Below are positions 1-64,000 of a DNA stretch of 64,000 nt, in pieces. Numbering within the stretch: position 1 is the first letter of the stretch; the number at the start of each line of letters is the position of its first letter. Where the stretch lies: contig NZ_CP123387.1 in NCBI RefSeq assembly GCF_040409955.1, forward strand, positions 186,001 to 250,000. Direction: 5' to 3'. The position numbers were made by a program, and so were the translations under genes. A model generated the notes under the pieces. That model had not been told where the DNA came from. It searched no databases and saw only the letters and a program-made list of their open reading frames with translations. Source of the DNA: Salipiger sp. H15 (GTDB taxonomy: Bacteria > Pseudomonadota > Alphaproteobacteria > Rhodobacterales > Rhodobacteraceae).

Positions 1-214
1 CGAGCGCGAAGCAGACCCCGCAGGCCGGTGCCCAGATCGCCGGGTCGCCGGTTTCGAGCCAGAGGGACAGGGCCTTGCCGCCACTGTTGCCGACGTCCCA
101 GCCCCATTTCCCGAGCCCGATGATCGCGAGCCAGTTCGGCAGGACGCTGGTGAAGATCCAGACGAGACAAAAGATCAGCGGCACGAAGATGATGTAGAGC
201 AGGATGTCGATCAT
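1..214 (-). CDS. Membrane protein, C-terminally truncated by the window edge
   Basis: The first 71 residues of a protein that continues past the left edge. It starts MIDILLYIIFVPLIFCLVWI, so residues 2 to about 25 form one hydrophobic segment, which is probably membrane-spanning. A second mildly hydrophobic stretch (around WLAIIGLG) follows, then a Gly/Trp-rich part. I do not recognise a family. It points the same way as the sulfhydrylase gene upstream but is separated from it by 130 bases that include a hairpin, so it is probably a separate transcription unit. No function is proposed. Confidence 0.55.
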   Translation of the reverse strand, partial: MIDILLYIIFVPLIFCLVWIFTSVLPNWLAIIGLGKWGWDVGNSGGKALSLWLETGDPAIWAPACGVCFAL

Positions 215-302
215 TGCGGTCCCACGGAAATTCGGCGGGATCGTGCCATGAAGCCCCTTGATTTCAAAGAAAATTCCTTGGGGTCCGACGCTCCGCCGCA
301 TC

Positions 303-330
303 GGGGGCCGAAGCGCGCTGCCCGGCCCCC
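303..330 (-). terminator. GC-rich hairpin downstream of the sulfhydrylase gene
   Basis: An 8-bp perfect stem (GGGGGCCG, 303-310, with CGGCCCCC, 323-330) and a 12-nt loop lie 15 bases past the stop codon of the minus-strand sulfhydrylase gene. No U-tract follows in the direction of transcription. It could be a transcript-stabilising 3' hairpin or a weak terminator. Confidence 0.4.
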
Positions 331-344
331 TCTCGGCGTGCTCC

Positions 345-1646
345 TCAGGCGGTCGCTGCTGCCAGCCCCTGGTCGAGGTCGGCGATGATGTCGGCCACGT
401 CCTCGATGCCGATCGAGATGCGCACCACGTTGGGCGCGGCCCCCGCCTTCACCTGCTGCTCGGGCTCGAGCTGGCGGTGGGTGGTCGAGGCGGGATGGAT
501 GATCAGGCTGCGCGTGTCGCCGAGGTTGGCGACGTGGCTCAGCAGCTTGAGGCTGTCCACCAGCTTCACGCAGGCGTCGTAGCCGCCCTTCAGCGACACG
601 GTGAAGAGCGCCCCGGCCCCCTTCGGCACGACCCGCTGCGCCCGCTCGTGCCAGGGCGAGGAGGGCAGGCCGGCGTAGGTCACCGCCTCGACGCGCGGGT
701 CCTTTTCCAGCCACTCGGCCACCGCCTGCGCGTTCTTCACGTGACGCTCCATGCGCAGGCCCAGCGTCTCGATCCCCATCAGCGTGTAATGCGCGCCCTG
801 TGGGTTCATCGTCATGCCGAGGTCGCGCAGCCCCACCGCGATCGAATGGAAGGTGAAGGCCATCGGCCCCAGCGCCGCGTGGAAGGTCAGCCCGTGATAG
901 GCCGGCTCGGGCTGCGACAGCGACGGGAACTTGTCCGAGGCGGACCAGTCGAACTTGCCCGAATCCACCACGATGCCGCCGGTCACCGTGCCGTTGCCGG
1001 TCAGGTACTTGGTGGCCGAATGCACCACCAGCGTCGCGCCGTGCTCGATCGGCTTGCAGAGCCACGGCGTCGCGGTGGTGTTGTCGACGATGAGCGGGAT
1101 CCCGGCCTCGTCGGCGATCTTCGCCAGCGCGCCAAGGTCGGTGACGTAGCCGCCGGGGTTGGCGATGGTCTCGCAGAAGAGCGCGCGGGTGTTCCCGTCG
1201 ATCGCCGCCTTCACCGCGTCGAGGTCGTCGGTGTCGACGAAGGTGGCGGACCAGCCGAAGCGGCGGATGGTCTGGCTGAACTGGGTGATCGTGCCGCCGT
1301 AGAGCCGCGAGGACGAGACGATGTTGCAGCCCGGCCCCATCAGCGGGAAAAGCGCCATGATCTGCGCCGCGTGGCCCGACGAGCAGGCGATGCCGCCCGC
1401 GCCGCCCTCGAGCGCGGTGACCCGGGCCGCCAGCGCCGAGACCGTGGGATTGGTCAGGCGCGAGTAGATGTAGCCCACCTCCTCGAGGTTGAAGAGCCGC
1501 GCCGCGTGGTCGGCGTCGCGGAAGACGTAGGACGTGGTCTGGTAGATCGGCACCTGCCGCGCGCCGGTGGCGGGGTCGGGTGCGGTGCCGGCATGCACGG
1601 CAAGCGTGTCGAAGCCGGGGGCCTTGCCGGGGGTCGTCTCTGTCAT
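345..1646 (-). CDS. metY: O-acetylhomoserine (thiol)-lyase / O-acetylhomoserine sulfhydrylase
   Basis: A 433-aa Cys/Met-metabolism PLP enzyme of normal length for the family. It should make homocysteine from O-acetylhomoserine and sulfide in the cytoplasm. The PLP lysine is K213 in SATKYLTGNGTVTGG. The N-terminal LAVHAGTAPDPATGARQVPIYQ block and the substrate-loop YSRLTNPTV at about residue 61 are both clear. The start at 1646 has a GGAGGAACCT ribosome site. A longer in-frame ORF extends upstream without a better start. An imperfect hairpin overlaps the ribosome site (separate entry). The gene is likely a stand-alone housekeeping gene unrelated to the sugar operon next door. Methionine gamma-lyase is a related alternative, but the sequence looks most like the OAH sulfhydrylase branch. 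Confidence 0.9.
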   Translation of the reverse strand: MTETTPGKAPGFDTLAVHAGTAPDPATGARQVPIYQTTSYVFRDADHAARLFNLEEVGYIYSRLTNPTVSALAARVTALEGGAGGIACSSGHAAQIMALFPLMGPGCNIVSSSRLYGGTITQFSQTIRRFGWSATFVDTDDLDAVKAAIDGNTRALFCETIANPGGYVTDLGALAKIADEAGIPLIVDNTTATPWLCKPIEHGATLVVHSATKYLTGNGTVTGGIVVDSGKFDWSASDKFPSLSQPEPAYHGLTFHAALGPMAFTFHSIAVGLRDLGMTMNPQGAHYTLMGIETLGLRMERHVKNAQAVAEWLEKDPRVEAVTYAGLPSSPWHERAQRVVPKGAGALFTVSLKGGYDACVKLVDSLKLLSHVANLGDTRSLIIHPASTTHRQLEPEQQVKAGAAPNVVRISIGIEDVADIIADLDQGLAAATA

Positions 1647-1658
1647 GGATAGGTTCCT

Positions 1659-1680
1659 CCTTACCTTGCGGCAGGTTAGG
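1659..1680 (-). promoter_or_regulatory. Leader hairpin overlapping the metY ribosome site
   Basis: On the minus strand an 8-bp arm, CCTAACCT, faces AGGTAAGG with one mismatch across a 6-nt loop, and its 3' arm runs into the GGAGG of the metY ribosome site. The position would allow translational control. It does not match the SAM-II or SAM/SAH riboswitch consensus I know, so it is only a candidate cis element. Confidence 0.25.
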
Positions 1681-1717
1681 CAAGCGGCGCGGCGGCGGCA
1701 ATGGCAAGCGTGGGGGC

Positions 1718-2851
1718 TCAGCCCGGCCCGGTCACCCGCTGCCAGGCCAGCATCGCCGCGCCTTTCGCGCCGAGCCGCCCGTCGCCCTGCGCCGTGCAGA
1801 TCTGCAGCCGCTCGGTGGCGAGCGGCAGGCAGCGCTGGTAGATGCGCTCGCGGATGCCGGCGAGCATGGCCTCGCCCGCGCCGGAAAGCGTGCCGCCGAT
1901 CACCAGCATCTGCGGATTGAGCACCGCCACGAGATCGGCCCCCACTGTGCCGATGATCCGGCTGCCCGCGTTGACCAGCGCCCGGCATTCCGGCGCGCCG
2001 GCGGCGTAGAGCCGCATGACGTCCCGCGCATCCTCGCAGGCGTGCCCCAGCGCGCGCAGGTCGCGGGCGATGGCCCAGCCCGCCGCATGGGCCTCGATGC
2101 AGCCCTCCTTGCCGCAGCGGCAGAGGTGATGCGGCTGCGGCGTGTGCTGGATGTGCCCGATATCGCCCGAGGTGCCGAAGGCGCCGCGCAGCATGTGCCC
2201 GTCCGCGATGATGCCGCAGCCGATGCCCGTGCCGGCCTTGATGAAGACGAGGTTCCGCGCCTCGGGCCAGTGCAGGCGCTGCTCGGCGAGGCACATGAGG
2301 TTGACGTCGTTGTCGAGCGCCACCGGCAGCCCCAGCCGCTCGGAAAGCAGCGCGCGGATGTCGAGATCCTCCCAGCCGTACATGACCGAGGGCCGCGCGA
2401 CCCTTCCCTGCCGGTAGTCGATCGGCGCGGGCAGCCCGATGCCGAGCGCGGCGACCGGCGCGCTGGCGGCGGGGCTGCGGACCAGCCGTTCGGCGGCGGC
2501 GGCCAGCGCCGCCAGCGTGCCGCGCGGCTCGGCGCGCAGGTCGATGGGCAGCAGCTCCTCGTCGAGCGCCTCGAAGCCGAGCGAGAATAGCGTGACCCGC
2601 GCCATGGTCTCGCCCACGTCGATGCCGACGAGGTTGCGGTGGTGCGGCTCGATCCGCCAGGTCCGCGCCGGCCGCCCGCCACCCGAGGCGACGCTCTCGC
2701 CCTCGGCGATCAGCCCCGCCTGCGCGAGGTCCCTGATTCTCTGCGAGGCGGTCACCCGGGACATGCCGAGCAGGGTTTCGATCTCGCGCACGCTGCGCGG
2801 CGGCCCGTCGAGCAGCAGGCGGTAGATCGGGTCGTGGCGGAGATTTTCCAT
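1718..2851 (-). CDS. frcR: ROK-family transcriptional regulator (FrcR-like)
   Basis: A 377-aa ROK repressor: a winged helix-turn-helix at about residues 14-60 (SVREIETLLGMSRVTASQRI), then an ATPase-like sugar-binding ROK domain starting near residue 75 (VGIDVGETMARV). The ROK zinc motif CRCGKEGC is present at about residues 246-253, preceded by GTSGDIGHIQH. It is divergent from frcB, as frcR is from frcB in rhizobia. An inverted repeat at 2890-2915 in the shared promoter region is the probable operator. ROK repressors usually release DNA when they bind a sugar or phosphosugar. The assignment to FrcR rests mostly on the very close FrcB match next door. Confidence 0.82.
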   Translation of the reverse strand: MENLRHDPIYRLLLDGPPRSVREIETLLGMSRVTASQRIRDLAQAGLIAEGESVASGGGRPARTWRIEPHHRNLVGIDVGETMARVTLFSLGFEALDEELLPIDLRAEPRGTLAALAAAAERLVRSPAASAPVAALGIGLPAPIDYRQGRVARPSVMYGWEDLDIRALLSERLGLPVALDNDVNLMCLAEQRLHWPEARNLVFIKAGTGIGCGIIADGHMLRGAFGTSGDIGHIQHTPQPHHLCRCGKEGCIEAHAAGWAIARDLRALGHACEDARDVMRLYAAGAPECRALVNAGSRIIGTVGADLVAVLNPQMLVIGGTLSGAGEAMLAGIRERIYQRCLPLATERLQICTAQGDGRLGAKGAAMLAWQRVTGPG

Positions 2852-2889
2852 GCAAGCACCTGACGCTACGGCAACTTCCGCGCCTCGCC

Positions 2890-2915
2890 ACTTATGTTAA
2901 TGAGTTTACATAAGT
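2890..2915. promoter_or_regulatory. Probable FrcR (ROK) operator, inverted repeat
   Basis: Arms ACTTATGTTAA (2890-2900) and TTTACATAAGT (2905-2915) are inverted repeats with one mismatch and a TGAG centre. It is strongly AT-rich inside G+C-rich DNA. It sits 39 bases upstream of the frcR start and 92 bases upstream of frcB. An AT-rich dyad of this size is typical of ROK operators such as those of Mlc and NagC. Confidence 0.65.
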
Positions 2916-3006
2916 ACGGCAATATTTGAATCATTGTTGACAGAAGTTTTCACAACCTGCCCACTGATCCGGCGCAAGGAGGAGTTGCGCAATTTGGGAG
3001 GACATT

Positions 3007-4044
3007 ATGAAAACGCTTTTTAGGCTGGGGACCGCAGGGTCCGCCATGGCCCTGATGCTGGCTGCCCCGGCGGCATTTGCCCAGGACGGTGACATTCTCG
3101 TCGGGCTGATCACCAAGACCGACACCAACCCCTTCTTTGCCAAGATGCGCGAGGGCGCGGCCGCCAAGGCCGAGGAGCTGGGCGTGAAGTTCCAGGCCTT
3201 CGCCGGCAAGTACGACGGCGACAACGACACGCAGATCACCGCCATCGAGAACCTCATCGCCGCCGGGGCCGACGGCATCCTGCTGCTGGCGAGCGACACC
3301 AAGGCGATCGTGCCCACGGTGCAGAAGGCGCGCGACGCGGGGATCCTCGTCATCGCTCTCGACACGCCGCTCGAGCCGATCGACGCGGCGGACGCCACCT
3401 TTGCCACCGACAATTTCCTCGCCGGCGAGATGATCGGCGGGTGGGCGCGCGAGACGCTGGGCGAAGAGGCGGCGCAGGCGGCGAAGATCGCCTTTCTCGA
3501 CGCGCATGAAAGCCAGCCGACGGTCGACGTGAAGCGCGACCAGGGCTTCATGCAGGGCTTCGGCATCGACATCAAGAACCCCGACCGGCGCGACGACGAG
3601 GACGATCCGCGCATCGTCGGACACGAGATGGCGGGCGGCTCCGAGGTCGGCGGCCGCGACGGCATGGAGACGCTGCTGCAGAAGGATTTCGACGTCAACG
3701 TCGTCTACACGATCAACGAGCCCACCGCCGCCGGCGCCTGGGAGGCGCTGAAGGGCGCGGGCAAGGACGACGGCTCGGTGCTGATCACCTCGGTCGACGG
3801 CGGCTGCCCGGGCGTGCGCAACGTGCAGGACGGGGTGATCGGCGCGACCTCGATGCAGTTCCCGCTGCTGATGGCCTCGCTCGGGGTCGAGGCGGTTGTG
3901 GCCTTTGCCAAGGACGGCACGCTGCCCGCACCCTCCGAGGGGCTCGATTTCTACAACACCGGGGTGAAGCTGGTGACCGACAAGCCGGTGGAGGGGCTCG
4001 AGTCCATCACCAGCGAGGAGGCGCTCGAGCTCTGCTGGGGCTGA
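3007..4044 (+). CDS. frcB: Fructose-type sugar ABC transporter, periplasmic binding protein
   Basis: A 345-aa periplasmic binding protein of the ribose/fructose group (Peripla_BP_4 type) with a Sec signal peptide ending AAPAAFA (about residue 24). It matches rhizobial FrcB closely from memory: [59 protein letters not shown], and the terminal ELCWG. The start at 3007 follows a TTGGGAGGAC ribosome site. It is the first gene of a frcBCA operon and is divergent from frcR. A 20-bp palindrome just after the stop probably sets the SBP:permease ratio. The known rhizobial FrcBCA system takes fructose, mannose and ribose. The exact substrate here is inferred. Confidence 0.9.
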
Positions 4045-4065
4045 GCCGGACCGCGCCCTGCACCG

Positions 4066-4085
4066 GGGCCCGCCGCGGCGGGCCC
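4066..4085 (+). repeat. Perfect 20-bp palindrome between frcB and frcC
   Basis: GGGCCCGCCGCGGCGGGCCC is its own reverse complement and would form a very stable RNA hairpin 21 bases after the frcB stop. No U-tract follows. Hairpins between binding-protein and permease genes commonly protect the upstream mRNA or partly terminate transcription, so that more binding protein is made. Confidence 0.6.
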
Positions 4086-4116
4086 GCACCTGCCTTCACA
4101 ACCCGGGACGCTCGCC

Positions 4117-5138
4117 ATGGCCAGCAACGACCTGCCGCAGTTCGCCACCCAAGACGCCCGCCTGTCGCGCCGGGTGATCAACCTGCTGCACGGCAACCCG
4201 ACGATCATCCCGCTGCTCGTTCTGGTGCTGGGGCTGGCGGTGTTCTCGTCGGTGGTCGGGCAGCGCTTCTTCCACCCGTTCAACCTGTCGCTGGTGCTGC
4301 AGCAGGTGACCATCATCGGCACCGTGGCGCTGGCCCAGACGCTGATCATCCTGACCGCCGGGATCGACCTCTCGGTGGGGGCCATCGTGGTGCTGAGCTC
4401 GGTCGCCATGGGGCGGCTGGCGATGGACCATGACCTGCCGCCGGGCCTCGCGCTGGCGCTCGGCATCGCGGTCGGCTCGGGCTGCGGCGCGCTCAACGGC
4501 TTCTTCGTGACGATGATCCGCCTGCCGCCCTTCATCGTCACCCTGGGCACCTGGAGCGTGTTCAACGCGCTCATACAGTTCTGGTCGGGCGGCGAGACCA
4601 TCCGCCAGCAGGAGATCGAGGCCAGCGCCCCGGTGCTGCAATGGACCGGCGAGGCGCTGCGCATGGGCGCGGCGCGGCTGACCATCGGCTCGCTGCTGAT
4701 GCTGCTGCTGGCGGGGCTCTTGTGGTACGTGCTCAACCGCACCGCCTATGGCCGCCACGTCTACGCGGTGGGCAACGATCCCAACGCGGCGCGGCTCTCG
4801 GGCATCGGCACGCGGCGGGTGCTCTTCACCGTCTACCTTGCCGCCGGGACGATCTGCGGTTTCGCCGGATGGCTGCTGATCGGGCGCATCGGCGCGATCA
4901 GCCCGCTGGGCGGGGCGATGACCAACCTCGACAGCATCACCGCCGTGGTGATCGGCGGCACCAGCCTCTTCGGCGGGCGCGGCTCGATTATCGGCACGCT
5001 GATCGGCGCGCTGATCGTCGGCTTCTTCCGCAACGGGCTGGCGCTGGCCGGGCTCGACGTGCTCTGGCAGGAGTTCACCATCGGCTTCCTGATCATCATC
5101 GCGGTCTCCTTCGACCAGTGGCTGCGGAGGATCTCGAC

Positions 5139-5142
<4 letters not shown>
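4117..5142 (+). CDS. frcC: Fructose-type sugar ABC transporter, permease
   Basis: A 341-aa permease of the BPD_transp_2 (RbsC/FrcC) family with about eight to ten hydrophobic segments. Diagnostic stretches are NPTIIPLLVLVLGLAVF, ALAQTLIILTAGIDLSVGAI, RLPPFIVTLGTWSVFNA, and GGTSLFGGRGSIIGTLIGAL near the C-terminus. It lies 72 bases after frcB and overlaps frcA by 4 nt. It should form a homodimeric inner-membrane channel with FrcA. Confidence 0.9.
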
Positions 5143-5960
<818 letters not shown>

Positions 5961-5962
5961 AC

Positions 5963-6970
5963 ATGCTGAGACTGGACGAGAAACTCGCGCGCATCCGTGG
6001 CGGCGACTACCGCAAGGGCGATTTCATCATCGCCGATGCCAAGGACGGCGACATGGGCCCGTCGATCAAATCCTGCGGCCCCCACCGCAACGCCGACGGC
6101 AGCGCCGGGGCCTTCCGCACCCGGCCCGAGTTCCTCGACAGCATCGAGGCGATCGTCGCGCAGGACGTGGTGGACGTGATGCTGACCTCGGTGTCGAACC
6201 TCGAGGCGCTGCAGGCGCGCGGCACCTATGCCGCGAGCCGCGTGACCCCGGCGATCCGCGCCAATGACACGACCGACATCTGGGTGTTCCGTGGCGCGGG
6301 CTACGCGCAGCAGCCCTCGCGCCCGTTCCGCAGCGCCAGCCTTGCCGAGGCGAAGCGGCTCGGCTGCGATCTCGGGCTCTACTCGATCACCTTCAACAAC
6401 GATCTCGACGCCGACTACATGTCGCTCGAGCATTTCGCCGCCTTCCGCGAGGACGCGCGGGCGAACGGTTTCCGCTACTTCCTCGAGGTGTTCAACCCCA
6501 ACGTCGCCTGCGGCCTCTCGGCCGAGGAGATCCCCGGCTACGTCAACGACGCGATGATGCGCTGCATGGCGGGCCTGTCGTCGCGCGAGCGGCCGGAGTT
6601 CCTGAAGATCGCCTACAACGGGCCGAAGGCGCTCGACGAGCTGGTCAGCTATGACCCCTCGGTCACCGTCGGCGTGCTGGGCGGCGGCGCGGGCACGACG
6701 CGCGACTGCCTCGAGCTGATCGCGCAGATCGAGCGCTACGGCGCGCGCATGGCGCTCTTCGGGCGCAAGATCAACCTTGCCGACGACCCGCAGGAAATGG
6801 TGCGCATGATGCGCGCCGTGGCGGATGGCGAGATGGGCTCCGAGGAGGCGACGCGCGCCTACCATGGCGCGCTGCAGTCCCGCGGCATCACCCCGAGCCG
6901 CCCGCTCGAGGAGGACGTGCAGATCACCGAGGCCGTGCTGACCAAGGCGGTGATGAAGAACGCCGCCTGA
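5963..6970 (+). CDS. Class I aldolase-like TIM-barrel protein of a sugar operon
   Basis: A 335-aa cytoplasmic protein with no signal or membrane segment. It resembles DhnA/LsrF-type class I aldolases: FLKIAYNGPKALDELV offers a candidate Schiff-base lysine, GVLGGGAGTT looks like a phosphate-binding loop, and ARMALFGRKINLADDPQ closes the barrel. It begins 2 bases after frcA and is followed by a PfkB kinase, so a kinase-then-aldolase route for the imported sugar is a natural reading. I cannot name the substrate. This pair is unlike a simple fructokinase pathway. Confidence 0.6.
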   Translation: MLRLDEKLARIRGGDYRKGDFIIADAKDGDMGPSIKSCGPHRNADGSAGAFRTRPEFLDSIEAIVAQDVVDVMLTSVSNLEALQARGTYAASRVTPAIRANDTTDIWVFRGAGYAQQPSRPFRSASLAEAKRLGCDLGLYSITFNNDLDADYMSLEHFAAFREDARANGFRYFLEVFNPNVACGLSAEEIPGYVNDAMMRCMAGLSSRERPEFLKIAYNGPKALDELVSYDPSVTVGVLGGGAGTTRDCLELIAQIERYGARMALFGRKINLADDPQEMVRMMRAVADGEMGSEEATRAYHGALQSRGITPSRPLEEDVQITEAVLTKAVMKNAA

Positions 6971-6977
6971 GAGCGCC

Positions 6978-7001
6978 CGCGGGGGCGGGCAGGCCCCCGC
7001 G
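6978..7001 (+). repeat. Hairpin between the aldolase-like and kinase genes
   Basis: Perfect 9-bp stem CGCGGGGGC / GCCCCCGCG with a 6-nt loop (GGGCAG), starting 8 bases past the stop of the upstream gene. There is no T-run. It is probably an mRNA-stability or attenuation element rather than a full terminator, because the kinase gene continues in the same direction. Confidence 0.45.
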
Positions 7002-7046
7002 CGGCACGGAAGGCTCACGCGAACGGACAGGGGAGGGCCAGAGGCA

Positions 7047-8084
7047 ATGGGCAGCATTCGCAGCGGCTTCGTCACCGGCGGCACTTGGTGCGTCGATCAC
7101 AACATGGTCCTGCCGCGCTGGCCCGAGGAGGAGACGGCGACGCGCATCGTCTCGGCCTCGGCGCAGGGCGGCGGGGCGGGCTGCAACTTCGCCGTCGACA
7201 TCCGCCGCCTCGCGCCCGAGATCCCGGTCTCCACCATCGGGCTCTGCGGCGAGGACCCGGACGGGCGGCTGTTGCGCGGCGTGGCGGCGGAGCATGGTAT
7301 CGATACCACCCGCTTCCACGTCGACCCCGCCCTGCGCACGCACCGCACCATGGCCTTCACCTCCGCGGCGAACGGACGGCGCACCCACATCTTCGAGGCC
7401 GACTCCAGCGATCATCTGTCGCCCGATCATTTCGACTTCGAGGGCGTCACCGCGCGGATGCTGCACCTCGGCCTGCCGGGCACCCACGCGCTGCTCGACG
7501 GGCCGTGGCTGGGCGATCCGAGCGGCTGGGTCACGGTGCTGCGAAAGGCCCGCGCGGCGGGGCTGCGCACCAACATGGAGGTGATGAGCATCCCGAGGAG
7601 CGACCTGCGCCGGATGATCCTGCCCTGCCTGCCGCATCTCGACTACCTCGTGGTCAACGACTACGAGATCGGCGCCTTCGCCGACATGCCGACAGTACCG
7701 GGCGGCGAAACCTCGGTGCCCGCCGTGCTGGCGGCGCTGCGCCGGGTGATGGAGCTCGGGAGCATGGAGATCGCCGTCGCGCATTTCCCCGGCGGCGCGC
7801 TGGCGCTCGAGCGGAGCGGCGCGGTGCAGTCCCACCCCTCGACGCGCTTCCCGCAGGCCGAGGTGAAGGGCACCAACGGCGCCGGAGATGCCTTTGCCGC
7901 GGGGTTCTTCTGCGGCCAGTACCGCGGCGTGCCGCTGCGCGAGTGCCTCGGTTACGCCCATGCCGCCGCCGCCGCCTCGCTGCGCTCGGTCGATACCTAC
8001 GGCGCGGTGGAAAGCATCGAGGCCTGCCTCGCGCTCGCGGCGCGCAACGGCTGGCGCGAGGCGCTCGACGTGGGCGCGGCCTGA
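7047..8084 (+). CDS. PfkB/ribokinase-family sugar kinase
   Basis: A 345-aa PfkB-fold kinase. The N-terminal GGGAGCNFAVDIRRLAPE block is PfkB signature 1, and GTNGAGDAFAAGFFCG near residue 275 is signature 2 with the catalytic Asp. The start at 7047 follows GGGAGGGCCAGAGGCA. The position is equivalent to frcK of rhizobial frc loci. It probably phosphorylates the sugar brought in by FrcBCA. The specific substrate (fructose or another ketose or polyol) is not determined by sequence. Confidence 0.85.
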   Translation: MGSIRSGFVTGGTWCVDHNMVLPRWPEEETATRIVSASAQGGGAGCNFAVDIRRLAPEIPVSTIGLCGEDPDGRLLRGVAAEHGIDTTRFHVDPALRTHRTMAFTSAANGRRTHIFEADSSDHLSPDHFDFEGVTARMLHLGLPGTHALLDGPWLGDPSGWVTVLRKARAAGLRTNMEVMSIPRSDLRRMILPCLPHLDYLVVNDYEIGAFADMPTVPGGETSVPAVLAALRRVMELGSMEIAVAHFPGGALALERSGAVQSHPSTRFPQAEVKGTNGAGDAFAAGFFCGQYRGVPLRECLGYAHAAAAASLRSVDTYGAVESIEACLALAARNGWREALDVGAA

Positions 8085-8203
8085 ACTCCGCGGCGCGGCT
8101 CCCGCAAGGTCGGCGCGCCTCGGGGCATCTAATCGACGCTTGCGGTCTCGACTTCCCGGCAGGTTTCTTTGATACCTCGGTCAAGACATTGGGGACTTGA
8201 AAC

Positions 8204-8776
8204 ATGCACAGCTCTACGACCGTGGCCGACGACCTGCGCTCCTCGCTCGAGGGGCAGAAATTCGGCTGCGTCCTTGCCGACCTGCCGTGGCGGCTCCGGG
8301 AGGGCGCGGAGGCGTCGCACCGCCCCGCGCTCGGCCTCGACGAGATCTGCGCGCTGCCCGTCGCCGAGCTGATGGAGGACCGCGCACATTGCTACCTCTG
8401 GGTGCCGAACGCGCTGCTGCCCGAGGGGATGCAGGTGCTCGACGCCTGGGGGTTCAAGTACACCAGCAACATCGTCTGGCAGAAGGCCGCGCCGGACGGC
8501 GGCCTTGGCGCGCCCGGCGAGGGGGATGTCTTCGGCGACGTCACCGCGCTCTTGCTCTTCGGGACGCGCGGCAAGAACGTGCGGACGCTCGCCCCGGCGC
8601 GCAGCCAGGTGAACTTCATCCCGCCCGGCAATGCCTCGGTGCAGGGCGGTCTCGCGCAGATGCCGAAGCCGGACGAACAATACGGCATCATCGAGCGTTG
8701 CAGCTGGGGCCCGTTCCTCGAGCTCTTCGGCCATGGCGCGCGCGAGGGCTGGACGGTCTGGGACGGCCGCGCCTGA
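8204..8776 (+). CDS. Small MT-A70-like adenine methyltransferase with a DLPW motif
   Basis: A 190-aa protein with the MT-A70 (METTL3-like, Ime4-type) fold. The catalytic tetrad reads D26-L27-P28-W29 (usually DPPW), preceded by KFGCVLA. HCYLWVPNALLPEGMQVL, YTSNIVWQKA and LLLFGTRGKNVR follow in the expected order, and the C-terminus has YGIIERCSWGPFLELFG. It contains only the catalytic domain. The family methylates adenine N6 in DNA or RNA. The Leu substitution raises the question of activity. No restriction enzyme, phage gene or methylation partner is nearby, so it looks like an orphan between two catabolic operons. The ribosome site is GGGGACTT. Confidence 0.7.
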   Translation: MHSSTTVADDLRSSLEGQKFGCVLADLPWRLREGAEASHRPALGLDEICALPVAELMEDRAHCYLWVPNALLPEGMQVLDAWGFKYTSNIVWQKAAPDGGLGAPGEGDVFGDVTALLLFGTRGKNVRTLAPARSQVNFIPPGNASVQGGLAQMPKPDEQYGIIERCSWGPFLELFGHGAREGWTVWDGRA

Positions 8777-8791
8777 CCTGACCGCCGCCGC

Positions 8792-9694
8792 TCAGTCGCG
8801 GCAGCTTGCCCGGATGAGATCGCGCAGCCAGCGGTGCATGGCCGAGGCATTGGTGTGCGCCGCCCAGACCAGCGACACGTCGAAGGCGCCGGGAAACGGG
8901 CAGTCGGTGACCACCAGCCCCTCGGCGGTCTGCTCGCCCAGCCGGCGCGGGATCGTGGCGACAAGGTCCGAGCCCGCGATCAGCGTGCCGAGCCCGGCGG
9001 GGCTGGGGGCGATGATCGTCGGCGCCAGCCGGTGCCCCGCCGCCTCGAGCTCCCTCAGGTAGGCCGACTGCCAGCCCGCGCCGTAGTCGATCAGCACGTG
9101 GTTCAGCGACAGGTAGTCCGCGGCACCCAGCCGGTGCCGGGCGAGCGGGTGCCCGGGATCCATCAGGCAGGCATAGTCCTCGGCGTAGAGCCGGCGCGAG
9201 TGGAAGCCGGATTCGGCCCGCGAGAAGGGGCCGATGAGCACGTCCGCCTCGCGCCGCAGCAGCCGCAGGTGGCCGTCGCCGAGCGAGCTGATCACCTTGA
9301 CTGTCATCCCCGGGGCCTCGCGCCGGATCGCCGCGACGATGCCGGGGATCAGCAGCACGCGCTCGTAGAAGTTGCAGGCGATGGTGACGTTCTGCGTCGC
9401 ATTGCCCGGATCGAAGGCGTCGGGCTGCAGCATCTCGTCGAGCATTCCCAGCATCTGCAGCGACTTGGAGAGGATTTCCTCGCAGCGCTCGGTGGCCACC
9501 TGCTGCCCGCCCTCGCGCACGAAGAGCGGGTCGTGGAAACAGGCGCGCAGCTTGGCGACCGTGTAGCTGACGGCGGACTGGTTGACGTTCAGCTTCTCGG
9601 CGGCGGCGGTGAAGGAGCCCAGCTCGTGCACCACGCGCAGAAGATTCAGCGCGGCGAAGTCGATGCTGGCGGGATTGGGCGGCGGCGGTGGCAT
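8792..9694 (-). CDS. LysR-type transcriptional regulator
   Basis: A 300-aa LysR-type regulator. The HTH is at about residues 12-70 (LLRVVHELGSFTAAAEKLNV, then SAVSYTVAKLRACFHDPLFV), and a LysR substrate-binding domain follows. The N-terminal MPPPPPNP is a Pro run. The gene is divergent from the P450/TRAP operon, with an inverted repeat at 9720-9738 between them, so it probably controls that operon in response to the TRAP ligand or a metabolite. It is nearest to NodD/NahR-like regulators by its HTH wording, but this is an impression only. Confidence 0.88.
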   Translation of the reverse strand: MPPPPPNPASIDFAALNLLRVVHELGSFTAAAEKLNVNQSAVSYTVAKLRACFHDPLFVREGGQQVATERCEEILSKSLQMLGMLDEMLQPDAFDPGNATQNVTIACNFYERVLLIPGIVAAIRREAPGMTVKVISSLGDGHLRLLRREADVLIGPFSRAESGFHSRRLYAEDYACLMDPGHPLARHRLGAADYLSLNHVLIDYGAGWQSAYLRELEAAGHRLAPTIIAPSPAGLGTLIAGSDLVATIPRRLGEQTAEGLVVTDCPFPGAFDVSLVWAAHTNASAMHRWLRDLIRASCRD

Positions 9695-9719
9695 GGGTTT
9701 GGTCGGACCTCGGGGCGCA

Positions 9720-9738
9720 TCATCGAATTATTTGATGA
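9720..9738. promoter_or_regulatory. Probable LysR-type operator before the P450 operon
   Basis: TCATCGAATTATTTGATGA is a near-perfect 19-bp dyad (16 of 19 positions symmetrical) with the T-N11-A style expected for LysR regulators. It lies 26 bases from the LysR start and 81 bases before the P450 start, the usual placement for autoregulation plus activation of the divergent operon. Confidence 0.6.
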
Positions 9739-9818
9739 CACCTAATCATTCCATCGCATTGATCGGCAAGCCCTGCATCTTCTATTGACCACCTCGAGGA
9801 GAACTTTGGGAGGAGTTC

Positions 9819-10994
9819 ATGGCGCTTGCACCGCTTGACGAGGAGATCACGCTCGACCAGTTGAGCGCGGATCCCTATCCGATCTATCGCCGGCTGCGGG
9901 CCGAAAGCCCGGTGCTGCGCGTCGCGGCGACCGGCCGCACGCTGCTGACCAAGGCGGCGCTGACCAAGGCGGTGAAGGAAAACCCCGAGCTGTTCAGCAG
10001 CGACGATCCGCACACGCCGATGAAGCCGGCCTTCCGCGCGCACACGCTGATGCGCAAGGACGGCGAGGACCATTTCGTCGAGCGCAAGGCGATCTCCAAG
10101 GCGCTGACGCCCAAGATGATCAAGTCCGACTGGGGCCCGCTCTACGAGCAGATGGCCGAAGAGTATGTCTCGCGCCTGCCGCGCGGCGAGACGGTGGACC
10201 TCTTCTCGGAACTCTGCGGCCCGCTGGCGGCGCGCATCCTTGCGCATATCCTCGGCATCCCCGAGGCCAATGACGAGCAGATGCAGCGCTGGTCGCAGGT
10301 GCTGATCGACGGCGCCGGGAATTTCGGCTGGAAGCCCGAGCTCTTCGCCGCCTCGGACGCCGCGAATGACGAGATGGACGCGCTCTTCGGCGAGCTCGAG
10401 CACAAGCGCCGCGCCGAGCCCGACGGGTCGGCCTATTCGGTGATGCTCAACGCCGACGATCCGATCCCGATGAGCCAGATCTATTCCAACATCAAGATCG
10501 CCATCGGCGGCGGCATCAACGAGCCGCGCGACGCGCTGGCCACGATCGTCTACGGGCTGCTGACCAACCCGGACCAGCTGGCCGAGGTGCGCGCGCAGGA
10601 GGCCTGGGACCGCGCCTTCGAGGAGGGCATCCGCTGGGTCGCGCCGATCCAGGTCAGCTCGCGCCGGGCGCTCGAGGACACCGAGCTTGGCGGCTACGAC
10701 ATCCGCAAGGGCGACACGGTGATGACGGTGCAGGCCTCGGCCAACCGCGACGAGGAGATCTACGAGGACGGCGAGAACTTCTTCGTCTTCCGCGACAAGA
10801 ACCCGCACCAGGCCTTCGGCAACGGCCCGCACCATTGCGCCGGCGCGCACGTGGCGCGGCGCACGGTGGGCAAGATCATCCTTCCCATGCTGTTCGACCG
10901 CTTCCCGAACATGTCGCTGCCCGATCCGCAGGCGGTGATCTGGAAGGGCTTCGGCTTCCGCGGGCCGATCAACCTGCCGGTGATCCTGAACTGA
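9819..10994 (+). CDS. Cytochrome P450 (soluble, bacterial class I)
   Basis: A 391-aa soluble P450 of normal bacterial length. The haem-binding loop is FGNGPHHCAGAHVARR with axial Cys340, and the ExxR region is EEGIRWVAP. The I-helix reads IAIGGGINEPRDA, so N234-E235 stand where most P450s carry the Asp/Glu-Thr proton-relay pair. Glu-Pro variants at this position occur in some demethylating P450s. It is followed by its own ferredoxin and reductase, then a TRAP transporter, so it probably hydroxylates or demethylates an imported organic acid. The substrate is unknown. The start has a TTGGGAGGAG ribosome site. Confidence 0.9.
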   Translation: MALAPLDEEITLDQLSADPYPIYRRLRAESPVLRVAATGRTLLTKAALTKAVKENPELFSSDDPHTPMKPAFRAHTLMRKDGEDHFVERKAISKALTPKMIKSDWGPLYEQMAEEYVSRLPRGETVDLFSELCGPLAARILAHILGIPEANDEQMQRWSQVLIDGAGNFGWKPELFAASDAANDEMDALFGELEHKRRAEPDGSAYSVMLNADDPIPMSQIYSNIKIAIGGGINEPRDALATIVYGLLTNPDQLAEVRAQEAWDRAFEEGIRWVAPIQVSSRRALEDTELGGYDIRKGDTVMTVQASANRDEEIYEDGENFFVFRDKNPHQAFGNGPHHCAGAHVARRTVGKIILPMLFDRFPNMSLPDPQAVIWKGFGFRGPINLPVILN

Positions 10995-11031
10995 GCCCGG
11001 CGGGCCCGCGCATATCAAGGAGGAGACCAAG

Positions 11032-11355
11032 ATGATCAAGGTGACCTACGTCGCCCAGGACGGCAGTGCGACCACCATCGAGGCCGAGGAGGGCACCAGC
11101 GTCATGCAGGCGGCGGTGTCGAACGACCTCGACGGGATCGTCGGCGAATGCGGCGGCTCGATGATGTGCGCCACCTGCCATTGCTACGTCGACGAGGCCT
11201 GGGAAGAGCGCACCGGCGCCCGGTCCGCGGACGAGGAGGAGATGCTCGAGGGGGCCGCGGCCGAGGTCACCGGACGCTCGCGCCTGTCGTGCCAGATCAG
11301 GCTCGACCCGTCGCTCGACGGGCTGGTGGTGCACCTGCCCGAGGAACAGCTTTGA
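11032..11355 (+). CDS. [2Fe-2S] ferredoxin, putidaredoxin/adrenodoxin type
   Basis: A 107-aa ferredoxin. The cluster ligands are C40, C46, C49 and C87 (ECGGSMMCATC, and later RLSCQ), the spacing of vertebrate-type [2Fe-2S] ferredoxins that serve class I P450s. An additional C51 is not part of the standard set. It lies between the P450 and its reductase, 37 bases after the P450, with an AGGAGG ribosome site. It should carry electrons from the FAD reductase to the P450. Confidence 0.93.
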   Translation: MIKVTYVAQDGSATTIEAEEGTSVMQAAVSNDLDGIVGECGGSMMCATCHCYVDEAWEERTGARSADEEEMLEGAAAEVTGRSRLSCQIRLDPSLDGLVVHLPEEQL

Positions 11356-12518
11356 GCCAGCCCGGGGTCCTGATCCTCGGGGCCGGGCAGGGCGGGCTCC
11401 AAGCCGCGATCAGCCTGCGCCAGAACGGCTATGCCGGGCCGGTGACGCTGGTCGGGGCCGAGCCGGGGCTGCCCTACCAGCGCCCGCCGCTGTCCAAGGC
11501 CTACCTGCTCGAGGGCAAGGCCGAGGCGCTGGCGCTGCGGCCCGAGAGCTTCTTCACCTCGAAGGCGATCACGCTGCGCCCGGGGACGTGGGTCGATGCC
11601 ATCGACCGGGCGGCGCGGCAGATCCGCATCGGGTCCGAGATGCTGCCCTACGATCACCTGATCCTCGCCACCGGCACGCGCAACCTGCGCCCGCCGATCG
11701 CCGGGCTCGAGCGCGCGCTCGACCTGCGCACGCTGGCGGATGCCGCGGCGCTGCGCATGGCGCTGGCCGATCCGCAGCGCATCGCGGTGATCGGCGGCGG
11801 CTTCATCGGTCTCGAGTTCGCCGCCGTCGCGCGCAAGCTCGGCCACGAGGTCAGCGTGATCGAGGCCGCGCCGCGGCTGATGGCCCGCGCCGTCTCGCCC
11901 GCCATGTCGCGGCATTTCGAGCACTGGCACCGTGCGCAGGGCGTGGCGCTGCATCTCGGCCAGCCCGCCGTGGCGGTCGACGAGGGCGGCGTGACGCTGG
12001 CGGACGGAACCCATGTCGCCGCGGGCTTCGTGCTGCTCGCCGCCGGCGTGCGCCCGAACAGCGAGCTTGCCGAGGCGGCGGGGCTGGCGACGGGCAACGG
12101 CGTCACGGTCGATGCCGGGCTCCGCACCTCGGACCCGGCGATCTTCGCGCTTGGCGACTGCGCCTGCTTCCCCGACCCGCGCACCGGCGCGCCGGTGCGG
12201 CTCGAGTCGGTGCAGGCCGCGACCGACCACGCCCGGCTCATCGCCGCGCGCATCGCCAAGGGCGAGACCGCGGATTATGCCGCGCTGCCGTGGTTCTGGT
12301 CCGACCAGGGCGACCAGAAGCTGCAGATCGCCGGTCTTGCCGGGCCGGAGACGACGGAGGAGGTCGTCGCCGAGGGGGTCGTCGCGCGGTTCGACGCGCT
12401 GGGGCTCGCCGCGGTCGAGACGGTCAACAACGCCCGCGCGCACATGAAGGCGCGGCGGATGCTGGCCTCGGGCAGTGCGGCAGGGCTTGCCGCGCTGGAA
12501 GAGTTGATCGCCGCCTGA
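11352..12518 (+). CDS. FAD-dependent NAD(P)H:ferredoxin reductase
   Basis: A 388-aa pyridine-nucleotide-disulfide-type reductase (putidaredoxin-reductase group). FAD-binding GAGQGGLQAA is near residue 10, the second dinucleotide fold GGGFIGLEFAAVARKLG is near 148, and the FAD-contacting FALGDCACF is near 265. I assign a TTG start at 11352 because it follows GAGGAA at proper spacing, gives a 4-nt TTGA overlap with the ferredoxin stop, and puts the FAD motif at the N-terminus. No in-frame ATG precedes the FAD motif within this reading. It completes the P450 electron chain. Confidence 0.88.
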   Translation: MSQPGVLILGAGQGGLQAAISLRQNGYAGPVTLVGAEPGLPYQRPPLSKAYLLEGKAEALALRPESFFTSKAITLRPGTWVDAIDRAARQIRIGSEMLPYDHLILATGTRNLRPPIAGLERALDLRTLADAAALRMALADPQRIAVIGGGFIGLEFAAVARKLGHEVSVIEAAPRLMARAVSPAMSRHFEHWHRAQGVALHLGQPAVAVDEGGVTLADGTHVAAGFVLLAAGVRPNSELAEAAGLATGNGVTVDAGLRTSDPAIFALGDCACFPDPRTGAPVRLESVQAATDHARLIAARIAKGETADYAALPWFWSDQGDQKLQIAGLAGPETTEEVVAEGVVARFDALGLAAVETVNNARAHMKARRMLASGSAAGLAALEELIAA

Positions 12519-12538
12519 CCGGCGGCGGGCTCCGCCGG
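12519..12538 (+). repeat. Hairpin between the ferredoxin reductase and dctP
   Basis: CCGGCGG / CCGCCGG, a 7-bp perfect stem with loop CGGGCT, begins directly after the reductase stop codon. There is no T-run. It probably affects mRNA stability or read-through into the TRAP genes. Confidence 0.4.
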
Positions 12539-12589
12539 GCCGCGTGGTCCGACGGAGCCGAAGACAAGAGTTCAAACGGGAGGAGACCC

Positions 12590-13573
12590 ATGAAGATCAC
12601 GTCAGTCACCCTGGGAGCCGCGGCGCTGGCCGTGTCCCTGGCAGCCAGCGCCGGAGCGCAGGAGCTCAAGTACGCCAACTGGGCACCGCCCTTCCACACC
12701 ATCACCGAGGCGCAGATCGAGCCGCTGGCCAAGGCGCTCGACGAGGGCACCTCGGGCGCGGTGACGCTGCGCGCCTTCCACGGCGGCGAGCTGGGCGCGG
12801 GCCCGGCGGACCAGTACGTGCGCATCGTGCAGGGCACCGCGGACATGGGCTGGGGCCTGCCGGGCTACACCTCGTCGCAGTTCCCCAAGACGCTGATCCT
12901 CGAGCTGCCGGGCGCGCTGCCGCTCGACCAGCCGGGCTATGCCGCGCTGTGGCGCGCCTACGAGGGCGAGCTCAAGTCCGAGTTCCCGATGACCGAGGCG
13001 ATCGCGCTCTGGGGCGCCGAGCCCAACATCCTGATGATGAAGGACAAGGCGGTCACCGGACCCGACGATCTCAAGGGGCTGAAGATCCGCGTCGCGGGCT
13101 CGATCGCCGCCGAGGCCATGGAGGCGCTTGGCGCGACCCCGGTGCAGCTGCCGATGACGCAGGTCTACAACGGGCTGCAGACCGGCCTCATCGACGGCCT
13201 GGTCAGCGGCGCCTCGGTGCTGTCGGACTTCAAGCTCAGCGAAGTGGTCTCGAGCGTCACCACCGGGCCGAACCTCGGCCGCCTGACCTTCTTCACGGTG
13301 ATGAACAAGCCGGTCTACGACGGGCTTTCGGCCGAGGCAAAGGCGGCGCTCGACGCGATCAAGGGCGAGCCGATCTCGAAGATGACCGAGGAGGCCTGGG
13401 TGGCCACCGCGGCAGAGGCGCTCGATGCCGCGCGGGCTTCGGACAAGATCACGGTGAACGATCTTGACGCCGCGCAGAGCAAGGCCTTCGACGACGCGCT
13501 CGCCGAGGTGACCGACGCCTATGTCGCCGGGGTCGGCGGCGCGGCGGCGCTGGCCGCCATGCGGGGCGAGTGA
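12590..13573 (+). CDS. TRAP transporter, DctP-type periplasmic solute-binding protein
   Basis: A 327-aa DctP-family binding protein with a Sec signal peptide (cleavage near SAGAQ, about residue 22). Family landmarks are LKYANWAPPFHTITE at the mature N-terminus, the carboxylate-binding region DDLKGLKIRVAGSIA (about 155-170) with the conserved Arg, and the NGLQTGLIDGLVSGAS stretch. It starts after GGGAGGAGACCC. It forms a P-Q-M operon and follows the P450 electron chain, which suggests the P450 substrate is an imported carboxylate. The specificity is unknown. Confidence 0.9.
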   Translation: MKITSVTLGAAALAVSLAASAGAQELKYANWAPPFHTITEAQIEPLAKALDEGTSGAVTLRAFHGGELGAGPADQYVRIVQGTADMGWGLPGYTSSQFPKTLILELPGALPLDQPGYAALWRAYEGELKSEFPMTEAIALWGAEPNILMMKDKAVTGPDDLKGLKIRVAGSIAAEAMEALGATPVQLPMTQVYNGLQTGLIDGLVSGASVLSDFKLSEVVSSVTTGPNLGRLTFFTVMNKPVYDGLSAEAKAALDAIKGEPISKMTEEAWVATAAEALDAARASDKITVNDLDAAQSKAFDDALAEVTDAYVAGVGGAAALAAMRGE

Positions 13574-14085
13574 TGCGCGCCATGCTGCACAAGACCGCGG
13601 ACAGGCTGATCAGCCTGTCCTCGTTTCTCGGCACGCTGGGCCTGCTCTTCGTGGTCGGGGTGATCGTGGTCGACGTGATCGGGCGGAACTTCGGCATGCC
13701 GCTCTACGGCGCGCAGGATCTGGTGATCATGACCATGGTGATCATCGTCTTCGGCGGCATGGCGCTCTGCGGCCGCGACGAGGGGCACATCGTCGTCGAC
13801 ATCTTCGAGCCGCACCTGCCGCCGCGGCTGAACCGGGTCATCGACGTGGGCGCGGCGCTGCTCGGCGCGGTGATCTTCGTGCTGATCGCCTATACCGTGT
13901 CGAAGAGCGCGCAGCTGAGCCAGATGCTGCACCTCTCGACCAACCTGCTGCGCCTGCCGCTGGCCTGGTTCCAGTACGCGCTCTGCGGGCTGTCGCTGGT
14001 CGCCGCGCTGGCACTGGCGCTGCGCGCCGCAAGCGCGGCGCTCGATCCGCGCCGCCCGGCGCATCCGGACCGGGAGGCGTCATGA
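13573..14085 (+). CDS. TRAP transporter, small membrane subunit (DctQ)
   Basis: A 170-aa protein with four hydrophobic segments, the DctQ size and topology. Segment 2 is followed by the typical MALCGRDEGHIVVDIF motif. The ATG at 13573 shares one base with the DctP stop (TGATG). A GTG three bases earlier is possible but less likely. It overlaps dctM by 4 nt, indicating translational coupling. Confidence 0.9.
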   Translation: MRAMLHKTADRLISLSSFLGTLGLLFVVGVIVVDVIGRNFGMPLYGAQDLVIMTMVIIVFGGMALCGRDEGHIVVDIFEPHLPPRLNRVIDVGAALLGAVIFVLIAYTVSKSAQLSQMLHLSTNLLRLPLAWFQYALCGLSLVAALALALRAASAALDPRRPAHPDREAS

Positions 14086-15380
14086 GCCCCGTTCTTGTCG
14101 GCGGCACGGGCTTCGTGCTGCTTCTGGCGCTGCTGCTGCTGCGCATTCCCGTGGCCTTCGCCATGTTCACCGTCGGCTTCGCCGGCATCTGGCTGCTGAA
14201 CGGGCTGCAGGCGGCGACCGGGCTGCTGTCGTCCGAGACCTTCGCGCTGGCCTCGAACTCCGAGCTGATCGTTGTGCCGCTCTTCATCCTGATGGGCAAC
14301 GTCGCCAGCGTGACCGGCATGAGCCGGCGGCTCTACGAGGCGGCCTATGCCACCATCGGGCAGGTGCGCGGCGGGCTCGCGGCGGCGACGGTGATCGGCT
14401 GCGGCGGCTTTGCCGCGCTCTCGGGCTCGTCGGTCGCCTCGGCGCTGACCATGGGCCGCACCGCGCTGGCCGAGATGGACCGCTTCAACTACGACCCGCG
14501 CCTGTCGACCGGCGTGGTCGCCGCGGGCGGCACGCTCGGCATCCTGATCCCGCCCTCGACCGGCTTCGTGATCTACGCGATCCTGACCGAGCAGAGCATC
14601 GGGCGGCTCTTCATGGCGGGGATCCTGCCGGGGATCCTGCTGCTGGGGCTGTTCCTGCTGACGGTGATCATCCTCTGCACGCTGAAGCCGGCGCTGGGGC
14701 CGAAGGGCCCGGCGACGAGCATGGCCGAGAAGGGCCGCGCCTTCCTCGGGGCGATCCCGATCCTCGTGGTGATCCTGCTGACCATCGGCGGCATCTACAC
14801 CGGGGTCTTCTCGCCCACCGAGGCGGCGGGCGTCGGGGCGGCGCTGGTCATCGCCATCGGCGCGCTGAGCGGTACGCTCGACCTGCGCAGCTTCTGGCAG
14901 GCGGCGCAGAGCAGCGTGGTCACCACTGCCTCGGTCATGCTGATCCTGATCGCGGCGCACCTGATCAACCCGTTCATCGCGCTGAGCCACCTGCCGGCCG
15001 AGGTGAGCCGGATGCTGGTCTCGTTCGATCTCGGGGCCTACGGCACGCTGATCCTGATCCTTGCGATCTACCTCGTGCTGGGCTGCTTCCTCGAGGGGCT
15101 GGCGATGCTGGTGCTGACGCTGCCGATCTTCATGCCGGTGGTGCTGTCGCTGGGCATCGATCCGATCTGGTTCGGCGTGCTGGTGGTGCTGACGCTCGAG
15201 ATGGGGCTGATCTCGCCGCCGGTGGGGATCAACGTCTTCATCGTGAAATCGGTGGCCAAGAACGTGCCGCTGGTCGAGATCTTCTGGGGCGTGGTGCCGT
15301 TCTGGCTGGCCATGCTGGTCACGCTCGGCCTGCTGGTGGCGATCCCGCAGCTGTCGCTCTGGCTGCCGGGGATGATGTAG
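14082..15380 (+). CDS. TRAP transporter, large membrane subunit (DctM)
   Basis: A 432-aa DctM with about 12 hydrophobic segments. Typical motifs are SGSSVASALTMG (about 125), GTLGILIPPSTGFVIYA (about 150), and TLEMGLISPPVGINVFIVKS near the C-terminus. It is the last gene of the P450/TRAP operon. A strong terminator-like hairpin follows at 15407. Confidence 0.93.
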   Translation: MSPVLVGGTGFVLLLALLLLRIPVAFAMFTVGFAGIWLLNGLQAATGLLSSETFALASNSELIVVPLFILMGNVASVTGMSRRLYEAAYATIGQVRGGLAAATVIGCGGFAALSGSSVASALTMGRTALAEMDRFNYDPRLSTGVVAAGGTLGILIPPSTGFVIYAILTEQSIGRLFMAGILPGILLLGLFLLTVIILCTLKPALGPKGPATSMAEKGRAFLGAIPILVVILLTIGGIYTGVFSPTEAAGVGAALVIAIGALSGTLDLRSFWQAAQSSVVTTASVMLILIAAHLINPFIALSHLPAEVSRMLVSFDLGAYGTLILILAIYLVLGCFLEGLAMLVLTLPIFMPVVLSLGIDPIWFGVLVVLTLEMGLISPPVGINVFIVKSVAKNVPLVEIFWGVVPFWLAMLVTLGLLVAIPQLSLWLPGMM

Positions 15381-15406
15381 GCGGCGCGTATTGCCGGGTA
15401 TGTCTT

Positions 15407-15433
15407 CATGCGGGGCGTCACGCGCCCCGCATG
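15407..15433. terminator. Bidirectional terminator between converging operons
   Basis: Perfect 11-bp stem CATGCGGGGCG / CGCCCCGCATG with a 5-nt loop (TCACG), followed by TTCATTT on the plus strand. It lies 26 bases past the dctM stop and 18 bases past the end of the minus-strand amidase operon, so it can serve both. Confidence 0.75.
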
Positions 15434-15451
15434 TTCATTTCTGATCGGGGC

Positions 15452-15613
15452 TCAGCCCCGCCGCCCGCCGCTCGAGGTCAGGAAGTCATAGGCGACAAGG
15501 CCGATGGTCAGCACCGAGACGGCGATAAGGTCCGGGCTCGGAACCTTGACGATCAGCACCAGCACGAAGCCGGTGAAGGCAAGGAAGGCGATCAGCGCGA
15601 GAAGACGGTTCAT
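15452..15613 (-). CDS. 53-aa two-helix membrane protein of the amidase operon
   Basis: A short gene with a strong AAGGAG ribosome site 6 bases before its ATG and 22 bases after the amidase stop. The product begins MNRLLALIAFLAFTGFVLVL. A second hydrophobic stretch (LIAVSVLTIGLVAYDFL) follows the short turn KVPSPD, and the tail TSSGGRRG is positively charged. It should sit in the inner membrane as a hairpin. I do not recognise a family. Small membrane proteins of this size sit near several transporter operons, so a role with the TRAP system upstream is possible. Confidence 0.7.
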   Translation of the reverse strand: MNRLLALIAFLAFTGFVLVLIVKVPSPDLIAVSVLTIGLVAYDFLTSSGGRRG

Positions 15614-15635
15614 CACGTTCTCCTTGGTCTGAGTT

Positions 15636-17000
15636 TCATTGCCCGGCCCAGTCGTGGAGCCAGCGGGCCGTGCGCAGCAGACGCGCGTCGTTGCCGCGCG
15701 CGCCGACGAGTTGCACCCCCATCGGAAGGCCGTTTTCGGCCGTCAGGATCGGGACGGTCACGGCGGGCGTGCCGAGCATGGTCCAGAGCCCGTTGAAGAT
15801 GGGATCCCCGGTCGAGCCCAGCCCCTCGGGTGCCGGGCCCGGCGCGGCGGGGCAGAGGATCGCGTCGCAGCGCTCGAAGATCTCGGCGAGGCCGGCCTGC
15901 AGCACCTGCGCCCAGTCGAGCGCGGCAAGGTAGTCGCGGGCGCGGATGCCATCTCCCTCGGTCAGCGCCGCGCGGATGCTCGGGCCCAGCAACGCCCCCC
16001 CGTCGCGGCCGTATCGGTGAAAGTTGCGCGCCATCTCGGCAAGGTTGATGCACCGGCGCTGCGCAGCGGCCCCGTCGAACGCGCGGGGGAGATCGACCTC
16101 GAAGACCTGCTCGCCGAGCGCCGCGCGCAACTCGTCGAAGGCGGCGCGCAGCTGCGGCTCGGCCGTGTCCCAGCCGGGCGGGCGCACGAAGGCGAGCACC
16201 GGCGCGAAGGGCGGGGCCGAGAGTGCGGTCTCGAGCAGCCGGGGCGGCGGCGCGAGGCTGGTCGCGCTGTCGGCGGCGTCGTGGCCGAAGAGCACCTCGG
16301 CCAGCATGGCGGCCCCGGCGGGGTCACTGGCGAAGACGCCGACCGTGTCGAGCGACTGCGACTGCAGCAGCACCCCGCGGCGCGGGATGGCGCCGAAGGT
16401 CGGCTTGTAGCCGGTCACGCCGCAGAACGAGGCCGGCCGGATCACCGAGCCGCCGGTCTGCGTGCCGAGCGCCAGCGGCACCATGCCGTCGGCCACCGCC
16501 GCCGCCGAGCCCGCGGAGGAGCCGCCGGGCGTGTGTTCGGGATTGTGCGGGTTGCGCGTCGCCGAGGGGTCCATGAAGGCCAGCTCGGTGCTCACGGTCT
16601 TGCCCATGATCACCGCCCCCGCCTGCCGCAGCCGCTCGACCACGAAGGCGTCGCGCAGCGGCACCCGCCCGGCATCGACCGGGCAGCCGTTCTCGGTGGG
16701 GATCCGCGCCGTGTCGATCACGTCCTTCACGCCGACGGGCAACCCGTGCAGCGGCCCGATCGGCTTGCCCGAGGCGCGATGCGCGTCGAGCTGCCGCGCC
16801 TGTGCGCGGGCGAACTCGGGGTCGTGCCAGGCCCAGGCGCCGACCTCACCTTCGCGCGCCGCGATCCGGGTGATGCAGGCCTCGGCGAGCTCGAGCGCCG
16901 AGAGCGCGCCCGAGGCGAGCCGGTCCCGCAATTCCACCGCGCCGAGCGCCATCAGGAGCGGCCCTGCGCCCTGTCGCTGCCTTGCCCTGTCAGCTGCCAT
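15636..17000 (-). CDS. Amidase-signature (AS) family hydrolase
   Basis: A 454-aa amidase. The Ser-cisSer-Lys triad is present: Lys in GLPVGVKDVIDTARIPTENG (about residue 92), Ser in TPGGSSAGSAAAVADG, and the Gly-rich GTQTGGSVIRPASFCG stretch holding the nucleophile Ser. It hydrolyses a C-N amide bond. The start at 17000 has GGAGAAG at proper spacing and overlaps the dctM gene by 11 nt. Another ATG lies 48 bases in, without a ribosome site. It is in a TRAP operon, so the transported compound or its product may be an amide. Confidence 0.88.
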   Translation of the reverse strand: MAADRARQRQGAGPLLMALGAVELRDRLASGALSALELAEACITRIAAREGEVGAWAWHDPEFARAQARQLDAHRASGKPIGPLHGLPVGVKDVIDTARIPTENGCPVDAGRVPLRDAFVVERLRQAGAVIMGKTVSTELAFMDPSATRNPHNPEHTPGGSSAGSAAAVADGMVPLALGTQTGGSVIRPASFCGVTGYKPTFGAIPRRGVLLQSQSLDTVGVFASDPAGAAMLAEVLFGHDAADSATSLAPPPRLLETALSAPPFAPVLAFVRPPGWDTAEPQLRAAFDELRAALGEQVFEVDLPRAFDGAAAQRRCINLAEMARNFHRYGRDGGALLGPSIRAALTEGDGIRARDYLAALDWAQVLQAGLAEIFERCDAILCPAAPGPAPEGLGSTGDPIFNGLWTMLGTPAVTVPILTAENGLPMGVQLVGARGNDARLLRTARWLHDWAGQ

Positions 17001-18408
17001 AGAACTTCTCCGGTAGGTAGTAGACGACCTGCGGGAACAGGTACATCAGGATCATGGAAATGAAGACGCAGACGAGGAAGGGCATCACGCCGACGAAGAT
17101 CTGCGTCAGCCGCACCTCGGGCGGGGCGATGCCCTTGAGGTAATAGGCCGACATCGCCATCGGCGGCGTCAGGAAGCTGGTCTGCAGGTTCAGCGCGACG
17201 AGAATGCCGAAGAACAGCGGGTCGATCTCGAAGAAGCGCAGCAGCGGCAGGAAGATCGGCACGAAGATGATGATGATCTCGGACCATTCCAGCGGCCAGC
17301 CGAGCAGGAAGATGATCAGCTGCGCCATGATCAGGAACTGGATCGGGGTGAGGTTCATCCCCTGCACGAATTCCGAGATCACCTGCTCGCCGCCGAGGTA
17401 GGAGAAGACCGCCGAGAAGGTGTAGGAGCCGACGAAGAGCCAGCAGACCATCGCCGTGGTGCGGGCGGTGAGATAGACGCTCTCGCGCAGCCGCTGCCAT
17501 GTCATCGCGCGGTAGACCACGGCAAGGAAGATGCCGCCGAGTGCGCCGATCGAGGCCGCCTCGGTCGGTGTCGCGAGGCCGAAGAGGATCGAGCCCAGCA
17601 CCGCGAGGATCAGGAAGGCCAGCGGCAGGAAGGAGGTGACGATCATGACAAGCAGTTGGCTCATCGGGATGTCGGGCACCTCGTCCTCGGTCGGGCGCGG
17701 CGCCGACGAGGGTTGCAGGATCGACCGGCCGACCACGTAGACGAGGTAGAGTCCGACGAGCGTCAGCCCGGGCAGCAGCGCGCCGGCGTAGAGCCGGACG
17801 ATCGAGACATTCGCCGCCGCCGCGTAGACGATCAGCATGATCGACGGCGGGATCAGGATGCCGAGCGTGCCGCCGGCGCAGATGATGCCGCTGGCGAAGG
17901 ACGGGTTGTAGCGCGCCTTGAGCATCGCCGGCAGCGCCAGCAGGCCCATCAGCGTCACCACCGCGCCGACGATGCCGGTGGCCGTGGCGAAGAGAGCGCA
18001 GGTGATCAGCGCCGCCACTCCCATCGAGCCCGGGACGTTCTTCGAGGCGATGTTGAGCGTGGTGAAGAGCCGGTCGACGATATTGGCGCGCTCGACGATG
18101 TAGCCCATGAACAGGAAGAGCGGCACCGCCGTCAGCACCTCGTTCGACATGACCGTGAAGGTCTGGTTGACGAAGAGGTCGAATATCCGGTTGTTGAAGA
18201 ACCCCTCTATCCAGGTGCTCCAGTGCTCCCAGGTTCCGGCGGCCTCGTCGAGCCGGTCGAAGGCGCGCCACATCCGGCGCGCGTCGAAATAGGCGTAGTA
18301 GCCAAAGCCGATGCCCATGGCCATCAGCGTGAAGGCGATCGGAAAGCCGAGGAAGACGAAGCAGATGAACAGCCCCAGCATCATCAGGGCGATTTGCGGG
18401 TCGGTCAT
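16990..18408 (-). CDS. TRAP transporter, large membrane subunit (DctM), TakP-type partner
   Basis: A 472-aa DctM, longer than usual because of an insert at about residues 35-70 (FDARRMWRAFDRLDEAAGTW) after the first hydrophobic segment. This insert is typical of the large subunits that pair with TakP-like binding proteins. GTLGILIPPSIMLIVYA and the C-terminal LNLQTSFLTPPMAMSAYYLK are clear. It overlaps dctQ by 4 nt and the amidase gene by 11 nt. Confidence 0.92.
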   Translation of the reverse strand: MTDPQIALMMLGLFICFVFLGFPIAFTLMAMGIGFGYYAYFDARRMWRAFDRLDEAAGTWEHWSTWIEGFFNNRIFDLFVNQTFTVMSNEVLTAVPLFLFMGYIVERANIVDRLFTTLNIASKNVPGSMGVAALITCALFATATGIVGAVVTLMGLLALPAMLKARYNPSFASGIICAGGTLGILIPPSIMLIVYAAAANVSIVRLYAGALLPGLTLVGLYLVYVVGRSILQPSSAPRPTEDEVPDIPMSQLLVMIVTSFLPLAFLILAVLGSILFGLATPTEAASIGALGGIFLAVVYRAMTWQRLRESVYLTARTTAMVCWLFVGSYTFSAVFSYLGGEQVISEFVQGMNLTPIQFLIMAQLIIFLLGWPLEWSEIIIIFVPIFLPLLRFFEIDPLFFGILVALNLQTSFLTPPMAMSAYYLKGIAPPEVRLTQIFVGVMPFLVCVFISMILMYLFPQVVYYLPEKFYGS

Positions 18409-18989
18409 ATGTGGCTGTCCTTCTCGGCCGCGCTGGCCTGTTGCATCAGCAGGTCCTCGGTTTCCTGCACGTCCTCCTCGGCCTCGATCCAGGCGTTGGT
18501 GCGGATCGCGATGAGGCAGCGCATGACCTGGGCGATCCCCTGCACGAGCAGCAGGACGCCGGCGACCACGATGACCGTCTTGAACTGGTAGATCGGCACG
18601 CCCGCCGGGCTGTTCACCGAGACCTCGCCGTACTGCCAGGACCGCGCGGCGTATTTCCAGCCGGCGAAGATCAGCGCCAGCACGCCGGGGAAGAAGAACA
18701 GGATGTAGAGCACGAGGTCGACCGCGCCCTGGGTGCGCGGCTGCCAGAGCCGGTAGAGAAAGTCGCCCCGGACATGTCCCCCGCGCGAGAGCGTGTAGGC
18801 GCCGCCCATCATGAAGAGCGCGCCGTACATGATGAAGGACACGTCGAGCGCCCAGGCGGTCGGGCTGTTGAGCACGTAGCGCACGAAGACCTCGTAGCCG
18901 GTGCCCACCGACATCAGGATGATCAGCCAGGCGAAGGCCTTGCCGAACCACGCCGACAGGTTGTCGGCAAAACGGATGAAACCGATCAT
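18405..18989 (-). CDS. TRAP transporter, small membrane subunit (DctQ)
   Basis: A 194-aa DctQ with four hydrophobic segments, the motif MMGGAYTLSRGGHVRGDFLY after segment 2, and an acidic C-terminal tail (WIEAEEDVQETEDLL). Its ATG is 73 bases downstream of the binding-protein gene, with a hairpin in the gap. It overlaps dctM by 4 nt. Confidence 0.9.
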   Translation of the reverse strand: MIGFIRFADNLSAWFGKAFAWLIILMSVGTGYEVFVRYVLNSPTAWALDVSFIMYGALFMMGGAYTLSRGGHVRGDFLYRLWQPRTQGAVDLVLYILFFFPGVLALIFAGWKYAARSWQYGEVSVNSPAGVPIYQFKTVIVVAGVLLLVQGIAQVMRCLIAIRTNAWIEAEEDVQETEDLLMQQASAAEKDSHI

Positions 18990-19010
18990 GCGGCCCCCCT
19001 TGCGGATCCC

Positions 19011-19042
19011 GGCGGCCCCGCCCGAAAGGGGAGGGGGCCGCC
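19011..19042 (-). repeat. Hairpin between TRAP dctP and dctQ (minus strand)
   Basis: GGCGGCCCC (19011-19019) pairs with GGGGCCGCC (19034-19042). Inside it, CCC-GAAA-GGG forms a second stem closed by a tetraloop. It sits in the dctP-dctQ gap. Like the frcB-frcC palindrome, it probably keeps the binding-protein mRNA in excess over the permease mRNA. Confidence 0.55.
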
Positions 19043-19062
19043 GTCTTCTGTTCAGGTGCGGA

Positions 19063-20193
19063 TCAGAGCTTCAGCCGGCCGGGGAAATAGTGCTCGTAGG
19101 CGAGCGCGTAGTCCGGCGCGTTCATCAGCTCGTAGAAGGTGACCTGCTCGACCCAGGCGCGCTGGCTGTCGAGGCACTTCTTCATGAAGGGATCGGTCTC
19201 GAGGTCGGTGATCAACCCGTCCCAGGCCTTGATCTGGGCGTCGAGGATGTCCTTAGAGGTGCGGTGGACCTTCACCCCGGCCTCGTCCTGCAGCCATTTG
19301 AGGTCCGCCGAGTAGCGCTTCATTGCCTTGGCGGTGTTGGCGGTCGAGACGGCCTCGACCGAATGCACGAGGATGGCGTGCAGGTCCGGGTCGAGATCCT
19401 CCATCGTCAGCTTGTTGAACAGGAACTCGAAGCTTTCCGAGGCCTGGTGGTAGGACGACAGGTAGTAGTTCTTGGCCACGTCCTGCGCGCCGAAGTCCTT
19501 GTCCGAGGACGGGTTGTTGAACTCGAAGGCGTCGATCACCCCGCGCTCCATCGCCGGCACGATCTCGCCACCCGGCAGCTGGGCGACGGACATGCCCATG
19601 GCCTGCATGAGGTCGGCGGCCAGCCCGACGGTGCGGTACTTGAAGCCCTTGAGGTCGGCAGCGGTGTTCACCTCGCCCTTGAACCAGCCGAAGGGCTGGG
19701 CGAACATCGGGAAGCCGAGGTAGCCCTCGACGTCGAGCCCCATGATGTCCTGCGTCAGCTCGCGGTAGAGTTCGGCGCCGCCGCCCTCGTAGAACCAGCT
19801 GAGCATGGTCGTCGCCGAGCCGCCGAACACCGGGCCGGTGCCGAAGAGCGAGGCCGCCTTGTGCTTGCCATACCAGTAGACCGGCACCGAATGCGCCGCG
19901 TCGAGCAGGCCGTCGTTGATCGCGTCGAGCACCTGGAAGGCCCCGACGACCGCGCCGGCGGGCAGCAGGTCGATCTTCAGACGCCCGCCCGCCATCGCTT
20001 CGACGCGGTTGACGTAATCCTGCGCGAACTCCTGCCAGATGTTGGATGCCGACCACGAGGTCTGCATCTTCAGCACCTGCGGGGCCTGCGCCAGCACGGC
20101 CGGCGCGGCGAGCGTGCTGCCCGCCATCGCGCCGCCGGCGAGCGCCGTCCGCTTCAGGAACGACCGGCGGTCGATCTTCATGGAATCCGTCAT
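19063..20193 (-). CDS. TRAP transporter binding protein, TakP-like, Tat-exported
   Basis: A 376-aa DctP-family protein whose signal is a twin-arginine signal (DRRSFLKRTALAGGAMAGST), as in TakP of Rhodobacter sphaeroides, which binds alpha-keto acids. YWYGKHKAASLFGTGPVFGG, WFYEGGGAELYREL and LPGGEIVPAMERGVIDAFE follow the TakP pattern, including the conserved Arg region FKYRTVG. TakP-type proteins dimerise and bind the acid through a metal ion. The start at 20193 follows GGGAGGAT. An internal ATG 12 bases later is also possible. Confidence 0.88.
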   Translation of the reverse strand: MTDSMKIDRRSFLKRTALAGGAMAGSTLAAPAVLAQAPQVLKMQTSWSASNIWQEFAQDYVNRVEAMAGGRLKIDLLPAGAVVGAFQVLDAINDGLLDAAHSVPVYWYGKHKAASLFGTGPVFGGSATTMLSWFYEGGGAELYRELTQDIMGLDVEGYLGFPMFAQPFGWFKGEVNTAADLKGFKYRTVGLAADLMQAMGMSVAQLPGGEIVPAMERGVIDAFEFNNPSSDKDFGAQDVAKNYYLSSYHQASESFEFLFNKLTMEDLDPDLHAILVHSVEAVSTANTAKAMKRYSADLKWLQDEAGVKVHRTSKDILDAQIKAWDGLITDLETDPFMKKCLDSQRAWVEQVTFYELMNAPDYALAYEHYFPGRLKL

Positions 20194-20406
20194 CTTGTAT
20201 CCTCCCTTGATGACATTGCTTCCGTTGGTGTGCGCGGCGCGGTCGGCAGACCGGGGACGCGCGGCACGGTGCCTTGCCCCTTGCTCCGCGGCAGCCTCCC
20301 TCCTCCGAGGCGTGCCAGGGGCTTGGTTCCGTGGTCTTGCTCTCCTTCTTCCTGTCCAGTGGCGTGCCCGGCCCGACCCGATCAGGCCCGGCGGGGCGCA
20401 GGGCCG

Positions 20407-20421
20407 GCCTGCGCGGCAGGC
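20407..20421 (-). terminator. Hairpin after the hydroxyquinol dioxygenase gene
   Basis: GCCTGC-GCG-GCAGGC, a perfect 6-bp stem with a 3-nt loop, begins one base past the stop codon. More G+C-rich dyads lie further on. No T-run follows. The 229-base gap up to the TRAP dctP start at 20193 otherwise shows only the GGGAGGAT ribosome site of dctP. Confidence 0.4.
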
Positions 20422-20422
20422 G

Positions 20423-21286
20423 TCAGCCCGGTGCCTCCGGGACCAGCACGAAATCGAATTCCGAACGCCAGCCAGCCCCGCCCTCCGGCAGCGGCTCGAA
20501 GCTGGCGATCAGCGAGGTCTTCACCCCGAAGACTGCATCGGAGGACAAGTACGCGTCGCCCGCGACAAAGGTATGGGTCACCACGGTCTCGAAGCCCTTT
20601 GCCGAGACGATGAAATGCATGTGCGCGGGGCGGTAGGGGTGGCGGCCGAGCCGGCCGAGCAGCTGGCCGACGGGCCCGTCATCGGGGATCGGGTAGGACA
20701 CCGGCCGGATGCCATGGAACCGGTAGCGCCCGTCCGCCCCCGTGGTGAACACCCCGCGGTTGTTGAAGGCGGGCTGGAGGCCGGGCTGCTGGACGTCGTA
20801 GAACCCGTCCGCGTTGTCGCACCAGACGTCGAGCGTCGCGCCTTCCACCGGGGCGCCGTCGAGGTCCAGCACCCGGCCCTCGAAGAGGCAGCGTTCGCCG
20901 CCGCCGTCGAGCGAGATGTCCGCGCCCATCTCGTAGCGCGGCGCGCCGTCCACGTGGAAGGGCCCGAGCACCGTGTTCTCGGTCGCGCCGGGCGGGCGCC
21001 GGTTGCCGATCGCGTCGACCAGCATCGAGGCGCCCAGCACGTCCGAGAGCAGGATGAACTCCTGCCGGGTGGCGTCGCAGATCTGCCCGGTGCGGGTCAG
21101 GAAGCCGATCGCCTGCTCCCACTCGGCCTGCGTGAGCTCGACGTCCTTGATGAAGTCGTGCAGGTGGCGGACCAGCGCGCGGATGACTTCGGCAAGCCGG
21201 GCATCCGCGCCGGGGCCGATCCGGGCATTGACCGTCTCGGCCGATCGCTCCTCCGAGAAATGGCCGGACGGGGTGTCATTGGTCAT
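20423..21286 (-). CDS. Intradiol ring-cleavage dioxygenase, probably hydroxyquinol 1,2-dioxygenase
   Basis: A 287-aa intradiol dioxygenase with an N-terminal helical linker domain and a C-terminal beta-sandwich. The non-haem iron ligands are visible as Y163 (DGFYD), Y198 (VSYPIPDDGPVG), H222 and H224 (RPAHMHF), with spacing equal to known catechol/hydroxyquinol enzymes. TVLGPFHVDGAPRYEMG is typical of hydroxyquinol 1,2-dioxygenases. It would convert 1,2,4-trihydroxybenzene to maleylacetate. It is coupled to a maleylacetate reductase gene by a 4-nt overlap, which supports this substrate over catechol. Confidence 0.9.
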   Translation of the reverse strand: MTNDTPSGHFSEERSAETVNARIGPGADARLAEVIRALVRHLHDFIKDVELTQAEWEQAIGFLTRTGQICDATRQEFILLSDVLGASMLVDAIGNRRPPGATENTVLGPFHVDGAPRYEMGADISLDGGGERCLFEGRVLDLDGAPVEGATLDVWCDNADGFYDVQQPGLQPAFNNRGVFTTGADGRYRFHGIRPVSYPIPDDGPVGQLLGRLGRHPYRPAHMHFIVSAKGFETVVTHTFVAGDAYLSSDAVFGVKTSLIASFEPLPEGGAGWRSEFDFVLVPEAPG

Positions 21287-22359
21287 CGCGTGCCTCCGGG
21301 ATCGGCGGCCGGGCGCGTGCCGGCATGGGCGTTTCGCAGCAGCGCGCGCAGCGCCTCGGCGGTCAGCGCGCGCGGGTTCGGATAGGGTCTGGCGGTGGCG
21401 ATCTCGGCCGCGCGCGGGATGTCGGTCTCGGCAAAGCCGATCTGAGCCAGCGCCAGCGGCGCGCCGAGACTGGCGGCGAAATCCCAGAGCCCGCCGCCGA
21501 GATCGCCGCCGAAGAGCGCCGCCGCCCCGGCAAGCTGCCCGGCCGCCGCCGCCGCGTTGAACCCCGCGCTGTGCGGCAGCAGGATCGCGTGGGTCTCGGC
21601 ATGGGGCAGGTCGAACGAGCCGCCGAGCACGTGGCAGAGCTTGTGGTGCAGCGACATGGCGACCGAGCCCAGCACGACGCCGCAGAGCCAGGATCCGTAG
21701 AGCGCCTGCCCCCGCGCCTCGAGGTCACGCGGGGCGCCTGCGAGGACCGGCAGCGCCGCCTTCAGCGCGCGCAGCCCTTCGAGCGCGATGAGCGAGGTGA
21801 TCGGATTGGCATCGGGGGCGTAGAGCCCCTCGACCGCATGGGCCATGGCGTTGAGCCCGCTCGCGACGCTTGTCGCGACCGGCAGGACAAGCGTCAGCTC
21901 GGGGTCGTAGATCACCGTCTCGGGGCGGATGCGCGGGTCGCGCAGGGTTGTCTTCACCCCGGCCTCGGTCTGGCCGAGGATGTCGGTGACCTCCGACCCG
22001 GCGTAGGTCGTGGCGATCACCAATTGGGGCGCGTCATTGCGCCAGGCAATCGCCTTGCCGAGCCCGATGGTCGAGCCGCCGCCATAGGCGAGGACGCAAT
22101 CCGCGCCGCTCTGCTCGTAGGCCGTCATCGCCGCCTCGGTCACCTCCACCGGCGTGTGCATCGCGGCGCCGGTGAAGCAGCCCGCCGCCAGCGGACCAAG
22201 CTCACCCGCCAGCGCGGCCAGTTTCCCGGCCTGTCCGGGCGTCGACAGCAGCAGCGCGCGGGAGCACCCCAAGGCCTCGATCTCCGCCCCCGCCTCGCCG
22301 ATGGTGCCGGCGCCGAAGACCACGCGCCCCGGCGCGCCCTGGTAGCGGAAGCTCCTCAT
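21283..22359 (-). CDS. Maleylacetate reductase
   Basis: A 358-aa iron-type alcohol dehydrogenase family member of the maleylacetate reductase branch. Landmarks are YGGGSTIGLGKAIAWR (nucleotide binding), ATTYAGSEVTDILGQTE, SGLNAMAHAVEGLYAP, and the HHKLCHVLGGSFDLPHAETH metal-site region. It reduces maleylacetate to 3-oxoadipate with NAD(P)H. It stands between the dioxygenase (4-nt overlap) and tctA (4-nt overlap), so transport and ring cleavage are one operon. The later beta-ketoadipate enzymes are not in this window. Confidence 0.93.
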   Translation of the reverse strand: MRSFRYQGAPGRVVFGAGTIGEAGAEIEALGCSRALLLSTPGQAGKLAALAGELGPLAAGCFTGAAMHTPVEVTEAAMTAYEQSGADCVLAYGGGSTIGLGKAIAWRNDAPQLVIATTYAGSEVTDILGQTEAGVKTTLRDPRIRPETVIYDPELTLVLPVATSVASGLNAMAHAVEGLYAPDANPITSLIALEGLRALKAALPVLAGAPRDLEARGQALYGSWLCGVVLGSVAMSLHHKLCHVLGGSFDLPHAETHAILLPHSAGFNAAAAAGQLAGAAALFGGDLGGGLWDFAASLGAPLALAQIGFAETDIPRAAEIATARPYPNPRALTAEALRALLRNAHAGTRPAADPGGTR

Positions 22360-23876
22360 CGCTGGCCCTGCCTCCCCAGCCGGCCCTGCGGGTGCCGCCG
22401 CCGGATCTCGGCCCAGAGCAGGAAGACCACGATGGCCAGCGTCAGCGCGAGGATCGCGCCGCTGATCGGGCGCTCGACGAAGGTCAGCAGGTCGCCGCGC
22501 GAGAGCATGAGCGAGCGCCGGAAGTTCTGTTCCAGCAGCGGGCCGAGGACGAGGCCGAGCAGCAGCGGCGCGGTCGGGAAGCCGTAGCGGCGCATCACGT
22601 AGCCGCCGAGCCCGAACAGCGTCGTGACCGCGACGTCGAAGACCGAGGAGCGGATCGAGAAGACCCCGACGCAGATGAAGACGAGGATCGCGGGATAGAG
22701 CACGGAGTAGGGGATGCGCAGGATGCGGACCCAGAGGCCGATCAGCGGCAGGTTGAGGAACAGCAGCAGTACGTTGCCGATCAGGAAGCTGACGATCAGC
22801 CCCCAGAAGAGATCCGGGTGGTCGCGGATCAGCTGCGGCCCCGGCACGATGCCGTGGATGATCAGCGCGCCGAGCATGATGGCGACAATGGCGTCGCCGG
22901 GAATGCCGAGGCTCAGCGTCGGCACGAAGGCGGTCTGGGCGGCGGAATTGTTGGCCGATTCCGGGGCGACGATGCCCTCGATCGCGCCCTTGCCGAAGCG
23001 TTCGGGGGTCCTCGAGGCGCGTTTCTCGACGGCGTAGGCGACGAAGGTGGCCAGCGCCGCGCCGGTGCCGGGCAGGATGCCGAGGATCGCGCCGATGGAA
23101 CTGCCGCGCAGCGCCGGGAAGATCGCCCCGCGCGCCTCGCGCGCGGTCGGCAGCATGTCCCGCATCCGGATCCGCGCCAGCCTCGCGTCGCGCGTCCCGA
23201 TCCGCCCGACATTGGCCAGCACCTCGGCGACGCCGAAGAGCCCGGTCGTCACCACCACGAGGTTCACCCCGTCGGCCAGCGACAGCAGCCCGAAGGTCAT
23301 GCGGTCGACCCCCGAGTTGGGGTCGGTGCCGACCATGGCGATGAGCAGGCCGAAGAGCGCCATGGCCAGCGACTTGCCCTTCGATGCGTTGCCGACCATC
23401 GCGGCGGCCAGCAGGCCGAGGACGATGAGCGAGGCGTATTCCGGCGAGCCGAAGCTCAGCGCGACACTGGCGAGGAGCGGCGTGAAGGAGGCGACGACGA
23501 CCAGCCCGAAGATGCCGCCGAAGAAGGACGACAGCGTGGCGGTAAAGAGCGCGACGCCCGCCCGGCCCGACTTGGCGAGCGGGTTGCCGTCGAGGCAGGT
23601 CACCGCCGCGCCCGCCGTCCCCGGCAGGTTGAGCAGGATCGCGGCGGTCGAGCCGCCGTACATCGAGCCATAGTAGATCCCCGCAAGCATGACGATGGCG
23701 GCGGTCTGCGGCACGTAGAAGGTCAGCGGCAGCAGCATCCCGACCGTGGCCAGCGGCCCCAGTCCCGGCAGCACGCCGATGAACATGCCCACCGTTACGC
23801 CGAGCGCGCAGTAGCCGAGCGTCGTCAGGTTCAGCATGACCGACAGGCCGAGCGCGATGTTTTCGACGAAGGTCAC
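22356..23876 (-). CDS. Tripartite tricarboxylate transporter, large membrane subunit (TctA)
   Basis: A 506-aa TctA with about 12 hydrophobic segments. Diagnostic motifs are GVTVGMFIGVLPGLGPLATV (about 30), YYGSMYGGSTAAILLNLPGT (about 70), and GILPGTGAALATFVAYAVEK near residue 265. It begins 4 bases after tctB, and its stop overlaps the maleylacetate reductase start. Together with TctB and the divergently encoded TctC it should import a carboxylate, presumably an aromatic or ring-derived acid. Confidence 0.93.
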   Translation of the reverse strand: MTFVENIALGLSVMLNLTTLGYCALGVTVGMFIGVLPGLGPLATVGMLLPLTFYVPQTAAIVMLAGIYYGSMYGGSTAAILLNLPGTAGAAVTCLDGNPLAKSGRAGVALFTATLSSFFGGIFGLVVVASFTPLLASVALSFGSPEYASLIVLGLLAAAMVGNASKGKSLAMALFGLLIAMVGTDPNSGVDRMTFGLLSLADGVNLVVVTTGLFGVAEVLANVGRIGTRDARLARIRMRDMLPTAREARGAIFPALRGSSIGAILGILPGTGAALATFVAYAVEKRASRTPERFGKGAIEGIVAPESANNSAAQTAFVPTLSLGIPGDAIVAIMLGALIIHGIVPGPQLIRDHPDLFWGLIVSFLIGNVLLLFLNLPLIGLWVRILRIPYSVLYPAILVFICVGVFSIRSSVFDVAVTTLFGLGGYVMRRYGFPTAPLLLGLVLGPLLEQNFRRSLMLSRGDLLTFVERPISGAILALTLAIVVFLLWAEIRRRHPQGRLGRQGQR

Positions 23877-23880
23877 GGTC

Positions 23881-24351
23881 TCACCACGTCACGAGGGTCA
23901 TCGGAAGCTTGAGCAGGACGACGAAGACCAGCGCGCAGAACCCGGCGACCAGCGCCGCGAGCGCCGCCACCTGCCAGAGCCGCAGGCTGCCGTCGGCCAT
24001 GGCCGCGAGGAAGACGCAGGCGAGGATCCCGGGCACCGCACCCGCCAGCGGCGTGAGCGCGGCGAAGGACAGCAGCCCCGCGGTGACGAAGAGCAGCACC
24101 CGGTAGGGCACCGGCTCGGTCCTCAGGTCGTCGCCCTCCTCGTGGCGCGCCGCGAGGCTTTCGATCGCGATGAGGGCGCCGGCCAGCACGATGAGGACGC
24201 TGACGATCATCGGGAAGGCTCCCGGACCGATGTTGCGCATCTCTCCCAGGTGATAGCCGGACGACAGCACCACGCCCGCCAGGCCGAGCGCCATCACGGC
24301 GACAGCGACCGAAGCGTCGCGCCAGTCGATGGCTGCGAGCTTGTTTCGCAC
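23881..24351 (-). CDS. Tripartite tricarboxylate transporter, small membrane subunit (TctB)
   Basis: A 156-aa protein with four hydrophobic segments. The start of the TctB fold (VMALGLAGVVLSSGYHLGEM, then IGPGAFPMIVSVLIVLAGAL) is clear. It is the first gene of the minus-strand unit and sits 64 bases from the palindrome shared with tctC. Confidence 0.88.
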   Translation of the reverse strand: MRNKLAAIDWRDASVAVAVMALGLAGVVLSSGYHLGEMRNIGPGAFPMIVSVLIVLAGALIAIESLAARHEEGDDLRTEPVPYRVLLFVTAGLLSFAALTPLAGAVPGILACVFLAAMADGSLRLWQVAALAALVAGFCALVFVVLLKLPMTLVTW

Positions 24352-24414
24352 GGTTCCTCCCCTTCTCTGCGGTCAATGCTCCGTGCACTCGGGCGTTGTG
24401 TCAATTGCTTTGTT

Positions 24415-24430
24415 GTTCACATATGTGAAC
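24415..24430. promoter_or_regulatory. Perfect 16-bp palindrome, probable IclR-family operator
   Basis: GTTCACATATGTGAAC is a perfect dyad in the 158-base gap between divergent tctB and tctC. One base further is another half-site (AGTTCATA, 24431-24438), which gives GAAC-A-GTTC symmetry. IclR-family aromatic regulators such as PcaR and PobR use GTTC/GAAC-type half-sites, and an IclR gene lies in the rightward operon, so it is the likely partner. Confidence 0.7.
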
Positions 24431-24509
24431 AGTTCATATTCTTGTTTACACCTTGGTTCCTTCGGACTTATCAAAAATGCAAAAGCGTTCACTGGGAGGA
24501 GAACCAACG

Positions 24510-25472
24510 ATGACACGCTTGATGACCGCCGCCGCCTTGGGGCTCGCCTTCACGACGGCGGGCGCCGCCCTTGCCGAGGAGTGGCCGACACGCGCCGTGG
24601 ACATGGTCGTGGCCTATGGCGCGGGGGGCGGCACGGACACCATCGCGCGCCAGCTGGCCGAGCCCATGTCCGGGATCCTCGGGCAGCCGGTCGTGGTCAG
24701 GAACCTTGCCGGGGCCGGGGGGACGATCGGCGCCGCCGCCGTCGCCGGGGCCGAGCCCGATGGCTACACGCTCTACATGATGGCCGCGGGGCACAGCGTG
24801 GCCGCGGCGATGTACAAGACCCTGCCCTATGATCCGGCCGAGGATTTCGTCGGGGTCTCGGGCATCGCCACCATGCCGCTGGTGCTGATCACCCGGCCGG
24901 ATTCCGAGATCGACAGCGTCGCCACGCTGGTCGAGAAGGCAAAGGCTGACCCGGGCGGGCTGACCATCGCCTCGGTCGGCGTCGGCTCGACGCAGCATCT
25001 CACGGCGGCGTTGATCGCCTCGGAGCTGGGCATCGAGCTTCTGGAAATCCCCTACGCCAAGACCCCCGAGGGGCTGGCCGCGGTGATGTCGGGCGAGGTC
25101 GACATGATGGTCGAGGTCGCCTCGACGGTGATCGGCCAGATCGGCTCGGGCGATCTGCGCGGCATCGGCGTCACCTCGCCCGAGCCGCATCCGGCGATTC
25201 CCGAGGTCGGCACCTTCACCGCGGCGGGCTACGATCTCGACGTCTCGACCTGGTACGGCGTCGCCGCGCCCGCCGGGACCGACGCGGCGATCCTGACCGC
25301 CGCGAGCGCCGCGGTGGCCGAGGCGACGCAGTCGGAAGCCTTTGCCAAGTCGCTGCAAGACGGCGGTTTCATCCTCGCCCCGTCCTCGCCCGAGGCCTTC
25401 ACCCAGACCTTCCGCGACGCCGTCGGGGTCTGGAAGGCGGTCCGCGAAGAAGCGGGCATCGCGCAGAACTGA
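24510..25472 (+). CDS. Tripartite tricarboxylate transporter binding protein (TctC/BugD type)
   Basis: A 320-aa Bug-family periplasmic binding protein with a Sec signal (cleavage after AALA, about residue 21). Bug landmarks are VDMVVAYGAGGGTDTIARQL, GQPVVVRNLAGAGGTIGA and EPDGYTLYMMAAG. The start follows TGGGAGGAGAACC. It is the receptor for the divergently encoded TctAB channel and opens an operon with a flavin reductase and an IclR regulator. Confidence 0.92.
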   Translation: MTRLMTAAALGLAFTTAGAALAEEWPTRAVDMVVAYGAGGGTDTIARQLAEPMSGILGQPVVVRNLAGAGGTIGAAAVAGAEPDGYTLYMMAAGHSVAAAMYKTLPYDPAEDFVGVSGIATMPLVLITRPDSEIDSVATLVEKAKADPGGLTIASVGVGSTQHLTAALIASELGIELLEIPYAKTPEGLAAVMSGEVDMMVEVASTVIGQIGSGDLRGIGVTSPEPHPAIPEVGTFTAAGYDLDVSTWYGVAAPAGTDAAILTAASAAVAEATQSEAFAKSLQDGGFILAPSSPEAFTQTFRDAVGVWKAVREEAGIAQN

Positions 25473-25532
25473 CGCCGCAACAAACGCCGGCCCGCGCATG
25501 GGCCGGCGCACGCAAGAAAGGTTTGGAAGTCC

Positions 25533-26078
25533 ATGAAATTGCTCGCGATCTGCGGAAGCCTCAGAACCGGATCGTTCAACCGCGCGATCTGCAACACGCT
25601 GCCCGAGCTGGCGCCGGGCGGCTGCGAGATCGTCCAGGCGCCGGACTTCGGCGGCATCCCGATCTACAACGCCGATCTTCACCAGGCCGAGGGCATCCCC
25701 GCGCAGGTCCATGCGCTGGCCGGGATGATCGCCTCGGCGGACGGGGTGGTGATCGTCAGCCCGGAGTACAACTTCTCGGTTCCGGGCGGGCTCAAGAACA
25801 CCATCGACTGGATTTCCCGGCTGCCGGACCAGCCCTTCAAGGGCAAGCACGTGGCGCTGCAGTCGGCGGCGGGCGGGATGCTCGGCGGCGCGCGCATGCA
25901 GTACCACCTGCGGCAGATCATGGTCTTCCTCGAGGCGAAGGTGTTCACCAAGCCCGAGGTCTTCGTGGCCTTTGCCAAGTCCAAGGTCGACGAAAGCGGC
26001 ACAAGGATCGCCGACGAGACCACGCGCGAGATGATCCGCGCCCAGCTCGCCGCCTTCGCGGCGGAGATCGGCGGCTGA
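25533..26078 (+). CDS. NAD(P)H-dependent FMN reductase / flavodoxin-like quinone reductase
   Basis: A 181-aa flavodoxin-fold protein. FMN phosphate is bound by CGSLRTGSFNRAI (about 7-19), and SPEYNFSVPGGLKNTIDW (about 76) is the second FMN-contact motif of the SsuE/ArsH/ChrR group. It could supply reduced flavin to a monooxygenase that makes hydroxyquinol, or reduce a (hydroxy)quinone formed from hydroxyquinol. No partner monooxygenase lies in the window. It starts after an AAAGG site, 60 bases past tctC. Confidence 0.88.
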   Translation: MKLLAICGSLRTGSFNRAICNTLPELAPGGCEIVQAPDFGGIPIYNADLHQAEGIPAQVHALAGMIASADGVVIVSPEYNFSVPGGLKNTIDWISRLPDQPFKGKHVALQSAAGGMLGGARMQYHLRQIMVFLEAKVFTKPEVFVAFAKSKVDESGTRIADETTREMIRAQLAAFAAEIGG

Positions 26079-26125
26079 GGGATGGGGGGCACGACGACAT
26101 GGAAACCCGCCAGGGGGAGCCGCGC

Positions 26126-26938
26126 ATGACCGCCCGCGGGGACACCGATCTTGCGCCGTCCTTCCGGCGGCCGCCGGCCGCGTCGGGCGACGTCAAGTCC
26201 GCGCTGCGGGTGATCCAGGTGCTCGACCTGCTCGGGCAATGGGGCAGCGCGCGCACGCATGTGCAGATCGCCGAAGAGCTGAACATCCCCAAGAGCAGCC
26301 TCACGCAGGTTCTCAAGACGCTGCTGCGCCACGATTATCTTGCGTTCGATGCGGACAGCCGCGGCTATCTTCTGGGACCGGCGATCACCGATCTCGTGGG
26401 GCGGTCGCGGGCCAGGCGCGACCTCGAGGCGGCCGCGGCGCCGGTGCTCGAATGGGTCACCGAGCAGACCGGCGAAAGCTCGGCGCTGAACCTGCGCGAG
26501 GGCGACGATCACCGCGTCGCCGCCACGGTGCTCAGCCCGCACCGCATCGTCGCGCATCTTCGGCTCGGCGACCGCGCGCCGCTGCACGCCACCTCGGGCG
26601 GGCAGGCGATCCTTGCCCACCTGCCGGAGCCGATGCGCGAGGAATACCTCGCGCGCGCCCGCTACCAGCGCTTTGCCCGCAACTCGCTGCTGAGCGCCGA
26701 GGCGGTGCGCGAGAAGCTGAAGGCCATCGCCGCCGCCGGCTATGCCACGGTCGAGGAGGAATACACGCCGGGGATCGGCGGCATCGCGCGGGTGATCCTG
26801 TCGCCGCAGGGCAGGCCGCTGGCCTCGCTCAGCGTCACGGTGCCGGCCGAGCGGATGACCGACGAGCTGCGCGAGAAGGCGCTCGGCGTGATCGACCGGG
26901 CGGTGACCTCGCTCAAGCACCGCGCCGGGCTGACCTGA
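26126..26938 (+). CDS. IclR-family transcriptional regulator
   Basis: A 270-aa IclR regulator. The winged HTH is at about 25-75 (KSALRVIQVLDLLGQWGSAR, then IAEELNIPKSSLTQVLKTLL) and is followed by the IclR effector domain (SSALNLREGDDHRVAATVL to the C-terminus). I prefer the ATG at 26126 because GGGGGAG precedes it at good spacing. An ATG at 26099 would add nine residues. It is in the tctC operon and probably acts at the 16-bp palindrome 24415-24430 on both divergent units. Confidence 0.9.
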   Translation: MTARGDTDLAPSFRRPPAASGDVKSALRVIQVLDLLGQWGSARTHVQIAEELNIPKSSLTQVLKTLLRHDYLAFDADSRGYLLGPAITDLVGRSRARRDLEAAAAPVLEWVTEQTGESSALNLREGDDHRVAATVLSPHRIVAHLRLGDRAPLHATSGGQAILAHLPEPMREEYLARARYQRFARNSLLSAEAVREKLKAIAAAGYATVEEEYTPGIGGIARVILSPQGRPLASLSVTVPAERMTDELREKALGVIDRAVTSLKHRAGLT

Positions 26939-26998
26939 GATGCGGCAGGCAAAGACGATACACCCCCCATTCCACGTGTCCGATTGCAGGAGAAACCG

Positions 26999-27646
26999 AT
27001 GAACACAGCCCTTTCCGAGGTGTCGCGCCAGCGCGAGGACATGCAGGAGCTCCGCAGCCTCGTCGAGAACTGGGTGATCTGGCGCGATGCCGGCTTCTGG
27101 GAGAAGTTCCGCACCGTCTGGCACGACGACGGGCGCATGATGGCGACCTGGACGCAGGGCACGGCGGACGAGTTCATCGCGATGAACCGCGCCGGCTGGG
27201 ACAAGGGGGTGAGCATCCTGCACTTCCTCGGCGGGTCGAACATCGAGGTCGCGGGCAACCGGGCGATCACCCAGACCAAGATGACCATCTCGCAGCGTGC
27301 CGAGGTGCATGGCGTGACGGTGGACGTGGTCTGCACCGGGCGCTTCCATGATTTCTGGGAAAGGCGCGCCGGGCGCTGGGGGCTCTGCCTGCGCCAGCCG
27401 ATCTACGAGAAGGACCGGATGGACCCGGTCGATCCCGCCGCGCGGCTCGCGCTCGATCCCGAGGTGCTTGCGCGCTACCCTGTGGGCTATTGCCACCTTG
27501 CCTACCTGCAGTCCTCGATCGGCTACCCGGTCAAGACCGACATGCCCGGGCTGCGCGGGGAGAAGGTGGCGGCGCTCTATGCCTGCGGCGAAAGCTGGCT
27601 CGCCGGCCGGCCCGTCGAGTGGGAAGGACATGTCTGGGGACGCTGA
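26999..27646 (+). CDS. NTF2-like (SnoaL-type) fold protein
   Basis: A 215-aa protein with an N-terminal cone-shaped NTF2-like domain: LRSLVENWVIWRDAGFWEKF, then a sheet region with FHDFWERRAGRWGLCLRQPI. SnoaL-like families include isomerases, dehydratases and LinA-type dehydrochlorinases. About 75 extra residues follow the NTF2 core, including LAYLQSSIGYPVKTDMPGLR. The start at 26999 follows GCAGGAG. It probably modifies the aromatic or its product, but no reaction can be assigned. Confidence 0.65.
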   Translation: MNTALSEVSRQREDMQELRSLVENWVIWRDAGFWEKFRTVWHDDGRMMATWTQGTADEFIAMNRAGWDKGVSILHFLGGSNIEVAGNRAITQTKMTISQRAEVHGVTVDVVCTGRFHDFWERRAGRWGLCLRQPIYEKDRMDPVDPAARLALDPEVLARYPVGYCHLAYLQSSIGYPVKTDMPGLRGEKVAALYACGESWLAGRPVEWEGHVWGR

Positions 27647-27762
27647 GAGGAGCGGCGGTCCCGGCGCATGGGCGGCCCCGGACATCGGAAACGCTTCCGG
27701 TGACCGGGCCGCATTTCGTTGAAGCGAGGGTGCCCCCCGCGGGGTGCCGAAGGGAGGAGAAG

Positions 27763-28986
27763 ATGAAAGCCTACGTGATTGCCGGCCTCGCGGCCGGATT
27801 TGTCGGCCATGGCCAGATGGTTCTTGCCCAGGCCGATCCCCCGGCGCCCGCCGCCCCGGCGACGGTCGCGCCCGCCGAGGGCCCGCTGCAGGGCCGCCCG
27901 GAAACGCCCGGGGCGCAGGCGCTGGCGATCCAGACGCCGATGCCCCTGCCGACCGCCGAGGGCGACCTGCCGCTCGACCGCATCAAGGTCCCGGAGGGCT
28001 TCAAGGTCGAGGTCTTCGCCAGCGGCGTGAACAACGCCCGCGCGCTGCGCGTCACCGAGGCGGGGACGGTGATCGTCTCCAACTGGGAGGGCAACGCGGT
28101 CTGGGCGATCCCGAGCGGCGGCGCGCCGAAGATGATCTACGAGAACCTCGACTGGCCGAACGGCATCGCGCTGCACGGCGGCGATCTCTACATCGCCGAG
28201 CACCAGCGGATCGTGAAGGCGGCGGACATCGACGCGCATCTCGACAGCCCGCCCGAGCTCGAGGAGATCTACACCGATCTCGGCGAGCCCCGGCCGCACG
28301 GCTGGCGCTACCTCGCGGTGGGGCCGGACGAGAACCTCTACGTCACCAATTCCGCGCCCTGCAACATTTGCGCGATCGAGCCCGGCTTCGGCGAGATCCG
28401 CAAGGTCAGCCTCGACGGCAGCACCGCCGAGACGATCCTGCGCGGGATGCGCAACTCGGTGGGCTTCGACTTCCATCCGACGACCGGCGAGCTCTATTTC
28501 ACCGACAACCAGCGCGACTGGCTCAGCGAGGACCTGCCCGAGGACGAGCTCAACCGGCTGACCAAGCCGGGCGAGCAGCATTTCGGCTTCCCGTTCTGCC
28601 ACAACGGCAGCTTCACCGACCCCGAGTTTGGCTGGGGCTATTCCTGCGCCGATTTCGAGGCGCCGATCGCCCTGCTCGGGCCGCACAGCGCGCCGCTCGG
28701 GATGCGCTTCTACACCGGCGACATGTTCCCCGCCGACTATGCCGGGCAGATCTTCATCGCCCGCCACGGACCGTGGAACCGCACCCAGAAAATCGGCGGC
28801 GATGTGGTCGTGGCGCATCTCGACGATGCCGGCAACGTCACCCGGGTCGAGCCCTTCCTGACCGGGCTCATCCAGGACAACGAGTATGTCGGGCGCCCGG
28901 TCGATGTCGAGATCATGGCCGACGGCTCGCTGCTGGTCTCGGACGACTGGAACGGGGCGATCTACCGGGTCAGCTATGGCGAGTAG
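27763..28986 (+). CDS. PQQ-type pyranose/sorbosone dehydrogenase-like beta-propeller protein, periplasmic
   Basis: A 407-aa exported protein: a signal peptide (MKAYVIAGLAAGFVGHGQMV, cleavage near LAQA), a Pro/Ala-rich linker, then a six-bladed beta-propeller of the GSDH/L-sorbosone dehydrogenase group (COG2133 type). IKVPEGFKVEVFASGVNNAR, LDWPNGIALHGGDLYIAEHQ, GEQHFGFPFCHNG and FIARHGPWNRTQKIGGDVV are characteristic. A dihaem cytochrome gene overlaps its end by 11 nt and is the likely electron acceptor. The start follows AGGGAGGAGAAG. PQQ as cofactor and sugar or aldehyde as substrate are inferred from the family. Confidence 0.82.
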   Translation: MKAYVIAGLAAGFVGHGQMVLAQADPPAPAAPATVAPAEGPLQGRPETPGAQALAIQTPMPLPTAEGDLPLDRIKVPEGFKVEVFASGVNNARALRVTEAGTVIVSNWEGNAVWAIPSGGAPKMIYENLDWPNGIALHGGDLYIAEHQRIVKAADIDAHLDSPPELEEIYTDLGEPRPHGWRYLAVGPDENLYVTNSAPCNICAIEPGFGEIRKVSLDGSTAETILRGMRNSVGFDFHPTTGELYFTDNQRDWLSEDLPEDELNRLTKPGEQHFGFPFCHNGSFTDPEFGWGYSCADFEAPIALLGPHSAPLGMRFYTGDMFPADYAGQIFIARHGPWNRTQKIGGDVVVAHLDDAGNVTRVEPFLTGLIQDNEYVGRPVDVEIMADGSLLVSDDWNGAIYRVSYGE

Positions 28987-29551
28987 GCGCCGCGCGGCCA
29001 CGCTCGCGATGCTTCTTCTTGGGCCGGTGCAGCACGCATCGGCCCAGGAGGGCTTCGAGGCCGTGCAGGAGCAATGCGTCGCCTGCCACGGCACCGGCGT
29101 CTCGGCGACCGAGGATGTGCCCTCGCTCGGCGGCATCGACGCTTACTACGCGCTCTTGCAGCTGGTCGCCTTCCGCTCGGGCAACCGGGCGGGCGATGCG
29201 ATGCAGGCGCTGACCGCGGAGATGAGCGACAACGACCTGCGCGCCGCGGCGGCCTGGGTCGCGAGCCTCGCGCCGCCGCCGGTCCCGGAGGCGCCGCCCC
29301 CGGCCGATGCCTCCGCGGCGGAGGGGCTTGCGCAGGAACACCGCTGCAACACCTGCCACGGCGCCGACTATCGCGGCGGCAAGCAGATCCCGCCCCTCCG
29401 GAACCAGCGCGAGGACTACCTGCGCAAGGCCCTGCTGGACTTCAGCACCGAGAAGCGGCTCGGCAGCCGCGCCGCCATGGTCGAGGTCGCGCAGGCGCTC
29501 TCGGACGCCGAGATCGACCTGCTGGCACGTTACCTCGCGACGCTGCCCTAG
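28976..29551 (+). CDS. Dihaem c-type cytochrome, periplasmic
   Basis: A 191-aa exported protein with a signal peptide ending near HASA (residue 23) and two haem c sites: C34-x-x-C37-H38 (CVACH) and C124-x-x-C127-H128 (CNTCH), one per class I cytochrome domain, joined by an Ala/Pro-rich linker (PPPVPEAPPPADASAAE). The ATG at 28976 lies inside the end of the dehydrogenase gene (11-nt overlap). It should accept electrons from that dehydrogenase and pass them to the respiratory chain. Confidence 0.9.
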   Translation: MASRRRAATLAMLLLGPVQHASAQEGFEAVQEQCVACHGTGVSATEDVPSLGGIDAYYALLQLVAFRSGNRAGDAMQALTAEMSDNDLRAAAAWVASLAPPPVPEAPPPADASAAEGLAQEHRCNTCHGADYRGGKQIPPLRNQREDYLRKALLDFSTEKRLGSRAAMVEVAQALSDAEIDLLARYLATLP

Positions 29552-29568
29552 GCCGGGCGGCGGCGCGC

Positions 29569-30852
29569 CTACTGCCCGAAGCCCGCCGAATAGGGCAGCC
29601 AGGTCGCGAGGCCCGGCATCAGGATCAGCAGCGCCAGCCCGAGGATCATGATCAGCACGTAGGGAAAGGCGCCGCGCACGATCTCGGCCAGCGGGGCAGG
29701 GGTGATGCCCTTGATCACGAAGAGGTTCATGCCGACCGGAGGGGTGATCATCGCCAGCTCGAGGTTGATCATCAGCAGCACGCCGTACCAGACGAGGTCG
29801 ATGTGCAGCGCCGCCATGGTCGGCAGCAGGATCGGCGTGGTGATCAGGATGATCGCGATGCTCTCGAAGAACATGCCCATCACGAAGATCATCGCCATGA
29901 CCACGAGGATGAAGCCAAGCGGGCCGAGGCCGAGATGGGCGACCATCTCGGTGACGCCGACGGGCAGGCGGATGATGGTGATCGCATGGCCGAACATGGC
30001 CGCCCCGGCGATGATCATGAAGACCATCATCGAGGTGCGCATCGAGGCATAGGCGCAGTCCCAGAGATCGCGCAGCCCGAAGTTGCGGTAGACGAGCACC
30101 GCGACGGCCAGCGCGTAGACCGACCCGGCGGCGGCGGCCTCGGCGGCGGTGAAGATGCCGAGGTAGATGCCGCCCATGACCACCGGCGGCGCGAGGATGG
30201 CCCAGATCGAGCGGCGGATCGCGGCGAGGATCAGCGGAATCCCGGCAAAGCGCGGGCTGTCGTCGCCGCGCAGCGTGGCGCTGGCGACCGAGTAGAGGCA
30301 GAACAGCAGCGCGAGCAGCAGCCCCGGGATGATCCCGGCGAGGAACAGCGCGCCGATCGAGGCCTCGGAGACGATGGCATAGAGGATCATCGGACCCGAG
30401 GGCGGGATCAGGATGCCGAGCGTGCCACCCGCCGCGACGATGCCGAGCGCGCTCTGGCGCGGGTAGCCGTAGCGCTCCATCTGCGGGATCGCGCTCGAGC
30501 CGACCGAGAGGGCCGTGGCGACCGACGAGCCCGAGATCGAGGCGAAGATCGTGCAGGCCATGACCGTGGCCATGCCGAGCCCGCCGCGGATGTGGCCGAT
30601 CAGCGTGTGCGCCATGGCGTAGAGGTCGTCGATGACCTTCGCCCGGATCATCACCTGCGCCATGAAGACGAAGAGCGGCACCGTGGTCAGGATGGGCTTG
30701 TTGAGATGGGCAAAGACCGTGTCGGCGACCGATCCGATGCCGCCCTCGAAAATCAGCAGGATGACCGTGGCGGTGAGGCCGAGCGCGGCAAAGATGGGGA
30801 TCCCGGTCAGCAGCAGCAGGATGAGCCCGGTGAAGATCAGCAGCGCCGTCAT
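29569..30852 (-). CDS. TRAP transporter, large membrane subunit (DctM)
   Basis: A 427-aa DctM with about 12 hydrophobic segments, ISGSSVATALSVGSSAIPQM (about 95), GTLGILIPPSGPMILYAIV (about 120) and NLELAMITPPVGMNLFVIK near the end. It is the last gene of the CoA-transferase/lyase/TRAP operon and overlaps dctQ by 4 nt. It converges on the cytochrome gene with a 17-base gap and no separate terminator. Confidence 0.92.
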   Translation of the reverse strand: MTALLIFTGLILLLLTGIPIFAALGLTATVILLIFEGGIGSVADTVFAHLNKPILTTVPLFVFMAQVMIRAKVIDDLYAMAHTLIGHIRGGLGMATVMACTIFASISGSSVATALSVGSSAIPQMERYGYPRQSALGIVAAGGTLGILIPPSGPMILYAIVSEASIGALFLAGIIPGLLLALLFCLYSVASATLRGDDSPRFAGIPLILAAIRRSIWAILAPPVVMGGIYLGIFTAAEAAAAGSVYALAVAVLVYRNFGLRDLWDCAYASMRTSMMVFMIIAGAAMFGHAITIIRLPVGVTEMVAHLGLGPLGFILVVMAMIFVMGMFFESIAIILITTPILLPTMAALHIDLVWYGVLLMINLELAMITPPVGMNLFVIKGITPAPLAEIVRGAFPYVLIMILGLALLILMPGLATWLPYSAGFGQ

Positions 30853-31379
30853 GTCCGGCCTTTCCCGAAAAGATGCCCCAGCAGCCGCGCCACGGCGAAG
30901 GCGCCGAGCAGCACGGCACCGCAGAGCAGCGGCACCTGCGGGATCCAGCTTTCGATCTCGATGGCGCCGGAGGTGTAGGCGCCGAACATCCGGGCAAAGC
31001 CGATAGACTCCCATGTGCTGATGCCGAGCACGGCGCAGAAGGCGAGCACGCAGAGATCACTGAACACCGCGGCCACGGTGCGGGCCCTTCCGCGCAGCGC
31101 CTGGGTCACGAGGTCGATCGAGATGTGGTCGTTGCGCCGGTAGGCCTCGGCCACGCCGAAGGCGACGATGGCGACCAGCAGGAAACCGTTCAGCGCATCG
31201 ACCCAGACCGGAGGCCGGTCGAAGGCGTAGCGCATCAGGGCCGAGAAGGTCGTCAGCACGAGCGTTGCCAGGATAAGCGCGGTGCTGAGCGCCGCGCCCA
31301 GCCGGACGAGGGGCGTCAGCGCGCGTTCGGTGAGGGGGGCGGTCCCGGCCGCCCCCGTGTCGTCCTGCGTGCGGCTCAT
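30849..31379 (-). CDS. TRAP transporter, small membrane subunit (DctQ)
   Basis: A 176-aa DctQ with four hydrophobic segments and the segment-2 motif FGVAEAYRRNDHISIDLV. The N-terminal 20 residues are polar. It starts 3 bases after the DctP stop. Confidence 0.9.
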   Translation of the reverse strand: MSRTQDDTGAAGTAPLTERALTPLVRLGAALSTALILATLVLTTFSALMRYAFDRPPVWVDALNGFLLVAIVAFGVAEAYRRNDHISIDLVTQALRGRARTVAAVFSDLCVLAFCAVLGISTWESIGFARMFGAYTSGAIEIESWIPQVPLLCGAVLLGAFAVARLLGHLFGKGRT

Positions 31380-31382
31380 CGC

Positions 31383-32381
31383 TCAGGCGCCGGACTTCAG
31401 CTGCTCGACCAGCTCGAGCAGCTTGGCGCTGTCGGGGTCCTCGGTGCCGAACTTCTCGTCGAAGGCGGGGCGCATCAGCGCCTCCATCGCGGCATTCTCC
31501 TCCTCCGTCGCGGTCCGGACCGCGACGCCCTTGGCCTCGAGCTCGGCCGGGGCGGCCTGCTGCGCGGCCTCGCCCGCCTCGACGGCCCAGAGCGCCGCCT
31601 CGTGGCCGGCCTTGTCGAGCGCGGCCTTGGCGGTGTCCGAGAGGCCCTGGTAGAACTTCGGGTTGAGGTAGCCGTGGAAATAGACCGAGATCACCGGGCT
31701 CACGACGAACTGGTCCTGCACCTCGTAGTACTTGCGCGACACGGCGGCATCCGCCCCGGTCAGCGCGCCGTCGAGCACGCCGGTCGCCAGCGCCTGGTAG
31801 ACCTCGGAGCCGGGCATCGCCGAGGGCGAGGCGCCAAGCGCCGCGAGCCCCGCGTCGAAGGCCGGCGAGAGGCCGCGGATCTTCATGCCCGCGAAATCCT
31901 CGGGCCCTGCCAGCGGCTTGCCCTTGGAGGTGAAGACCGAGGAATTGGTCTGGAACAGCCAGACGACGTTCTCGACCCCTTTCGAGCGCAGCTTCTCTTC
32001 GAGGAACTGCGCCGCCTCGGACCCATCCCAGTTGCGCCAGATCCGCATGTCCGAGAAGGCGTAGGGCGCGGTGGTCACGGTCATGATGGGCAGCGTCTTG
32101 CCCCACTGGAACTGCACCGAGAAGGCGCATTCGATCTCGCCCTTGGCGACGGCGAGGATGTTCTCGTTGGCCCCGACGAGGCTGTCCGCCCCGAAGACCT
32201 GCACGTCGATCTCGCCGTTCGACAGCGTCTCGACCTCCTCCGCCCAGCGGTCGATCACCTTGGCGACGGAATGGGCGGGCGGCAGCTGGTGGCTGCACCG
32301 CATGGCGGTGGGATCGGCGGAAGCCGCCGTCGATGTCAGGGTCGCCATCGCCGCGGCGATGCCAAGCGCTTTGAAGTCCAT
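31383..32381 (-). CDS. TRAP transporter, DctP-type binding protein
   Basis: A 332-aa DctP-family protein with a signal peptide (cleavage near TAASA, residue 22). MRCSHQLPPAHSVAKVIDRW is the mature N-terminus, with FAGMKIRGLSPAFDAGLAAL holding the conserved carboxylate-binding Arg. VYQALATGVLDGALTGADA follows. It lies between the lyase gene (72 bases upstream) and dctQ. The upstream CoA-transferase/lyase pair suggests a hydroxylated dicarboxylate ligand. Confidence 0.9.
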   Translation of the reverse strand: MDFKALGIAAAMATLTSTAASADPTAMRCSHQLPPAHSVAKVIDRWAEEVETLSNGEIDVQVFGADSLVGANENILAVAKGEIECAFSVQFQWGKTLPIMTVTTAPYAFSDMRIWRNWDGSEAAQFLEEKLRSKGVENVVWLFQTNSSVFTSKGKPLAGPEDFAGMKIRGLSPAFDAGLAALGASPSAMPGSEVYQALATGVLDGALTGADAAVSRKYYEVQDQFVVSPVISVYFHGYLNPKFYQGLSDTAKAALDKAGHEAALWAVEAGEAAQQAAPAELEAKGVAVRTATEEENAAMEALMRPAFDEKFGTEDPDSAKLLELVEQLKSGA

Positions 32382-32453
32382 GGTGTTTTTCCTCCCTTCA
32401 GGGCGTTGTTCCGCGGGGCTCCCTTCCCCGCTTCCGAAGATCCCGCCCGCCCG

Positions 32454-33410
32454 TCAAGGGCGCGCGGCCTGCCAGCTCATCGCGCGCGGCGGCCCGGCCT
32501 TCGCCAGCGCGCCGGAAAGCGCCTCGCCCGGCATCTCGCCCGCGGGGATGTCGCGCAGGGCGACGAGCTTTTCGAGGTCGATGCCGGTGCGGAACCCCAT
32601 GGTTTCGGCGAGGAACACGAGGTCCTCGATCACCACGTTGCCGGTGGCGCCGGGGGCGAAGGGGCAGCCGCCGAGCCCGGCGAGCGAGGCGTCGAGGATG
32701 CGGCAGCCCGCGTCGAGCGCCGCTCCCGCGTTGGCGATGCCGGTGCCGCGCGTGTCATGCAGGTGCAGCACGAAGGGCAGCGGGCCAAGGCGTTCCGCGA
32801 TCCGGCGGCAGAGGCTGCTGACCTGCCGCGGGCCGGCGTAACCCACCGTGTCGGCGACGCCGACCATGTCGACACCCGCCTCGAGGCAGCGGTCGATCAT
32901 CCGCAGCACCGCGTCCTCGGGCACCGCGCCGGAGAGCGAGCAGCCGAAGGCCATGGCGATGCCCGCGTTGATGATCGTCTTGGAACCGGCCTCGTCGCGC
33001 AGCCGCACGACATTGGCGATCTCGGCAAGGCTCTGTTCCTGCGTGCGCCGGACGTTGGCCGCGTTGTGCGCTTCGCTGGCCGAGATCACCACGGTGATCT
33101 CCTGCACGCCGGTGGCCAGAGCATCGGTGGCGCCGCGCTGGTTCAGCGCGAGCGCGATGCCGTGGGCGCCCGGATGGCGGCTCACCGCGGCGATCACCTC
33201 GCGCACGTCGGCGAAGCGGGGCGCCTTGTCGGCCGGCAGGAACGAGCCGACCTCGAAATACCGCACGCCCGCCGCCGCCTCGCGGTCCACCCATTCGAGC
33301 TTCTTCGGCGTCGAGGGCCAGCGAGCGGTCATCTGCAGCCCGTCGCGCAGGCCGACCTCGCGGATGGCGAGCTTTGACGCGGGATAGGCCTTCAGCACGT
33401 CGGCGCTCAT
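32454..33410 (-). CDS. HMG-CoA lyase-type enzyme (hydroxymethylglutaryl-CoA lyase family)
   Basis: A 318-aa TIM-barrel lyase of the DRE-TIM family. The catalytic/metal residues are in IREVGLRDGLQ (about residue 16), the metal histidines in LHLHDTRGTG, and the HMG-CoA lyase active-site loop in SLAGLGGCPFAPGATGN with its cysteine. It cleaves 3-hydroxyacyl-CoA thioesters such as HMG-CoA to acetoacetate plus acetyl-CoA. It overlaps the upstream CoA-transferase gene by 4 nt, which could activate the acid it cleaves. Citramalyl-CoA-type or related substrates are also possible in this family. Confidence 0.85.
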   Translation of the reverse strand: MSADVLKAYPASKLAIREVGLRDGLQMTARWPSTPKKLEWVDREAAAGVRYFEVGSFLPADKAPRFADVREVIAAVSRHPGAHGIALALNQRGATDALATGVQEITVVISASEAHNAANVRRTQEQSLAEIANVVRLRDEAGSKTIINAGIAMAFGCSLSGAVPEDAVLRMIDRCLEAGVDMVGVADTVGYAGPRQVSSLCRRIAERLGPLPFVLHLHDTRGTGIANAGAALDAGCRILDASLAGLGGCPFAPGATGNVVIEDLVFLAETMGFRTGIDLEKLVALRDIPAGEMPGEALSGALAKAGPPRAMSWQAARP

Positions 33411-34546
33411 CGGGCGGCCTCCAGCGCGCCGAGGATCTCGGCGTTGTGCTGGCCGATGCCCGGCACGTCGACCGAGCGCGACACCACCGGCGCGCCGTCG
33501 ATCTGCACCGGCAGCGACGGGGCGCGGAAATCCTTCTTGCCCGCGTAGTGCGAGGTGAAGAGCCCGCCGGGGCGGTTCACGTGCGGATCGTCGTACATCT
33601 CGGCCGGGCGCGAGACCGGGGCGAAGAGCAGGTCGCTCTCCTCCATCAGCCGGACCATCTCGGCGAAGGGCCGCGCGGCGATCTTCGCGGCGACCTGCGG
33701 CAGGGTCCAGTCGCGGGCCGCGATCTGGGCGGGGCGGCCCTGCAGGCGCGGATCCGCCAGCAGGTGCTCGAGCCCGAGCGCGCGGCAGAGCTTCTCCCAT
33801 TGGCCGTCGGTGGCGGCGCCGACGAAGATCTGCCGCCCGTCGGCGGTGGGGAAGAGGTCGTAGACCGGCCATGAAAACACCCGCTCGGGCAGGGGCGGCG
33901 CCTCGGTGCCCTCGATGTCGAACTGCACCATGTGCTGGGCGACCAGCAGCAGGCAATTCTCGAAGAGCCCGGCGCGCACGGCGCTGCCCGCGCCGGTCTT
34001 GCCCCGCTGGATGAGCGCGGCAAGTACGCCATAGGCGGTGAAGAGGCCCCCCATGATGTCGTTGGCGGAGGAGCCGATGCGCAGCGGGCGGCCGCTCGGC
34101 CCGGTCATGTAGGCCATGCCGGTCATCATCTGCACCACCTCGTCCATCGCCGCGCGGTGCTCGTAGGGGCCGTTGAGGAACCCCTTGCACGAGGCGACGA
34201 TCAGCGAAGGGCAGGCGGCGCGCAGCTGGTCGGGCGCAAGGCCCATCTTCGCGAGCGTCTCGTCGCGGAAATTCTCGACGAAGACATCCGCCGTGGCGAT
34301 GAGCCCGTGCAGCCGGGCAAGATCCGCGGGGTCCTTCACGTCGAGGGTGACCGACTTCTTGCCGCGGTTGAAGGTGGGGAAGAAACCCGCGCCCATGCCG
34401 GTCAGATCGCGCGTCTTGTCGCCCTGCGGCGGCTCGACCTTGATCACCTCGGCGCCGAGAAAGCCGAGGAACATGCCGGTCGAGGGGCCCATCACCATGT
34501 GGCTCATCTCGACCACGCGGATCCCGTCGAGGGGTTTCTCGGTCAT
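33407..34546 (-). CDS. Family III (CaiB/BaiF) CoA-transferase
   Basis: A 379-aa family III CoA-transferase. The N-terminal LDGIRVVEMSHMVMGPSTG and LGAEVIKVEPPQGDKTRDL, then FNRGKKSVTLDVKDP, are diagnostic. The loop where the family keeps its acyl-carrying acid reads AGLFENCLL here. The start at 34546 has GGGAGGAAAGCG. A longer ORF upstream lacks a ribosome site. Paired with an HMG-CoA lyase-type enzyme, it resembles the SUGCT-like succinyl-CoA:hydroxymethylglutarate CoA-transferase arrangement. It is divergent from a LysR gene. Confidence 0.88.
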   Translation of the reverse strand: MTEKPLDGIRVVEMSHMVMGPSTGMFLGFLGAEVIKVEPPQGDKTRDLTGMGAGFFPTFNRGKKSVTLDVKDPADLARLHGLIATADVFVENFRDETLAKMGLAPDQLRAACPSLIVASCKGFLNGPYEHRAAMDEVVQMMTGMAYMTGPSGRPLRIGSSANDIMGGLFTAYGVLAALIQRGKTGAGSAVRAGLFENCLLLVAQHMVQFDIEGTEAPPLPERVFSWPVYDLFPTADGRQIFVGAATDGQWEKLCRALGLEHLLADPRLQGRPAQIAARDWTLPQVAAKIAARPFAEMVRLMEESDLLFAPVSRPAEMYDDPHVNRPGGLFTSHYAGKKDFRAPSLPVQIDGAPVVSRSVDVPGIGQHNAEILGALEAAR

Positions 34547-34599
34547 CGCGCTTTCCTCCCAGAACTGCTCGCAAGAGATGTATGTCAGGGCGGCTCCGG

Positions 34600-34621
34600 T
34601 CGGAAAATTATATTGTTCCGA
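34600..34621. promoter_or_regulatory. Probable LysR-type operator, 22-bp dyad
   Basis: TCGGAA (34600-34605) and TTCCGA (34616-34621) are perfect inverted repeats around an AT-rich centre (18 of 22 positions symmetrical overall). It lies between the divergent CoA-transferase and LysR starts, 41 bases before the LysR ATG and 54 before the CoA-transferase ATG. Confidence 0.65.
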
Positions 34622-34662
34622 AAGATGCCTTCTGAAATACCGAACGCAGGTCGGAGGCATCG

Positions 34663-35595
34663 ATGGATTCAAGACAGCTTCGGTACTTCGTGGCCGTGTG
34701 CGATTTCCGCAACCTCTCGCACGCGGCGGACCATTGCCATGTCGCCGCCTCGGCGATCTCGCAGCATGTCGCGGCGCTCGAGGCGGAGCTCGGCACGCCG
34801 CTCTTCACCCGCCGCCCGCGCGGGATGGAGCCGACCGCGGCGGGGCTGACGCTCGAGACCCATGCGCGCGCCATCCTCGCCGCCTTCGAGACCGCGGCCG
34901 AGGACGTGCGCACCGGGCAGGCCGAGGTCTCCGGCGCGATCAGCATCGGCATGCCCTTCTCGGTGATCTCTGTGATCGGCGGGCCGCTCATGCGCCGGGT
35001 GATGGGCGAGATGCCGCGGGTGAAGCTGCTGCTGCGCGAGGTGCTCTCGGGCGTCGGCTTCCAGGCGGTGCAGCGGGGCGAGATCGAGGCCGGGCTGATC
35101 TTCAACCCGCCGGTCGACAGCCAGACCGAGCGCATCGCGCTGCTCGAGGAGGAGGTGTTCTGCATCGGGCATCCGGACATCCTCGGGGCCTCCTCCGATC
35201 CGATCCGGCTGAAGGACATCGCCGAACTGCCGCTGGCGATCCTGCAGAGCGGTTACCTGTCGCGGGCGCTGAACGACCGCCCGGCGGAGTTCGCCTTCCT
35301 CGAGGCCTCGGCGCGGATCCAGCTGGCCTCGGTGGCGGCGACGCTCAGCGCGATGAAGGAGGGGCTGGCCTGCACGCTCGCCCCCAAGGTGCTCGTCAGC
35401 GAGGATCTCGCGGCGGGCAGGCTGGTGGCGCGGCCGATCCGCGACCCGAGCCCGCGCCGCACGCTCTACTGGGTGGTGCCGCTCGACGCCCGCCCGACCC
35501 CCCTGCGCGAGATCATGTTCGAGACCATCCGCGGCCAGATCACCGCCTCGGTCACCGAGGGGCGCTGGCTCGGGGCGCAGCTGATCCCGGACTGA
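34663..35595 (+). CDS. LysR-type transcriptional regulator
   Basis: A 310-aa LysR regulator that starts with the HTH (MDSRQLRYFVAVCDFRNLSH, then SAISQHVAALEAELGTPLFT). The substrate domain begins near residue 92 (SGAISIGMPFSVISVIGGPL). It resembles the Cbl/Nac/BenM-like group only at the general LysR level. The gene is divergent from the CoA-transferase/lyase/TRAP operon, with a 22-bp dyad between them, and is the obvious candidate regulator. Confidence 0.9.
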   Translation: MDSRQLRYFVAVCDFRNLSHAADHCHVAASAISQHVAALEAELGTPLFTRRPRGMEPTAAGLTLETHARAILAAFETAAEDVRTGQAEVSGAISIGMPFSVISVIGGPLMRRVMGEMPRVKLLLREVLSGVGFQAVQRGEIEAGLIFNPPVDSQTERIALLEEEVFCIGHPDILGASSDPIRLKDIAELPLAILQSGYLSRALNDRPAEFAFLEASARIQLASVAATLSAMKEGLACTLAPKVLVSEDLAAGRLVARPIRDPSPRRTLYWVVPLDARPTPLREIMFETIRGQITASVTEGRWLGAQLIPD

Positions 35596-35706
35596 GAGCG
35601 CAGGCGGCGGTCCGCCCGCCGCGGCCGGCGCGTGTGATCCACCGGCGAAGGCGCTTGTGCATGGCGGGAAGCTGGCCTAGGTCAGGGTCAGCAACTGGAC
35701 CCGGTC

Positions 35707-36012
35707 ATGCTCCGCAGGATACTTGCCGTCACGCTCGTGCTGGCGCATCTCTTTCTGATCTTCCCCTCGACCCCCGCCCAGGCGGCGTCCGGGGGCTGCG
35801 CGGGTTCGATCAGCGCCCTCGATGTCTGCGAGATGCCGCTCGGCTTCGGCGGGCAGCAACTGCCCGGCGGGAAATGCACCAGCTGCGTCCTGCTGCCCGA
35901 GGCATCGCTTCCGGCGCTCGAACTGCCGGTGTCCGGCGACCTCCTGCCGACCGACAGCGCCACCGCGCATGGCAGCGAACCGCTGCCGATCAAGCCCCCG
36001 CCAAGATCCTGA
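35707..36012 (+). CDS. Small secreted protein with four cysteines (CxxC)
   Basis: A 101-aa protein with a clear signal peptide (MLRRILAVTLVLAHLFLIFP, cleavage after AQA, residue 26). The mature part has only C31, C41, C57 and C60, the last two as KCTSC. It ends in a Pro-rich tail (PLPIKPPPRS). I do not recognise a family with certainty. DUF2946-like metal-linked small proteins are a vague resemblance. There is no good ribosome site: an imperfect GGGTC/GACCC hairpin (35685-35702) stands just before the ATG. It precedes doxX and an exported VOC protein, so an envelope redox or metal role is possible. Confidence 0.55.
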   Translation: MLRRILAVTLVLAHLFLIFPSTPAQAASGGCAGSISALDVCEMPLGFGGQQLPGGKCTSCVLLPEASLPALELPVSGDLLPTDSATAHGSEPLPIKPPPRS

Positions 36013-36095
36013 TCCCCTGAACCTTTCGACGCGGCGCCCGGCGCCGCACCCCCATTCAGGGCGCAGCATCGCTGCGTCATCAGGAAAGATCCGAC

Positions 36096-36560
36096 ATGAC
36101 CTCTACCAATCTTGATCCCCGGCAGACGCCGGACCAATCCCTCGTGTCTCCGAAACTCGCCCCGCTCTACGCGGCGCTCTCGCCGCTGGCGGTGACATGG
36201 CTGCGGGTGATCTGCGGCCTTGCGCTCATGGTGCATGGCTGGCCGAAGATCACCAACCCGCTCGGCGCGACCGGCATGGTCGAAGGCATGGGCTTCCACC
36301 CCGGCTGGCTCTGGTCCGTGGCGCTCTCGGTCACCGAGTTCGGCGGCGGGCTGCTGCTGGTGCTGGGCCTGCTGACCCGGCTCGCGGCGGCGGGCACGAC
36401 GGTGGTGCTGCTGGTCACCGTCTACTTCCACTGGATCCTGAAGGACCAGGGCTACTCCGGCGCCGAACTGTCGCTGATCTGGTCGGCGGTCACCTTCTTC
36501 TTCGTGGCGCATGGCGGCGGGCGGCTGTCGCTTGACGCGCGCCTGAAAAAGCAGCTCTGA
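36096..36560 (+). CDS. DoxX-family membrane protein
   Basis: A 154-aa DoxX/DoxD-type protein with four hydrophobic segments. TWLRVICGLALMVHGWPKIT is the DoxX N-terminal signature (segment 1 with HGxxK), followed by WLWSVALSVTEFGGGLLLVL and FHWILKDQGYSGAELSLIW. Family members are linked to envelope thiol/oxidative stress and sometimes to quinone handling. It lies 50 bases upstream of the exported VOC gene in the same direction. Confidence 0.88.
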   Translation: MTSTNLDPRQTPDQSLVSPKLAPLYAALSPLAVTWLRVICGLALMVHGWPKITNPLGATGMVEGMGFHPGWLWSVALSVTEFGGGLLLVLGLLTRLAAAGTTVVLLVTVYFHWILKDQGYSGAELSLIWSAVTFFFVAHGGGRLSLDARLKKQL

Positions 36561-36610
36561 GCGGGACAGCGGGCGGCCGGACCTCCGGCTGTCCGCAGCA
36601 GGAGACAGAG

Positions 36611-37480
36611 ATGAACAGACGGTCCTTTTTCGGCACGGCCATGGCGGCCTCGGCGCTTGGTCTGCCCGGGCTCGCCGGCGCGGAAACCTTGCACAACACC
36701 CTGCCGCGCGCGGCGCCGATCCATGTCGGGGCGGTGGGCCTCCGGGCGCGCGACGCCGAGCGGCTGGCGGACTGGTACGTGCAGACCCTCGGCCTGCGCG
36801 AGATCGACAGGGCGGGCAGCACGATCCGGCTCGGCGCGGAGGCGCCGCTGCTCAGCATCACCGAGATCGCGGGCCTGCGGCGCGCGGGCGCGCGCGAGGC
36901 CGGGCTCTACCACACCGCCTTCCTGCTGCCGACGCGCGCCGACCTCGGACGCTGGGTGCTGCAGGCGGTGGAGCGCGACCTCGGCGTCGACGGCGCGGCC
37001 GACCACCTCGTCAGCGAGGCGATCTACATGACCGACCCCGAGGGCAACGGGGTGGAGCTCTACGCGGACCGGCCGCAGCAGGACTGGCGCTGGACCGATG
37101 GCAAGGTCGAGATGGCCTCGGTGCCCTTCGATGCGCAGGCGGTGGTGGCGGCGGCGGGCCCGGCTCCCGCGCGCTGGACCGGTGCGCCGGCGGGCACGAT
37201 GATCGGCCACGTGCACCTCAAGGTGGGCAATGCCGCAGACGCGGCGGTCTGGTGGCAGGAGCGGCTCGGCTTCGACGAGGTGCGGCGGCGCGACGGGGCG
37301 GTCTTCCTGTCGACCGGGGGCTATCACCACCATGTCGCGGTGAACGAATGGGTCTCGGCCGGGGCAGGGCGGCGCCCGGCGCAAGAGTCCGGGCTCGATT
37401 TCGTCGAGTTGCGGCGCAGCACCCCGGCGGCCCCGGCGGAATTCACCGACGACTGGGGCACCGTGATCCGGGTTCTCTGA
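36611..37480 (+). CDS. Tat-exported double-VOC (glyoxalase/dioxygenase fold) protein, CatE-like
   Basis: A 289-aa protein with a twin-arginine signal (MNRRSFFGTAMAASALGLPG, cleavage near AGA, residue 25). Two VOC modules follow, as in CatE-type catechol 2,3-dioxygenases: VGAVGLRARDAERLADWYVQ with YHTAFLLP and NGVELYAD, then GHVHLKVGNAADAAVWWQER with GYHHHVAVNEW and DFVELRRS. Metal-binding His/His/Glu sets are visible. Most VOC enzymes are cytoplasmic, so a Tat-exported one is unusual. The start follows AGCAGGAGACAGAG. Activity (dioxygenase, lyase or binding protein) is open. Confidence 0.8.
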   Translation: MNRRSFFGTAMAASALGLPGLAGAETLHNTLPRAAPIHVGAVGLRARDAERLADWYVQTLGLREIDRAGSTIRLGAEAPLLSITEIAGLRRAGAREAGLYHTAFLLPTRADLGRWVLQAVERDLGVDGAADHLVSEAIYMTDPEGNGVELYADRPQQDWRWTDGKVEMASVPFDAQAVVAAAGPAPARWTGAPAGTMIGHVHLKVGNAADAAVWWQERLGFDEVRRRDGAVFLSTGGYHHHVAVNEWVSAGAGRRPAQESGLDFVELRRSTPAAPAEFTDDWGTVIRVL

Positions 37481-37549
37481 CCTTGACCGTTGCGGCGGGC
37501 GGGCTTCTCCTGCCTGCCGCACGCCCGGCCCTGCGCCAAGCGGGGCCGC

Positions 37550-38002
37550 TCAATCGGCCCGCGGCTGCAGCGCGGCGCAAATCTCCTCGAGATCGTCGAG
37601 CAGCTTCTCGATCCGCCGCGCGCCGATCTCGGCCTCGAGCCGGGCGTAGATCCCGGCGCTTTCCGGGGCGACCGCGGTCACCAGCGCCGCGCCGGCATCG
37701 GTAAGGCTGATCTGCTGGCGACGGCCGTCGTTGGGATCGCGCGTCACCGCCACGAAGCCGCGCTCGTCGAGCCCGCGCAGGATGCGCGTCAGCGACTGCG
37801 GCAGCAGCGCCGCCCCCTCCGACAGGCTCGACGCGTCGGTCGTGCCCCGCTCGTCAAGCACCCGGATGACCCGCCACTGCTGCTCGGTCACGCCATGGGC
37901 GCCCAGCATCGGGCGAAATCGCTCCATCACCAGTTCCCGCGTGCGCAGCAGCGACATGGGCAGGCTGCGCCGCGTCTCGGCGAGGTCTTTTCTTTCGGTC
38001 AT
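37550..38002 (-). CDS. hpaR: MarR-family regulator of homoprotocatechuate degradation (HpaR)
   Basis: A 150-aa winged-helix MarR protein. SLPMSLLRTRELVMERFRPM near the N-terminus is typical of HpaR, then the wHTH (TEQQWRVIRVLDERGTTDAS, LPQSLTRILRGLDERGFVAV, RDPNDGRRQQISLTDAG). The start at 38002 has GGAGGG 7 bases upstream. An upstream ATG adds seven residues. It is divergent from hpaF, and two near-identical palindromes in the shared promoter are its likely operators. HpaR proteins release DNA when bound to 4-hydroxyphenylacetate or related ligands. Confidence 0.88.
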   Translation of the reverse strand: MTERKDLAETRRSLPMSLLRTRELVMERFRPMLGAHGVTEQQWRVIRVLDERGTTDASSLSEGAALLPQSLTRILRGLDERGFVAVTRDPNDGRRQQISLTDAGAALVTAVAPESAGIYARLEAEIGARRIEKLLDDLEEICAALQPRAD

Positions 38003-38027
38003 GGGAGGCCCTCCAATGTGCATTTAC

Positions 38028-38039
38028 TTCACATGTTTA
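38028..38039. promoter_or_regulatory. Probable HpaR operator 1
   Basis: TTCACATGTTTA matches the perfect palindrome at 38067 in 10 of 12 positions and lies 39 bases from it, on the hpaR side of the gap (25 bases before the hpaR ATG). Two sites of this kind fit a MarR dimer regulating both divergent genes. Confidence 0.6.
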
Positions 38040-38047
38040 TTATCCGA

Positions 38048-38076
38048 TTGACAAGCGATTCATTAATTAACATGTT
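38048..38076 (+). promoter_or_regulatory. Possible hpaF promoter
   Basis: TTGACA (38048-38053) is a consensus -35. With a 17-base spacer the -10 falls on CATGTT (38071-38076), within the perfect palindrome 38067-38078, so repressor binding there would block the promoter. The -10 is poor, so this is tentative. Confidence 0.4.
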
Positions 38077-38078
38077 AA
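38067..38078. promoter_or_regulatory. Probable HpaR operator 2, perfect 12-bp palindrome
   Basis: TTAACATGTTAA is a perfect dyad 18 bases before hpaF. It lies in an AT-rich block (CATTAATTAACATGTTAAAC) within G+C-rich DNA and on top of the expected -10 of hpaF. Confidence 0.7.
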
Positions 38079-38096
38079 ACGACATGGAGGAGAGCC

Positions 38097-38486
38097 ATGC
38101 CACATCTGCGACTTGAATACTCGCCCGGGCTCGAGCGCCGCGCCGACCTCGGCGCGCTCTGCGACAGCCTGCACCGGGCGATGGTGGAGACCGGGATTTT
38201 CCCGCTGGCGGGCATCCGCATCCGCGCCTTCCGGGCGGATCACTGGATCGTCGCCGACGGGCTGCCCGAGAATGATTTCGCCGCGCTGACCCTCATGGTG
38301 GGGGCGGGGCGGTCGCGGCAGGTGCTGGCCGAGGCAGGGGCCGCGATCATGGCCGCGGCCGAGGCCGCGCTCGCCGAACCGCTCGCCAGCCCGCATTTCG
38401 CGCTGTCGCTCGAGATCCGCGAGATCGACCCCGAGCTCAGCTGGAAGAACACCCCCATTCACGCCCGCCTGTCGGGCAAGGCCTGA
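38097..38486 (+). CDS. hpaF: 5-carboxymethyl-2-hydroxymuconate delta-isomerase
   Basis: A 129-aa tautomerase-superfamily isomerase (HpaF/CHMI). Pro directly after the initiator Met (MPHLRLEYSPGLE) is the catalytic N-terminal proline. It isomerises 5-carboxymethyl-2-hydroxymuconate in the homoprotocatechuate pathway. It is the first gene of the hpa operon, with a strong GGAGGAGAGCC ribosome site, and is followed by hpaE after 14 bases. Confidence 0.88.
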   Translation: MPHLRLEYSPGLERRADLGALCDSLHRAMVETGIFPLAGIRIRAFRADHWIVADGLPENDFAALTLMVGAGRSRQVLAEAGAAIMAAAEAALAEPLASPHFALSLEIREIDPELSWKNTPIHARLSGKA

Positions 38487-38500
38487 GGAAGGATGCGCCG

Positions 38501-40012
38501 ATGAGTGCCTTTGCCGAAAACCTCGCGCGCGCCCGGACCGTCCTCGAGCGGTTCCGCCGGGACGGGGTGATGAACCATATCGCGGGGGCCTCGGTGCCCG
38601 CGGTGGGCGGCGCGAGTTTCGAGACGATCTCGCCCGTGGACCTTGCGCCGCTGGCGCAGGTGGCGAAGGGCGGGGCCGAGGACATCGACCGCGCCGTCGC
38701 CGCCGCTACGAAGGCCTTCGCGACATGGGGGCGCACCCCCGGCACCGAGCGGCGCCGGATCCTGCTGCGCGTCGCCGATGCGATCGAGGCGCGCGCCGAC
38801 GAGATCGCCCTGACCGAGAGCATGGACACCGGGCAGGCGCTGCGCTTCATGTCCAAGGCGGCGCTGCGCGGGGCCGAGAACTTCCGCTTCTTCGCCGAGC
38901 AGGCGCCGGGGGCCGAGGACGGGCAGGCGCTGCGCAATCCGACCCAGCTCAACGTGACCTCGCGCCGGCCGATCGGGCCGGTGGGGGTGATCACGCCCTG
39001 GAATACGCCCTTCATGCTGTCGACCTGGAAGATCGCCCCGGCGCTCGCCGCGGGCTGCACCGTGGTCCACAAGCCCGCCGAGTTCAGTCCGATGACCGCC
39101 AAGCTGCTGGTCGAGATCGCGGAAGGCGCGGGGCTGCCGCCGGGCGTGCTCAACCTCGTCAACGGCCTGGGCGAGGAAGCGGGCAAGGCGTTGACCGAGC
39201 ATCCCGGCATCAAGGCCATCGCCTTTGTCGGTGAAAGCCGCACCGGGAGTCTCATCATGGCGCAGGGCGCGCCGACGCTGAAACGGGTGCATTTCGAGCT
39301 GGGCGGCAAGAACCCGGTGATCGTCTTCGACGACGCCGACCTTGATCGCGCCGTGGATGCCGCGACCTTCATGATCTACTCGCTGAACGGCGAGCGCTGC
39401 ACCTCCTCCTCGCGGCTGCTGGTGCAGGAGACGGTCTACGACGAGGTGACCTCCCGCGTCGCCGAGGTGGCCGAGCGGATCAAGGTCGGCCACCCGCTCG
39501 ACCCCGAGACCGTGGTAGGACCGCTGATCCACCCCGAGCACGAGCGCAAGGTGCTGTCCTATTTCGACACCGCCCGGCGCGAGGGCGCGACCATCGCCGC
39601 GGGCGGCGTCAAGTCCGGCGAGGCGGGCTGCTTCGTGCGGCCGACGCTCTTTACCGGGGCGACCAGCGACATGGCCATCGCGCGGGAAGAGATCTTCGGC
39701 CCGGTGCTGACCGCCATTCCCTTCGGCGACGAGGAGGAGGCGACGCGCATCGCCAACGACGTGGATTACGGGCTCGCGGCCTATCTCTGGACCCGGGATC
39801 TCGACCGGGCGATGCGGATGACAGACGCGCTCGAGGCGGGAATGATCTGGGTGAATTCGGAAAACATCCGCCACCTTCCCTCGCCCTTCGGCGGGGTGAA
39901 GGCCTCGGGCATCGGGCGGGACGGCGGCGACTGGTCCTTCGAGTTCTACATGGAAACGGTCAACGTCTCGTTCCCGCGCCAGATGCACCGGATACCGAAA
40001 CTTGGCGGCTGA
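38501..40012 (+). CDS. hpaE: 5-carboxymethyl-2-hydroxymuconate semialdehyde dehydrogenase
   Basis: A 503-aa NAD-dependent aldehyde dehydrogenase of the HpaE branch. The catalytic residues E266 (HFELGGKNPV) and C300 (NGERCTSSSR) have the normal 34-residue spacing. GPVGVITPWNTPFMLSTWKI and GESRTGSLI (NAD site) are clear. It oxidises the semialdehyde that HpaD makes to the diacid used by HpaF. The reaction is inferred from the family and the operon. Confidence 0.92.
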   Translation: MSAFAENLARARTVLERFRRDGVMNHIAGASVPAVGGASFETISPVDLAPLAQVAKGGAEDIDRAVAAATKAFATWGRTPGTERRRILLRVADAIEARADEIALTESMDTGQALRFMSKAALRGAENFRFFAEQAPGAEDGQALRNPTQLNVTSRRPIGPVGVITPWNTPFMLSTWKIAPALAAGCTVVHKPAEFSPMTAKLLVEIAEGAGLPPGVLNLVNGLGEEAGKALTEHPGIKAIAFVGESRTGSLIMAQGAPTLKRVHFELGGKNPVIVFDDADLDRAVDAATFMIYSLNGERCTSSSRLLVQETVYDEVTSRVAEVAERIKVGHPLDPETVVGPLIHPEHERKVLSYFDTARREGATIAAGGVKSGEAGCFVRPTLFTGATSDMAIAREEIFGPVLTAIPFGDEEEATRIANDVDYGLAAYLWTRDLDRAMRMTDALEAGMIWVNSENIRHLPSPFGGVKASGIGRDGGDWSFEFYMETVNVSFPRQMHRIPKLGG

Positions 40013-40047
40013 GGAGGCCGCGACCGACGTTCGAGGGAGGAGACACC

Positions 40048-41028
40048 ATGCCCATTCCGGCGCCCAATCTATATCCGCCGTTCAACATCATCCGGCTCAG
40101 CCACGTCACCTTCGGCGTGCGTGACCTTGCCGCCTCGAAGGCCTTCTACGTCGACACGCTCGGCCTGCAGGTCACCGACGAGGACGACGAAACCGTCTAC
40201 CTGCGCGCCATGGAGGAGCGGGGGCATCACTGCCTCGTGCTGCGGCATTCGGACACCGCCGACGTGCGCGGGCTCTCGTTCAAGGTCTTCGACGAGGCCG
40301 AGCTCGACAAGGCGCATGACTGGTTCGCCGCCGAGGGCCATCCGGTCGCCTGGGTCGAGCGGCCCTACCAGGGCCGGACGCTGGCGACGCAGGACTGCTT
40401 CGGAATGCCGATCGAGTTCTACTTCCGCATGGACCGCCTGCCGCCGATCCACCAGAAATACGCGCTCTACAAGGGCGTCAAACCCCTGCGGATCGACCAT
40501 TTCAACTGCTTCTCGCCCGACGTCGACCGGGCCGTGGCCTTCTACAACGCCATCGGCTTCCGGGTGACGGAATACACCGAGGACGAGGAGACCGGCAAAC
40601 TCTGGGCCGCCTGGACGCATCGCAAGGGCGGGGTGCATGACCTCGCCTTCACCAACGGGCTCGGGCCGCGGCTGCATCACACCGCCTTCTGGGTGCCGAC
40701 GCCGCTCAACATCATCGACCTGTGCGACCTGATGGCGACCACCGGCTACGTCGGCAACATCGAGCGCGGTCCGGGGCGGCATGGCATCTCGAACGCCTTC
40801 TTCCTCTACGTGCTCGACCCCGACGGGCACCGGATCGAGATCTACTGCTCGGACTACCAGACGGTCGATCCTGATCTCGAGGCGATCCGCTGGGATCTCA
40901 AGGACCCGCAACGCCAGACGCTCTGGGGCGCGCCAGCGCCGCGCAGCTGGTTCGAGAACGGCTCTGTCTTCGCGGGGGTGACCCCGGTCGAGGCCGCGCT
41001 CAAGGCGACGCCGATCGTGGCGCCCTAG
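40048..41028 (+). CDS. hpaD: 3,4-dihydroxyphenylacetate (homoprotocatechuate) 2,3-dioxygenase, type I extradiol
   Basis: A 326-aa two-module VOC extradiol dioxygenase of the Arthrobacter/Brevibacterium HPCD type rather than the shorter E. coli HpaD type. Metal ligands are H151 (LRIDHFNCFSP), H210 or H211 (RLHHTAFW), and E264 (HRIEIYCSDY), with spacings close to HPCD. It cleaves homoprotocatechuate next to its hydroxyl groups to the muconic semialdehyde. The ribosome site is GGGAGGAGACACC. Metal (Fe or Mn) cannot be told from sequence. Confidence 0.92.
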   Translation: MPIPAPNLYPPFNIIRLSHVTFGVRDLAASKAFYVDTLGLQVTDEDDETVYLRAMEERGHHCLVLRHSDTADVRGLSFKVFDEAELDKAHDWFAAEGHPVAWVERPYQGRTLATQDCFGMPIEFYFRMDRLPPIHQKYALYKGVKPLRIDHFNCFSPDVDRAVAFYNAIGFRVTEYTEDEETGKLWAAWTHRKGGVHDLAFTNGLGPRLHHTAFWVPTPLNIIDLCDLMATTGYVGNIERGPGRHGISNAFFLYVLDPDGHRIEIYCSDYQTVDPDLEAIRWDLKDPQRQTLWGAPAPRSWFENGSVFAGVTPVEAALKATPIVAP

Positions 41029-41060
41029 GCGCGCGGGTCCGTGACAGACAGGAGCTAGAG

Positions 41061-41942
41061 ATGACACGTTCCATTCCGGCCCGCATCGCGGCCTTCCGCG
41101 CGCAGGGCGCCGACCGTTTCGGCCTTGTCACCGAGGAGGGCATCGTCGACCTGACGCCGCAGTTCGAGGGCCGGTTCCGCGGGCTGAAGCAGGTGATCGA
41201 GGCGGGCGCGCTCGAGGCGGTGATCGCCGCCGGTGCGGGCTGCCGGGTGACCCACAAGGCCGAGGAGGTCGAGTTCCTGATCCCCCACGCCGATCCCGAG
41301 AAGCTGATCTGCGTCGGCGTGAACTTCCCCGACCGCAACGCCGAGTACAAGGACGGGCAGGAGGCGCCGCCGCACCCCTCGCTCTTCATCCGCTTCCCGC
41401 GCAGCTTCACCGGGCACGGGCAGGCGCTGCTGCGCCCGCCGGAAAGCCCGCAGCTCGACTACGAGGGCGAGATCGCCATCGTCATCGGCAAGGCGGGCCG
41501 GCGGATCCCGCGTGACGAGGCGTACGGCCACATCGCCGCGATCACCCTCTGCAACGAGGGCACGATCCGCGACTGGGTGCGCCACGCCAAGTTCAACGTC
41601 ACGCAAGGCAAGAACTGGGACGGCTCCGGCTCGATCGGCCCCTGGCTCGTGCCCTTCCGCGAGGCGGGGCAGCTCGACGACGTCGCGCTCGAGACGCGGG
41701 TCAACGGCGAGGTGCGGCAGAGCGACCGCACCGGCCGGATGATCTTCGATTTCCGCGAGATCATCCGCTACGTCTCGACCTTCTGCACGCTGGTGCCGGG
41801 CGACATCCTCGTCTGCGGCACGCCCACCGGCGCGGGCGCGCGCTTCGATCCGCCGCGCTGGCTGGTGCCCGGCGACGTCATCGAGGTCGAGGCCGAGGGC
41901 ATCGGCACCCTGCGCAACACCGTGGCGGACGAGCCATGCTGA
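41061..41942 (+). CDS. hpaG: FAH-family decarboxylase/isomerase of the homoprotocatechuate pathway
   Basis: A 293-aa fumarylacetoacetate hydrolase-fold enzyme. LICVGVNFPDRNAEYKDGQE, LDYEGEIAIVIGKAGRRIPR, GKNWDGSGSIGPWLVP and FCTLVPGDILVCGTPTGAGA are characteristic and include the acidic metal ligands (DYEGEIAIV). In hpa clusters this position is the decarboxylase/HHDD isomerase. E. coli HpaG has two such domains fused, but this protein has only one, and no second copy is in the window. Generic FAH-family hydrolase is the alternative. Confidence 0.78.
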   Translation: MTRSIPARIAAFRAQGADRFGLVTEEGIVDLTPQFEGRFRGLKQVIEAGALEAVIAAGAGCRVTHKAEEVEFLIPHADPEKLICVGVNFPDRNAEYKDGQEAPPHPSLFIRFPRSFTGHGQALLRPPESPQLDYEGEIAIVIGKAGRRIPRDEAYGHIAAITLCNEGTIRDWVRHAKFNVTQGKNWDGSGSIGPWLVPFREAGQLDDVALETRVNGEVRQSDRTGRMIFDFREIIRYVSTFCTLVPGDILVCGTPTGAGARFDPPRWLVPGDVIEVEAEGIGTLRNTVADEPC

Positions 41943-42736
41943 GCGCGGAGGAGATCGGGCGCGCCGCGGCTGACCTGCTGGAGGCCGAGCGCGCGCGGCG
42001 GCAGATCGGCCTTCTGTCGCTGCGCCACCCCGGCATCACGCTCGATGACGCCTATGCCATCCAGACCGCGCAGATCGCGCGCAAGCTGGCCGAGGGCCGG
42101 CGCGTGCTCGGCTGGAAGATCGGCCTCACCTCCAAGGCGATGCAGGCGGCGCTCGGGATCGACACGCCCGATTCCGGCATCCTCTACGACGACATGGACT
42201 TCCCGAACGGCGGCGTCGTCCCGGCGGACCGGTTCATCCAGCCGCGCATCGAGGCGGAGATCGCCTTTATCATGAAGGCGCCGCTCTCGGGGGACGCGAC
42301 GCGCGAGCAGGTGCTGGCGGCGACCGAGGCCGTGGCCCCGGCGCTCGAGATCCTCGACACCCGCATCCTGCGCAGCGACCCTGCGACCGGGCAGGCGCGG
42401 CGGATCTTCGACACGGTGGCCGACAATGCCGCCAATGCCGGGATCGTGCTGGGTGCCGAGCGCCACGCGCCCGAAAGCCTTGATCTGCGCTGGGTCGGTG
42501 CCATCGTGACCCGCAACGCCGAGGTGGTGGCGACCGGGCTCGGCGCGGCGGTGCTGAACGATCCGGTGACCAGCCTCGTCTGGCTGGCGCGGCGCATGGG
42601 GCAATACGGCCAGCGGATCGAGGCGGGGCAGGTGGTCCTTTCGGGCTCGTTCATCGGCCCGGTGGAATGCCCGCCCGGAACGGAAATCCACGCGGACTTC
42701 GGCAGCTTCGGCGCGGTCTCGCTGTCCTTCGAATAG
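41936..42736 (+). CDS. hpaH: 2-oxo-hept-4-ene-1,7-dioate hydratase
   Basis: A 266-aa hydratase/decarboxylase family enzyme (MhpD/HpaH). GWKIGLTSKAMQAALGI (about 58) and RFIQPRIEAEIAFIMKAPLS hold the metal ligands. FGSFGAVSLSF is the family C-terminus. It adds water to 2-oxohept-4-ene-1,7-dioate to give the HpaI substrate. The start overlaps the hpaG stop by 7 nt. Confidence 0.9.
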   Translation: MLSAEEIGRAAADLLEAERARRQIGLLSLRHPGITLDDAYAIQTAQIARKLAEGRRVLGWKIGLTSKAMQAALGIDTPDSGILYDDMDFPNGGVVPADRFIQPRIEAEIAFIMKAPLSGDATREQVLAATEAVAPALEILDTRILRSDPATGQARRIFDTVADNAANAGIVLGAERHAPESLDLRWVGAIVTRNAEVVATGLGAAVLNDPVTSLVWLARRMGQYGQRIEAGQVVLSGSFIGPVECPPGTEIHADFGSFGAVSLSFE

Positions 42737-42744
42737 AGAGTGCC

Positions 42745-43509
42745 ATGGACATCACGGAAAACCACTTCAAGCGCCGCCTGAGCTCGGGCGAGACCCAGAT
42801 CGGGCTCTGGATGGCGCTCGGCGACGCCTCGGCGGCCGAGCTCTGCGCGCATGCCGGGTTCGACTGGCTGGTGATCGACGGCGAGCACGGGCCGAACGGG
42901 CTGCGCGACGTGCTGGCGCAGCTGCGGGCGGTGGGCTCGACCACGCATCCCGTGGTGCGGGTGCGCGACGACAACCGCGCCGGGATCAAGCAGATGCTGG
43001 ACCTCGGCGCGCAGACCATCCTCATCCCGATGATCGAGAGCGCCGCGCAGGCGCGCGAGGCGGTGCGCTCGGTGCTCTACCCGCCCGAGGGGGTGCGCGG
43101 CATCGGCGCCGCCCTCGCGCGTGCCTCGGCCTACGGCCATGTGCCGGGCTATCTCGAGGCGGCGAACGAGCAGGTCTGCCTGCTGCTGCAGGTGGAAAGC
43201 CGGGCCGGGCTCGCCGCGCTCGACGAGATCCTCGCGGTGCCGGGCGTCGATGGGGTCTTCGTCGGCCCCGCCGATCTTGCCGCCGACATGGGCCATCTCG
43301 GCCGCCCCGGCGCGCCCGAGGTGCAGCAGGCGGTGCGGGGTGCGCTCGCCCGGATCCGCGCGGCGGGCAGGGCGGCGGGCATCCTCACCTCGGACCAGCG
43401 GCTGGCGAAGGGGTATCTCGAGGATGGTGTCGATTTCCTTGCCGTCGGCAGCGACGTCGGCGTGCTGAGCGCGGGGCTGCGGTCGCTGCTCGGCCAGTTC
43501 CGCGGCTGA
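42745..43509 (+). CDS. hpaI: 4-hydroxy-2-oxoheptanedioate aldolase
   Basis: A 254-aa class II (metal-dependent) HpaI/GarL-type aldolase. LVIDGEHGPNGLRDVLAQL (general base His), LIPMIESAAQAREAVR, LQVESRAGLAALDEI and VFVGPADLAADMGHLG hold the metal ligands and pyruvate site. It splits 4-hydroxy-2-oxoheptanedioate to pyruvate and succinic semialdehyde. The start at 42745 lies 8 bases past hpaH. An upstream in-frame start would extend into hpaH and is unlikely. Confidence 0.92.
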   Translation: MDITENHFKRRLSSGETQIGLWMALGDASAAELCAHAGFDWLVIDGEHGPNGLRDVLAQLRAVGSTTHPVVRVRDDNRAGIKQMLDLGAQTILIPMIESAAQAREAVRSVLYPPEGVRGIGAALARASAYGHVPGYLEAANEQVCLLLQVESRAGLAALDEILAVPGVDGVFVGPADLAADMGHLGRPGAPEVQQAVRGALARIRAAGRAAGILTSDQRLAKGYLEDGVDFLAVGSDVGVLSAGLRSLLGQFRG

Positions 43510-43552
43510 TCCGCCACCCGCATCCGCAGATCGCGCCTGGAGGAGGGCCGCA

Positions 43553-45175
43553 ATGACACGACTGACCACCGGCGAGGTGATCGCCAAGTCCCTGACCGCC
43601 AACGGCGTGGATACCGTCTTCGGCATCCCCGGGGCGCACATGTACGACTTCAACGACGCGCTGGCCCGCGAGGAGGGGATGCGCTTCATCCACACCCGCC
43701 ACGAGCAGGGCGCCGGATACATGGCCTATGGCTACGCCAAGTCCACCGGCCGCGTCGGGGCCTATACCGTGGTGCCGGGGCCGGGCTTGCTCAACTCCGG
43801 CGCGGCGCTCTGCACCGCCTATGGCGGCAACGCGCCGGTGATCTGCGTGACCGGAAACATCATGTCGCACCTGATCGGGCAGGGCCGGGGGCAGCTGCAC
43901 GAGCTGCCCGACCACCTTGCGACGCTGCGCGGCCTGACCAAATGGGCCGGGCGCATCGACCATCCCTCCGAGGCCGGGGACAAGATGGCCGAGGCCTTCC
44001 GCCAGATGCTCTCGGGCCGCCAGCGCCCGGTCGGGATCGAGGCGCCCTGGGACGTGTTCGGCATGTCCGCCGAGGTGCCCGAGCCCGTCGCCACCGCGCC
44101 GCTCGCGCCGCCCTTGCCGGACCCCGAGGCGGTGCGCCGCGCCGCCGAGCTGATCCGCGCCGCGAAACGCCCGCTGATCATGGTCGGCTCGGGCGCGCTC
44201 GGGGCCGGGCCGCAGGTGGGGGCGCTGGCCCGCCATCTGCAGGCGCCGGTCACAGCCCACCGCTCCGGCAAGGGCGTCCTGCCCGAGGATGACGCGCTCG
44301 CCCTGCTGCCGCCCGCCGCCTGGCGCTACTGGCAGGAGTGTGACCTGCTGATCGGCATCGGCTCGCGGCTCGAGCTGCAATACTTCCGCTGGCGCTGGAT
44401 GCCGAAGGGGCTGAAGGTGCTGCGGCTCGACATCGACCCGACCGAGATGGTGCGGCTGAAGCCCGACTGCGGGCTCGTCGCCGACGCGGCGCAGGGGCTC
44501 GAGGCGCTGAACGCGGCGCTTGCGGAGGATGCCGCGCGGCCTTCGCGCGCGGCGGAGCTTGCCGCGCTGCGCGCCGAGGCCGAGGCCGCGCTCGCCACGG
44601 TCCAGCCGCAGGAGGGCTACCTGCGGGTGATCCGCGAGGTGCTGCCGCGCGACGGGTTCTTCGTCGAGGAGGTGAGCCAGGTCGGTTTCACCGCCCGCAT
44701 GTGCTTTCCGGTCTACGCGCCGCGCCAGTACGTGACCTGCGGCTACCAGGACAACCTCGGCTTCGGCTTCAACACCGCGCTCGGGGTGAAGGTCGGCAAC
44801 CCGGAAAAGAAGGTCGTCTCGGTCTCCGGGGACGGTGGCTTCATGTTCGGCGTGCAGGAGCTGGCGACCGCGAAGCAGTTCAACATCGCCGTGGTCGCCA
44901 TCGTGTTCAACAACGGCGCCTACGGCAACGTCCGCCGCGACCAGCAGACCAGCTACGGCAACCGACTGCTGGGCGCGGATCTCGAGAACCCGGATTTCGT
45001 GGCGCTGGCGCGCTCCTTCGGTGTGCAGGGCTACCGGGCGGAGAGCCCGGGCGAGCTGCACACCGTTCTGGCGGAGGCGCTGGCCCTCGACGAACCCGTG
45101 GTCATCGAGGTGCCCGTGGAGCGCGGCTCCGACGCCTCGCCCTGGCCGTTCATCCACCCGGCCCCGCTGTCGTGA
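43553..45175 (+). CDS. Thiamine-diphosphate enzyme (acetolactate synthase/benzoylformate decarboxylase type)
   Basis: A 540-aa three-domain ThDP enzyme. The cofactor-activating Glu is E51 (RHEQGAGYMAYGYAKSTG), and the ThDP/Mg motif is GDGGFMF with NNGAYG about 28 residues on. No FAD-binding AHAS signature is obvious. It is the last gene of the hpa operon, 43 bases past hpaI with a GGAGGAGGGCC ribosome site. Decarboxylation of a 2-oxo acid (for example an aryl-pyruvate leading to aryl-acetaldehyde) would feed the pathway, but carboligation with pyruvate or succinic semialdehyde is equally possible. The substrate is unassigned. Confidence 0.8.
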   Translation: MTRLTTGEVIAKSLTANGVDTVFGIPGAHMYDFNDALAREEGMRFIHTRHEQGAGYMAYGYAKSTGRVGAYTVVPGPGLLNSGAALCTAYGGNAPVICVTGNIMSHLIGQGRGQLHELPDHLATLRGLTKWAGRIDHPSEAGDKMAEAFRQMLSGRQRPVGIEAPWDVFGMSAEVPEPVATAPLAPPLPDPEAVRRAAELIRAAKRPLIMVGSGALGAGPQVGALARHLQAPVTAHRSGKGVLPEDDALALLPPAAWRYWQECDLLIGIGSRLELQYFRWRWMPKGLKVLRLDIDPTEMVRLKPDCGLVADAAQGLEALNAALAEDAARPSRAAELAALRAEAEAALATVQPQEGYLRVIREVLPRDGFFVEEVSQVGFTARMCFPVYAPRQYVTCGYQDNLGFGFNTALGVKVGNPEKKVVSVSGDGGFMFGVQELATAKQFNIAVVAIVFNNGAYGNVRRDQQTSYGNRLLGADLENPDFVALARSFGVQGYRAESPGELHTVLAEALALDEPVVIEVPVERGSDASPWPFIHPAPLS

Positions 45176-45194
45176 CGGCGGGCCCGGGCGCGGA

Positions 45195-46424
45195 TCAGCC
45201 GGCGGCCCGCGCGCCGGGGGTCCCGCGCGACCAGAGATCCGCGTCCCCGTCGGCGCCGAGGATCGTGCCGGCGGCCAGCAGGGCGGCGATCTCGCCCTCG
45301 GCATAGCCGAGGTCCGCCAGCAGCTCGGCACTGTTCTCGCCCAGCAGCGGCGGCGGATCGGCGCGGCCTTCCGAGCGGAGCAGGTGCGGCAGGGGCAGGT
45401 CCGGCGTCAGGAAGTCGAGGTCGCTGAAGCCGAATGCACTGGTTTTCCCGGGCACTTGCGCCTGCGGCGCCTCGAGCACGCGGTCGGTCGAGAGGACCTC
45501 GGTAAAGCCGACGCCCTGCCGGGCCAGCCTCTCGGCCAGCGCCTCGTAGCCGAGCGCCGCCACCGCCTCGCGCACGAGCGTCTCGACCTGCGGCCGGGCG
45601 CGGCGCCGGGCGCGCAGCGTCGCCAGCTCGGGGTCCGGCGTCAGGTCCACCGCCCGGCAGAACCGCCGCCAATGCTCGTCGGTGAGCATGACGAGGTAGA
45701 TCCAGCGCCCGTCCCGCGTTTCGTAGGCGCCGTAGCCGGGGATCGAGAACTCGGCAGAGGGCTCGGTCTCGGTGCGGCCGAGGATCTGCGAATTCAGCTG
45801 CACCGCGAGCAGGTCGCGCGCCGCGATGTGCAGCCCGGTCTCGTAGAGCCCGAGCTCGATGTTGCGCTTGTCCTCCTCGCCCGAGAGCAGCGCCGCCAGC
45901 ACCGCGATCGCCGCGTAGCAGCCGGCGAACTGGTCGTGGTAGGACGGGCCGAGCCGCGCCGGCCGGCCCTCGGGCCGGTTGGAGAACATCACCCCGGTTG
46001 CCGCCTCGGCGATCGGGTTCGAGGCGACCTCCTCGGCAAGCGGCCCCGCGCCGTAGCCCTTGATGTGGCAGAAGACGAGGCGAGGGTTGATCGCGCTGCA
46101 GGCCTCGAAACTCGCGCCAAGCTTGCGCGCCGCGGCGGGCGAGAGGTTGTGCACGAGGATGTCCGCCCGCGCGACGAGGCGGCGGAAGACCTCGCTACCT
46201 TCTGCGGATTGCAGGTCGAGGCAGAGGCTCTTCTTGCCGCGGTTGAAGGCGAGGTAGCTGCCGCTCGGGCCGCCGCGCACGAGCCGGCGCGTCGTCTCGC
46301 CGCCGGGCGGCTCGATCTTGATCACCTCCGCGCCGAGCTGCTGGAGGATATGCGTGGCGAAGGGGGCGGCGATCATGCTGCCGAGCTCGATCACCGTCCT
46401 GCCTGCGAGAACGCCGTTGGTCAT
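45195..46424 (-). CDS. Family III (CaiB/BaiF) CoA-transferase
   Basis: A 409-aa family III CoA-transferase. LAGRTVIELGSMIAAPFATH, LGAEVIKIEPPGGETTRRLV and YLAFNRGKKSLCLDLQSAEG are diagnostic. The region that normally carries the catalytic acid reads IELGLYETGLH. It is divergent from the LIV-type ABC operon. One AATGCATT palindrome lies 86 bases upstream of its start, and it converges on the ThDP enzyme with a 19-base gap. It probably adds CoA to the imported acid of the AATGCATT regulon. Confidence 0.88.
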   Translation of the reverse strand: MTNGVLAGRTVIELGSMIAAPFATHILQQLGAEVIKIEPPGGETTRRLVRGGPSGSYLAFNRGKKSLCLDLQSAEGSEVFRRLVARADILVHNLSPAAARKLGASFEACSAINPRLVFCHIKGYGAGPLAEEVASNPIAEAATGVMFSNRPEGRPARLGPSYHDQFAGCYAAIAVLAALLSGEEDKRNIELGLYETGLHIAARDLLAVQLNSQILGRTETEPSAEFSIPGYGAYETRDGRWIYLVMLTDEHWRRFCRAVDLTPDPELATLRARRRARPQVETLVREAVAALGYEALAERLARQGVGFTEVLSTDRVLEAPQAQVPGKTSAFGFSDLDFLTPDLPLPHLLRSEGRADPPPLLGENSAELLADLGYAEGEIAALLAAGTILGADGDADLWSRGTPGARAAG

Positions 46425-46509
46425 CCCGATCTCCCTTGTCGCGGCGCAGCCATGGCGCGGCTGCCTTCCCTCATGGGTGTCAGATGCGGCGACACCTTGG
46501 CAAGATAAA

Positions 46510-46517
46510 AATGCATT
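46510..46517. promoter_or_regulatory. AATGCATT operator copy 1 (CoA-transferase side)
   Basis: AATGCATT with flanking ATAAA and ATT in a G+C-rich genome. It lies in the 279-base divergent gap between the CoA-transferase (46424) and the ABC binding protein (46704). Same core as copies at 46625, 55281 and 55322. Confidence 0.65.
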
Positions 46518-46624
46518 ATTTGAAGGTGGCGTGCATCACGCCGCCCCCGGATTCGCACGAAATCGGCGGTATATAGGCGATTTTTCCTCAGAAAATCATC
46601 TCGATGACAGCGCAGGTTCACATG

Positions 46625-46634
46625 AAATGCATTT
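46625..46634. promoter_or_regulatory. AATGCATT operator copy 2 (ABC operon side)
   Basis: AAATGCATTT is a perfect 10-bp palindrome, 70 bases before the binding-protein ATG and just upstream of a possible -35 (TTGACC at 46639). It contains the shared AATGCATT core. Confidence 0.7.
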
Positions 46635-46638
46635 TATA

Positions 46639-46668
46639 TTGACCGACTCCCCTCGGTGAACCTATCGT
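46639..46668 (+). promoter_or_regulatory. Possible promoter of the LIV-type ABC operon
   Basis: TTGACC (46639-46644) with an 18-base spacer to TATCGT (46663-46668) is a plausible sigma-70 promoter 36 bases before the ATG, next to an AATGCATT operator. Confidence 0.4.
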
Positions 46669-46703
46669 CGCCGAGGGAGAGGAAACGCCCGAGGGAGGAG
46701 AAC

Positions 46704-47915
46704 ATGTTTCATGGACTGAAGGGGCCGCTCTGCGCAGCGGCGCTTGCGGCAAGCTGCGTCTCGGCGACATCGTCCGGCGCGGCGGAGCCGGGCATCGACG
46801 AGGCGAACAAGGTGGTGACCATCGGCGCCTTCACCCCGGTGACGGGGCCGGTGCCGTTCTACGCGATCCTGACGCACGCCGCCGAGGCCTATTACCGCAA
46901 TCTCAACGAGAGCGGCGGCATCGACGGCTGGACGATCAACTACGTCACCAAGGATGACGGCTACGATCCGGCGCGTTCGGTCGCGGTCACCCGGCAGATG
47001 GTCGAGGATGACGGCATCTTCGCCCTTTCCGCCTCGATCGGCACGGCGACCAACGTCGCGGTGCTGCCCTATGCGCGCGAGGTGGGCCTGCCCATGGTCG
47101 GGCCGATCGGCGGGGCCAGCGCCTTCTTCGTCGAGCGCAACGTCTTCCCGCTGCTGCCGGACTACGGCTGGTCGGCGGCGTCGAACCTCGATTACGCGGT
47201 GAACGGGCTCGGCCTGAAGAAGGTCGCGCTGCTGTGGGAGAACGACGAGCTTGGCAAGTCCGCCAAGCGCGGTTTCGAGGCCTACATGGCCGAGCTGGGG
47301 ATGGAGGCGGCGGAGTCGGTGCCCTTCGACGTGAAGACCACCAGCTTCAGCCCGCATATCCGGCGCGTCGCCAATTCCGGCGCCGAGGCGGTGATCCTCT
47401 TCGGCTCGAACGCCAACCTCGCGGCGGCGCTGAAGGCGGCGGACCTGCAGGGGGTCGACGTGACATGGTTCGCGCCCTTCTTCACCGCCGACCCCTCGAC
47501 GCAGAAGCTGGCGGGGGACCTGCTGGACGGGGTCTACTTCTCGTCCTGGCTGCTGCCGGTGTCGAGCGACGAGCCCGACATCGCCGCCTACCGCGAGTCC
47601 ATCGCCAGGTACTACCCGGACGATCCTGTCGGCGTCTTCGGCCTCAACGGCTGGAGCAACGCGGCGATCTTCCACAAGGGGTTCGAGGCGCTGCTGGACT
47701 CCGGCAAGGAGCTGACGCGCGAGAACCTCGTCGCGGCGCTCGAGACGCTCGAGGGGGCCGCGATCGGCGGCGCCCGCGGGGTGACCTTCGAGGAGGGCGA
47801 TCACCGCGGCACCCGGCAGGAAGGCATCATCCAGGCCAAGGACGGCGGCTTCGCACTGGTGCAGGATTTCCGCGCCTACCCGGCGGCCGCCTTCGAGATG
47901 GCGGCGGCGCAATGA
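46704..47915 (+). CDS. LIV-type ABC transporter periplasmic binding protein
   Basis: A 403-aa Peripla_BP_6 (LivK/AmiC-like) binding protein with a Sec signal (MFHGLKGPLCAAALAASCVS, cleavage near SGAAE). VVTIGAFTPVTGPVPFYAI starts the mature fold, and VGPIGGASAFFVERN and KKVALLWENDELGKSAKRGF are typical. The start at 46704 follows GGGAGGAGAAC. It is the first gene of an operon that continues through SDR, dehydrogenase and livHMGF-type genes. The LIV family also takes aromatic and aliphatic acids, and the context suggests a carboxylate. Confidence 0.9.
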   Translation: MFHGLKGPLCAAALAASCVSATSSGAAEPGIDEANKVVTIGAFTPVTGPVPFYAILTHAAEAYYRNLNESGGIDGWTINYVTKDDGYDPARSVAVTRQMVEDDGIFALSASIGTATNVAVLPYAREVGLPMVGPIGGASAFFVERNVFPLLPDYGWSAASNLDYAVNGLGLKKVALLWENDELGKSAKRGFEAYMAELGMEAAESVPFDVKTTSFSPHIRRVANSGAEAVILFGSNANLAAALKAADLQGVDVTWFAPFFTADPSTQKLAGDLLDGVYFSSWLLPVSSDEPDIAAYRESIARYYPDDPVGVFGLNGWSNAAIFHKGFEALLDSGKELTRENLVAALETLEGAAIGGARGVTFEEGDHRGTRQEGIIQAKDGGFALVQDFRAYPAAAFEMAAAQ

Positions 47916-47979
47916 GCCGCGCGGCGTCCGGCAGGGGCCGGGCGCCGGTTTCCAACAGGCAGAAGAACCGGAGGCAGGG

Positions 47980-48729
47980 ATGACCCTGATACCAGTCAGC
48001 GCGCCGGCGCGCATGGACGGGAAGATCGCGCTCGTGACGGGCGCGGCGGGCGGCATCGGCCGCGCAACGACGCTGGCTCTGGCCGAGGCCGGGGCCACGG
48101 TCATCGCCACTGACCTCGCCGAAAGCGCCGAGTTCGACAATCCGGCGGTCAGCTACCGCCGCTACGACGTCACCTCGCGCGACGAGACCGAGGCGCTGAT
48201 CGCGGCGGTGGTCGCCGAGCATGGCCGCATCGACGCGCTGATCCTCTGCGCCGGCACGATCTCGCACCGGCCGCTGTGGGACTCGACCGACGACGAGTGG
48301 CGCGCGATCCTCGACGTCAACCTGATGGGGGTGGTGAACCCGGTGCGCGCGGCCTTCCCGGTCATGGCCGAACAGGGCATGGGCAAGATGGTCGCCCTGG
48401 GCTCGATCGCCTCGAAGATCGGCGGCGTCGCCTCGGGCCCATCCTACGTCGCGGCGAAATCGGCGGTGCACGGCTTGATGAAATGGGTCGCCAAGGCCGG
48501 TGCGTCCAAGGGCGTCTACGCCAGCGTCATCGCCCCCGGCCCGGTCGAGACCCCGATGTGGGAGACCGTGACCCAGCGCGCCGCGCCCTCGGCCCACGGC
48601 AGCGTCCCCCTCGGCAGGTTCGGCCAGCCCGAGGACATCGCGCAGGCGATCCTGTTCCTCTGCTCGCCTGCCTCCAACTGGATCACCGGAACCGTTCTCG
48701 ACGTGAACGGCGGCATGTTGATGGATTGA
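47980..48729 (+). CDS. Short-chain dehydrogenase/reductase
   Basis: A 249-aa classical SDR. Coenzyme motif TGAAGGIG (about residue 20), LCAGTI, catalytic SIASKIGGVASGPSYVAAKS (S, Y, K), and TGTVLDVNGGMLMD at the C-terminus. It probably oxidises or reduces a hydroxyl group of the compound handled by this operon. It is 64 bases past the binding protein and 4 bases before the beta-hydroxyacid dehydrogenase gene, so co-transcribed. Confidence 0.9.
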   Translation: MTLIPVSAPARMDGKIALVTGAAGGIGRATTLALAEAGATVIATDLAESAEFDNPAVSYRRYDVTSRDETEALIAAVVAEHGRIDALILCAGTISHRPLWDSTDDEWRAILDVNLMGVVNPVRAAFPVMAEQGMGKMVALGSIASKIGGVASGPSYVAAKSAVHGLMKWVAKAGASKGVYASVIAPGPVETPMWETVTQRAAPSAHGSVPLGRFGQPEDIAQAILFLCSPASNWITGTVLDVNGGMLMD

Positions 48730-48733
48730 GATC

Positions 48734-49654
48734 ATGAGCGAGACGGACACCATCGGATTCATCGGGCTCGGCGTCATGGGCGGGCCGATGTGCTGCAACA
48801 TGGCGGCAAAGCACCCGGGCGAGGTGCTGGCCTTCGACCTCTCGGAGGCGGCACTGGCCGAGGTCGAGACCGCCGGGGCACGGCGCGTTGGCTCGGTCGA
48901 AGAGCTGGCGGCGCGGGCCGACATCATCTTCCTGTCGCTGCCCGGCGGGCCTCAGGTCGAGGCGGTGAGCGCCGCGATCGGCGCGGCAATGGGGCGCTGC
49001 GCGGTGGTGGTCGACCTGTCCACCACGCCGGTCGAGCTGGCCCGCAAGGTCGCCGCATCGCTGGCGGGGCAGGGCATCGAATTTGCCGACGCGCCCGTCG
49101 CCCGCACCCGCGAGGCCGCCCGCAAGGGCGCGCTGGCGATCATGGTGGGCGCACCCGCGCCGCTTTTCGCCCGGATCGAGCCGCTGCTGCGCTACGTCGC
49201 GACCGACATCACGCTCGGCGGCGAGGTCGGGGCGGGGCAGGTGCTCAAGCTGGTCAACAACATGCTGGTCTTTGCCAATACCGTGGCGCTGGCCGAGATG
49301 ATGGTGCTGGGCGAGCGGGCCGGGGTCGCGCCCGAGACGCTGCTCGACGCCGTGTCGAAGGGCTCGGGCGACAGTTTCGTGCTGCGCAACCATGGCCGCA
49401 AGGCGATGCTGCCGCGCGACTTCCCGGACAAGGCCTTCTCGCCGGAATATGTGCTCAAGGACATCTCCTACGTGTTCGAGCTGGCGGCGCAGACCGGCGT
49501 GCCGCTGCCCGCCGCCGAGGCCGCGCGCAGCTACTACGCCGCCGCGCCGGACCACGGGCTCTCGGGGCGCTACTTCCCCGGGGTGATCGAGCTGGTCGAG
49601 AAGGGCGTCATGAAGGACGGTGGCGGCACCCGCGACGAGGAGGCGGCGGCATGA
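48734..49654 (+). CDS. Beta-hydroxyacid dehydrogenase (3-hydroxyisobutyrate dehydrogenase family)
   Basis: A 306-aa NAD(P)-dependent enzyme. Dinucleotide motif GFIGLGVMGGPMCCNM (about residue 9), substrate motif FADAPVARTREAARKGALAI (about 116), and the catalytic lysine in LKLVNNMLVFAN (about 172). Substrates of the family include 3-hydroxyisobutyrate, tartronate semialdehyde and 2-hydroxymethylglutarate. Its stop overlaps the livH start by 4 nt. The substrate is not assignable. Confidence 0.9.
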   Translation: MSETDTIGFIGLGVMGGPMCCNMAAKHPGEVLAFDLSEAALAEVETAGARRVGSVEELAARADIIFLSLPGGPQVEAVSAAIGAAMGRCAVVVDLSTTPVELARKVAASLAGQGIEFADAPVARTREAARKGALAIMVGAPAPLFARIEPLLRYVATDITLGGEVGAGQVLKLVNNMLVFANTVALAEMMVLGERAGVAPETLLDAVSKGSGDSFVLRNHGRKAMLPRDFPDKAFSPEYVLKDISYVFELAAQTGVPLPAAEAARSYYAAAPDHGLSGRYFPGVIELVEKGVMKDGGGTRDEEAAA

Positions 49655-50541
49655 GCGATCTTCTCCGCGACCTCTTCCCGCTGGTCTGGTCGGGAATGAT
49701 CACCGGCTGCCTCTACGCGCTTGGGGCGCTGGGGCTGGTGATGATCTTCAAGTCCTCGCGGGTGGTGAACTTCTCGCATGGCAACGTGGCGGGCTTTGCC
49801 GCCTTCCTGATCTACGGCTTCTCGAGCGGCATGATCCTCGAGCTGAGCTGGGGGGCGGCGGTGCTGCTGGCGGTGCTGGCGGTGATCGCCATCGCCTTCG
49901 TGACCTATGCGGTGATCTCGCCGCTGGTCTTCGAGAGCGACCTGACCGCCACCATCGCGACGCTCGGCATCGGGCTGGTCGCGCAGGGGGCGACGCTGCT
50001 GATCTTCGGCGCCGACATCGTCAGCCTAGACCTGCCGGTTCCGCGCTTCAGCATGTCGGTGCTCGGGCTCTTCATCACCGGCTACGACCTGACCGTGCTG
50101 GCCGTGGCCGTGGTCACCATCGGCGCGCTCTTCTTCGTGATCGACCACACCAAGCTCGGCATCGCCTTCCGCGCGATCTCGGAGAACCCCTTTGCCGCCG
50201 AGGTCTGCGGGCTGAACCTGCGCTCGGTGCATCTTTTCTCCTGGATCGTCGCGGCGGTGCTGGGCGTCGTCGGGGCGCTGCTGATCGTGCCCACCACCTT
50301 CCTGAGCGTGACCACCGTGGCCGCCTTCATGCTGCAGGCCTTCGCCGCGGCGGTCATCGGCGGCTTCGGCAGCCTGCCCGGAAGCCTTCTCGGCGGGCTG
50401 CTCATCGGCATCCTGATGAACCTCTTCACCTTCTACGTCTCGCCCGAGTTCAGCAGCACCTTCCTGCTGGGCGTGATCCTGCTGGCGCTGAACATCTTCC
50501 CCAATGGCATCCTCGAGCGCGTCGGAGGGACCCGTGTCTGA
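49651..50541 (+). CDS. LIV-type ABC transporter permease (LivH)
   Basis: A 296-aa BPD_transp_2 permease with about eight hydrophobic segments. GMITGCLYALGALGLVMIFK, VNFSHGNVAGFAAFLIY and GIAFRAISENPFAAEVCGLN are LivH hallmarks. The ATG at 49651 is used, with a 4-nt overlap with the dehydrogenase gene upstream. Confidence 0.92.
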   Translation: MSDLLRDLFPLVWSGMITGCLYALGALGLVMIFKSSRVVNFSHGNVAGFAAFLIYGFSSGMILELSWGAAVLLAVLAVIAIAFVTYAVISPLVFESDLTATIATLGIGLVAQGATLLIFGADIVSLDLPVPRFSMSVLGLFITGYDLTVLAVAVVTIGALFFVIDHTKLGIAFRAISENPFAAEVCGLNLRSVHLFSWIVAAVLGVVGALLIVPTTFLSVTTVAAFMLQAFAAAVIGGFGSLPGSLLGGLLIGILMNLFTFYVSPEFSSTFLLGVILLALNIFPNGILERVGGTRV

Positions 50542-51517
50542 CCATCCCGTTCCATTCACCGCCGCCGCGCCGCGCGAGCGCCTCGCGGCACGGGTTCCGG
50601 CCGGGGCTCCGAGCCTTGTCCTCGCCGCCGCGCTGCTCCTGCTGCCGGTGATCGTCGGGGGCTCGTGGATCTTCGCGCTCGGGGTCTGCTTTGCCAATGC
50701 CATCGGCGTGCTCGCGGTGAGCCTGCTGGTGCGCTACGGCGGCGAGGTCTCGATCGGCCACGGCTTCTTCGCCGCGGTGGGAGCCTATTCCGTGGCGGTG
50801 CTCGACACGCGCTACGGCCTGTCGCTGCTCGCCAGCCTGCCGCTGGCGCTGGTCCTCGGCGTCATCTGCGGCGTGCTCTTCGCCTGGCCGTCGCGCCGGC
50901 TGTCGGGGATCTACCTGGCCGTGTCCACCATGGCGCTGGCGCTGGCCGTGCCGGAGCTGATCAACAACGCCGACGGGCTGACCGGCGGCTACGAGGGGCT
51001 CTACGTCTCGAAGCCGGTGATCCCCGGCGTGCCGATGGCGATGCAGCGCTACTACGCGGCGCTGCTGGTGCTCTTCGCGGTGGTCGGCGCGCTGGCCCGG
51101 CTGCGGCGCTCGCGGCAGGGGCTGCAGCTGCTGCTGGCCAAGGCGCATCCCGCCGCCGCCGATGCCTTCGGCACGCGCCGGGTCTGGGCGCGCATCTCGG
51201 TCATGGCGATCAGCGGCGGCATCGCGGCGCTCTGCGGGGCGATGCTGGGCTATGCCGGATCGACGGTCTCGCCGAGCGGCTTCACCCTCTGGTCGTCGAT
51301 CTTCCTGCTGGTGGGCTCGGTGGTCAGCTTCTACGGCCTGACGCTGCCGCGCGCGCTGGTCGGCGGGGCGTTCCTGACGCTGGTGCCGCAGCTGCTTTCG
51401 GCCTCGGGGGCGTGGATACCGGTGTTCTACGGGCTGGCGCTTCTCGGGATGATCCTGCTCGGCCACCACCTTCCGCGGCTGCGCGAGAAGCTCTCCACAC
51501 GCAGGGAGGAGGCATGA
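50534..51517 (+). CDS. LIV-type ABC transporter permease (LivM)
   Basis: A 327-aa LivM-like permease. The GTG start at 50534 follows GGAGGGACCC and overlaps the livH stop by 8 nt. Starting further upstream would place an untypical Ser-rich piece before the protein. YGGEVSIGHGFFAAVGAYSV and GIYLAVSTMALALAVPELIN are LivM motifs. It overlaps livG by 4 nt. Confidence 0.9.
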   Translation: MSDHPVPFTAAAPRERLAARVPAGAPSLVLAAALLLLPVIVGGSWIFALGVCFANAIGVLAVSLLVRYGGEVSIGHGFFAAVGAYSVAVLDTRYGLSLLASLPLALVLGVICGVLFAWPSRRLSGIYLAVSTMALALAVPELINNADGLTGGYEGLYVSKPVIPGVPMAMQRYYAALLVLFAVVGALARLRRSRQGLQLLLAKAHPAAADAFGTRRVWARISVMAISGGIAALCGAMLGYAGSTVSPSGFTLWSSIFLLVGSVVSFYGLTLPRALVGGAFLTLVPQLLSASGAWIPVFYGLALLGMILLGHHLPRLREKLSTRREEA

Positions 51518-52285
51518 TGGACATCGCGACCAACGCGCTGAAGGGCGAGGGCATCGCGCTCTCCTTCGGCGGGATCGAGGTGCTGCGTGGGCTCGACGTC
51601 GAGTTCCGCGCCGGCGAGATCACCGGGCTCATCGGACCGAACGGTGCGGGCAAGACCTCGCTCTTCAACTGCCTGACCGGCGCCTATGCGCCGCAGAAGG
51701 GCTCGATCCGCTACGCCGGGCAGAGCCTCGACGGGCTTTCCCCTGCGGCGCGGGCAGGCATGGGGATCGTGCGCAGCTTCCAGCACGTGGCGCTGAGCCC
51801 CGACCTCAGCGTGCTCGAGAACGTGATGATTGGCGTCGCGCGCAACCACCACGCGGGCTGGCAACACGCCTTTCTGCCGACCCGCCGCGGCCGCGCCGAG
51901 ATGGCGGCGATGCAGGCCGAGGCCGAGCGCGCGCTTTCCGAGCTTGGTCTGGCCGGGGCCGGCGGCAAGCTTCCGGCGGAACTGCCGCCGGGGATGCTGC
52001 GGCTGGTCGAGATCGCCCGCGCCATCGTCGGGCGCCCGTCGGTGCTGCTGCTCGACGAGCCCGCGGCGGGGCTCAACAACTCCGAGACCCGCGATCTGAT
52101 GCGCAGCCTGCGCAAGCTCGCCGCGCCCGATCTGGTGATGGTGGTGGTCGAGCATGACATGGATCTCGTGATGTCGATCTGCGACCGGATCTACGTGCTG
52201 AACTTCGGCAGCTTCGTCGCGTGCGGCAGTCCCGACGAGGTGCGCCGCGACGAGGAGGTGGTGCGCATCTACCTGGGGAGCGACG

Positions 52286-52293
<8 letters not shown>
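51514..52293 (+). CDS. LIV-type ABC transporter ATP-binding protein (LivG)
   Basis: A 259-aa ABC ATPase. Walker A GPNGAGKTS (about residue 42), Walker B VLLLDEPAAGLNN, switch VVVEHDMDLVMSICDRIYVL. The signature reads LPPGMLRLVEIARAI instead of the usual LSxGxQ, so the canonical LSGGQ serine motif is altered: PPGM where S-G-G-Q is expected. The NBD partner LivF keeps LSGGEQQM. The ATG at 51514 overlaps livM by 4 nt. Confidence 0.9.
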
Positions 52294-53020
<727 letters not shown>

Positions 53021-53030
53021 GGGGGCGGGC

Positions 53031-53837
53031 ATGACCGACACGACCTGGCGCATCTACGGCATCCGCCACGCGATCAACGAGGGCCGCACCCGCGGGCAGA
53101 ACTTCATCCTCGAGGGCGATCCCGGGGCGGGGCTGGTGCTTGACTTCTATTCCTGGGTGCTGGTCTCGGAGGCGCGCGCGATCGTCGTCGACACCGGCAT
53201 GGATCCGGCGAAGGCGGCCAAACACGGGCACACCCACCTCGCCAGCCCGGTCGCGGCGCTCGCCGCGCTCGGCATCGACGCCGCGCAGGCGGACACGGTG
53301 ATCCTCACCCACGCGCATTACGACCACCTCGGCTTTCTCGACGCCTTCCCGGCGGCGCGGTTCCACATGCAGGCCGAGGAGATGGCCTATGTCACCGGCC
53401 CCTGGATGCAGAAACCCTGGTTCCGCCGCGCCTACGAACCCGACGAGATCCTGCGCCTCGTGACGCTTCTGCATACGGACCGGCTGGACCTGCACGGGCG
53501 CGAGGCGGAGATCGCCGACGGGGTGAGCGTGCACTGGGTCGGCGGCCATTGCGCCGGGCAGGAGATCGTCCGGGTGCGCACCGCCCGCGGCTGGGTCGTG
53601 CTCGCCTCGGACGCGCTGCACTATTACGAGGAATACGAGCGCGGCGTGCCCTTCGCGGTGGTCTTCAATTCCTCGGACATGATCGCCGCGCATGACCGGA
53701 TCCGCGCGCTGGCGGACAGCGACGACCACGTGCTTCCGGCGCATGACCCGCGCATCGCCCGGATCTACCCGCAGGTCGGGGATTTCGCGCATCTCTTCCG
53801 GCTTGACGTGGCACCCAATTCGGGAAATGCGACATGA
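53031..53837 (+). CDS. Metallo-beta-lactamase-fold hydrolase (AHL-lactonase-like)
   Basis: A 268-aa MBL-fold hydrolase. Zn-binding H94-x-H96-x-D98-H99 (THAHYDHL), a further His in HWVGGHCAGQ, Asp in LASDALHYYEEY and a late His in LPAHDPRI complete a dinuclear site. FILEGDPGAGLVLDFYSWVL at the N-terminus resembles AhlD/AiiA-type lactonases. As the last gene of the LIV operon, it could open a lactone or hydrolyse an ester of the imported compound. A quorum-quenching role is less likely in this context. Confidence 0.82.
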   Translation: MTDTTWRIYGIRHAINEGRTRGQNFILEGDPGAGLVLDFYSWVLVSEARAIVVDTGMDPAKAAKHGHTHLASPVAALAALGIDAAQADTVILTHAHYDHLGFLDAFPAARFHMQAEEMAYVTGPWMQKPWFRRAYEPDEILRLVTLLHTDRLDLHGREAEIADGVSVHWVGGHCAGQEIVRVRTARGWVVLASDALHYYEEYERGVPFAVVFNSSDMIAAHDRIRALADSDDHVLPAHDPRIARIYPQVGDFAHLFRLDVAPNSGNAT

Positions 53838-53840
53838 AAC

Positions 53841-53850
53841 ATTGCATTAT
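53841..53850. promoter_or_regulatory. Degenerate AATGCATT copy before the GntR gene
   Basis: ATTGCATTAT differs by one base from AATGCATTAT (55281-55290). It lies 48 bases before the GntR ATG, in the 60-base gap after the MBL gene, and fits autoregulation of the GntR gene. Confidence 0.5.
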
Positions 53851-53897
53851 CCGGGGCTGCCGCTGGTATAAGGTTTCGGAGGTCGGTACGGAAGGCG

Positions 53898-54539
53898 ATG
53901 ATGTTAAAGCATCAAACCAAGGAAGAGCGGGTCGCGGACTACCTGCGCGAGGGGATCATCTCGGGGCGCTTTCCGCGTGGCTCGAAGCTGAAGCAGGCGG
54001 AGATCGCCGAGCAGATCGGCACCAGCATCACCCCCGTGCGCGAGGCGATCAAGCTGCTCGAGGCCGAGGGCTTCATCCTCGGCACGGCGAACCGCGGCGC
54101 GACGGTGGCCCCCTTCGACATCAATGCGACCGAAGAGATCGTCGACCTGCGCGTCACGCTGGAATGCAAGCTGGCGCTGCGGGCGATGGAACGGCTGACC
54201 TCCGAGCAGGTGGCCGAGCTGCGCGAGCTTCAGGCGCAGATCGAGGATGCCGCCGGGCGCGGCGACCGCGACGCGGTGCGCAGCATCAACTACCGCTTCC
54301 ACGAGGTGCTCTACCTCGCCGCCGACCTGCCGCAGACGCTGCGCTTCGTCCGCGCGCTCTGGGCCCGCTACCCGTTCGACCTGATCAACAAGCTCGACAA
54401 CCGGGTGGGCCGCGCCTCGAAGGAGCACCGCGAGATGCTGAGCGCCGTGCTTGCCCGCGACGAGGGCGCCATGCTTTCGGCGCTGCGCATGCACATCCGC
54501 GCGGGCTGGGACGAATTCAAGGAAAGCTACACCGGGTAG
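53898..54539 (+). CDS. GntR-family regulator (FCD/FadR subfamily)
   Basis: A 213-aa regulator. The GntR wHTH spans about residues 5-70: KEERVADYLREGIISGRFPR, then GTSITPVREAIKLLEAEGFI. A helical FCD domain follows, with EEIVDLRVTLECKLALRAME and NYRFHEVLYLAA (His likely binds metal in the effector site). It sits between the LIV operon and the second catabolic operon and is the obvious cognate regulator of the AATGCATT sites. FCD members usually repress and respond to a carboxylic acid. Confidence 0.9.
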   Translation: MMLKHQTKEERVADYLREGIISGRFPRGSKLKQAEIAEQIGTSITPVREAIKLLEAEGFILGTANRGATVAPFDINATEEIVDLRVTLECKLALRAMERLTSEQVAELRELQAQIEDAAGRGDRDAVRSINYRFHEVLYLAADLPQTLRFVRALWARYPFDLINKLDNRVGRASKEHREMLSAVLARDEGAMLSALRMHIRAGWDEFKESYTG

Positions 54540-54604
54540 GGCAGGACCCCCTCCTTGCGCGGTGGCCGGCACGACCATCGCAGATTACAGGCAAGGAGAC
54601 CTAA

Positions 54605-55183
54605 ATGGCCGCGGACAGCATCCTGCTCGTCATGGACATGCTCAACGATCTCGTCCACCCCGAGGGGATGGGCGCGACAACCTACGTCCCGCTCTGCCAG
54701 GAGCGCGGTGTCTACGAGAACACCGCCCTGGCGATCAGCCGTGCCCGCGAGGCTGGGCTGATGGTCGGCTACGTGCGGGTCGGCTTCTCGCCGGACTACG
54801 CCGAATGCCCGCCCGGATCGCCGGTGTTCAGCAAGGCCCGCGCCAACGGGGTCTTCACCCTCGGCAGCTGGGGCACAGAGGTCCACGAGCGCTTTGCGCC
54901 GCAGGACGGGGACCCGGACATCGTCAAGCACCGCGTCAGCCCGTTCTACGGCACCAAGCTCGAGCCGCTGCTGCGCGCGCAGGGGATCCGGCAGCTGATC
55001 CTCGCGGGGGTCTCGACCAACGGCGTCGTCTCGGCCGCGGTGCGCGAGGGTCATGACCGCGACTACGACTGCGTGGTGCTCGAGGATTGCTGCGCCGGGG
55101 CGACCCGCGAGGAGCACGACTGCGCCCTCGCCGGGCTGCGCCGCTATGCAACGATCACGACGGCGGCGGCACTGGTCCTCTGA
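54605..55183 (+). CDS. Isochorismatase-fold (cysteine hydrolase-like) protein without the catalytic Cys
   Basis: A 192-aa isochorismatase-like hydrolase fold. Asp D11 (LLVMDMLNDL) and Lys K108 (DIVKHRVSPFYGT) of the Asp-Lys-Cys triad are present, but the Cys position after LAGVSTNG is V141 (usual pattern T-x-x-C-V). C156, C162 and C163 lie elsewhere. Loss of the Cys also occurs in true isochorismatases such as EntB and PhzD, which use Asp. It follows the GntR gene by 65 bases with an AAGGAGACCTAA site. It may hydrolyse a vinyl ether, or be non-catalytic. Confidence 0.75.
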   Translation: MAADSILLVMDMLNDLVHPEGMGATTYVPLCQERGVYENTALAISRAREAGLMVGYVRVGFSPDYAECPPGSPVFSKARANGVFTLGSWGTEVHERFAPQDGDPDIVKHRVSPFYGTKLEPLLRAQGIRQLILAGVSTNGVVSAAVREGHDRDYDCVVLEDCCAGATREEHDCALAGLRRYATITTAAALVL

Positions 55184-55192
55184 CCAAGTCAG

Positions 55193-55210
55193 AATAATGC
55201 ACCAAAATGC
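55193..55210. promoter_or_regulatory. Half-site repeats related to the GntR operator
   Basis: AATAATGCACC and AAAATGCGC share the ATAATGCA/AAAATGC half of the operator, about 10 bases apart. It lies at the start of the 239-base gap before the MaoC gene, 71 bases upstream of the first full palindrome. Confidence 0.3.
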
Positions 55211-55280
55211 GCGATCTCGGGGGAAATTCCGGGATCAAGTTGCCATTTTCAACGGATTTAGGCCAGAAAGCCTCGAAGAA

Positions 55281-55290
55281 AATGCATTAT
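55281..55290. promoter_or_regulatory. AATGCATT operator copy 3
   Basis: AATGCATTAT contains the AATGCATT core and lies 25 bases upstream of a TTGACT -35-like element. It is 40 bases from copy 4, which would let two GntR dimers bind the same DNA region. Confidence 0.7.
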
Positions 55291-55305
55291 CTGGGAAATC
55301 GGTCG

Positions 55306-55334
55306 TTGACTGAAAAAAATATAATGCATTAACT
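55306..55334 (+). promoter_or_regulatory. Possible promoter of the MaoC/CoA-transferase/TRAP operon
   Basis: TTGACT (55306-55311) with a 17-base spacer to TTAACT (55329-55334). The AATGCATT copy 4 lies in the spacer, so a bound GntR repressor would block polymerase. The -10 matches TATAAT in four of six positions. Confidence 0.4.
55322..55331. promoter_or_regulatory. AATGCATT operator copy 4
   Basis: TAATGCATTA is a perfect 10-bp palindrome 91 bases before the GTG start of the MaoC gene, overlapping the probable promoter. Confidence 0.75.
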
Positions 55335-55422
55335 GAGTCCAGACGGCGCGCGGATCATCCCGCCGCCGAGGGCGCGACGGAGGGTCGTGCCGGGCACGAC
55401 AGGCACAGAGGAGAGACGCACC

Positions 55423-56643
55423 GTGACCATTGCCGAGATCACCGAGAAGTCGAAGGACAGCGTCGGCGGCGCCCCCGCCGAAGGAAAGATCACCGACGAG
55501 GCCGTCGCCGCGGCGCGCGGCATGATCGGCCTGCAGCTGCGCCCCGAGGGGCCCTATCTGCAGGACGCGACCACCGACACGCTGCGCAACTGGTGCAACG
55601 GCATCGGCGACCTGAACCCGCTCTACCGCGAGCTGGAATACGGCCGGAACTCGCGCCACGGCGGGCAGGTGGCGCACCCGATGTTCCCGATGGCCTTCGG
55701 CTGGGTCGGTCGCACCCGCTGGGGCCTGCCGGGGGTGCACGGCTTCTACGCCGGCAACGACTGGGAACTCTTCCGCCACATCCGCCCCGGCGACCGCATC
55801 AGCGCCATCGAGCGGGTGGTCGGCGTCGAGGAGAAGGAAAGCAAGTTCTCGGGCCGGCTGGTGCTGCAATATGTCGAGGCGACCTATGCCAACCAGCACG
55901 GGCAGATCGTCGCCCGCGCGCTCGGCACCTGCACCCGCCACGAGCGCAAGGCGGCGCGCGACGCCGGCAAGTACAAGGACATCAAGACCCACGAGTACAC
56001 GGCCGAGGAATACGAGGCGCTCGACGAGGCGATCCTGCGCGAGCCCGAGCGCATCCGCGGCAGCAACGTGCGCTACTGGGAGGACGTGACCGAGGGCGAG
56101 AGCCTCGAGCCGATCGTCCGCGGCCCGCTGTCGCTGATGGACACCATGGGCTTCCTCGTCGGCTGCGGCCGCGGCCATACCCACGGCGTCGTCTTCCAGG
56201 CGGCGATGAAGCACCCGGGCCACTTCTTCCGCAACCCCGAGGCCGGCGGCGGCATCGAGTATACCGGCATCGGCCACCACCGCGAGAGCACCGCGAAGGA
56301 AGTGGGCGTGCCCGGGGTCTACGACTACGGCCCGCAGCGGTCGTCCTGGATGGCCTCGCTGGTCACCAACTGGATGGGCGACGCGGCCTTCCTCAAGCGG
56401 GTCCGCACCGAGATGCGCCGCTTCAACACCATGGGCGACAGCACCTGGTGCAAGGGCAAGGTCAGCCGCAAGTACGTCAAGGACGGCCACGCGCTCGTCG
56501 ATCTCGAGATCTGGGGCGAGAACCAGCGCGGCGAGATCACCACGCCGGGCCTTGCCACGGTGATCCTGCCGAGCCGCGATCCGAACACCCGCGTCTTCTT
56601 CGACGGCTCGGCGCTCGATCTCGACCTGCCGGTGGTGCGCTGA
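55423..56643 (+). CDS. Double-hotdog MaoC-type dehydratase/hydratase
   Basis: A 406-aa protein with two hot-dog domains: an N-terminal FAS1-like dehydratase domain (AHPMFPMAFGWVGRTRWG, GNDWELFRHIRPGDRISAIE) and a C-terminal MaoC-like part starting near residue 220 (SNVRYWEDVTEGESLEPIVR). The GTG at 55423 is chosen because GGAGAGACGCACC precedes it. A GTG at 55387 has no ribosome site. Such proteins add or remove water on CoA thioesters. The usual D-x5-H hydratase dyad is not obvious, so the reaction is uncertain. It opens the operon of CoA-transferases and a lyase. Confidence 0.75.
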   Translation: MTIAEITEKSKDSVGGAPAEGKITDEAVAAARGMIGLQLRPEGPYLQDATTDTLRNWCNGIGDLNPLYRELEYGRNSRHGGQVAHPMFPMAFGWVGRTRWGLPGVHGFYAGNDWELFRHIRPGDRISAIERVVGVEEKESKFSGRLVLQYVEATYANQHGQIVARALGTCTRHERKAARDAGKYKDIKTHEYTAEEYEALDEAILREPERIRGSNVRYWEDVTEGESLEPIVRGPLSLMDTMGFLVGCGRGHTHGVVFQAAMKHPGHFFRNPEAGGGIEYTGIGHHRESTAKEVGVPGVYDYGPQRSSWMASLVTNWMGDAAFLKRVRTEMRRFNTMGDSTWCKGKVSRKYVKDGHALVDLEIWGENQRGEITTPGLATVILPSRDPNTRVFFDGSALDLDLPVVR

Positions 56644-56690
56644 GCGCGGCCGAAGACCCAAGACACGCAAGCACAGGGAGGAGGTCCGGC

Positions 56691-57860
56691 ATGGAGCAGG
56701 ACAAGCCACTTTCAGGGGTTCGGGTCATCGAGCACGCCTCGGGCGTGGCCGGCGCCTGGGCCGGGCGCCTTCTCGCGGCGATGGGGGCGGAGGTCATCAT
56801 GGTCGAGCCCCCGACGCTCTGCCCGCTGCGCCACGAGGCGCCGCTCTTCGAGGGCGAGGGGGGCAGCGCGCTCTTCGCCTATCTCGCGGCGGGCAAGGGC
56901 AGCGTGATCTGCGATCTGGAAAAGGCCGAGGGCCAGACCGCGCTTTCGGGCCTGCTGGCCGAGGCGCAGATCCTCATCGACGACACGCCGCTGGCGCAGC
57001 GGCCCAGGCGCGCGCTCGACGAGGCCGGGCTGCGCCAGCGCCACCCGCATCTCGTGCACCTCTCGGTCCTGCCCTTCGGTGCCGCGGGGCCGAAGGCCGA
57101 CTGGAAGGGGGCCGAGATCACCCTCATCCATGCCGGCGGCGAGGGCTACCTGCTGCCGAACGGCCTGTCGGCCGACCTCTTCCCCGACCGGCCGCCGCTG
57201 AAGATCGCCGGGAACTTCGCGCAGATGCAGGGCGGCACCGCGGCGGCGCTGGCCGGGCTGGCGGCGCTCTGGTCGGGCAGCGGGCAGTTCGTCGACGTCT
57301 CGGTGCAGGACGCCAACCTCGCGGTCGGCGCCTTTGCCCTGCAGCGCTTTTGCGACGGCTCGATCGAGCACCGCCACACGCGCTCGTTCCGCTACGGCGG
57401 AGTGATCGCCTGCCGCGACGGCTACGTCGAGCTGCTGACGCTCGAAGAGCGACAATGGGCCGGGCTGGTGGAGCTGATGGGCCGCCCTCGCTGGGCCACC
57501 GACCCGGCGCTGGCGAACCCGGCGCTGCGCAGCGAGCGCGGCGACGAGATCAACCGCGAGATCCGGGTCTGGGCGCGGGACCACGCCGTCGAGGAACTGG
57601 TGGCCCGCGCGCAGAAGCTGGGCGTGCCGATGGCCCGCTACAGCGCCCCTGCCGAGATTCTCGCCGGCCGCCACGAGACCGCGCGCGGCCTTTTCCAGCC
57701 GCTCGACCTGCCGGGCGTCGGCGAGGTGCGGGTGCAGTCCGCGCCCTTCCGCTTCGCCGAGGGGCCGCTGCTGCTGGACGGCGCCGCGCCCGAACCCGGG
57801 CGCGACCAGGCGCGGCTCGATCCCGAGGCGCTGAACGACGCAAGGAGGGTCCGCGCATGA
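56691..57860 (+). CDS. Family III CoA-transferase (Mct/Frc-like, first of a pair)
   Basis: A 389-aa family III CoA-transferase. LSGVRVIEHASGVAGAWAGR is the N-terminal motif, and VDVSVQDANLAVG carries an Asp in the position of the catalytic Asp of formyl-CoA transferase. The start follows GGGAGGAGGTCCGGC. It overlaps the next CoA-transferase gene by 4 nt. Tandem family III genes often encode a heterodimer or a catalytic plus a degenerate subunit. This one keeps the Asp and is the likelier active chain. Confidence 0.85.
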   Translation: MEQDKPLSGVRVIEHASGVAGAWAGRLLAAMGAEVIMVEPPTLCPLRHEAPLFEGEGGSALFAYLAAGKGSVICDLEKAEGQTALSGLLAEAQILIDDTPLAQRPRRALDEAGLRQRHPHLVHLSVLPFGAAGPKADWKGAEITLIHAGGEGYLLPNGLSADLFPDRPPLKIAGNFAQMQGGTAAALAGLAALWSGSGQFVDVSVQDANLAVGAFALQRFCDGSIEHRHTRSFRYGGVIACRDGYVELLTLEERQWAGLVELMGRPRWATDPALANPALRSERGDEINREIRVWARDHAVEELVARAQKLGVPMARYSAPAEILAGRHETARGLFQPLDLPGVGEVRVQSAPFRFAEGPLLLDGAAPEPGRDQARLDPEALNDARRVRA

Positions 57861-59050
57861 AACCCCTCGCCGGCATCCGCATCGCCGATTTCACCGTCCA
57901 CGCCGCCGGTCCCTTCTGCACCCACATGCTGTCGCAGCTCGGCGCCGAATGCATCAAGATCGAGAGCGCCCTGCGCCCCGACATCTTCCGCAAGCCGCAC
58001 CAGGTCTACGGCCGCGCCGGGCCCGCGACCTTCGACCAGGTGGCCTCGAACAAGCTCTCCGTGCGGCTCAACCTCAAGCATCCCGAGGGCGTCGCGCTGG
58101 CGCGCAGGCTGGTTGCCGTCTCGGACGTGGCGGCAGAGAGCTTCCGCGCCGGGGTCATGGAGCGGCTCGGGCTCGGCTATGCCGCGCTTCGCGAGGTCCG
58201 GGACGACATCGTGATGACCTCGGTGTCCTCGTCCGGCCAGAGCGGGCCGGACAGCCATTTCGCCGGCTACGCGCCGCTTTTCGGCGCCTGGGGCGGGCTC
58301 GGCTACCTCAGCGGCTACGAGGACGGCCCGCCGGTCGAGATGCGCCACGTGATGGACCACTCCGTCGGCATGAACGCGGCGCTTGCCACCATGGCGGCGC
58401 TGCACCGGCGGCGGCGCACGGGGCAGGGCTGCCACGTCGACGTGGCCGCGCGCGAGGTCGCCTCGGCGCTGGCGGGCGAGGCGCTGACGGCCGCCTCGGC
58501 GGGGGTGGTGCCGCGCCGCTTGGGCAATGCCGATCCGCAGCGCGCGCCGCACGGGCTCTACCGCACCCGGCGCGAGGACCGCTGGCTGGCGATCGCCGTC
58601 TCGAGCGACCTCGAATGGGCCGCGCTCGCCCGGCTCATGGGCCGCGCCGCGCTGGCGGAGGATCCGCGCTATGCCACCGCCGCCGCGCGCGTCGCCGCCC
58701 GCGCCGAGCTCGATGCCATCGTCGCCGCCTGGGCCGAGCTGGTCGAGGCCGAGCAGGCCGCCGAGGCGCTGCAGCGCGCCGGCATCGCCGCGCATGTCTC
58801 GTGGCGCGCCAAGGATATCGCCGCCGATCCGCACATGCGGGCACGCGGCGCCGTGGTCGAGGTGACCGAAACCGACGGCCGCGCGCGCAAGGCGGTCGGC
58901 TTCCCGGCGATGTTCTCGGCCAGCGACGGGCCGGGGATCGAGCGCGGCACGCCCGCGCTCGGCGAGCACGAGGATCAGGTCTACGGCGAGATGCTGGGGC
59001 TTGGCCGCGCCGAACGGGCGCGGCTGGAGGAGGAACGGGTCATCTACTGA
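57857..59050 (+). CDS. Family III CoA-transferase (second of a pair)
   Basis: A 397-aa family III CoA-transferase. LAGIRIADFTVHAAGPFCTH, LGAECIKIESALRPDIFR and FDQVASNKLSVRLNLKHPEG are family motifs. The catalytic-acid region reads VDVAAREVASALAG, with Arg-Glu where the first copy has Gln-Asp. It may be the partner subunit of the first, or act on another acid. It overlaps its upstream gene by 4 nt and lies 19 bases before the hydratase gene. Confidence 0.85.
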   Translation: MKPLAGIRIADFTVHAAGPFCTHMLSQLGAECIKIESALRPDIFRKPHQVYGRAGPATFDQVASNKLSVRLNLKHPEGVALARRLVAVSDVAAESFRAGVMERLGLGYAALREVRDDIVMTSVSSSGQSGPDSHFAGYAPLFGAWGGLGYLSGYEDGPPVEMRHVMDHSVGMNAALATMAALHRRRRTGQGCHVDVAAREVASALAGEALTAASAGVVPRRLGNADPQRAPHGLYRTRREDRWLAIAVSSDLEWAALARLMGRAALAEDPRYATAAARVAARAELDAIVAAWAELVEAEQAAEALQRAGIAAHVSWRAKDIAADPHMRARGAVVEVTETDGRARKAVGFPAMFSASDGPGIERGTPALGEHEDQVYGEMLGLGRAERARLEEERVIY

Positions 59051-59069
59051 CCCCGGCGAGGAGCAAGCC

Positions 59070-59936
59070 ATGACCATTCAGACCGCACTCGGGGCCGAAG
59101 ACCCCGCCCGGGCGATCGGCCGCAGCGAACGGCGCGAGGAGGTGATCGCGCCGGAGCGCGTCGCGGCGCTGGCGGCGACGCTCGATCTCGACCCGGCCCC
59201 CTCGGCAGGAGAGGCGCTGCCGCCGGGATGGCACTGGCTCTTCTTCACCCCCTTCGTCCGGCGGCGCGAGATCGGCGCGGACGGACATCCGAAGCTGGGC
59301 GGCTTCCTGCCCGACACCGGCCTGCCGCGGCGCATGTGGGCGGGCGGGCGGCTGAGCTACCACGCGCCCCTGCCGATCGGCGCCCGCGCCGAGAAGCACA
59401 GCGAGATCCTCGACGTCACCGCCAAGTCCGGCCGCGCCGGGCGGCTGGTCTTCGTCACCCTGCGGCACCGGATCTCGGCGGAGGGCCGGCTCTGCATCGA
59501 GGAGGAACAGGACCTCGTCTACCGCGAGCCGCCCGCGCCCGATGCATCGAAAGCCGCGCCGCAGCCCGCCCCCGAGGGGTCGGTCTGGTCCGAGGAGGTG
59601 CGGCCCGATCCGGTGCTGCTCTTCCGCTACTCGGCGCTCACCTCGAACGGGCACCGCATCCATTACGACCGGCCCTATGCCATGCACGAAGAGGGCTATC
59701 CCGGCCTCGTGGTGCATGGCCCTCTGATCGCGACGCTGTTGCAGAACTTCGCCGCGACGTTGCGCCCCGAGGCGCGCCTCGCGCAGTTCTCGTTCCGCGG
59801 CATGGCCCCGCTCTTCGCCGACCAGCCGTTCCGGCTCGAGGCGAAGCCGGGCGGCGATGCGGCGGTGCTCGACCTCTGGGCGCGGGGCCCGGAGGGCGGG
59901 CTCGCGATGAGCGCCAGCGCGCGGTTCGATGCATGA
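59070..59936 (+). CDS. Mesaconyl-C4-CoA hydratase-like (HTD2 family) double-hotdog protein
   Basis: A 288-aa protein with the HTD2/Meh pattern: an N-terminal half with HWLFFTPFVRRREIGADGHP, MWAGGRLSYHAPLPIGARAE and IEEEQDLVYRE, and a C-terminal hot dog with LFRYSALTSNGHRIHYDRPY then GYPGLVVHGPLIATLLQNF. Meh of Chloroflexus hydrates mesaconyl-C4-CoA to (S)-citramalyl-CoA. It sits directly before a CitE-type lyase, which could cleave citramalyl-CoA. The start at 59070 has CGAGGAGCAAGCC. Related fungal 3-hydroxyacyl dehydratases are the alternative family meaning. Confidence 0.8.
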   Translation: MTIQTALGAEDPARAIGRSERREEVIAPERVAALAATLDLDPAPSAGEALPPGWHWLFFTPFVRRREIGADGHPKLGGFLPDTGLPRRMWAGGRLSYHAPLPIGARAEKHSEILDVTAKSGRAGRLVFVTLRHRISAEGRLCIEEEQDLVYREPPAPDASKAAPQPAPEGSVWSEEVRPDPVLLFRYSALTSNGHRIHYDRPYAMHEEGYPGLVVHGPLIATLLQNFAATLRPEARLAQFSFRGMAPLFADQPFRLEAKPGGDAAVLDLWARGPEGGLAMSASARFDA

Positions 59937-59946
59937 GGGCCGCGCG

Positions 59947-60753
59947 ATGAGACAGGCCCGCAGCTACCTCTTCGTGCCGGGCGAGCGCCCGGCCCGCTTC
60001 GCCAAGGCGGCGGCCTCGGGGGCGGATGCGATCGTTCTCGATCTCGAGGACGCGGTCGGCCCCGGCAGCAAGGACGCGGCGCGGGCGCAAGTCTGCGACT
60101 GGCTCGCCGCGGGCGGGCCGGGGATCGTGCGCATCAACGGCGCGGACACGCCCTGGCTAGCGCAGGACCTCGCGGCGCTGGAGGCCTTTCCCCACGTCGC
60201 CGTCATGGTGCCCAAGGCCGAGCCGGAGGCGGTCGCGCACGTGGCCGCGCTGCTGCCGGGCCGGCCGCTGCTGGCGCTGGTCGAGACCGTGGCCGGGCTG
60301 GCGCACCTGCGCGAGACCGCCTGCCATCCGGCGGTGACGCGGCTTGCCTTTGGCAACCTCGACTTCGGCGCCGACGCGCGGATCCCCGGCGTTGCCGAGG
60401 TGCTCGACCCCGCCCGTTTCGAGATCGCGCTCGCCTCGCGGCTCGGCGGCCTGCCGCAGCCGATCGAGGGGGTGACGGTGGAGCTTTCGGACCCAGAGGC
60501 GCTGCGAGACGACATCCGGCGCGCGCGGCTGCGCGGCTTCGGCGCCAAGCTCTGCATCCACCCGTCGCAGGTCGCGCCGGTGAACGAGGGCTTTGCCCCC
60601 ACCGCGGGTGAGATCGACTGGGCGCGGCGCATCCTTGCCGCGCTGGCCGCCGCGGCGGGCTCGGTCGTGCAGGTGGATGGCAAGATGGTCGACCGCCCGC
60701 TCATCGACCGGGCACGGCAGATCCTCGGCGACGCCGAGCCCGCGCCGGCCTGA
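59947..60753 (+). CDS. CitE-family acyl-CoA lyase (citramalyl-/malyl-CoA lyase type)
   Basis: A 268-aa CitE/HpcH-fold lyase. SYLFVPGERPARFAKAAASG, IVLDLEDAVGPGSKD, IVRINGADTPW, ALVETVAGLAHLRE, FGNLDFGADARI and KLCIHPSQVAPV are in the family order. The Mg-binding Glu and Asp are in LVETVAGL and GNLDFG. The ATG at 59947 follows GAGGGCC. An ATG at 59929 overlaps the hydratase gene. It probably splits a citramalyl-CoA-like thioester to pyruvate plus acyl-CoA, which fits the hydratase gene just upstream. Confidence 0.85.
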   Translation: MRQARSYLFVPGERPARFAKAAASGADAIVLDLEDAVGPGSKDAARAQVCDWLAAGGPGIVRINGADTPWLAQDLAALEAFPHVAVMVPKAEPEAVAHVAALLPGRPLLALVETVAGLAHLRETACHPAVTRLAFGNLDFGADARIPGVAEVLDPARFEIALASRLGGLPQPIEGVTVELSDPEALRDDIRRARLRGFGAKLCIHPSQVAPVNEGFAPTAGEIDWARRILAALAAAAGSVVQVDGKMVDRPLIDRARQILGDAEPAPA

Positions 60754-60876
60754 ACGCCGCGGGACGGAAAGACCGGGGGAGGGGCCGGAGGAGGGCGCCG
60801 AACCCCGGGGCAGGGCCCGACACGAGCCTTGCCAGGACGCAAGAAACTGACCACCAATGCTTTTCGGGAGGAGACC

Positions 60877-61836
60877 ATGAAACACACGATCATCGCCGCG
60901 CTTGGCGCGCTTTGTCTTGCCTCGGGCGCGGCCCGGGCGCAGGACCTGCTCTTCGGCTCGACCTCGGCCTCGTCGAGCCACTACGGCTACATCGTCGCGG
61001 TCGGCAAGCTGATCAACGAGGGCGGCTCGGGCATCAAGGCCACCGTCGTCGAGACCGGCGCGACCATGGACAACATCCGCCGCATGGAGCGCGGCCAGAT
61101 GGACCTCGGGATCATCACCACCAACGTCGTGCAGCACGCCGTCGCGGGCACGCAGGAATTCGACGGCCACCCGCAGGACCTCGCCCTGCTCTGGGTCTAC
61201 GCGCCCTCGCCGCAGAACGTCATCATGCGGGCGGATTCCGGCATCGAGAGCCTCGAGCAGCTGAACGGCTTCAAGCTCAACCCCGGCATCAAGGGCTCGG
61301 CCACCGAGACCACCACCGAGGCGGTCTTCGGCGTGCTCGGCATCACGCCCGACTGGGTGCGCGGCTCGACCACCGACATCGTCGACGCGATCAAGGACAA
61401 CCGCCTGCCGGGCTACGTGAAATCCGGCTCGCCGAAGAGCCTCGACAGCTCGACGCTCGACCTCGCGAATGCCACGGGGATCCGGGTGCTGGGGCTGAGC
61501 GACGCGCAGGCCGAGAAGATCCGCGCCGAGATGCCGGACATCTCGGTGGTCGACATCGCGCCCGGCGTGGGCGAGGGCATTCCCGGCTACAAGACCTGGA
61601 GCTTCGGAGTCGGCGTCGCCGCGACCTCGGCCATGTCCGAGGAGACCGCCTACCAGATCGTCAAGGCAGTGATGGCCGACAAGAGCGCGCAGGCCAACGC
61701 GCTGGCCAGCGTCAAGGACGTGGATCTTGCGCAGATGACGCTCGACTATGCCACGGTGCCGCTGCATCCCGGCGCGCTGCGCTGGTTCGAGGAGCAGGGC
61801 ATCGCCGTGCCCGACAGGCTGAAGCCGGCCTCGTGA
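60877..61836 (+). CDS. TAXI-type TRAP transporter binding protein
   Basis: A 319-aa TAXI-family solute-binding protein with a signal peptide (cleavage near ARAQ, residue 22). GSTSASSSHYGYIVAVGKLI and ETGATMDNIRRMERGQMDLG are the family N-terminus. TWSFGVGVAATSAMSEETAY follows. The start has TTCGGGAGGAGACC. The binding protein precedes the fused TAXI permease by 13 bases. The enzyme context suggests a di- or tricarboxylate ligand. Confidence 0.9.
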   Translation: MKHTIIAALGALCLASGAARAQDLLFGSTSASSSHYGYIVAVGKLINEGGSGIKATVVETGATMDNIRRMERGQMDLGIITTNVVQHAVAGTQEFDGHPQDLALLWVYAPSPQNVIMRADSGIESLEQLNGFKLNPGIKGSATETTTEAVFGVLGITPDWVRGSTTDIVDAIKDNRLPGYVKSGSPKSLDSSTLDLANATGIRVLGLSDAQAEKIRAEMPDISVVDIAPGVGEGIPGYKTWSFGVGVAATSAMSEETAYQIVKAVMADKSAQANALASVKDVDLAQMTLDYATVPLHPGALRWFEEQGIAVPDRLKPAS

Positions 61837-61849
61837 CGGCGGGCCCGGC

Positions 61850-63709
61850 ATGACCCCCACAGCCCTTGGCAAACCGCTCGCGCTGCTGGTCGGCGGCTTC
61901 GTCTTCTACACCGCCGCGACCGGACCCTTCGAGGGGCTGATCCAGCGCGCGATCTTTCTCGCGCTGGTCATCTGCCTTGGCGTCGCGCTCTACCCGCTGG
62001 GCGCGGGGCGGCGCTGGCGTCCGCTCGGGCTGGCGATCGACCTAGCGCTGGCCGCCGCCAGCCTCGCGGCCTGCACCTACATCGTGGTCAACTACGACCA
62101 GATCATGTCCGAGCTGCCCTGGGCGAGCCCGCTCGACATGGCGCTGACCGCCGGGCTGCTGCTGGCGCTGCTCGAGCTCGCCCGCCGCACCGTGGGGCTG
62201 ATCTTTCCGGCGCTGGTCCTGCTGGCGCTCGGCTACGCCTATTTCGGTGCGCACATGCCCGGCGGGCTGCGCCACCGGGGCTTCGACGCCGCCTACATCA
62301 CCGAGACGCTGTTCCTCGGCGATCTCGGCATCTGGGGCATGCTGACCGGGGTGGCGGCGACGGTGATCGCGGCCTTCGTCCTCTTCGGCGCGCTGCTGCT
62401 GCACACCGGCGGCGGGCAGGCCTTCATCGACCTTGCCATGCGGCTCGGCGGGCGGCAGGTCGGCGGGGCGGCGAAGATCGCCACCATCGCCAGCGGGCTC
62501 TTCGGGATGATCTCGGGCTCGTCGGTGGCCAATGTCGCCACCACCGGCAACTTCACCATCCCGATGATGATCCGGCTCGGCTACCCACGCCCCTTCGCCG
62601 CCGCGGTCGAGGCGGTGGCCTCGACCGGCGGGCAGATCGCGCCGCCGATCATGGGGGCCGCGGCCTTCGTCATGGCCGAGATCGTCGGCGTGCCCTACAC
62701 CGACATCATCGCCGCCGCGCTGCTGCCGGCGGTGCTGTTCTACGTCTCGGTCTTCGTCACGGTGCACCTCGTCTCGGTCCGGCGCGGCCTGGCGCTGGTG
62801 CCGTCGGACGAGCTGCCGCCCTGGCGGAGGATCCTCGCGCCGCGGCAGATCGGCCCGGTGGTGCTGGCGCTCGGAGGCCTGTTGGCGGGGTTCTGGATGG
62901 GCCGGTCGGTGTCCACCTCGGCCTTCTACGGCATCGTCGGGCTGCTGCTGGCCTTCGCGGTGACGCAGGCCGGCCGCATGCCGGCGCGCGAGATGCTGCG
63001 TCGGGCTCTGGACGGGCTCGAGGACGCGGGCCGCGGCCTCGTCATCATCGGCGTGCTGCTGGCCGGGGCGCAGGTGCTGGTCTCGATGGTCAACCTCACC
63101 GGGGCCGGGGTGGCGCTGTCCTCGGCCATCGTCTCGCTCGGCGGCGACTCGCTGGCGATGGTGGCGCTGATGGTGGGGCTCGTCTGCCTCGTGATGGGCA
63201 TGGGCCTGCCGACCACGGCCGCCTACGTGCTGGTCGCCGCGGTGCTCGCCCCGGCGCTGACCGAGGTCGGGGTGCCGCCGCTCACCGCGCATCTCTTCGT
63301 CTTCTATTTCGCCACGATCTCGGTGATCACCCCGCCGGTCTGCGTCGCTGTCTTTGTCGGCGCGGGCATCGCCGGCACCAGCTGGGTCGCCGCGGCGGGC
63401 GAGGCGGTGCGGCTCGGGGCGATGACCTATCTCGTGCCCTTCCTGCTGCTGCTCTACCCCGGGATGGTGCTTCAAGGCGGGCCCTTCGCGGTGCTCGACG
63501 CGGCGCTGGCCGGGCTGGTGCTGGTGGTCGCGATCCCGGCGCTGCTGTCGCGTACCGCATTGACCGGGCGCCGCTGGCTCGATCCCGCGCTGCTCTGCGC
63601 GGCCATCGCGCTGGCGATCTGGCCGCACCCGGTGACGCCGCTGCTTGCCGCCGGGCTGATGGCGGGGAGCTGGGGTCTGGCGCGACGCCAGCAGCGGGTG
63701 ACGGCATGA
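61850..63709 (+). CDS. TAXI-type TRAP transporter fused permease (QM fusion)
   Basis: A 619-aa fused TRAP permease with about 16 hydrophobic segments: an N-terminal DctQ-like part (to about residue 110), then a DctM-like part. GVAATVIAAFVLFGALLLHT, FGMISGSSVANVATTGNFTI, STGGQIAPPIMGAAAFVMAE, and YFATISVITPPVCVAVFVGA are family motifs. Its stop overlaps the start of the AtuA-type gene by 4 nt. Confidence 0.92.
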   Translation: MTPTALGKPLALLVGGFVFYTAATGPFEGLIQRAIFLALVICLGVALYPLGAGRRWRPLGLAIDLALAAASLAACTYIVVNYDQIMSELPWASPLDMALTAGLLLALLELARRTVGLIFPALVLLALGYAYFGAHMPGGLRHRGFDAAYITETLFLGDLGIWGMLTGVAATVIAAFVLFGALLLHTGGGQAFIDLAMRLGGRQVGGAAKIATIASGLFGMISGSSVANVATTGNFTIPMMIRLGYPRPFAAAVEAVASTGGQIAPPIMGAAAFVMAEIVGVPYTDIIAAALLPAVLFYVSVFVTVHLVSVRRGLALVPSDELPPWRRILAPRQIGPVVLALGGLLAGFWMGRSVSTSAFYGIVGLLLAFAVTQAGRMPAREMLRRALDGLEDAGRGLVIIGVLLAGAQVLVSMVNLTGAGVALSSAIVSLGGDSLAMVALMVGLVCLVMGMGLPTTAAYVLVAAVLAPALTEVGVPPLTAHLFVFYFATISVITPPVCVAVFVGAGIAGTSWVAAAGEAVRLGAMTYLVPFLLLLYPGMVLQGGPFAVLDAALAGLVLVVAIPALLSRTALTGRRWLDPALLCAAIALAIWPHPVTPLLAAGLMAGSWGLARRQQRVTA

Positions 63710-64000
63710 GGACGCTGCGGATCGGCGCGGGCTCGGGCTTCTCGGGCGACCGGATCGAGCCCGCGGTGGCGCTGGCGCGCGAGGGGAGGCTCGACTACCT
63801 CGTCTTCGAATGCCTCGCCGAGCGCACCATCGCGCTGGCCCAGCTGGCGCGGCTGGCGGACCCGGCGAAGGGCTATGACACGCGGCTCGAGCAGCGGCTG
63901 CGCGCGGTGCTGCCCGACTGCCTGCATAACGGCACCCGCATCGTCACCAACATGGGCGCGGCCAACCCCCTCGCCGCGGCAGAGCGGGCAGCGGCGCTGG
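63706..64000 (+). CDS. AtuA-family (DUF1446) protein, N-terminal part, cut by the window edge
   Basis: The first 98 residues of a protein that runs past the right edge. MRTLRIGAGSGFSGDRIEPA and REGRLDYLVFECLAERTIAL match the start of AtuA/DUF1446 proteins, named for acyclic-terpene utilisation in Pseudomonas. AtuA itself has no established reaction. The ATG overlaps the TRAP permease stop by 4 nt, so it belongs to the same operon. A link of AtuA-type proteins to CoA-transferase and CitE-like genes is worth noting. Confidence 0.85.
   Translation, partial: MRTLRIGAGSGFSGDRIEPAVALAREGRLDYLVFECLAERTIALAQLARLADPAKGYDTRLEQRLRAVLPDCLHNGTRIVTNMGAANPLAAAERAAAL

Follow-up and report, generated by a model that had tools for sequence, protein, structure and literature searches.

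A conserved palindrome predicted to place a putative itaconate-type catabolic cluster of Salipiger sp. H15 under one FCD/GntR regulator

Most characterised members of the FCD/GntR family of regulators repress, and SRTPVRE is the common motif of the FadR/FCD subfamily, which includes VanR/Atu1419, McbR, PmiR, DhdR and TM0439. PMC4494728 gives TKGT/ACMA boxes as usual for this subfamily and not strictly defining, with BioR and NanR deviating. Among catabolic systems the closest are the itaconate clusters, ich-ict-ccl of Pseudomonas aeruginosa and rip of Salmonella and Serratia, for which PMC9875883 records a lactonase-type gene (PA0880) and PMC9637912 and PMC9615192 record a LysR regulator in the Salmonella and Serratia systems. 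The cluster analysed here, in a 64 kb window of the Salipiger sp. H15 genome (the whole 64,000-nucleotide stretch, to which all coordinates refer), likewise has a lactonase-type gene and shares with the itaconate clusters an itaconyl-CoA-hydratase-like MaoC protein, class III CoA-transferases and a CitE/RipC-type lyase, whereas its regulator is of the GntR/FCD type. Its additional components are a heterodimer-like CoA-transferase pair, a second MaoC protein whose conservation is very high, an ABC importer, an SDR, a HIBADH-type enzyme and an amidase. The genes are the following.

45195..46424, minus strand: CoAT_A, class III CoA-transferase, unit 1 (PF02515, 280 bits)
46704..47915, plus strand: SBP, branched-chain-amino-acid-type ABC substrate-binding protein (PF13458, 206 bits)
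47980..48729, plus strand: SDR oxidoreductase (PF13561)
48734..49654, plus strand: beta-hydroxyacid dehydrogenase, HIBADH type (PF03446/PF14833)
49620..50541, plus strand: ABC permease, start not fixed (PF02653 in that frame)
50504..51517, plus strand: ABC permease (PF02653)
51514..52293, plus strand: ABC ATPase, LivG-like (profile matches)
52286..53020, plus strand: ABC ATPase, LivF/UrtE-like (profile matches)
53031..53837, plus strand: metallo-beta-lactamase-fold lactonase-like hydrolase (PF00753; HAHYDH intact)
53898..54539, plus strand: gntR, predicted repressor of the GntR family, carrying an FCD domain
54605..55183, plus strand: isochorismatase-family cysteine hydrolase, amidase-like (PF00857)
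55423..56643, plus strand: MaoC1, MaoC/FAS1-dehydratase-type hydratase, GTG start (PF13452)
56691..57860, plus strand: CoAT_B, class III CoA-transferase subunit without catalytic-type Asp (PF02515)
57857..59050, plus strand: CoAT_C, class III CoA-transferase subunit with Asp (PF02515)
59070..59936, plus strand: MaoC2, itaconyl-CoA hydratase-like MaoC protein (8khg match)
59929..60753, plus strand: CoA-ester lyase, CitE/RipC type (NF038242 RipC_Ccl; 9nzb/8khl)
60829..61836, plus strand: TRAP-TAXI solute-binding protein (TIGR02122, above cut-off)
61850..63709, plus strand: TRAP fused permease (TIGR02123, above cut-off)

Comparisons were made across 27 orthologous loci whose regulator is at least 72% identical (n=28 when the window is included); L033-L037, with regulators of 25-33% identity and 0-1 motif copies each, were excluded from orthologue counts. 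No enzyme is better conserved than MaoC1, at 83-94% identity across the 27 loci, and its relatives are so numerous, with 1951 significant among 8000 candidates scored, that MaoC1 alone is not diagnostic of the regulon. CoAT_A has an orthologue in 25 of the 27 loci, the other two (L024, L028) ending early on that side, and the TRAP-TAXI binding protein and permease occur together in six. The TPP-enzyme gene upstream (43553-45175) has a counterpart in none of the 27 and lies outside the regulon.

The enzymes probably make up an itaconate-type route plus a lactonase, in a movable cluster that probably breaks down itaconate-like acids. MaoC2 matches the itaconyl-CoA hydratase 8khg with an E value of 7e-76, the alignment spanning 273 residues of a searched frame of 311. 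The lyase aligns with the solved 9nzb/8khl at E about 1e-51, and its best NCBIfam model is NF038242 RipC_Ccl (147 bits, under the cut-off of 375). The cluster has three class III CoA-transferases, any of which might correspond to Ict (PA0882). CoAT_A contains HDQFAG, whose Asp we take to be the catalytic-type residue, and the Asp position that distinguishes CoAT_B from CoAT_C is presumably also that of the catalytic-type Asp of CoA-transferases. The latter pair resembles the benzylsuccinate CoA-transferase heterodimers in comprising two adjacent class III subunits of which one lacks this Asp, and the nearest solved relative of CoAT_C is the benzylsuccinate CoA-transferase subunit 9fn0 (E 1e-52, 182.7 bits). 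However, the similarity of CoAT_C is moderate and there is no toluene/benzylsuccinate pathway gene among the cluster families. The best NCBIfam matches of the lactonase-like hydrolase are AHL lactonases, all under cut-off, and diverged clusters carry another lactonase family in its place; the structures nearest to the amidase-like hydrolase are biuret hydrolase and RutB.

The 213-residue regulator combines an N-terminal GntR winged helix (PF00392, 53.9 bits, cut-off 27) with a C-terminal FCD domain (PF07729, 74.9 bits, cut-off 24.3), and a structure model gives a helical C-terminal domain. N131, H135, H177 and H199, which we take to be the metal ligands of the FCD domain, are invariant in 29/29 GntR sequences, as is S43-I44-T45-P46, in which Ile replaces the Arg of the SRTPVRE motif of the FadR/FCD subfamily. 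An earlier model-made reading of the window (the sequence-only reading) had linked three transcription units to this gene as the only regulator of the section; indeed, no second regulator was found among the scanned cluster genes, nor within the cluster in annotated relatives.

That reading rested on an AT-rich palindrome occurring four times, two per regulatory gap, and a count over the window bears it out: each of the two gaps, gap 1 between CoAT_A and SBP and gap 2 before MaoC1, holds two exact copies of AATGCATT (46510 and 46626; 55281 and 55323), and there is no further exact copy in the 64 kb. Its coordinates were right for 46510 and 55281, and off by one for 46626 and 55323, given as 46625 and 55322. 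The 8-mer had also been called improbable by chance, in agreement with an expectation of 0.18 copies (shuffle mean) and 0/100 shuffles reaching four. The one-mismatch copy described before the GntR gene is present as well, ATTGCATTAT at 53841, downstream of the lactonase-like gene, which stops at 53837, and ahead of the GntR start. A scoring matrix drew on 96 sites in loci other than this one, limited to copies from -9.5 kb to +2 kb of gntR and with the window excluded from training; it ranks 46510, 55323, 55281, 46626 and 53841 as the top five places of the window (28.9, 25.2, 23.8, 23.2 and 14.7 bits). In 20 simulated windows the best place averages 8.0 with a maximum of 17.1, so that 53841 is not significant alone. 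The sixth-ranked place, a degenerate copy at 55196, is possibly a further weak operator.

46510..46517, no strand: putative operator AATGCATT in the divergent gap, on the CoAT_A side, with the CoAT_A start codon 86 bp away (matrix 28.9)
46626..46633, no strand: putative operator AATGCATT, transporter side, with the SBP start codon 78 bp away; 13 bp lie between the start of the site and that of a conserved TTGAC
53841..53848, no strand: weak predicted operator ATTGCATT before gntR, one-mismatch copy; conserved TGCA[TC] in orthologous loci
55196..55203, no strand: degenerate copy ATAATGCACC (matrix 10.2 bits, near chance level)
55281..55288, no strand: putative operator AATGCATT, the more upstream of the two copies before the enzyme operon
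55323..55330, no strand: putative operator AATGCATT, covering the enzyme operon's predicted -10

Across the 6.1 Mb genome AATGCATT occurs 11 times and the reversed control word 10 times, and there is therefore no genome-wide enrichment of the word. The total was set aside as evidence of enrichment, which is shown instead by clustering and by subtraction of rRNA copies: four of the 11 fall within 8.8 kb (about 4e-6), five lie inside 23S rRNA genes, and two are isolated (L041, L042). The motif is thus rare outside rRNA genes, with two copies beyond the cluster. These two might point to a different, genome-wide regulator of which gntR is merely a neighbour, as might a blind search for paired copies in 394 family genomes, where 11 matched and eight of the 11 had no gntR alongside. 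However, the frames adjoining L041 and L042, as inspected, bear no visible relation to the pathway. The three remaining blind matches adjoin gntR, an orthologue of which (at least 78% identical) occurs in only 4 of the 394 genomes, giving P 6e-5 for the paired-copy association. The motif also lies within 1.5 kb of 32/35 gntR orthologues versus 0/25 paralogues (31-38% identity; the control comprised the 25 paralogues with loci given, matches being found in 152 of the 394 genomes).

The motif further follows gntR through rearrangements. It is kept in rearranged clusters with a 53-57% identical GntR protein (Cupriavidus L047/L050/L100, L032 and L094), sitting in L094 between divergent gntR and SBP genes, and it fades at 43-44% identity, where L048 has one copy 1.2 kb away and the 18 kb around L068 (L095) has none. 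A search for gntR-less clusters in 385 genomes of the class, with SBP found in 2 and MaoC1 in 3, yielded L101 as the single case of two cluster enzymes without gntR, and no copy occurs in its 19 kb. In G497, the 473 contig bases before the MaoC1 gene, which look coding by eye, also hold no copy. Given this behaviour, we consider the operator of another regulator very improbable on sequence grounds, and the one-GntR reading is supported, with a motif that tracks this gntR and not the family at large.

Conservation in orthologous promoters is also consistent with control by this gntR. At least two copies of AATGCATT are found in 27/27 orthologous loci, mostly in the corresponding gaps. Gap 1 has at least one in all 26 loci that extend that far, and gap 2 has at least one in 28/28 (window included in both counts). 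Since the orthologues share ancestry and include pairs of near-identical loci (L012/L049, L025/L046, L047/L050), these counts are not independent. The motif lies in AT-rich promoter DNA of GC-rich genomes, as would be expected of a by-product of promoter composition, and ATGCAT could also be a methylation or restriction site. Against both, the 27 loci hold 98 copies of AATGCATT and at most 12 of any of the 63 remaining palindromes with this base composition (median 1 over the 64), placement is gene-specific, and conservation extends into the flanks, with A in 87% at -2 and T in 66% at -1 (counts averaged over both strands). We regard such an origin as close to negligible. The conserved extended site is ATAATGCATTAT, and as a putative operator of this gntR it contains no GT-N-AC box; the candidate operator core AATGCATT differs in this from the TKGT/ACMA boxes given for the FadR/FCD subfamily in PMC4494728.

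The palindromes had also been said to overlap or adjoin probable promoters. Consensus promoter scans (2, 0 and 0 sites) lend this little support and were replaced by a comparison of TTGAC spacing, in which boxes conserved at fixed distances favour it.

46639..46644, plus strand: predicted -35 (TTGACC) of the transporter operon (conserved TTGAC spacing; consensus scan)
55306..55311, plus strand: predicted -35 (TTGACT) of the enzyme operon, starting 17 bp before the operator

In gap 2, TTGAC starts 16-18 bp before the last motif copy in 25/28 loci, and the motif therefore covers the predicted -10. The arrangement TTGAC-N10-13-AATGCA is present in gap 2 of 26/28 loci and outside it only twice in 27 loci, both times in gap 1. 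There, 12 of 26 loci have a TTGAC 13-14 bp past the beginning of the site, and six of the 26 have none at the fixed places. Before gntR, TGCA[TC] occurs at -70..-44 in 25/28 loci (chance 0.039 per stretch) and is absent from the other three. Paired copies are only weakly phased on the helix (R of 0.61 for n 10 and of 0.46 for n 23), and phasing was not counted as support.

This geometry bears on the sign of control. A GntR protein that binds the motif as a ligand-dependent activator, or that activates one unit and represses others, would suit the transporter promoter: in the same 12 loci, 5-6 bp separate the end of the site from the predicted -35 that follows. It would suit less well a site that covers the enzyme operon's predicted -10, a further site in the short region before gntR, and the repression exerted by most characterised relatives; we judge it unlikely. 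From motif, conservation, promoter geometry and linkage to gntR, we infer instead that the FCD/GntR protein is very probably a metabolite-relieved, dedicated repressor of its own cluster, acting on four units including itself through an operator with a AATGCATT core. Its dimer would bind the palindrome ATAATGCATTAT, with the proximal operator covering the predicted -10 of the enzyme operon, another just before the -35 of the transporter operon, and a weaker one in the gntR promoter region. From these positions, occupancy would block RNA polymerase and set a low, autoregulated level of gntR. Binding of a pathway carboxylate to the FCD domain, with its predicted metal site N131, H135, H177 and H199, would release the repressor and jointly derepress CoAT_A; the ABC importer with SDR, HIBADH and lactonase; gntR-amidase; and the MaoC/CoA-transferase/lyase/TRAP operon. 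The regulon membership proposed earlier is supported, while its three units are probably four, gntR-amidase having its own conserved weak site.

The route would proceed by CoA transfer, hydration and cleavage by a citramalyl-CoA-lyase-like enzyme, and its feed may be a derivative in lactone or hydroxylated form, for instance 2-hydroxyparaconate and itatartarate; the cluster suggests that the substrate is a lactone or a substituted itaconate. In the literature searched, which included few subscription papers, AATGCATT and GntR never occur together, nor do GntR, ATGCAT and "binding site"; ATAATGCATTAT appears only in papers unrelated by title, and the titles, abstract openings and passages covered contain no GntR regulator of itaconate genes. 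The analysis predicts an undescribed control circuit (regulator, operator, promoter geometry and targets) for an uncharacterised mobile catabolic cluster, in which the regulator family is known and the predicted operator does not follow the consensus shared by the largest GntR subfamily. A sensor for acids of this kind based on an FCD domain would be useful as a biosensor and could connect bacteria of marine and soil habitats with the itaconate chemistry of fungi. Taken jointly, these elements might describe a plasmid-borne catabolic island for an itaconate-family acid in its lactone form, such as fungal 2-hydroxyparaconate by way of itatartarate, with an FCD/GntR repressor that lacks the usual Arg contact, an operator without GT/AC boxes, and a motif that captures new genes in some lineages, a composite picture that we offer tentatively and hold to be somewhat doubtful as a whole. 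The gene that would have been captured encodes a class I succinate CoA-transferase and is missing from the earlier three-unit list; it is found in 5/27 loci, on either side of the cluster, and the motif lies upstream of it in all five.

Exact copies of AATGCATT, an AT-rich 8-mer palindrome and predicted operator, occur in the window at 46510, 46626, 55281 and 55323, as the sequence-only reading had noticed (two of its coordinates being off by one). The 6.1 Mb genome has seven contigs, of which the 323 kb contig C4 contains the window. The relevant features are as follows.

46510 and 46626: AATGCATT pair in the gap that separates the minus-strand class III CoA-transferase gene from the plus-strand ABC transporter operon
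53841: one-mismatch copy upstream of the GntR/FCD gene
53898-54539: GntR/FCD gene, located between the two site pairs
behind the GntR/FCD gene: amidase-like gene
55281 and 55323: AATGCATT pair upstream of the operon whose first gene encodes a MaoC-type hydratase

Shuffled windows contained a mean of 0.18 copies. In the genome-wide count that the same reading had proposed, the total is ordinary (11, against 10 for the reversed word); four of these 11 fall inside 8.8 kb (P ~4e-6). The others comprise two isolated copies and five towards the 3′ end of 23S rRNA genes (L038, L039, L040, L043 and L044), which are a trap when counting the motif.

The expected conservation in orthologous clusters was borne out. 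A single scan of contigs, with one genome per species, yielded 33 loci, 28 encoding GntR orthologues (54-91% identity) and five remote. All 27 loci with GntR at ≥72% identity carry at least two copies of AATGCATT, 98 altogether, and the next best palindrome of the same composition reaches 12 (median 1). Among the 96 copies lying from −9.5 kb to +2 kb of gntR, 85 are in the two gaps, three precede gntR, one is at −527 in L029 and seven precede a class I succinate CoA-transferase gene; the other two of the 98, in L010, also precede the class I gene. This gene is present in 5/27 loci, flanking the cluster on one side or the other (the opposite side in L010), with AATGCATT upstream in all five. 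The positions concerned in other genomes are:

L010:19990-20632
L011, L012, L014 and L016: near 1000-1210
L049:1512-3053

The assignment of AATGCATT to the GntR/FCD protein is probably right. A copy lies within 1.5 kb of 32 of 35 GntR orthologues, and none of the 25 examined paralogues, at 31-38% identity, has one that close. The three exceptions are L068 (GntR 44% identity), with no copy in 18 kb, and two Cupriavidus loci. In the latter the copies lie ~2.9 kb from gntR (in L047, in the gap separating the substrate-binding protein (SBP) gene from the CoA-transferase gene), and an additional one precedes MaoC1 (L100). In L094 (53% identity) a copy separates divergent gntR and SBP genes, and L101, with relatives of the hydratases MaoC1 and MaoC2, has neither a gntR match nor a copy in 19 kb. 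A blind search of 394 family genomes for pairs of copies separated by 95-125 bases matched 11, three at gntR clusters (G000, G167 and G203) and eight elsewhere; since two of these genomes, G167 and G203, are those of L031 and L022, this search tests specificity and adds no new data. An orthologue at ≥78% identity occurs in four of the 394.

In the gap before the enzyme operon, TTGAC starts 16-18 bp upstream of the last copy in 25/28 loci (window included), so that AATGCATT would coincide with the predicted −10. The same layout is seen in L029 at an extra copy with a GCAC end, and in L018 and L030 TTGAC precedes a weaker copy at wider spacing. In the other gap, 12/26 loci have TTGAC on the transporter strand, beginning 13-14 bp downstream of the copy start; it is directed towards the CoA-transferase side in eight, and six have neither arrangement. 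TGCA[TC] occurs at −70 to −44 of gntR in 25/28 loci (chance 0.039 per stretch). Rather than the three units originally proposed, the predicted regulon probably comprises four in the window: CoAT_A, the importer operon, gntR-amidase and the MaoC operon. The TPP-enzyme gene upstream in the window has a counterpart in 0/27 loci and is placed outside it.

With 83-94% identity across 27 loci, MaoC1 (55423-56643) is the most conserved enzyme, yet at E 0.001 no solved structure has a related sequence. MaoC2 matches itaconyl-CoA hydratase (8khg, E 7e-76), the CoAT_B/CoAT_C pair resembles the benzylsuccinate CoA-transferase heterodimer, and the lyase is nearest to the NCBIfam RipC/Ccl model, scoring under its cut-off. 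The gene at 53031 encodes a hydrolase whose fold group includes lactonases. Three diverged clusters, in which no MBL relative was found, have an SMP-30/gluconolactonase-family gene in its place:

L032:16547-17500
L094:9175-10092
L047:832-1755

This replacement suggests that the pathway includes opening of a lactone; the MBL gene is likewise absent from L050, the gluconolactonase finding covering the three listed loci. P. aeruginosa PA0880 is described as a 2-hydroxyparaconate lactonase within an itaconate cluster (PMC9875883). As a guess, a primary-alcohol acid such as itatartarate would fit the HIBADH-type enzyme. Behind the gntR-amidase pair of G497 is a CoA-ligase gene (L094:248-1423; ATP-grasp, succinyl-CoA-ligase-like), perhaps an alternative CoA supply.

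The cluster also occurs on plasmids (L046, L049, L051 and L047), including a 56.5 kb Salipiger abyssi plasmid and a conjugative Agrobacterium pusense plasmid, and in the plasmid collection gntR accompanies MaoC1 in all eight records matching at E 1e-100 or better. The regulator is present, with G004 among the carriers, in four of the 20 same-genus genomes listed, the window's own included.
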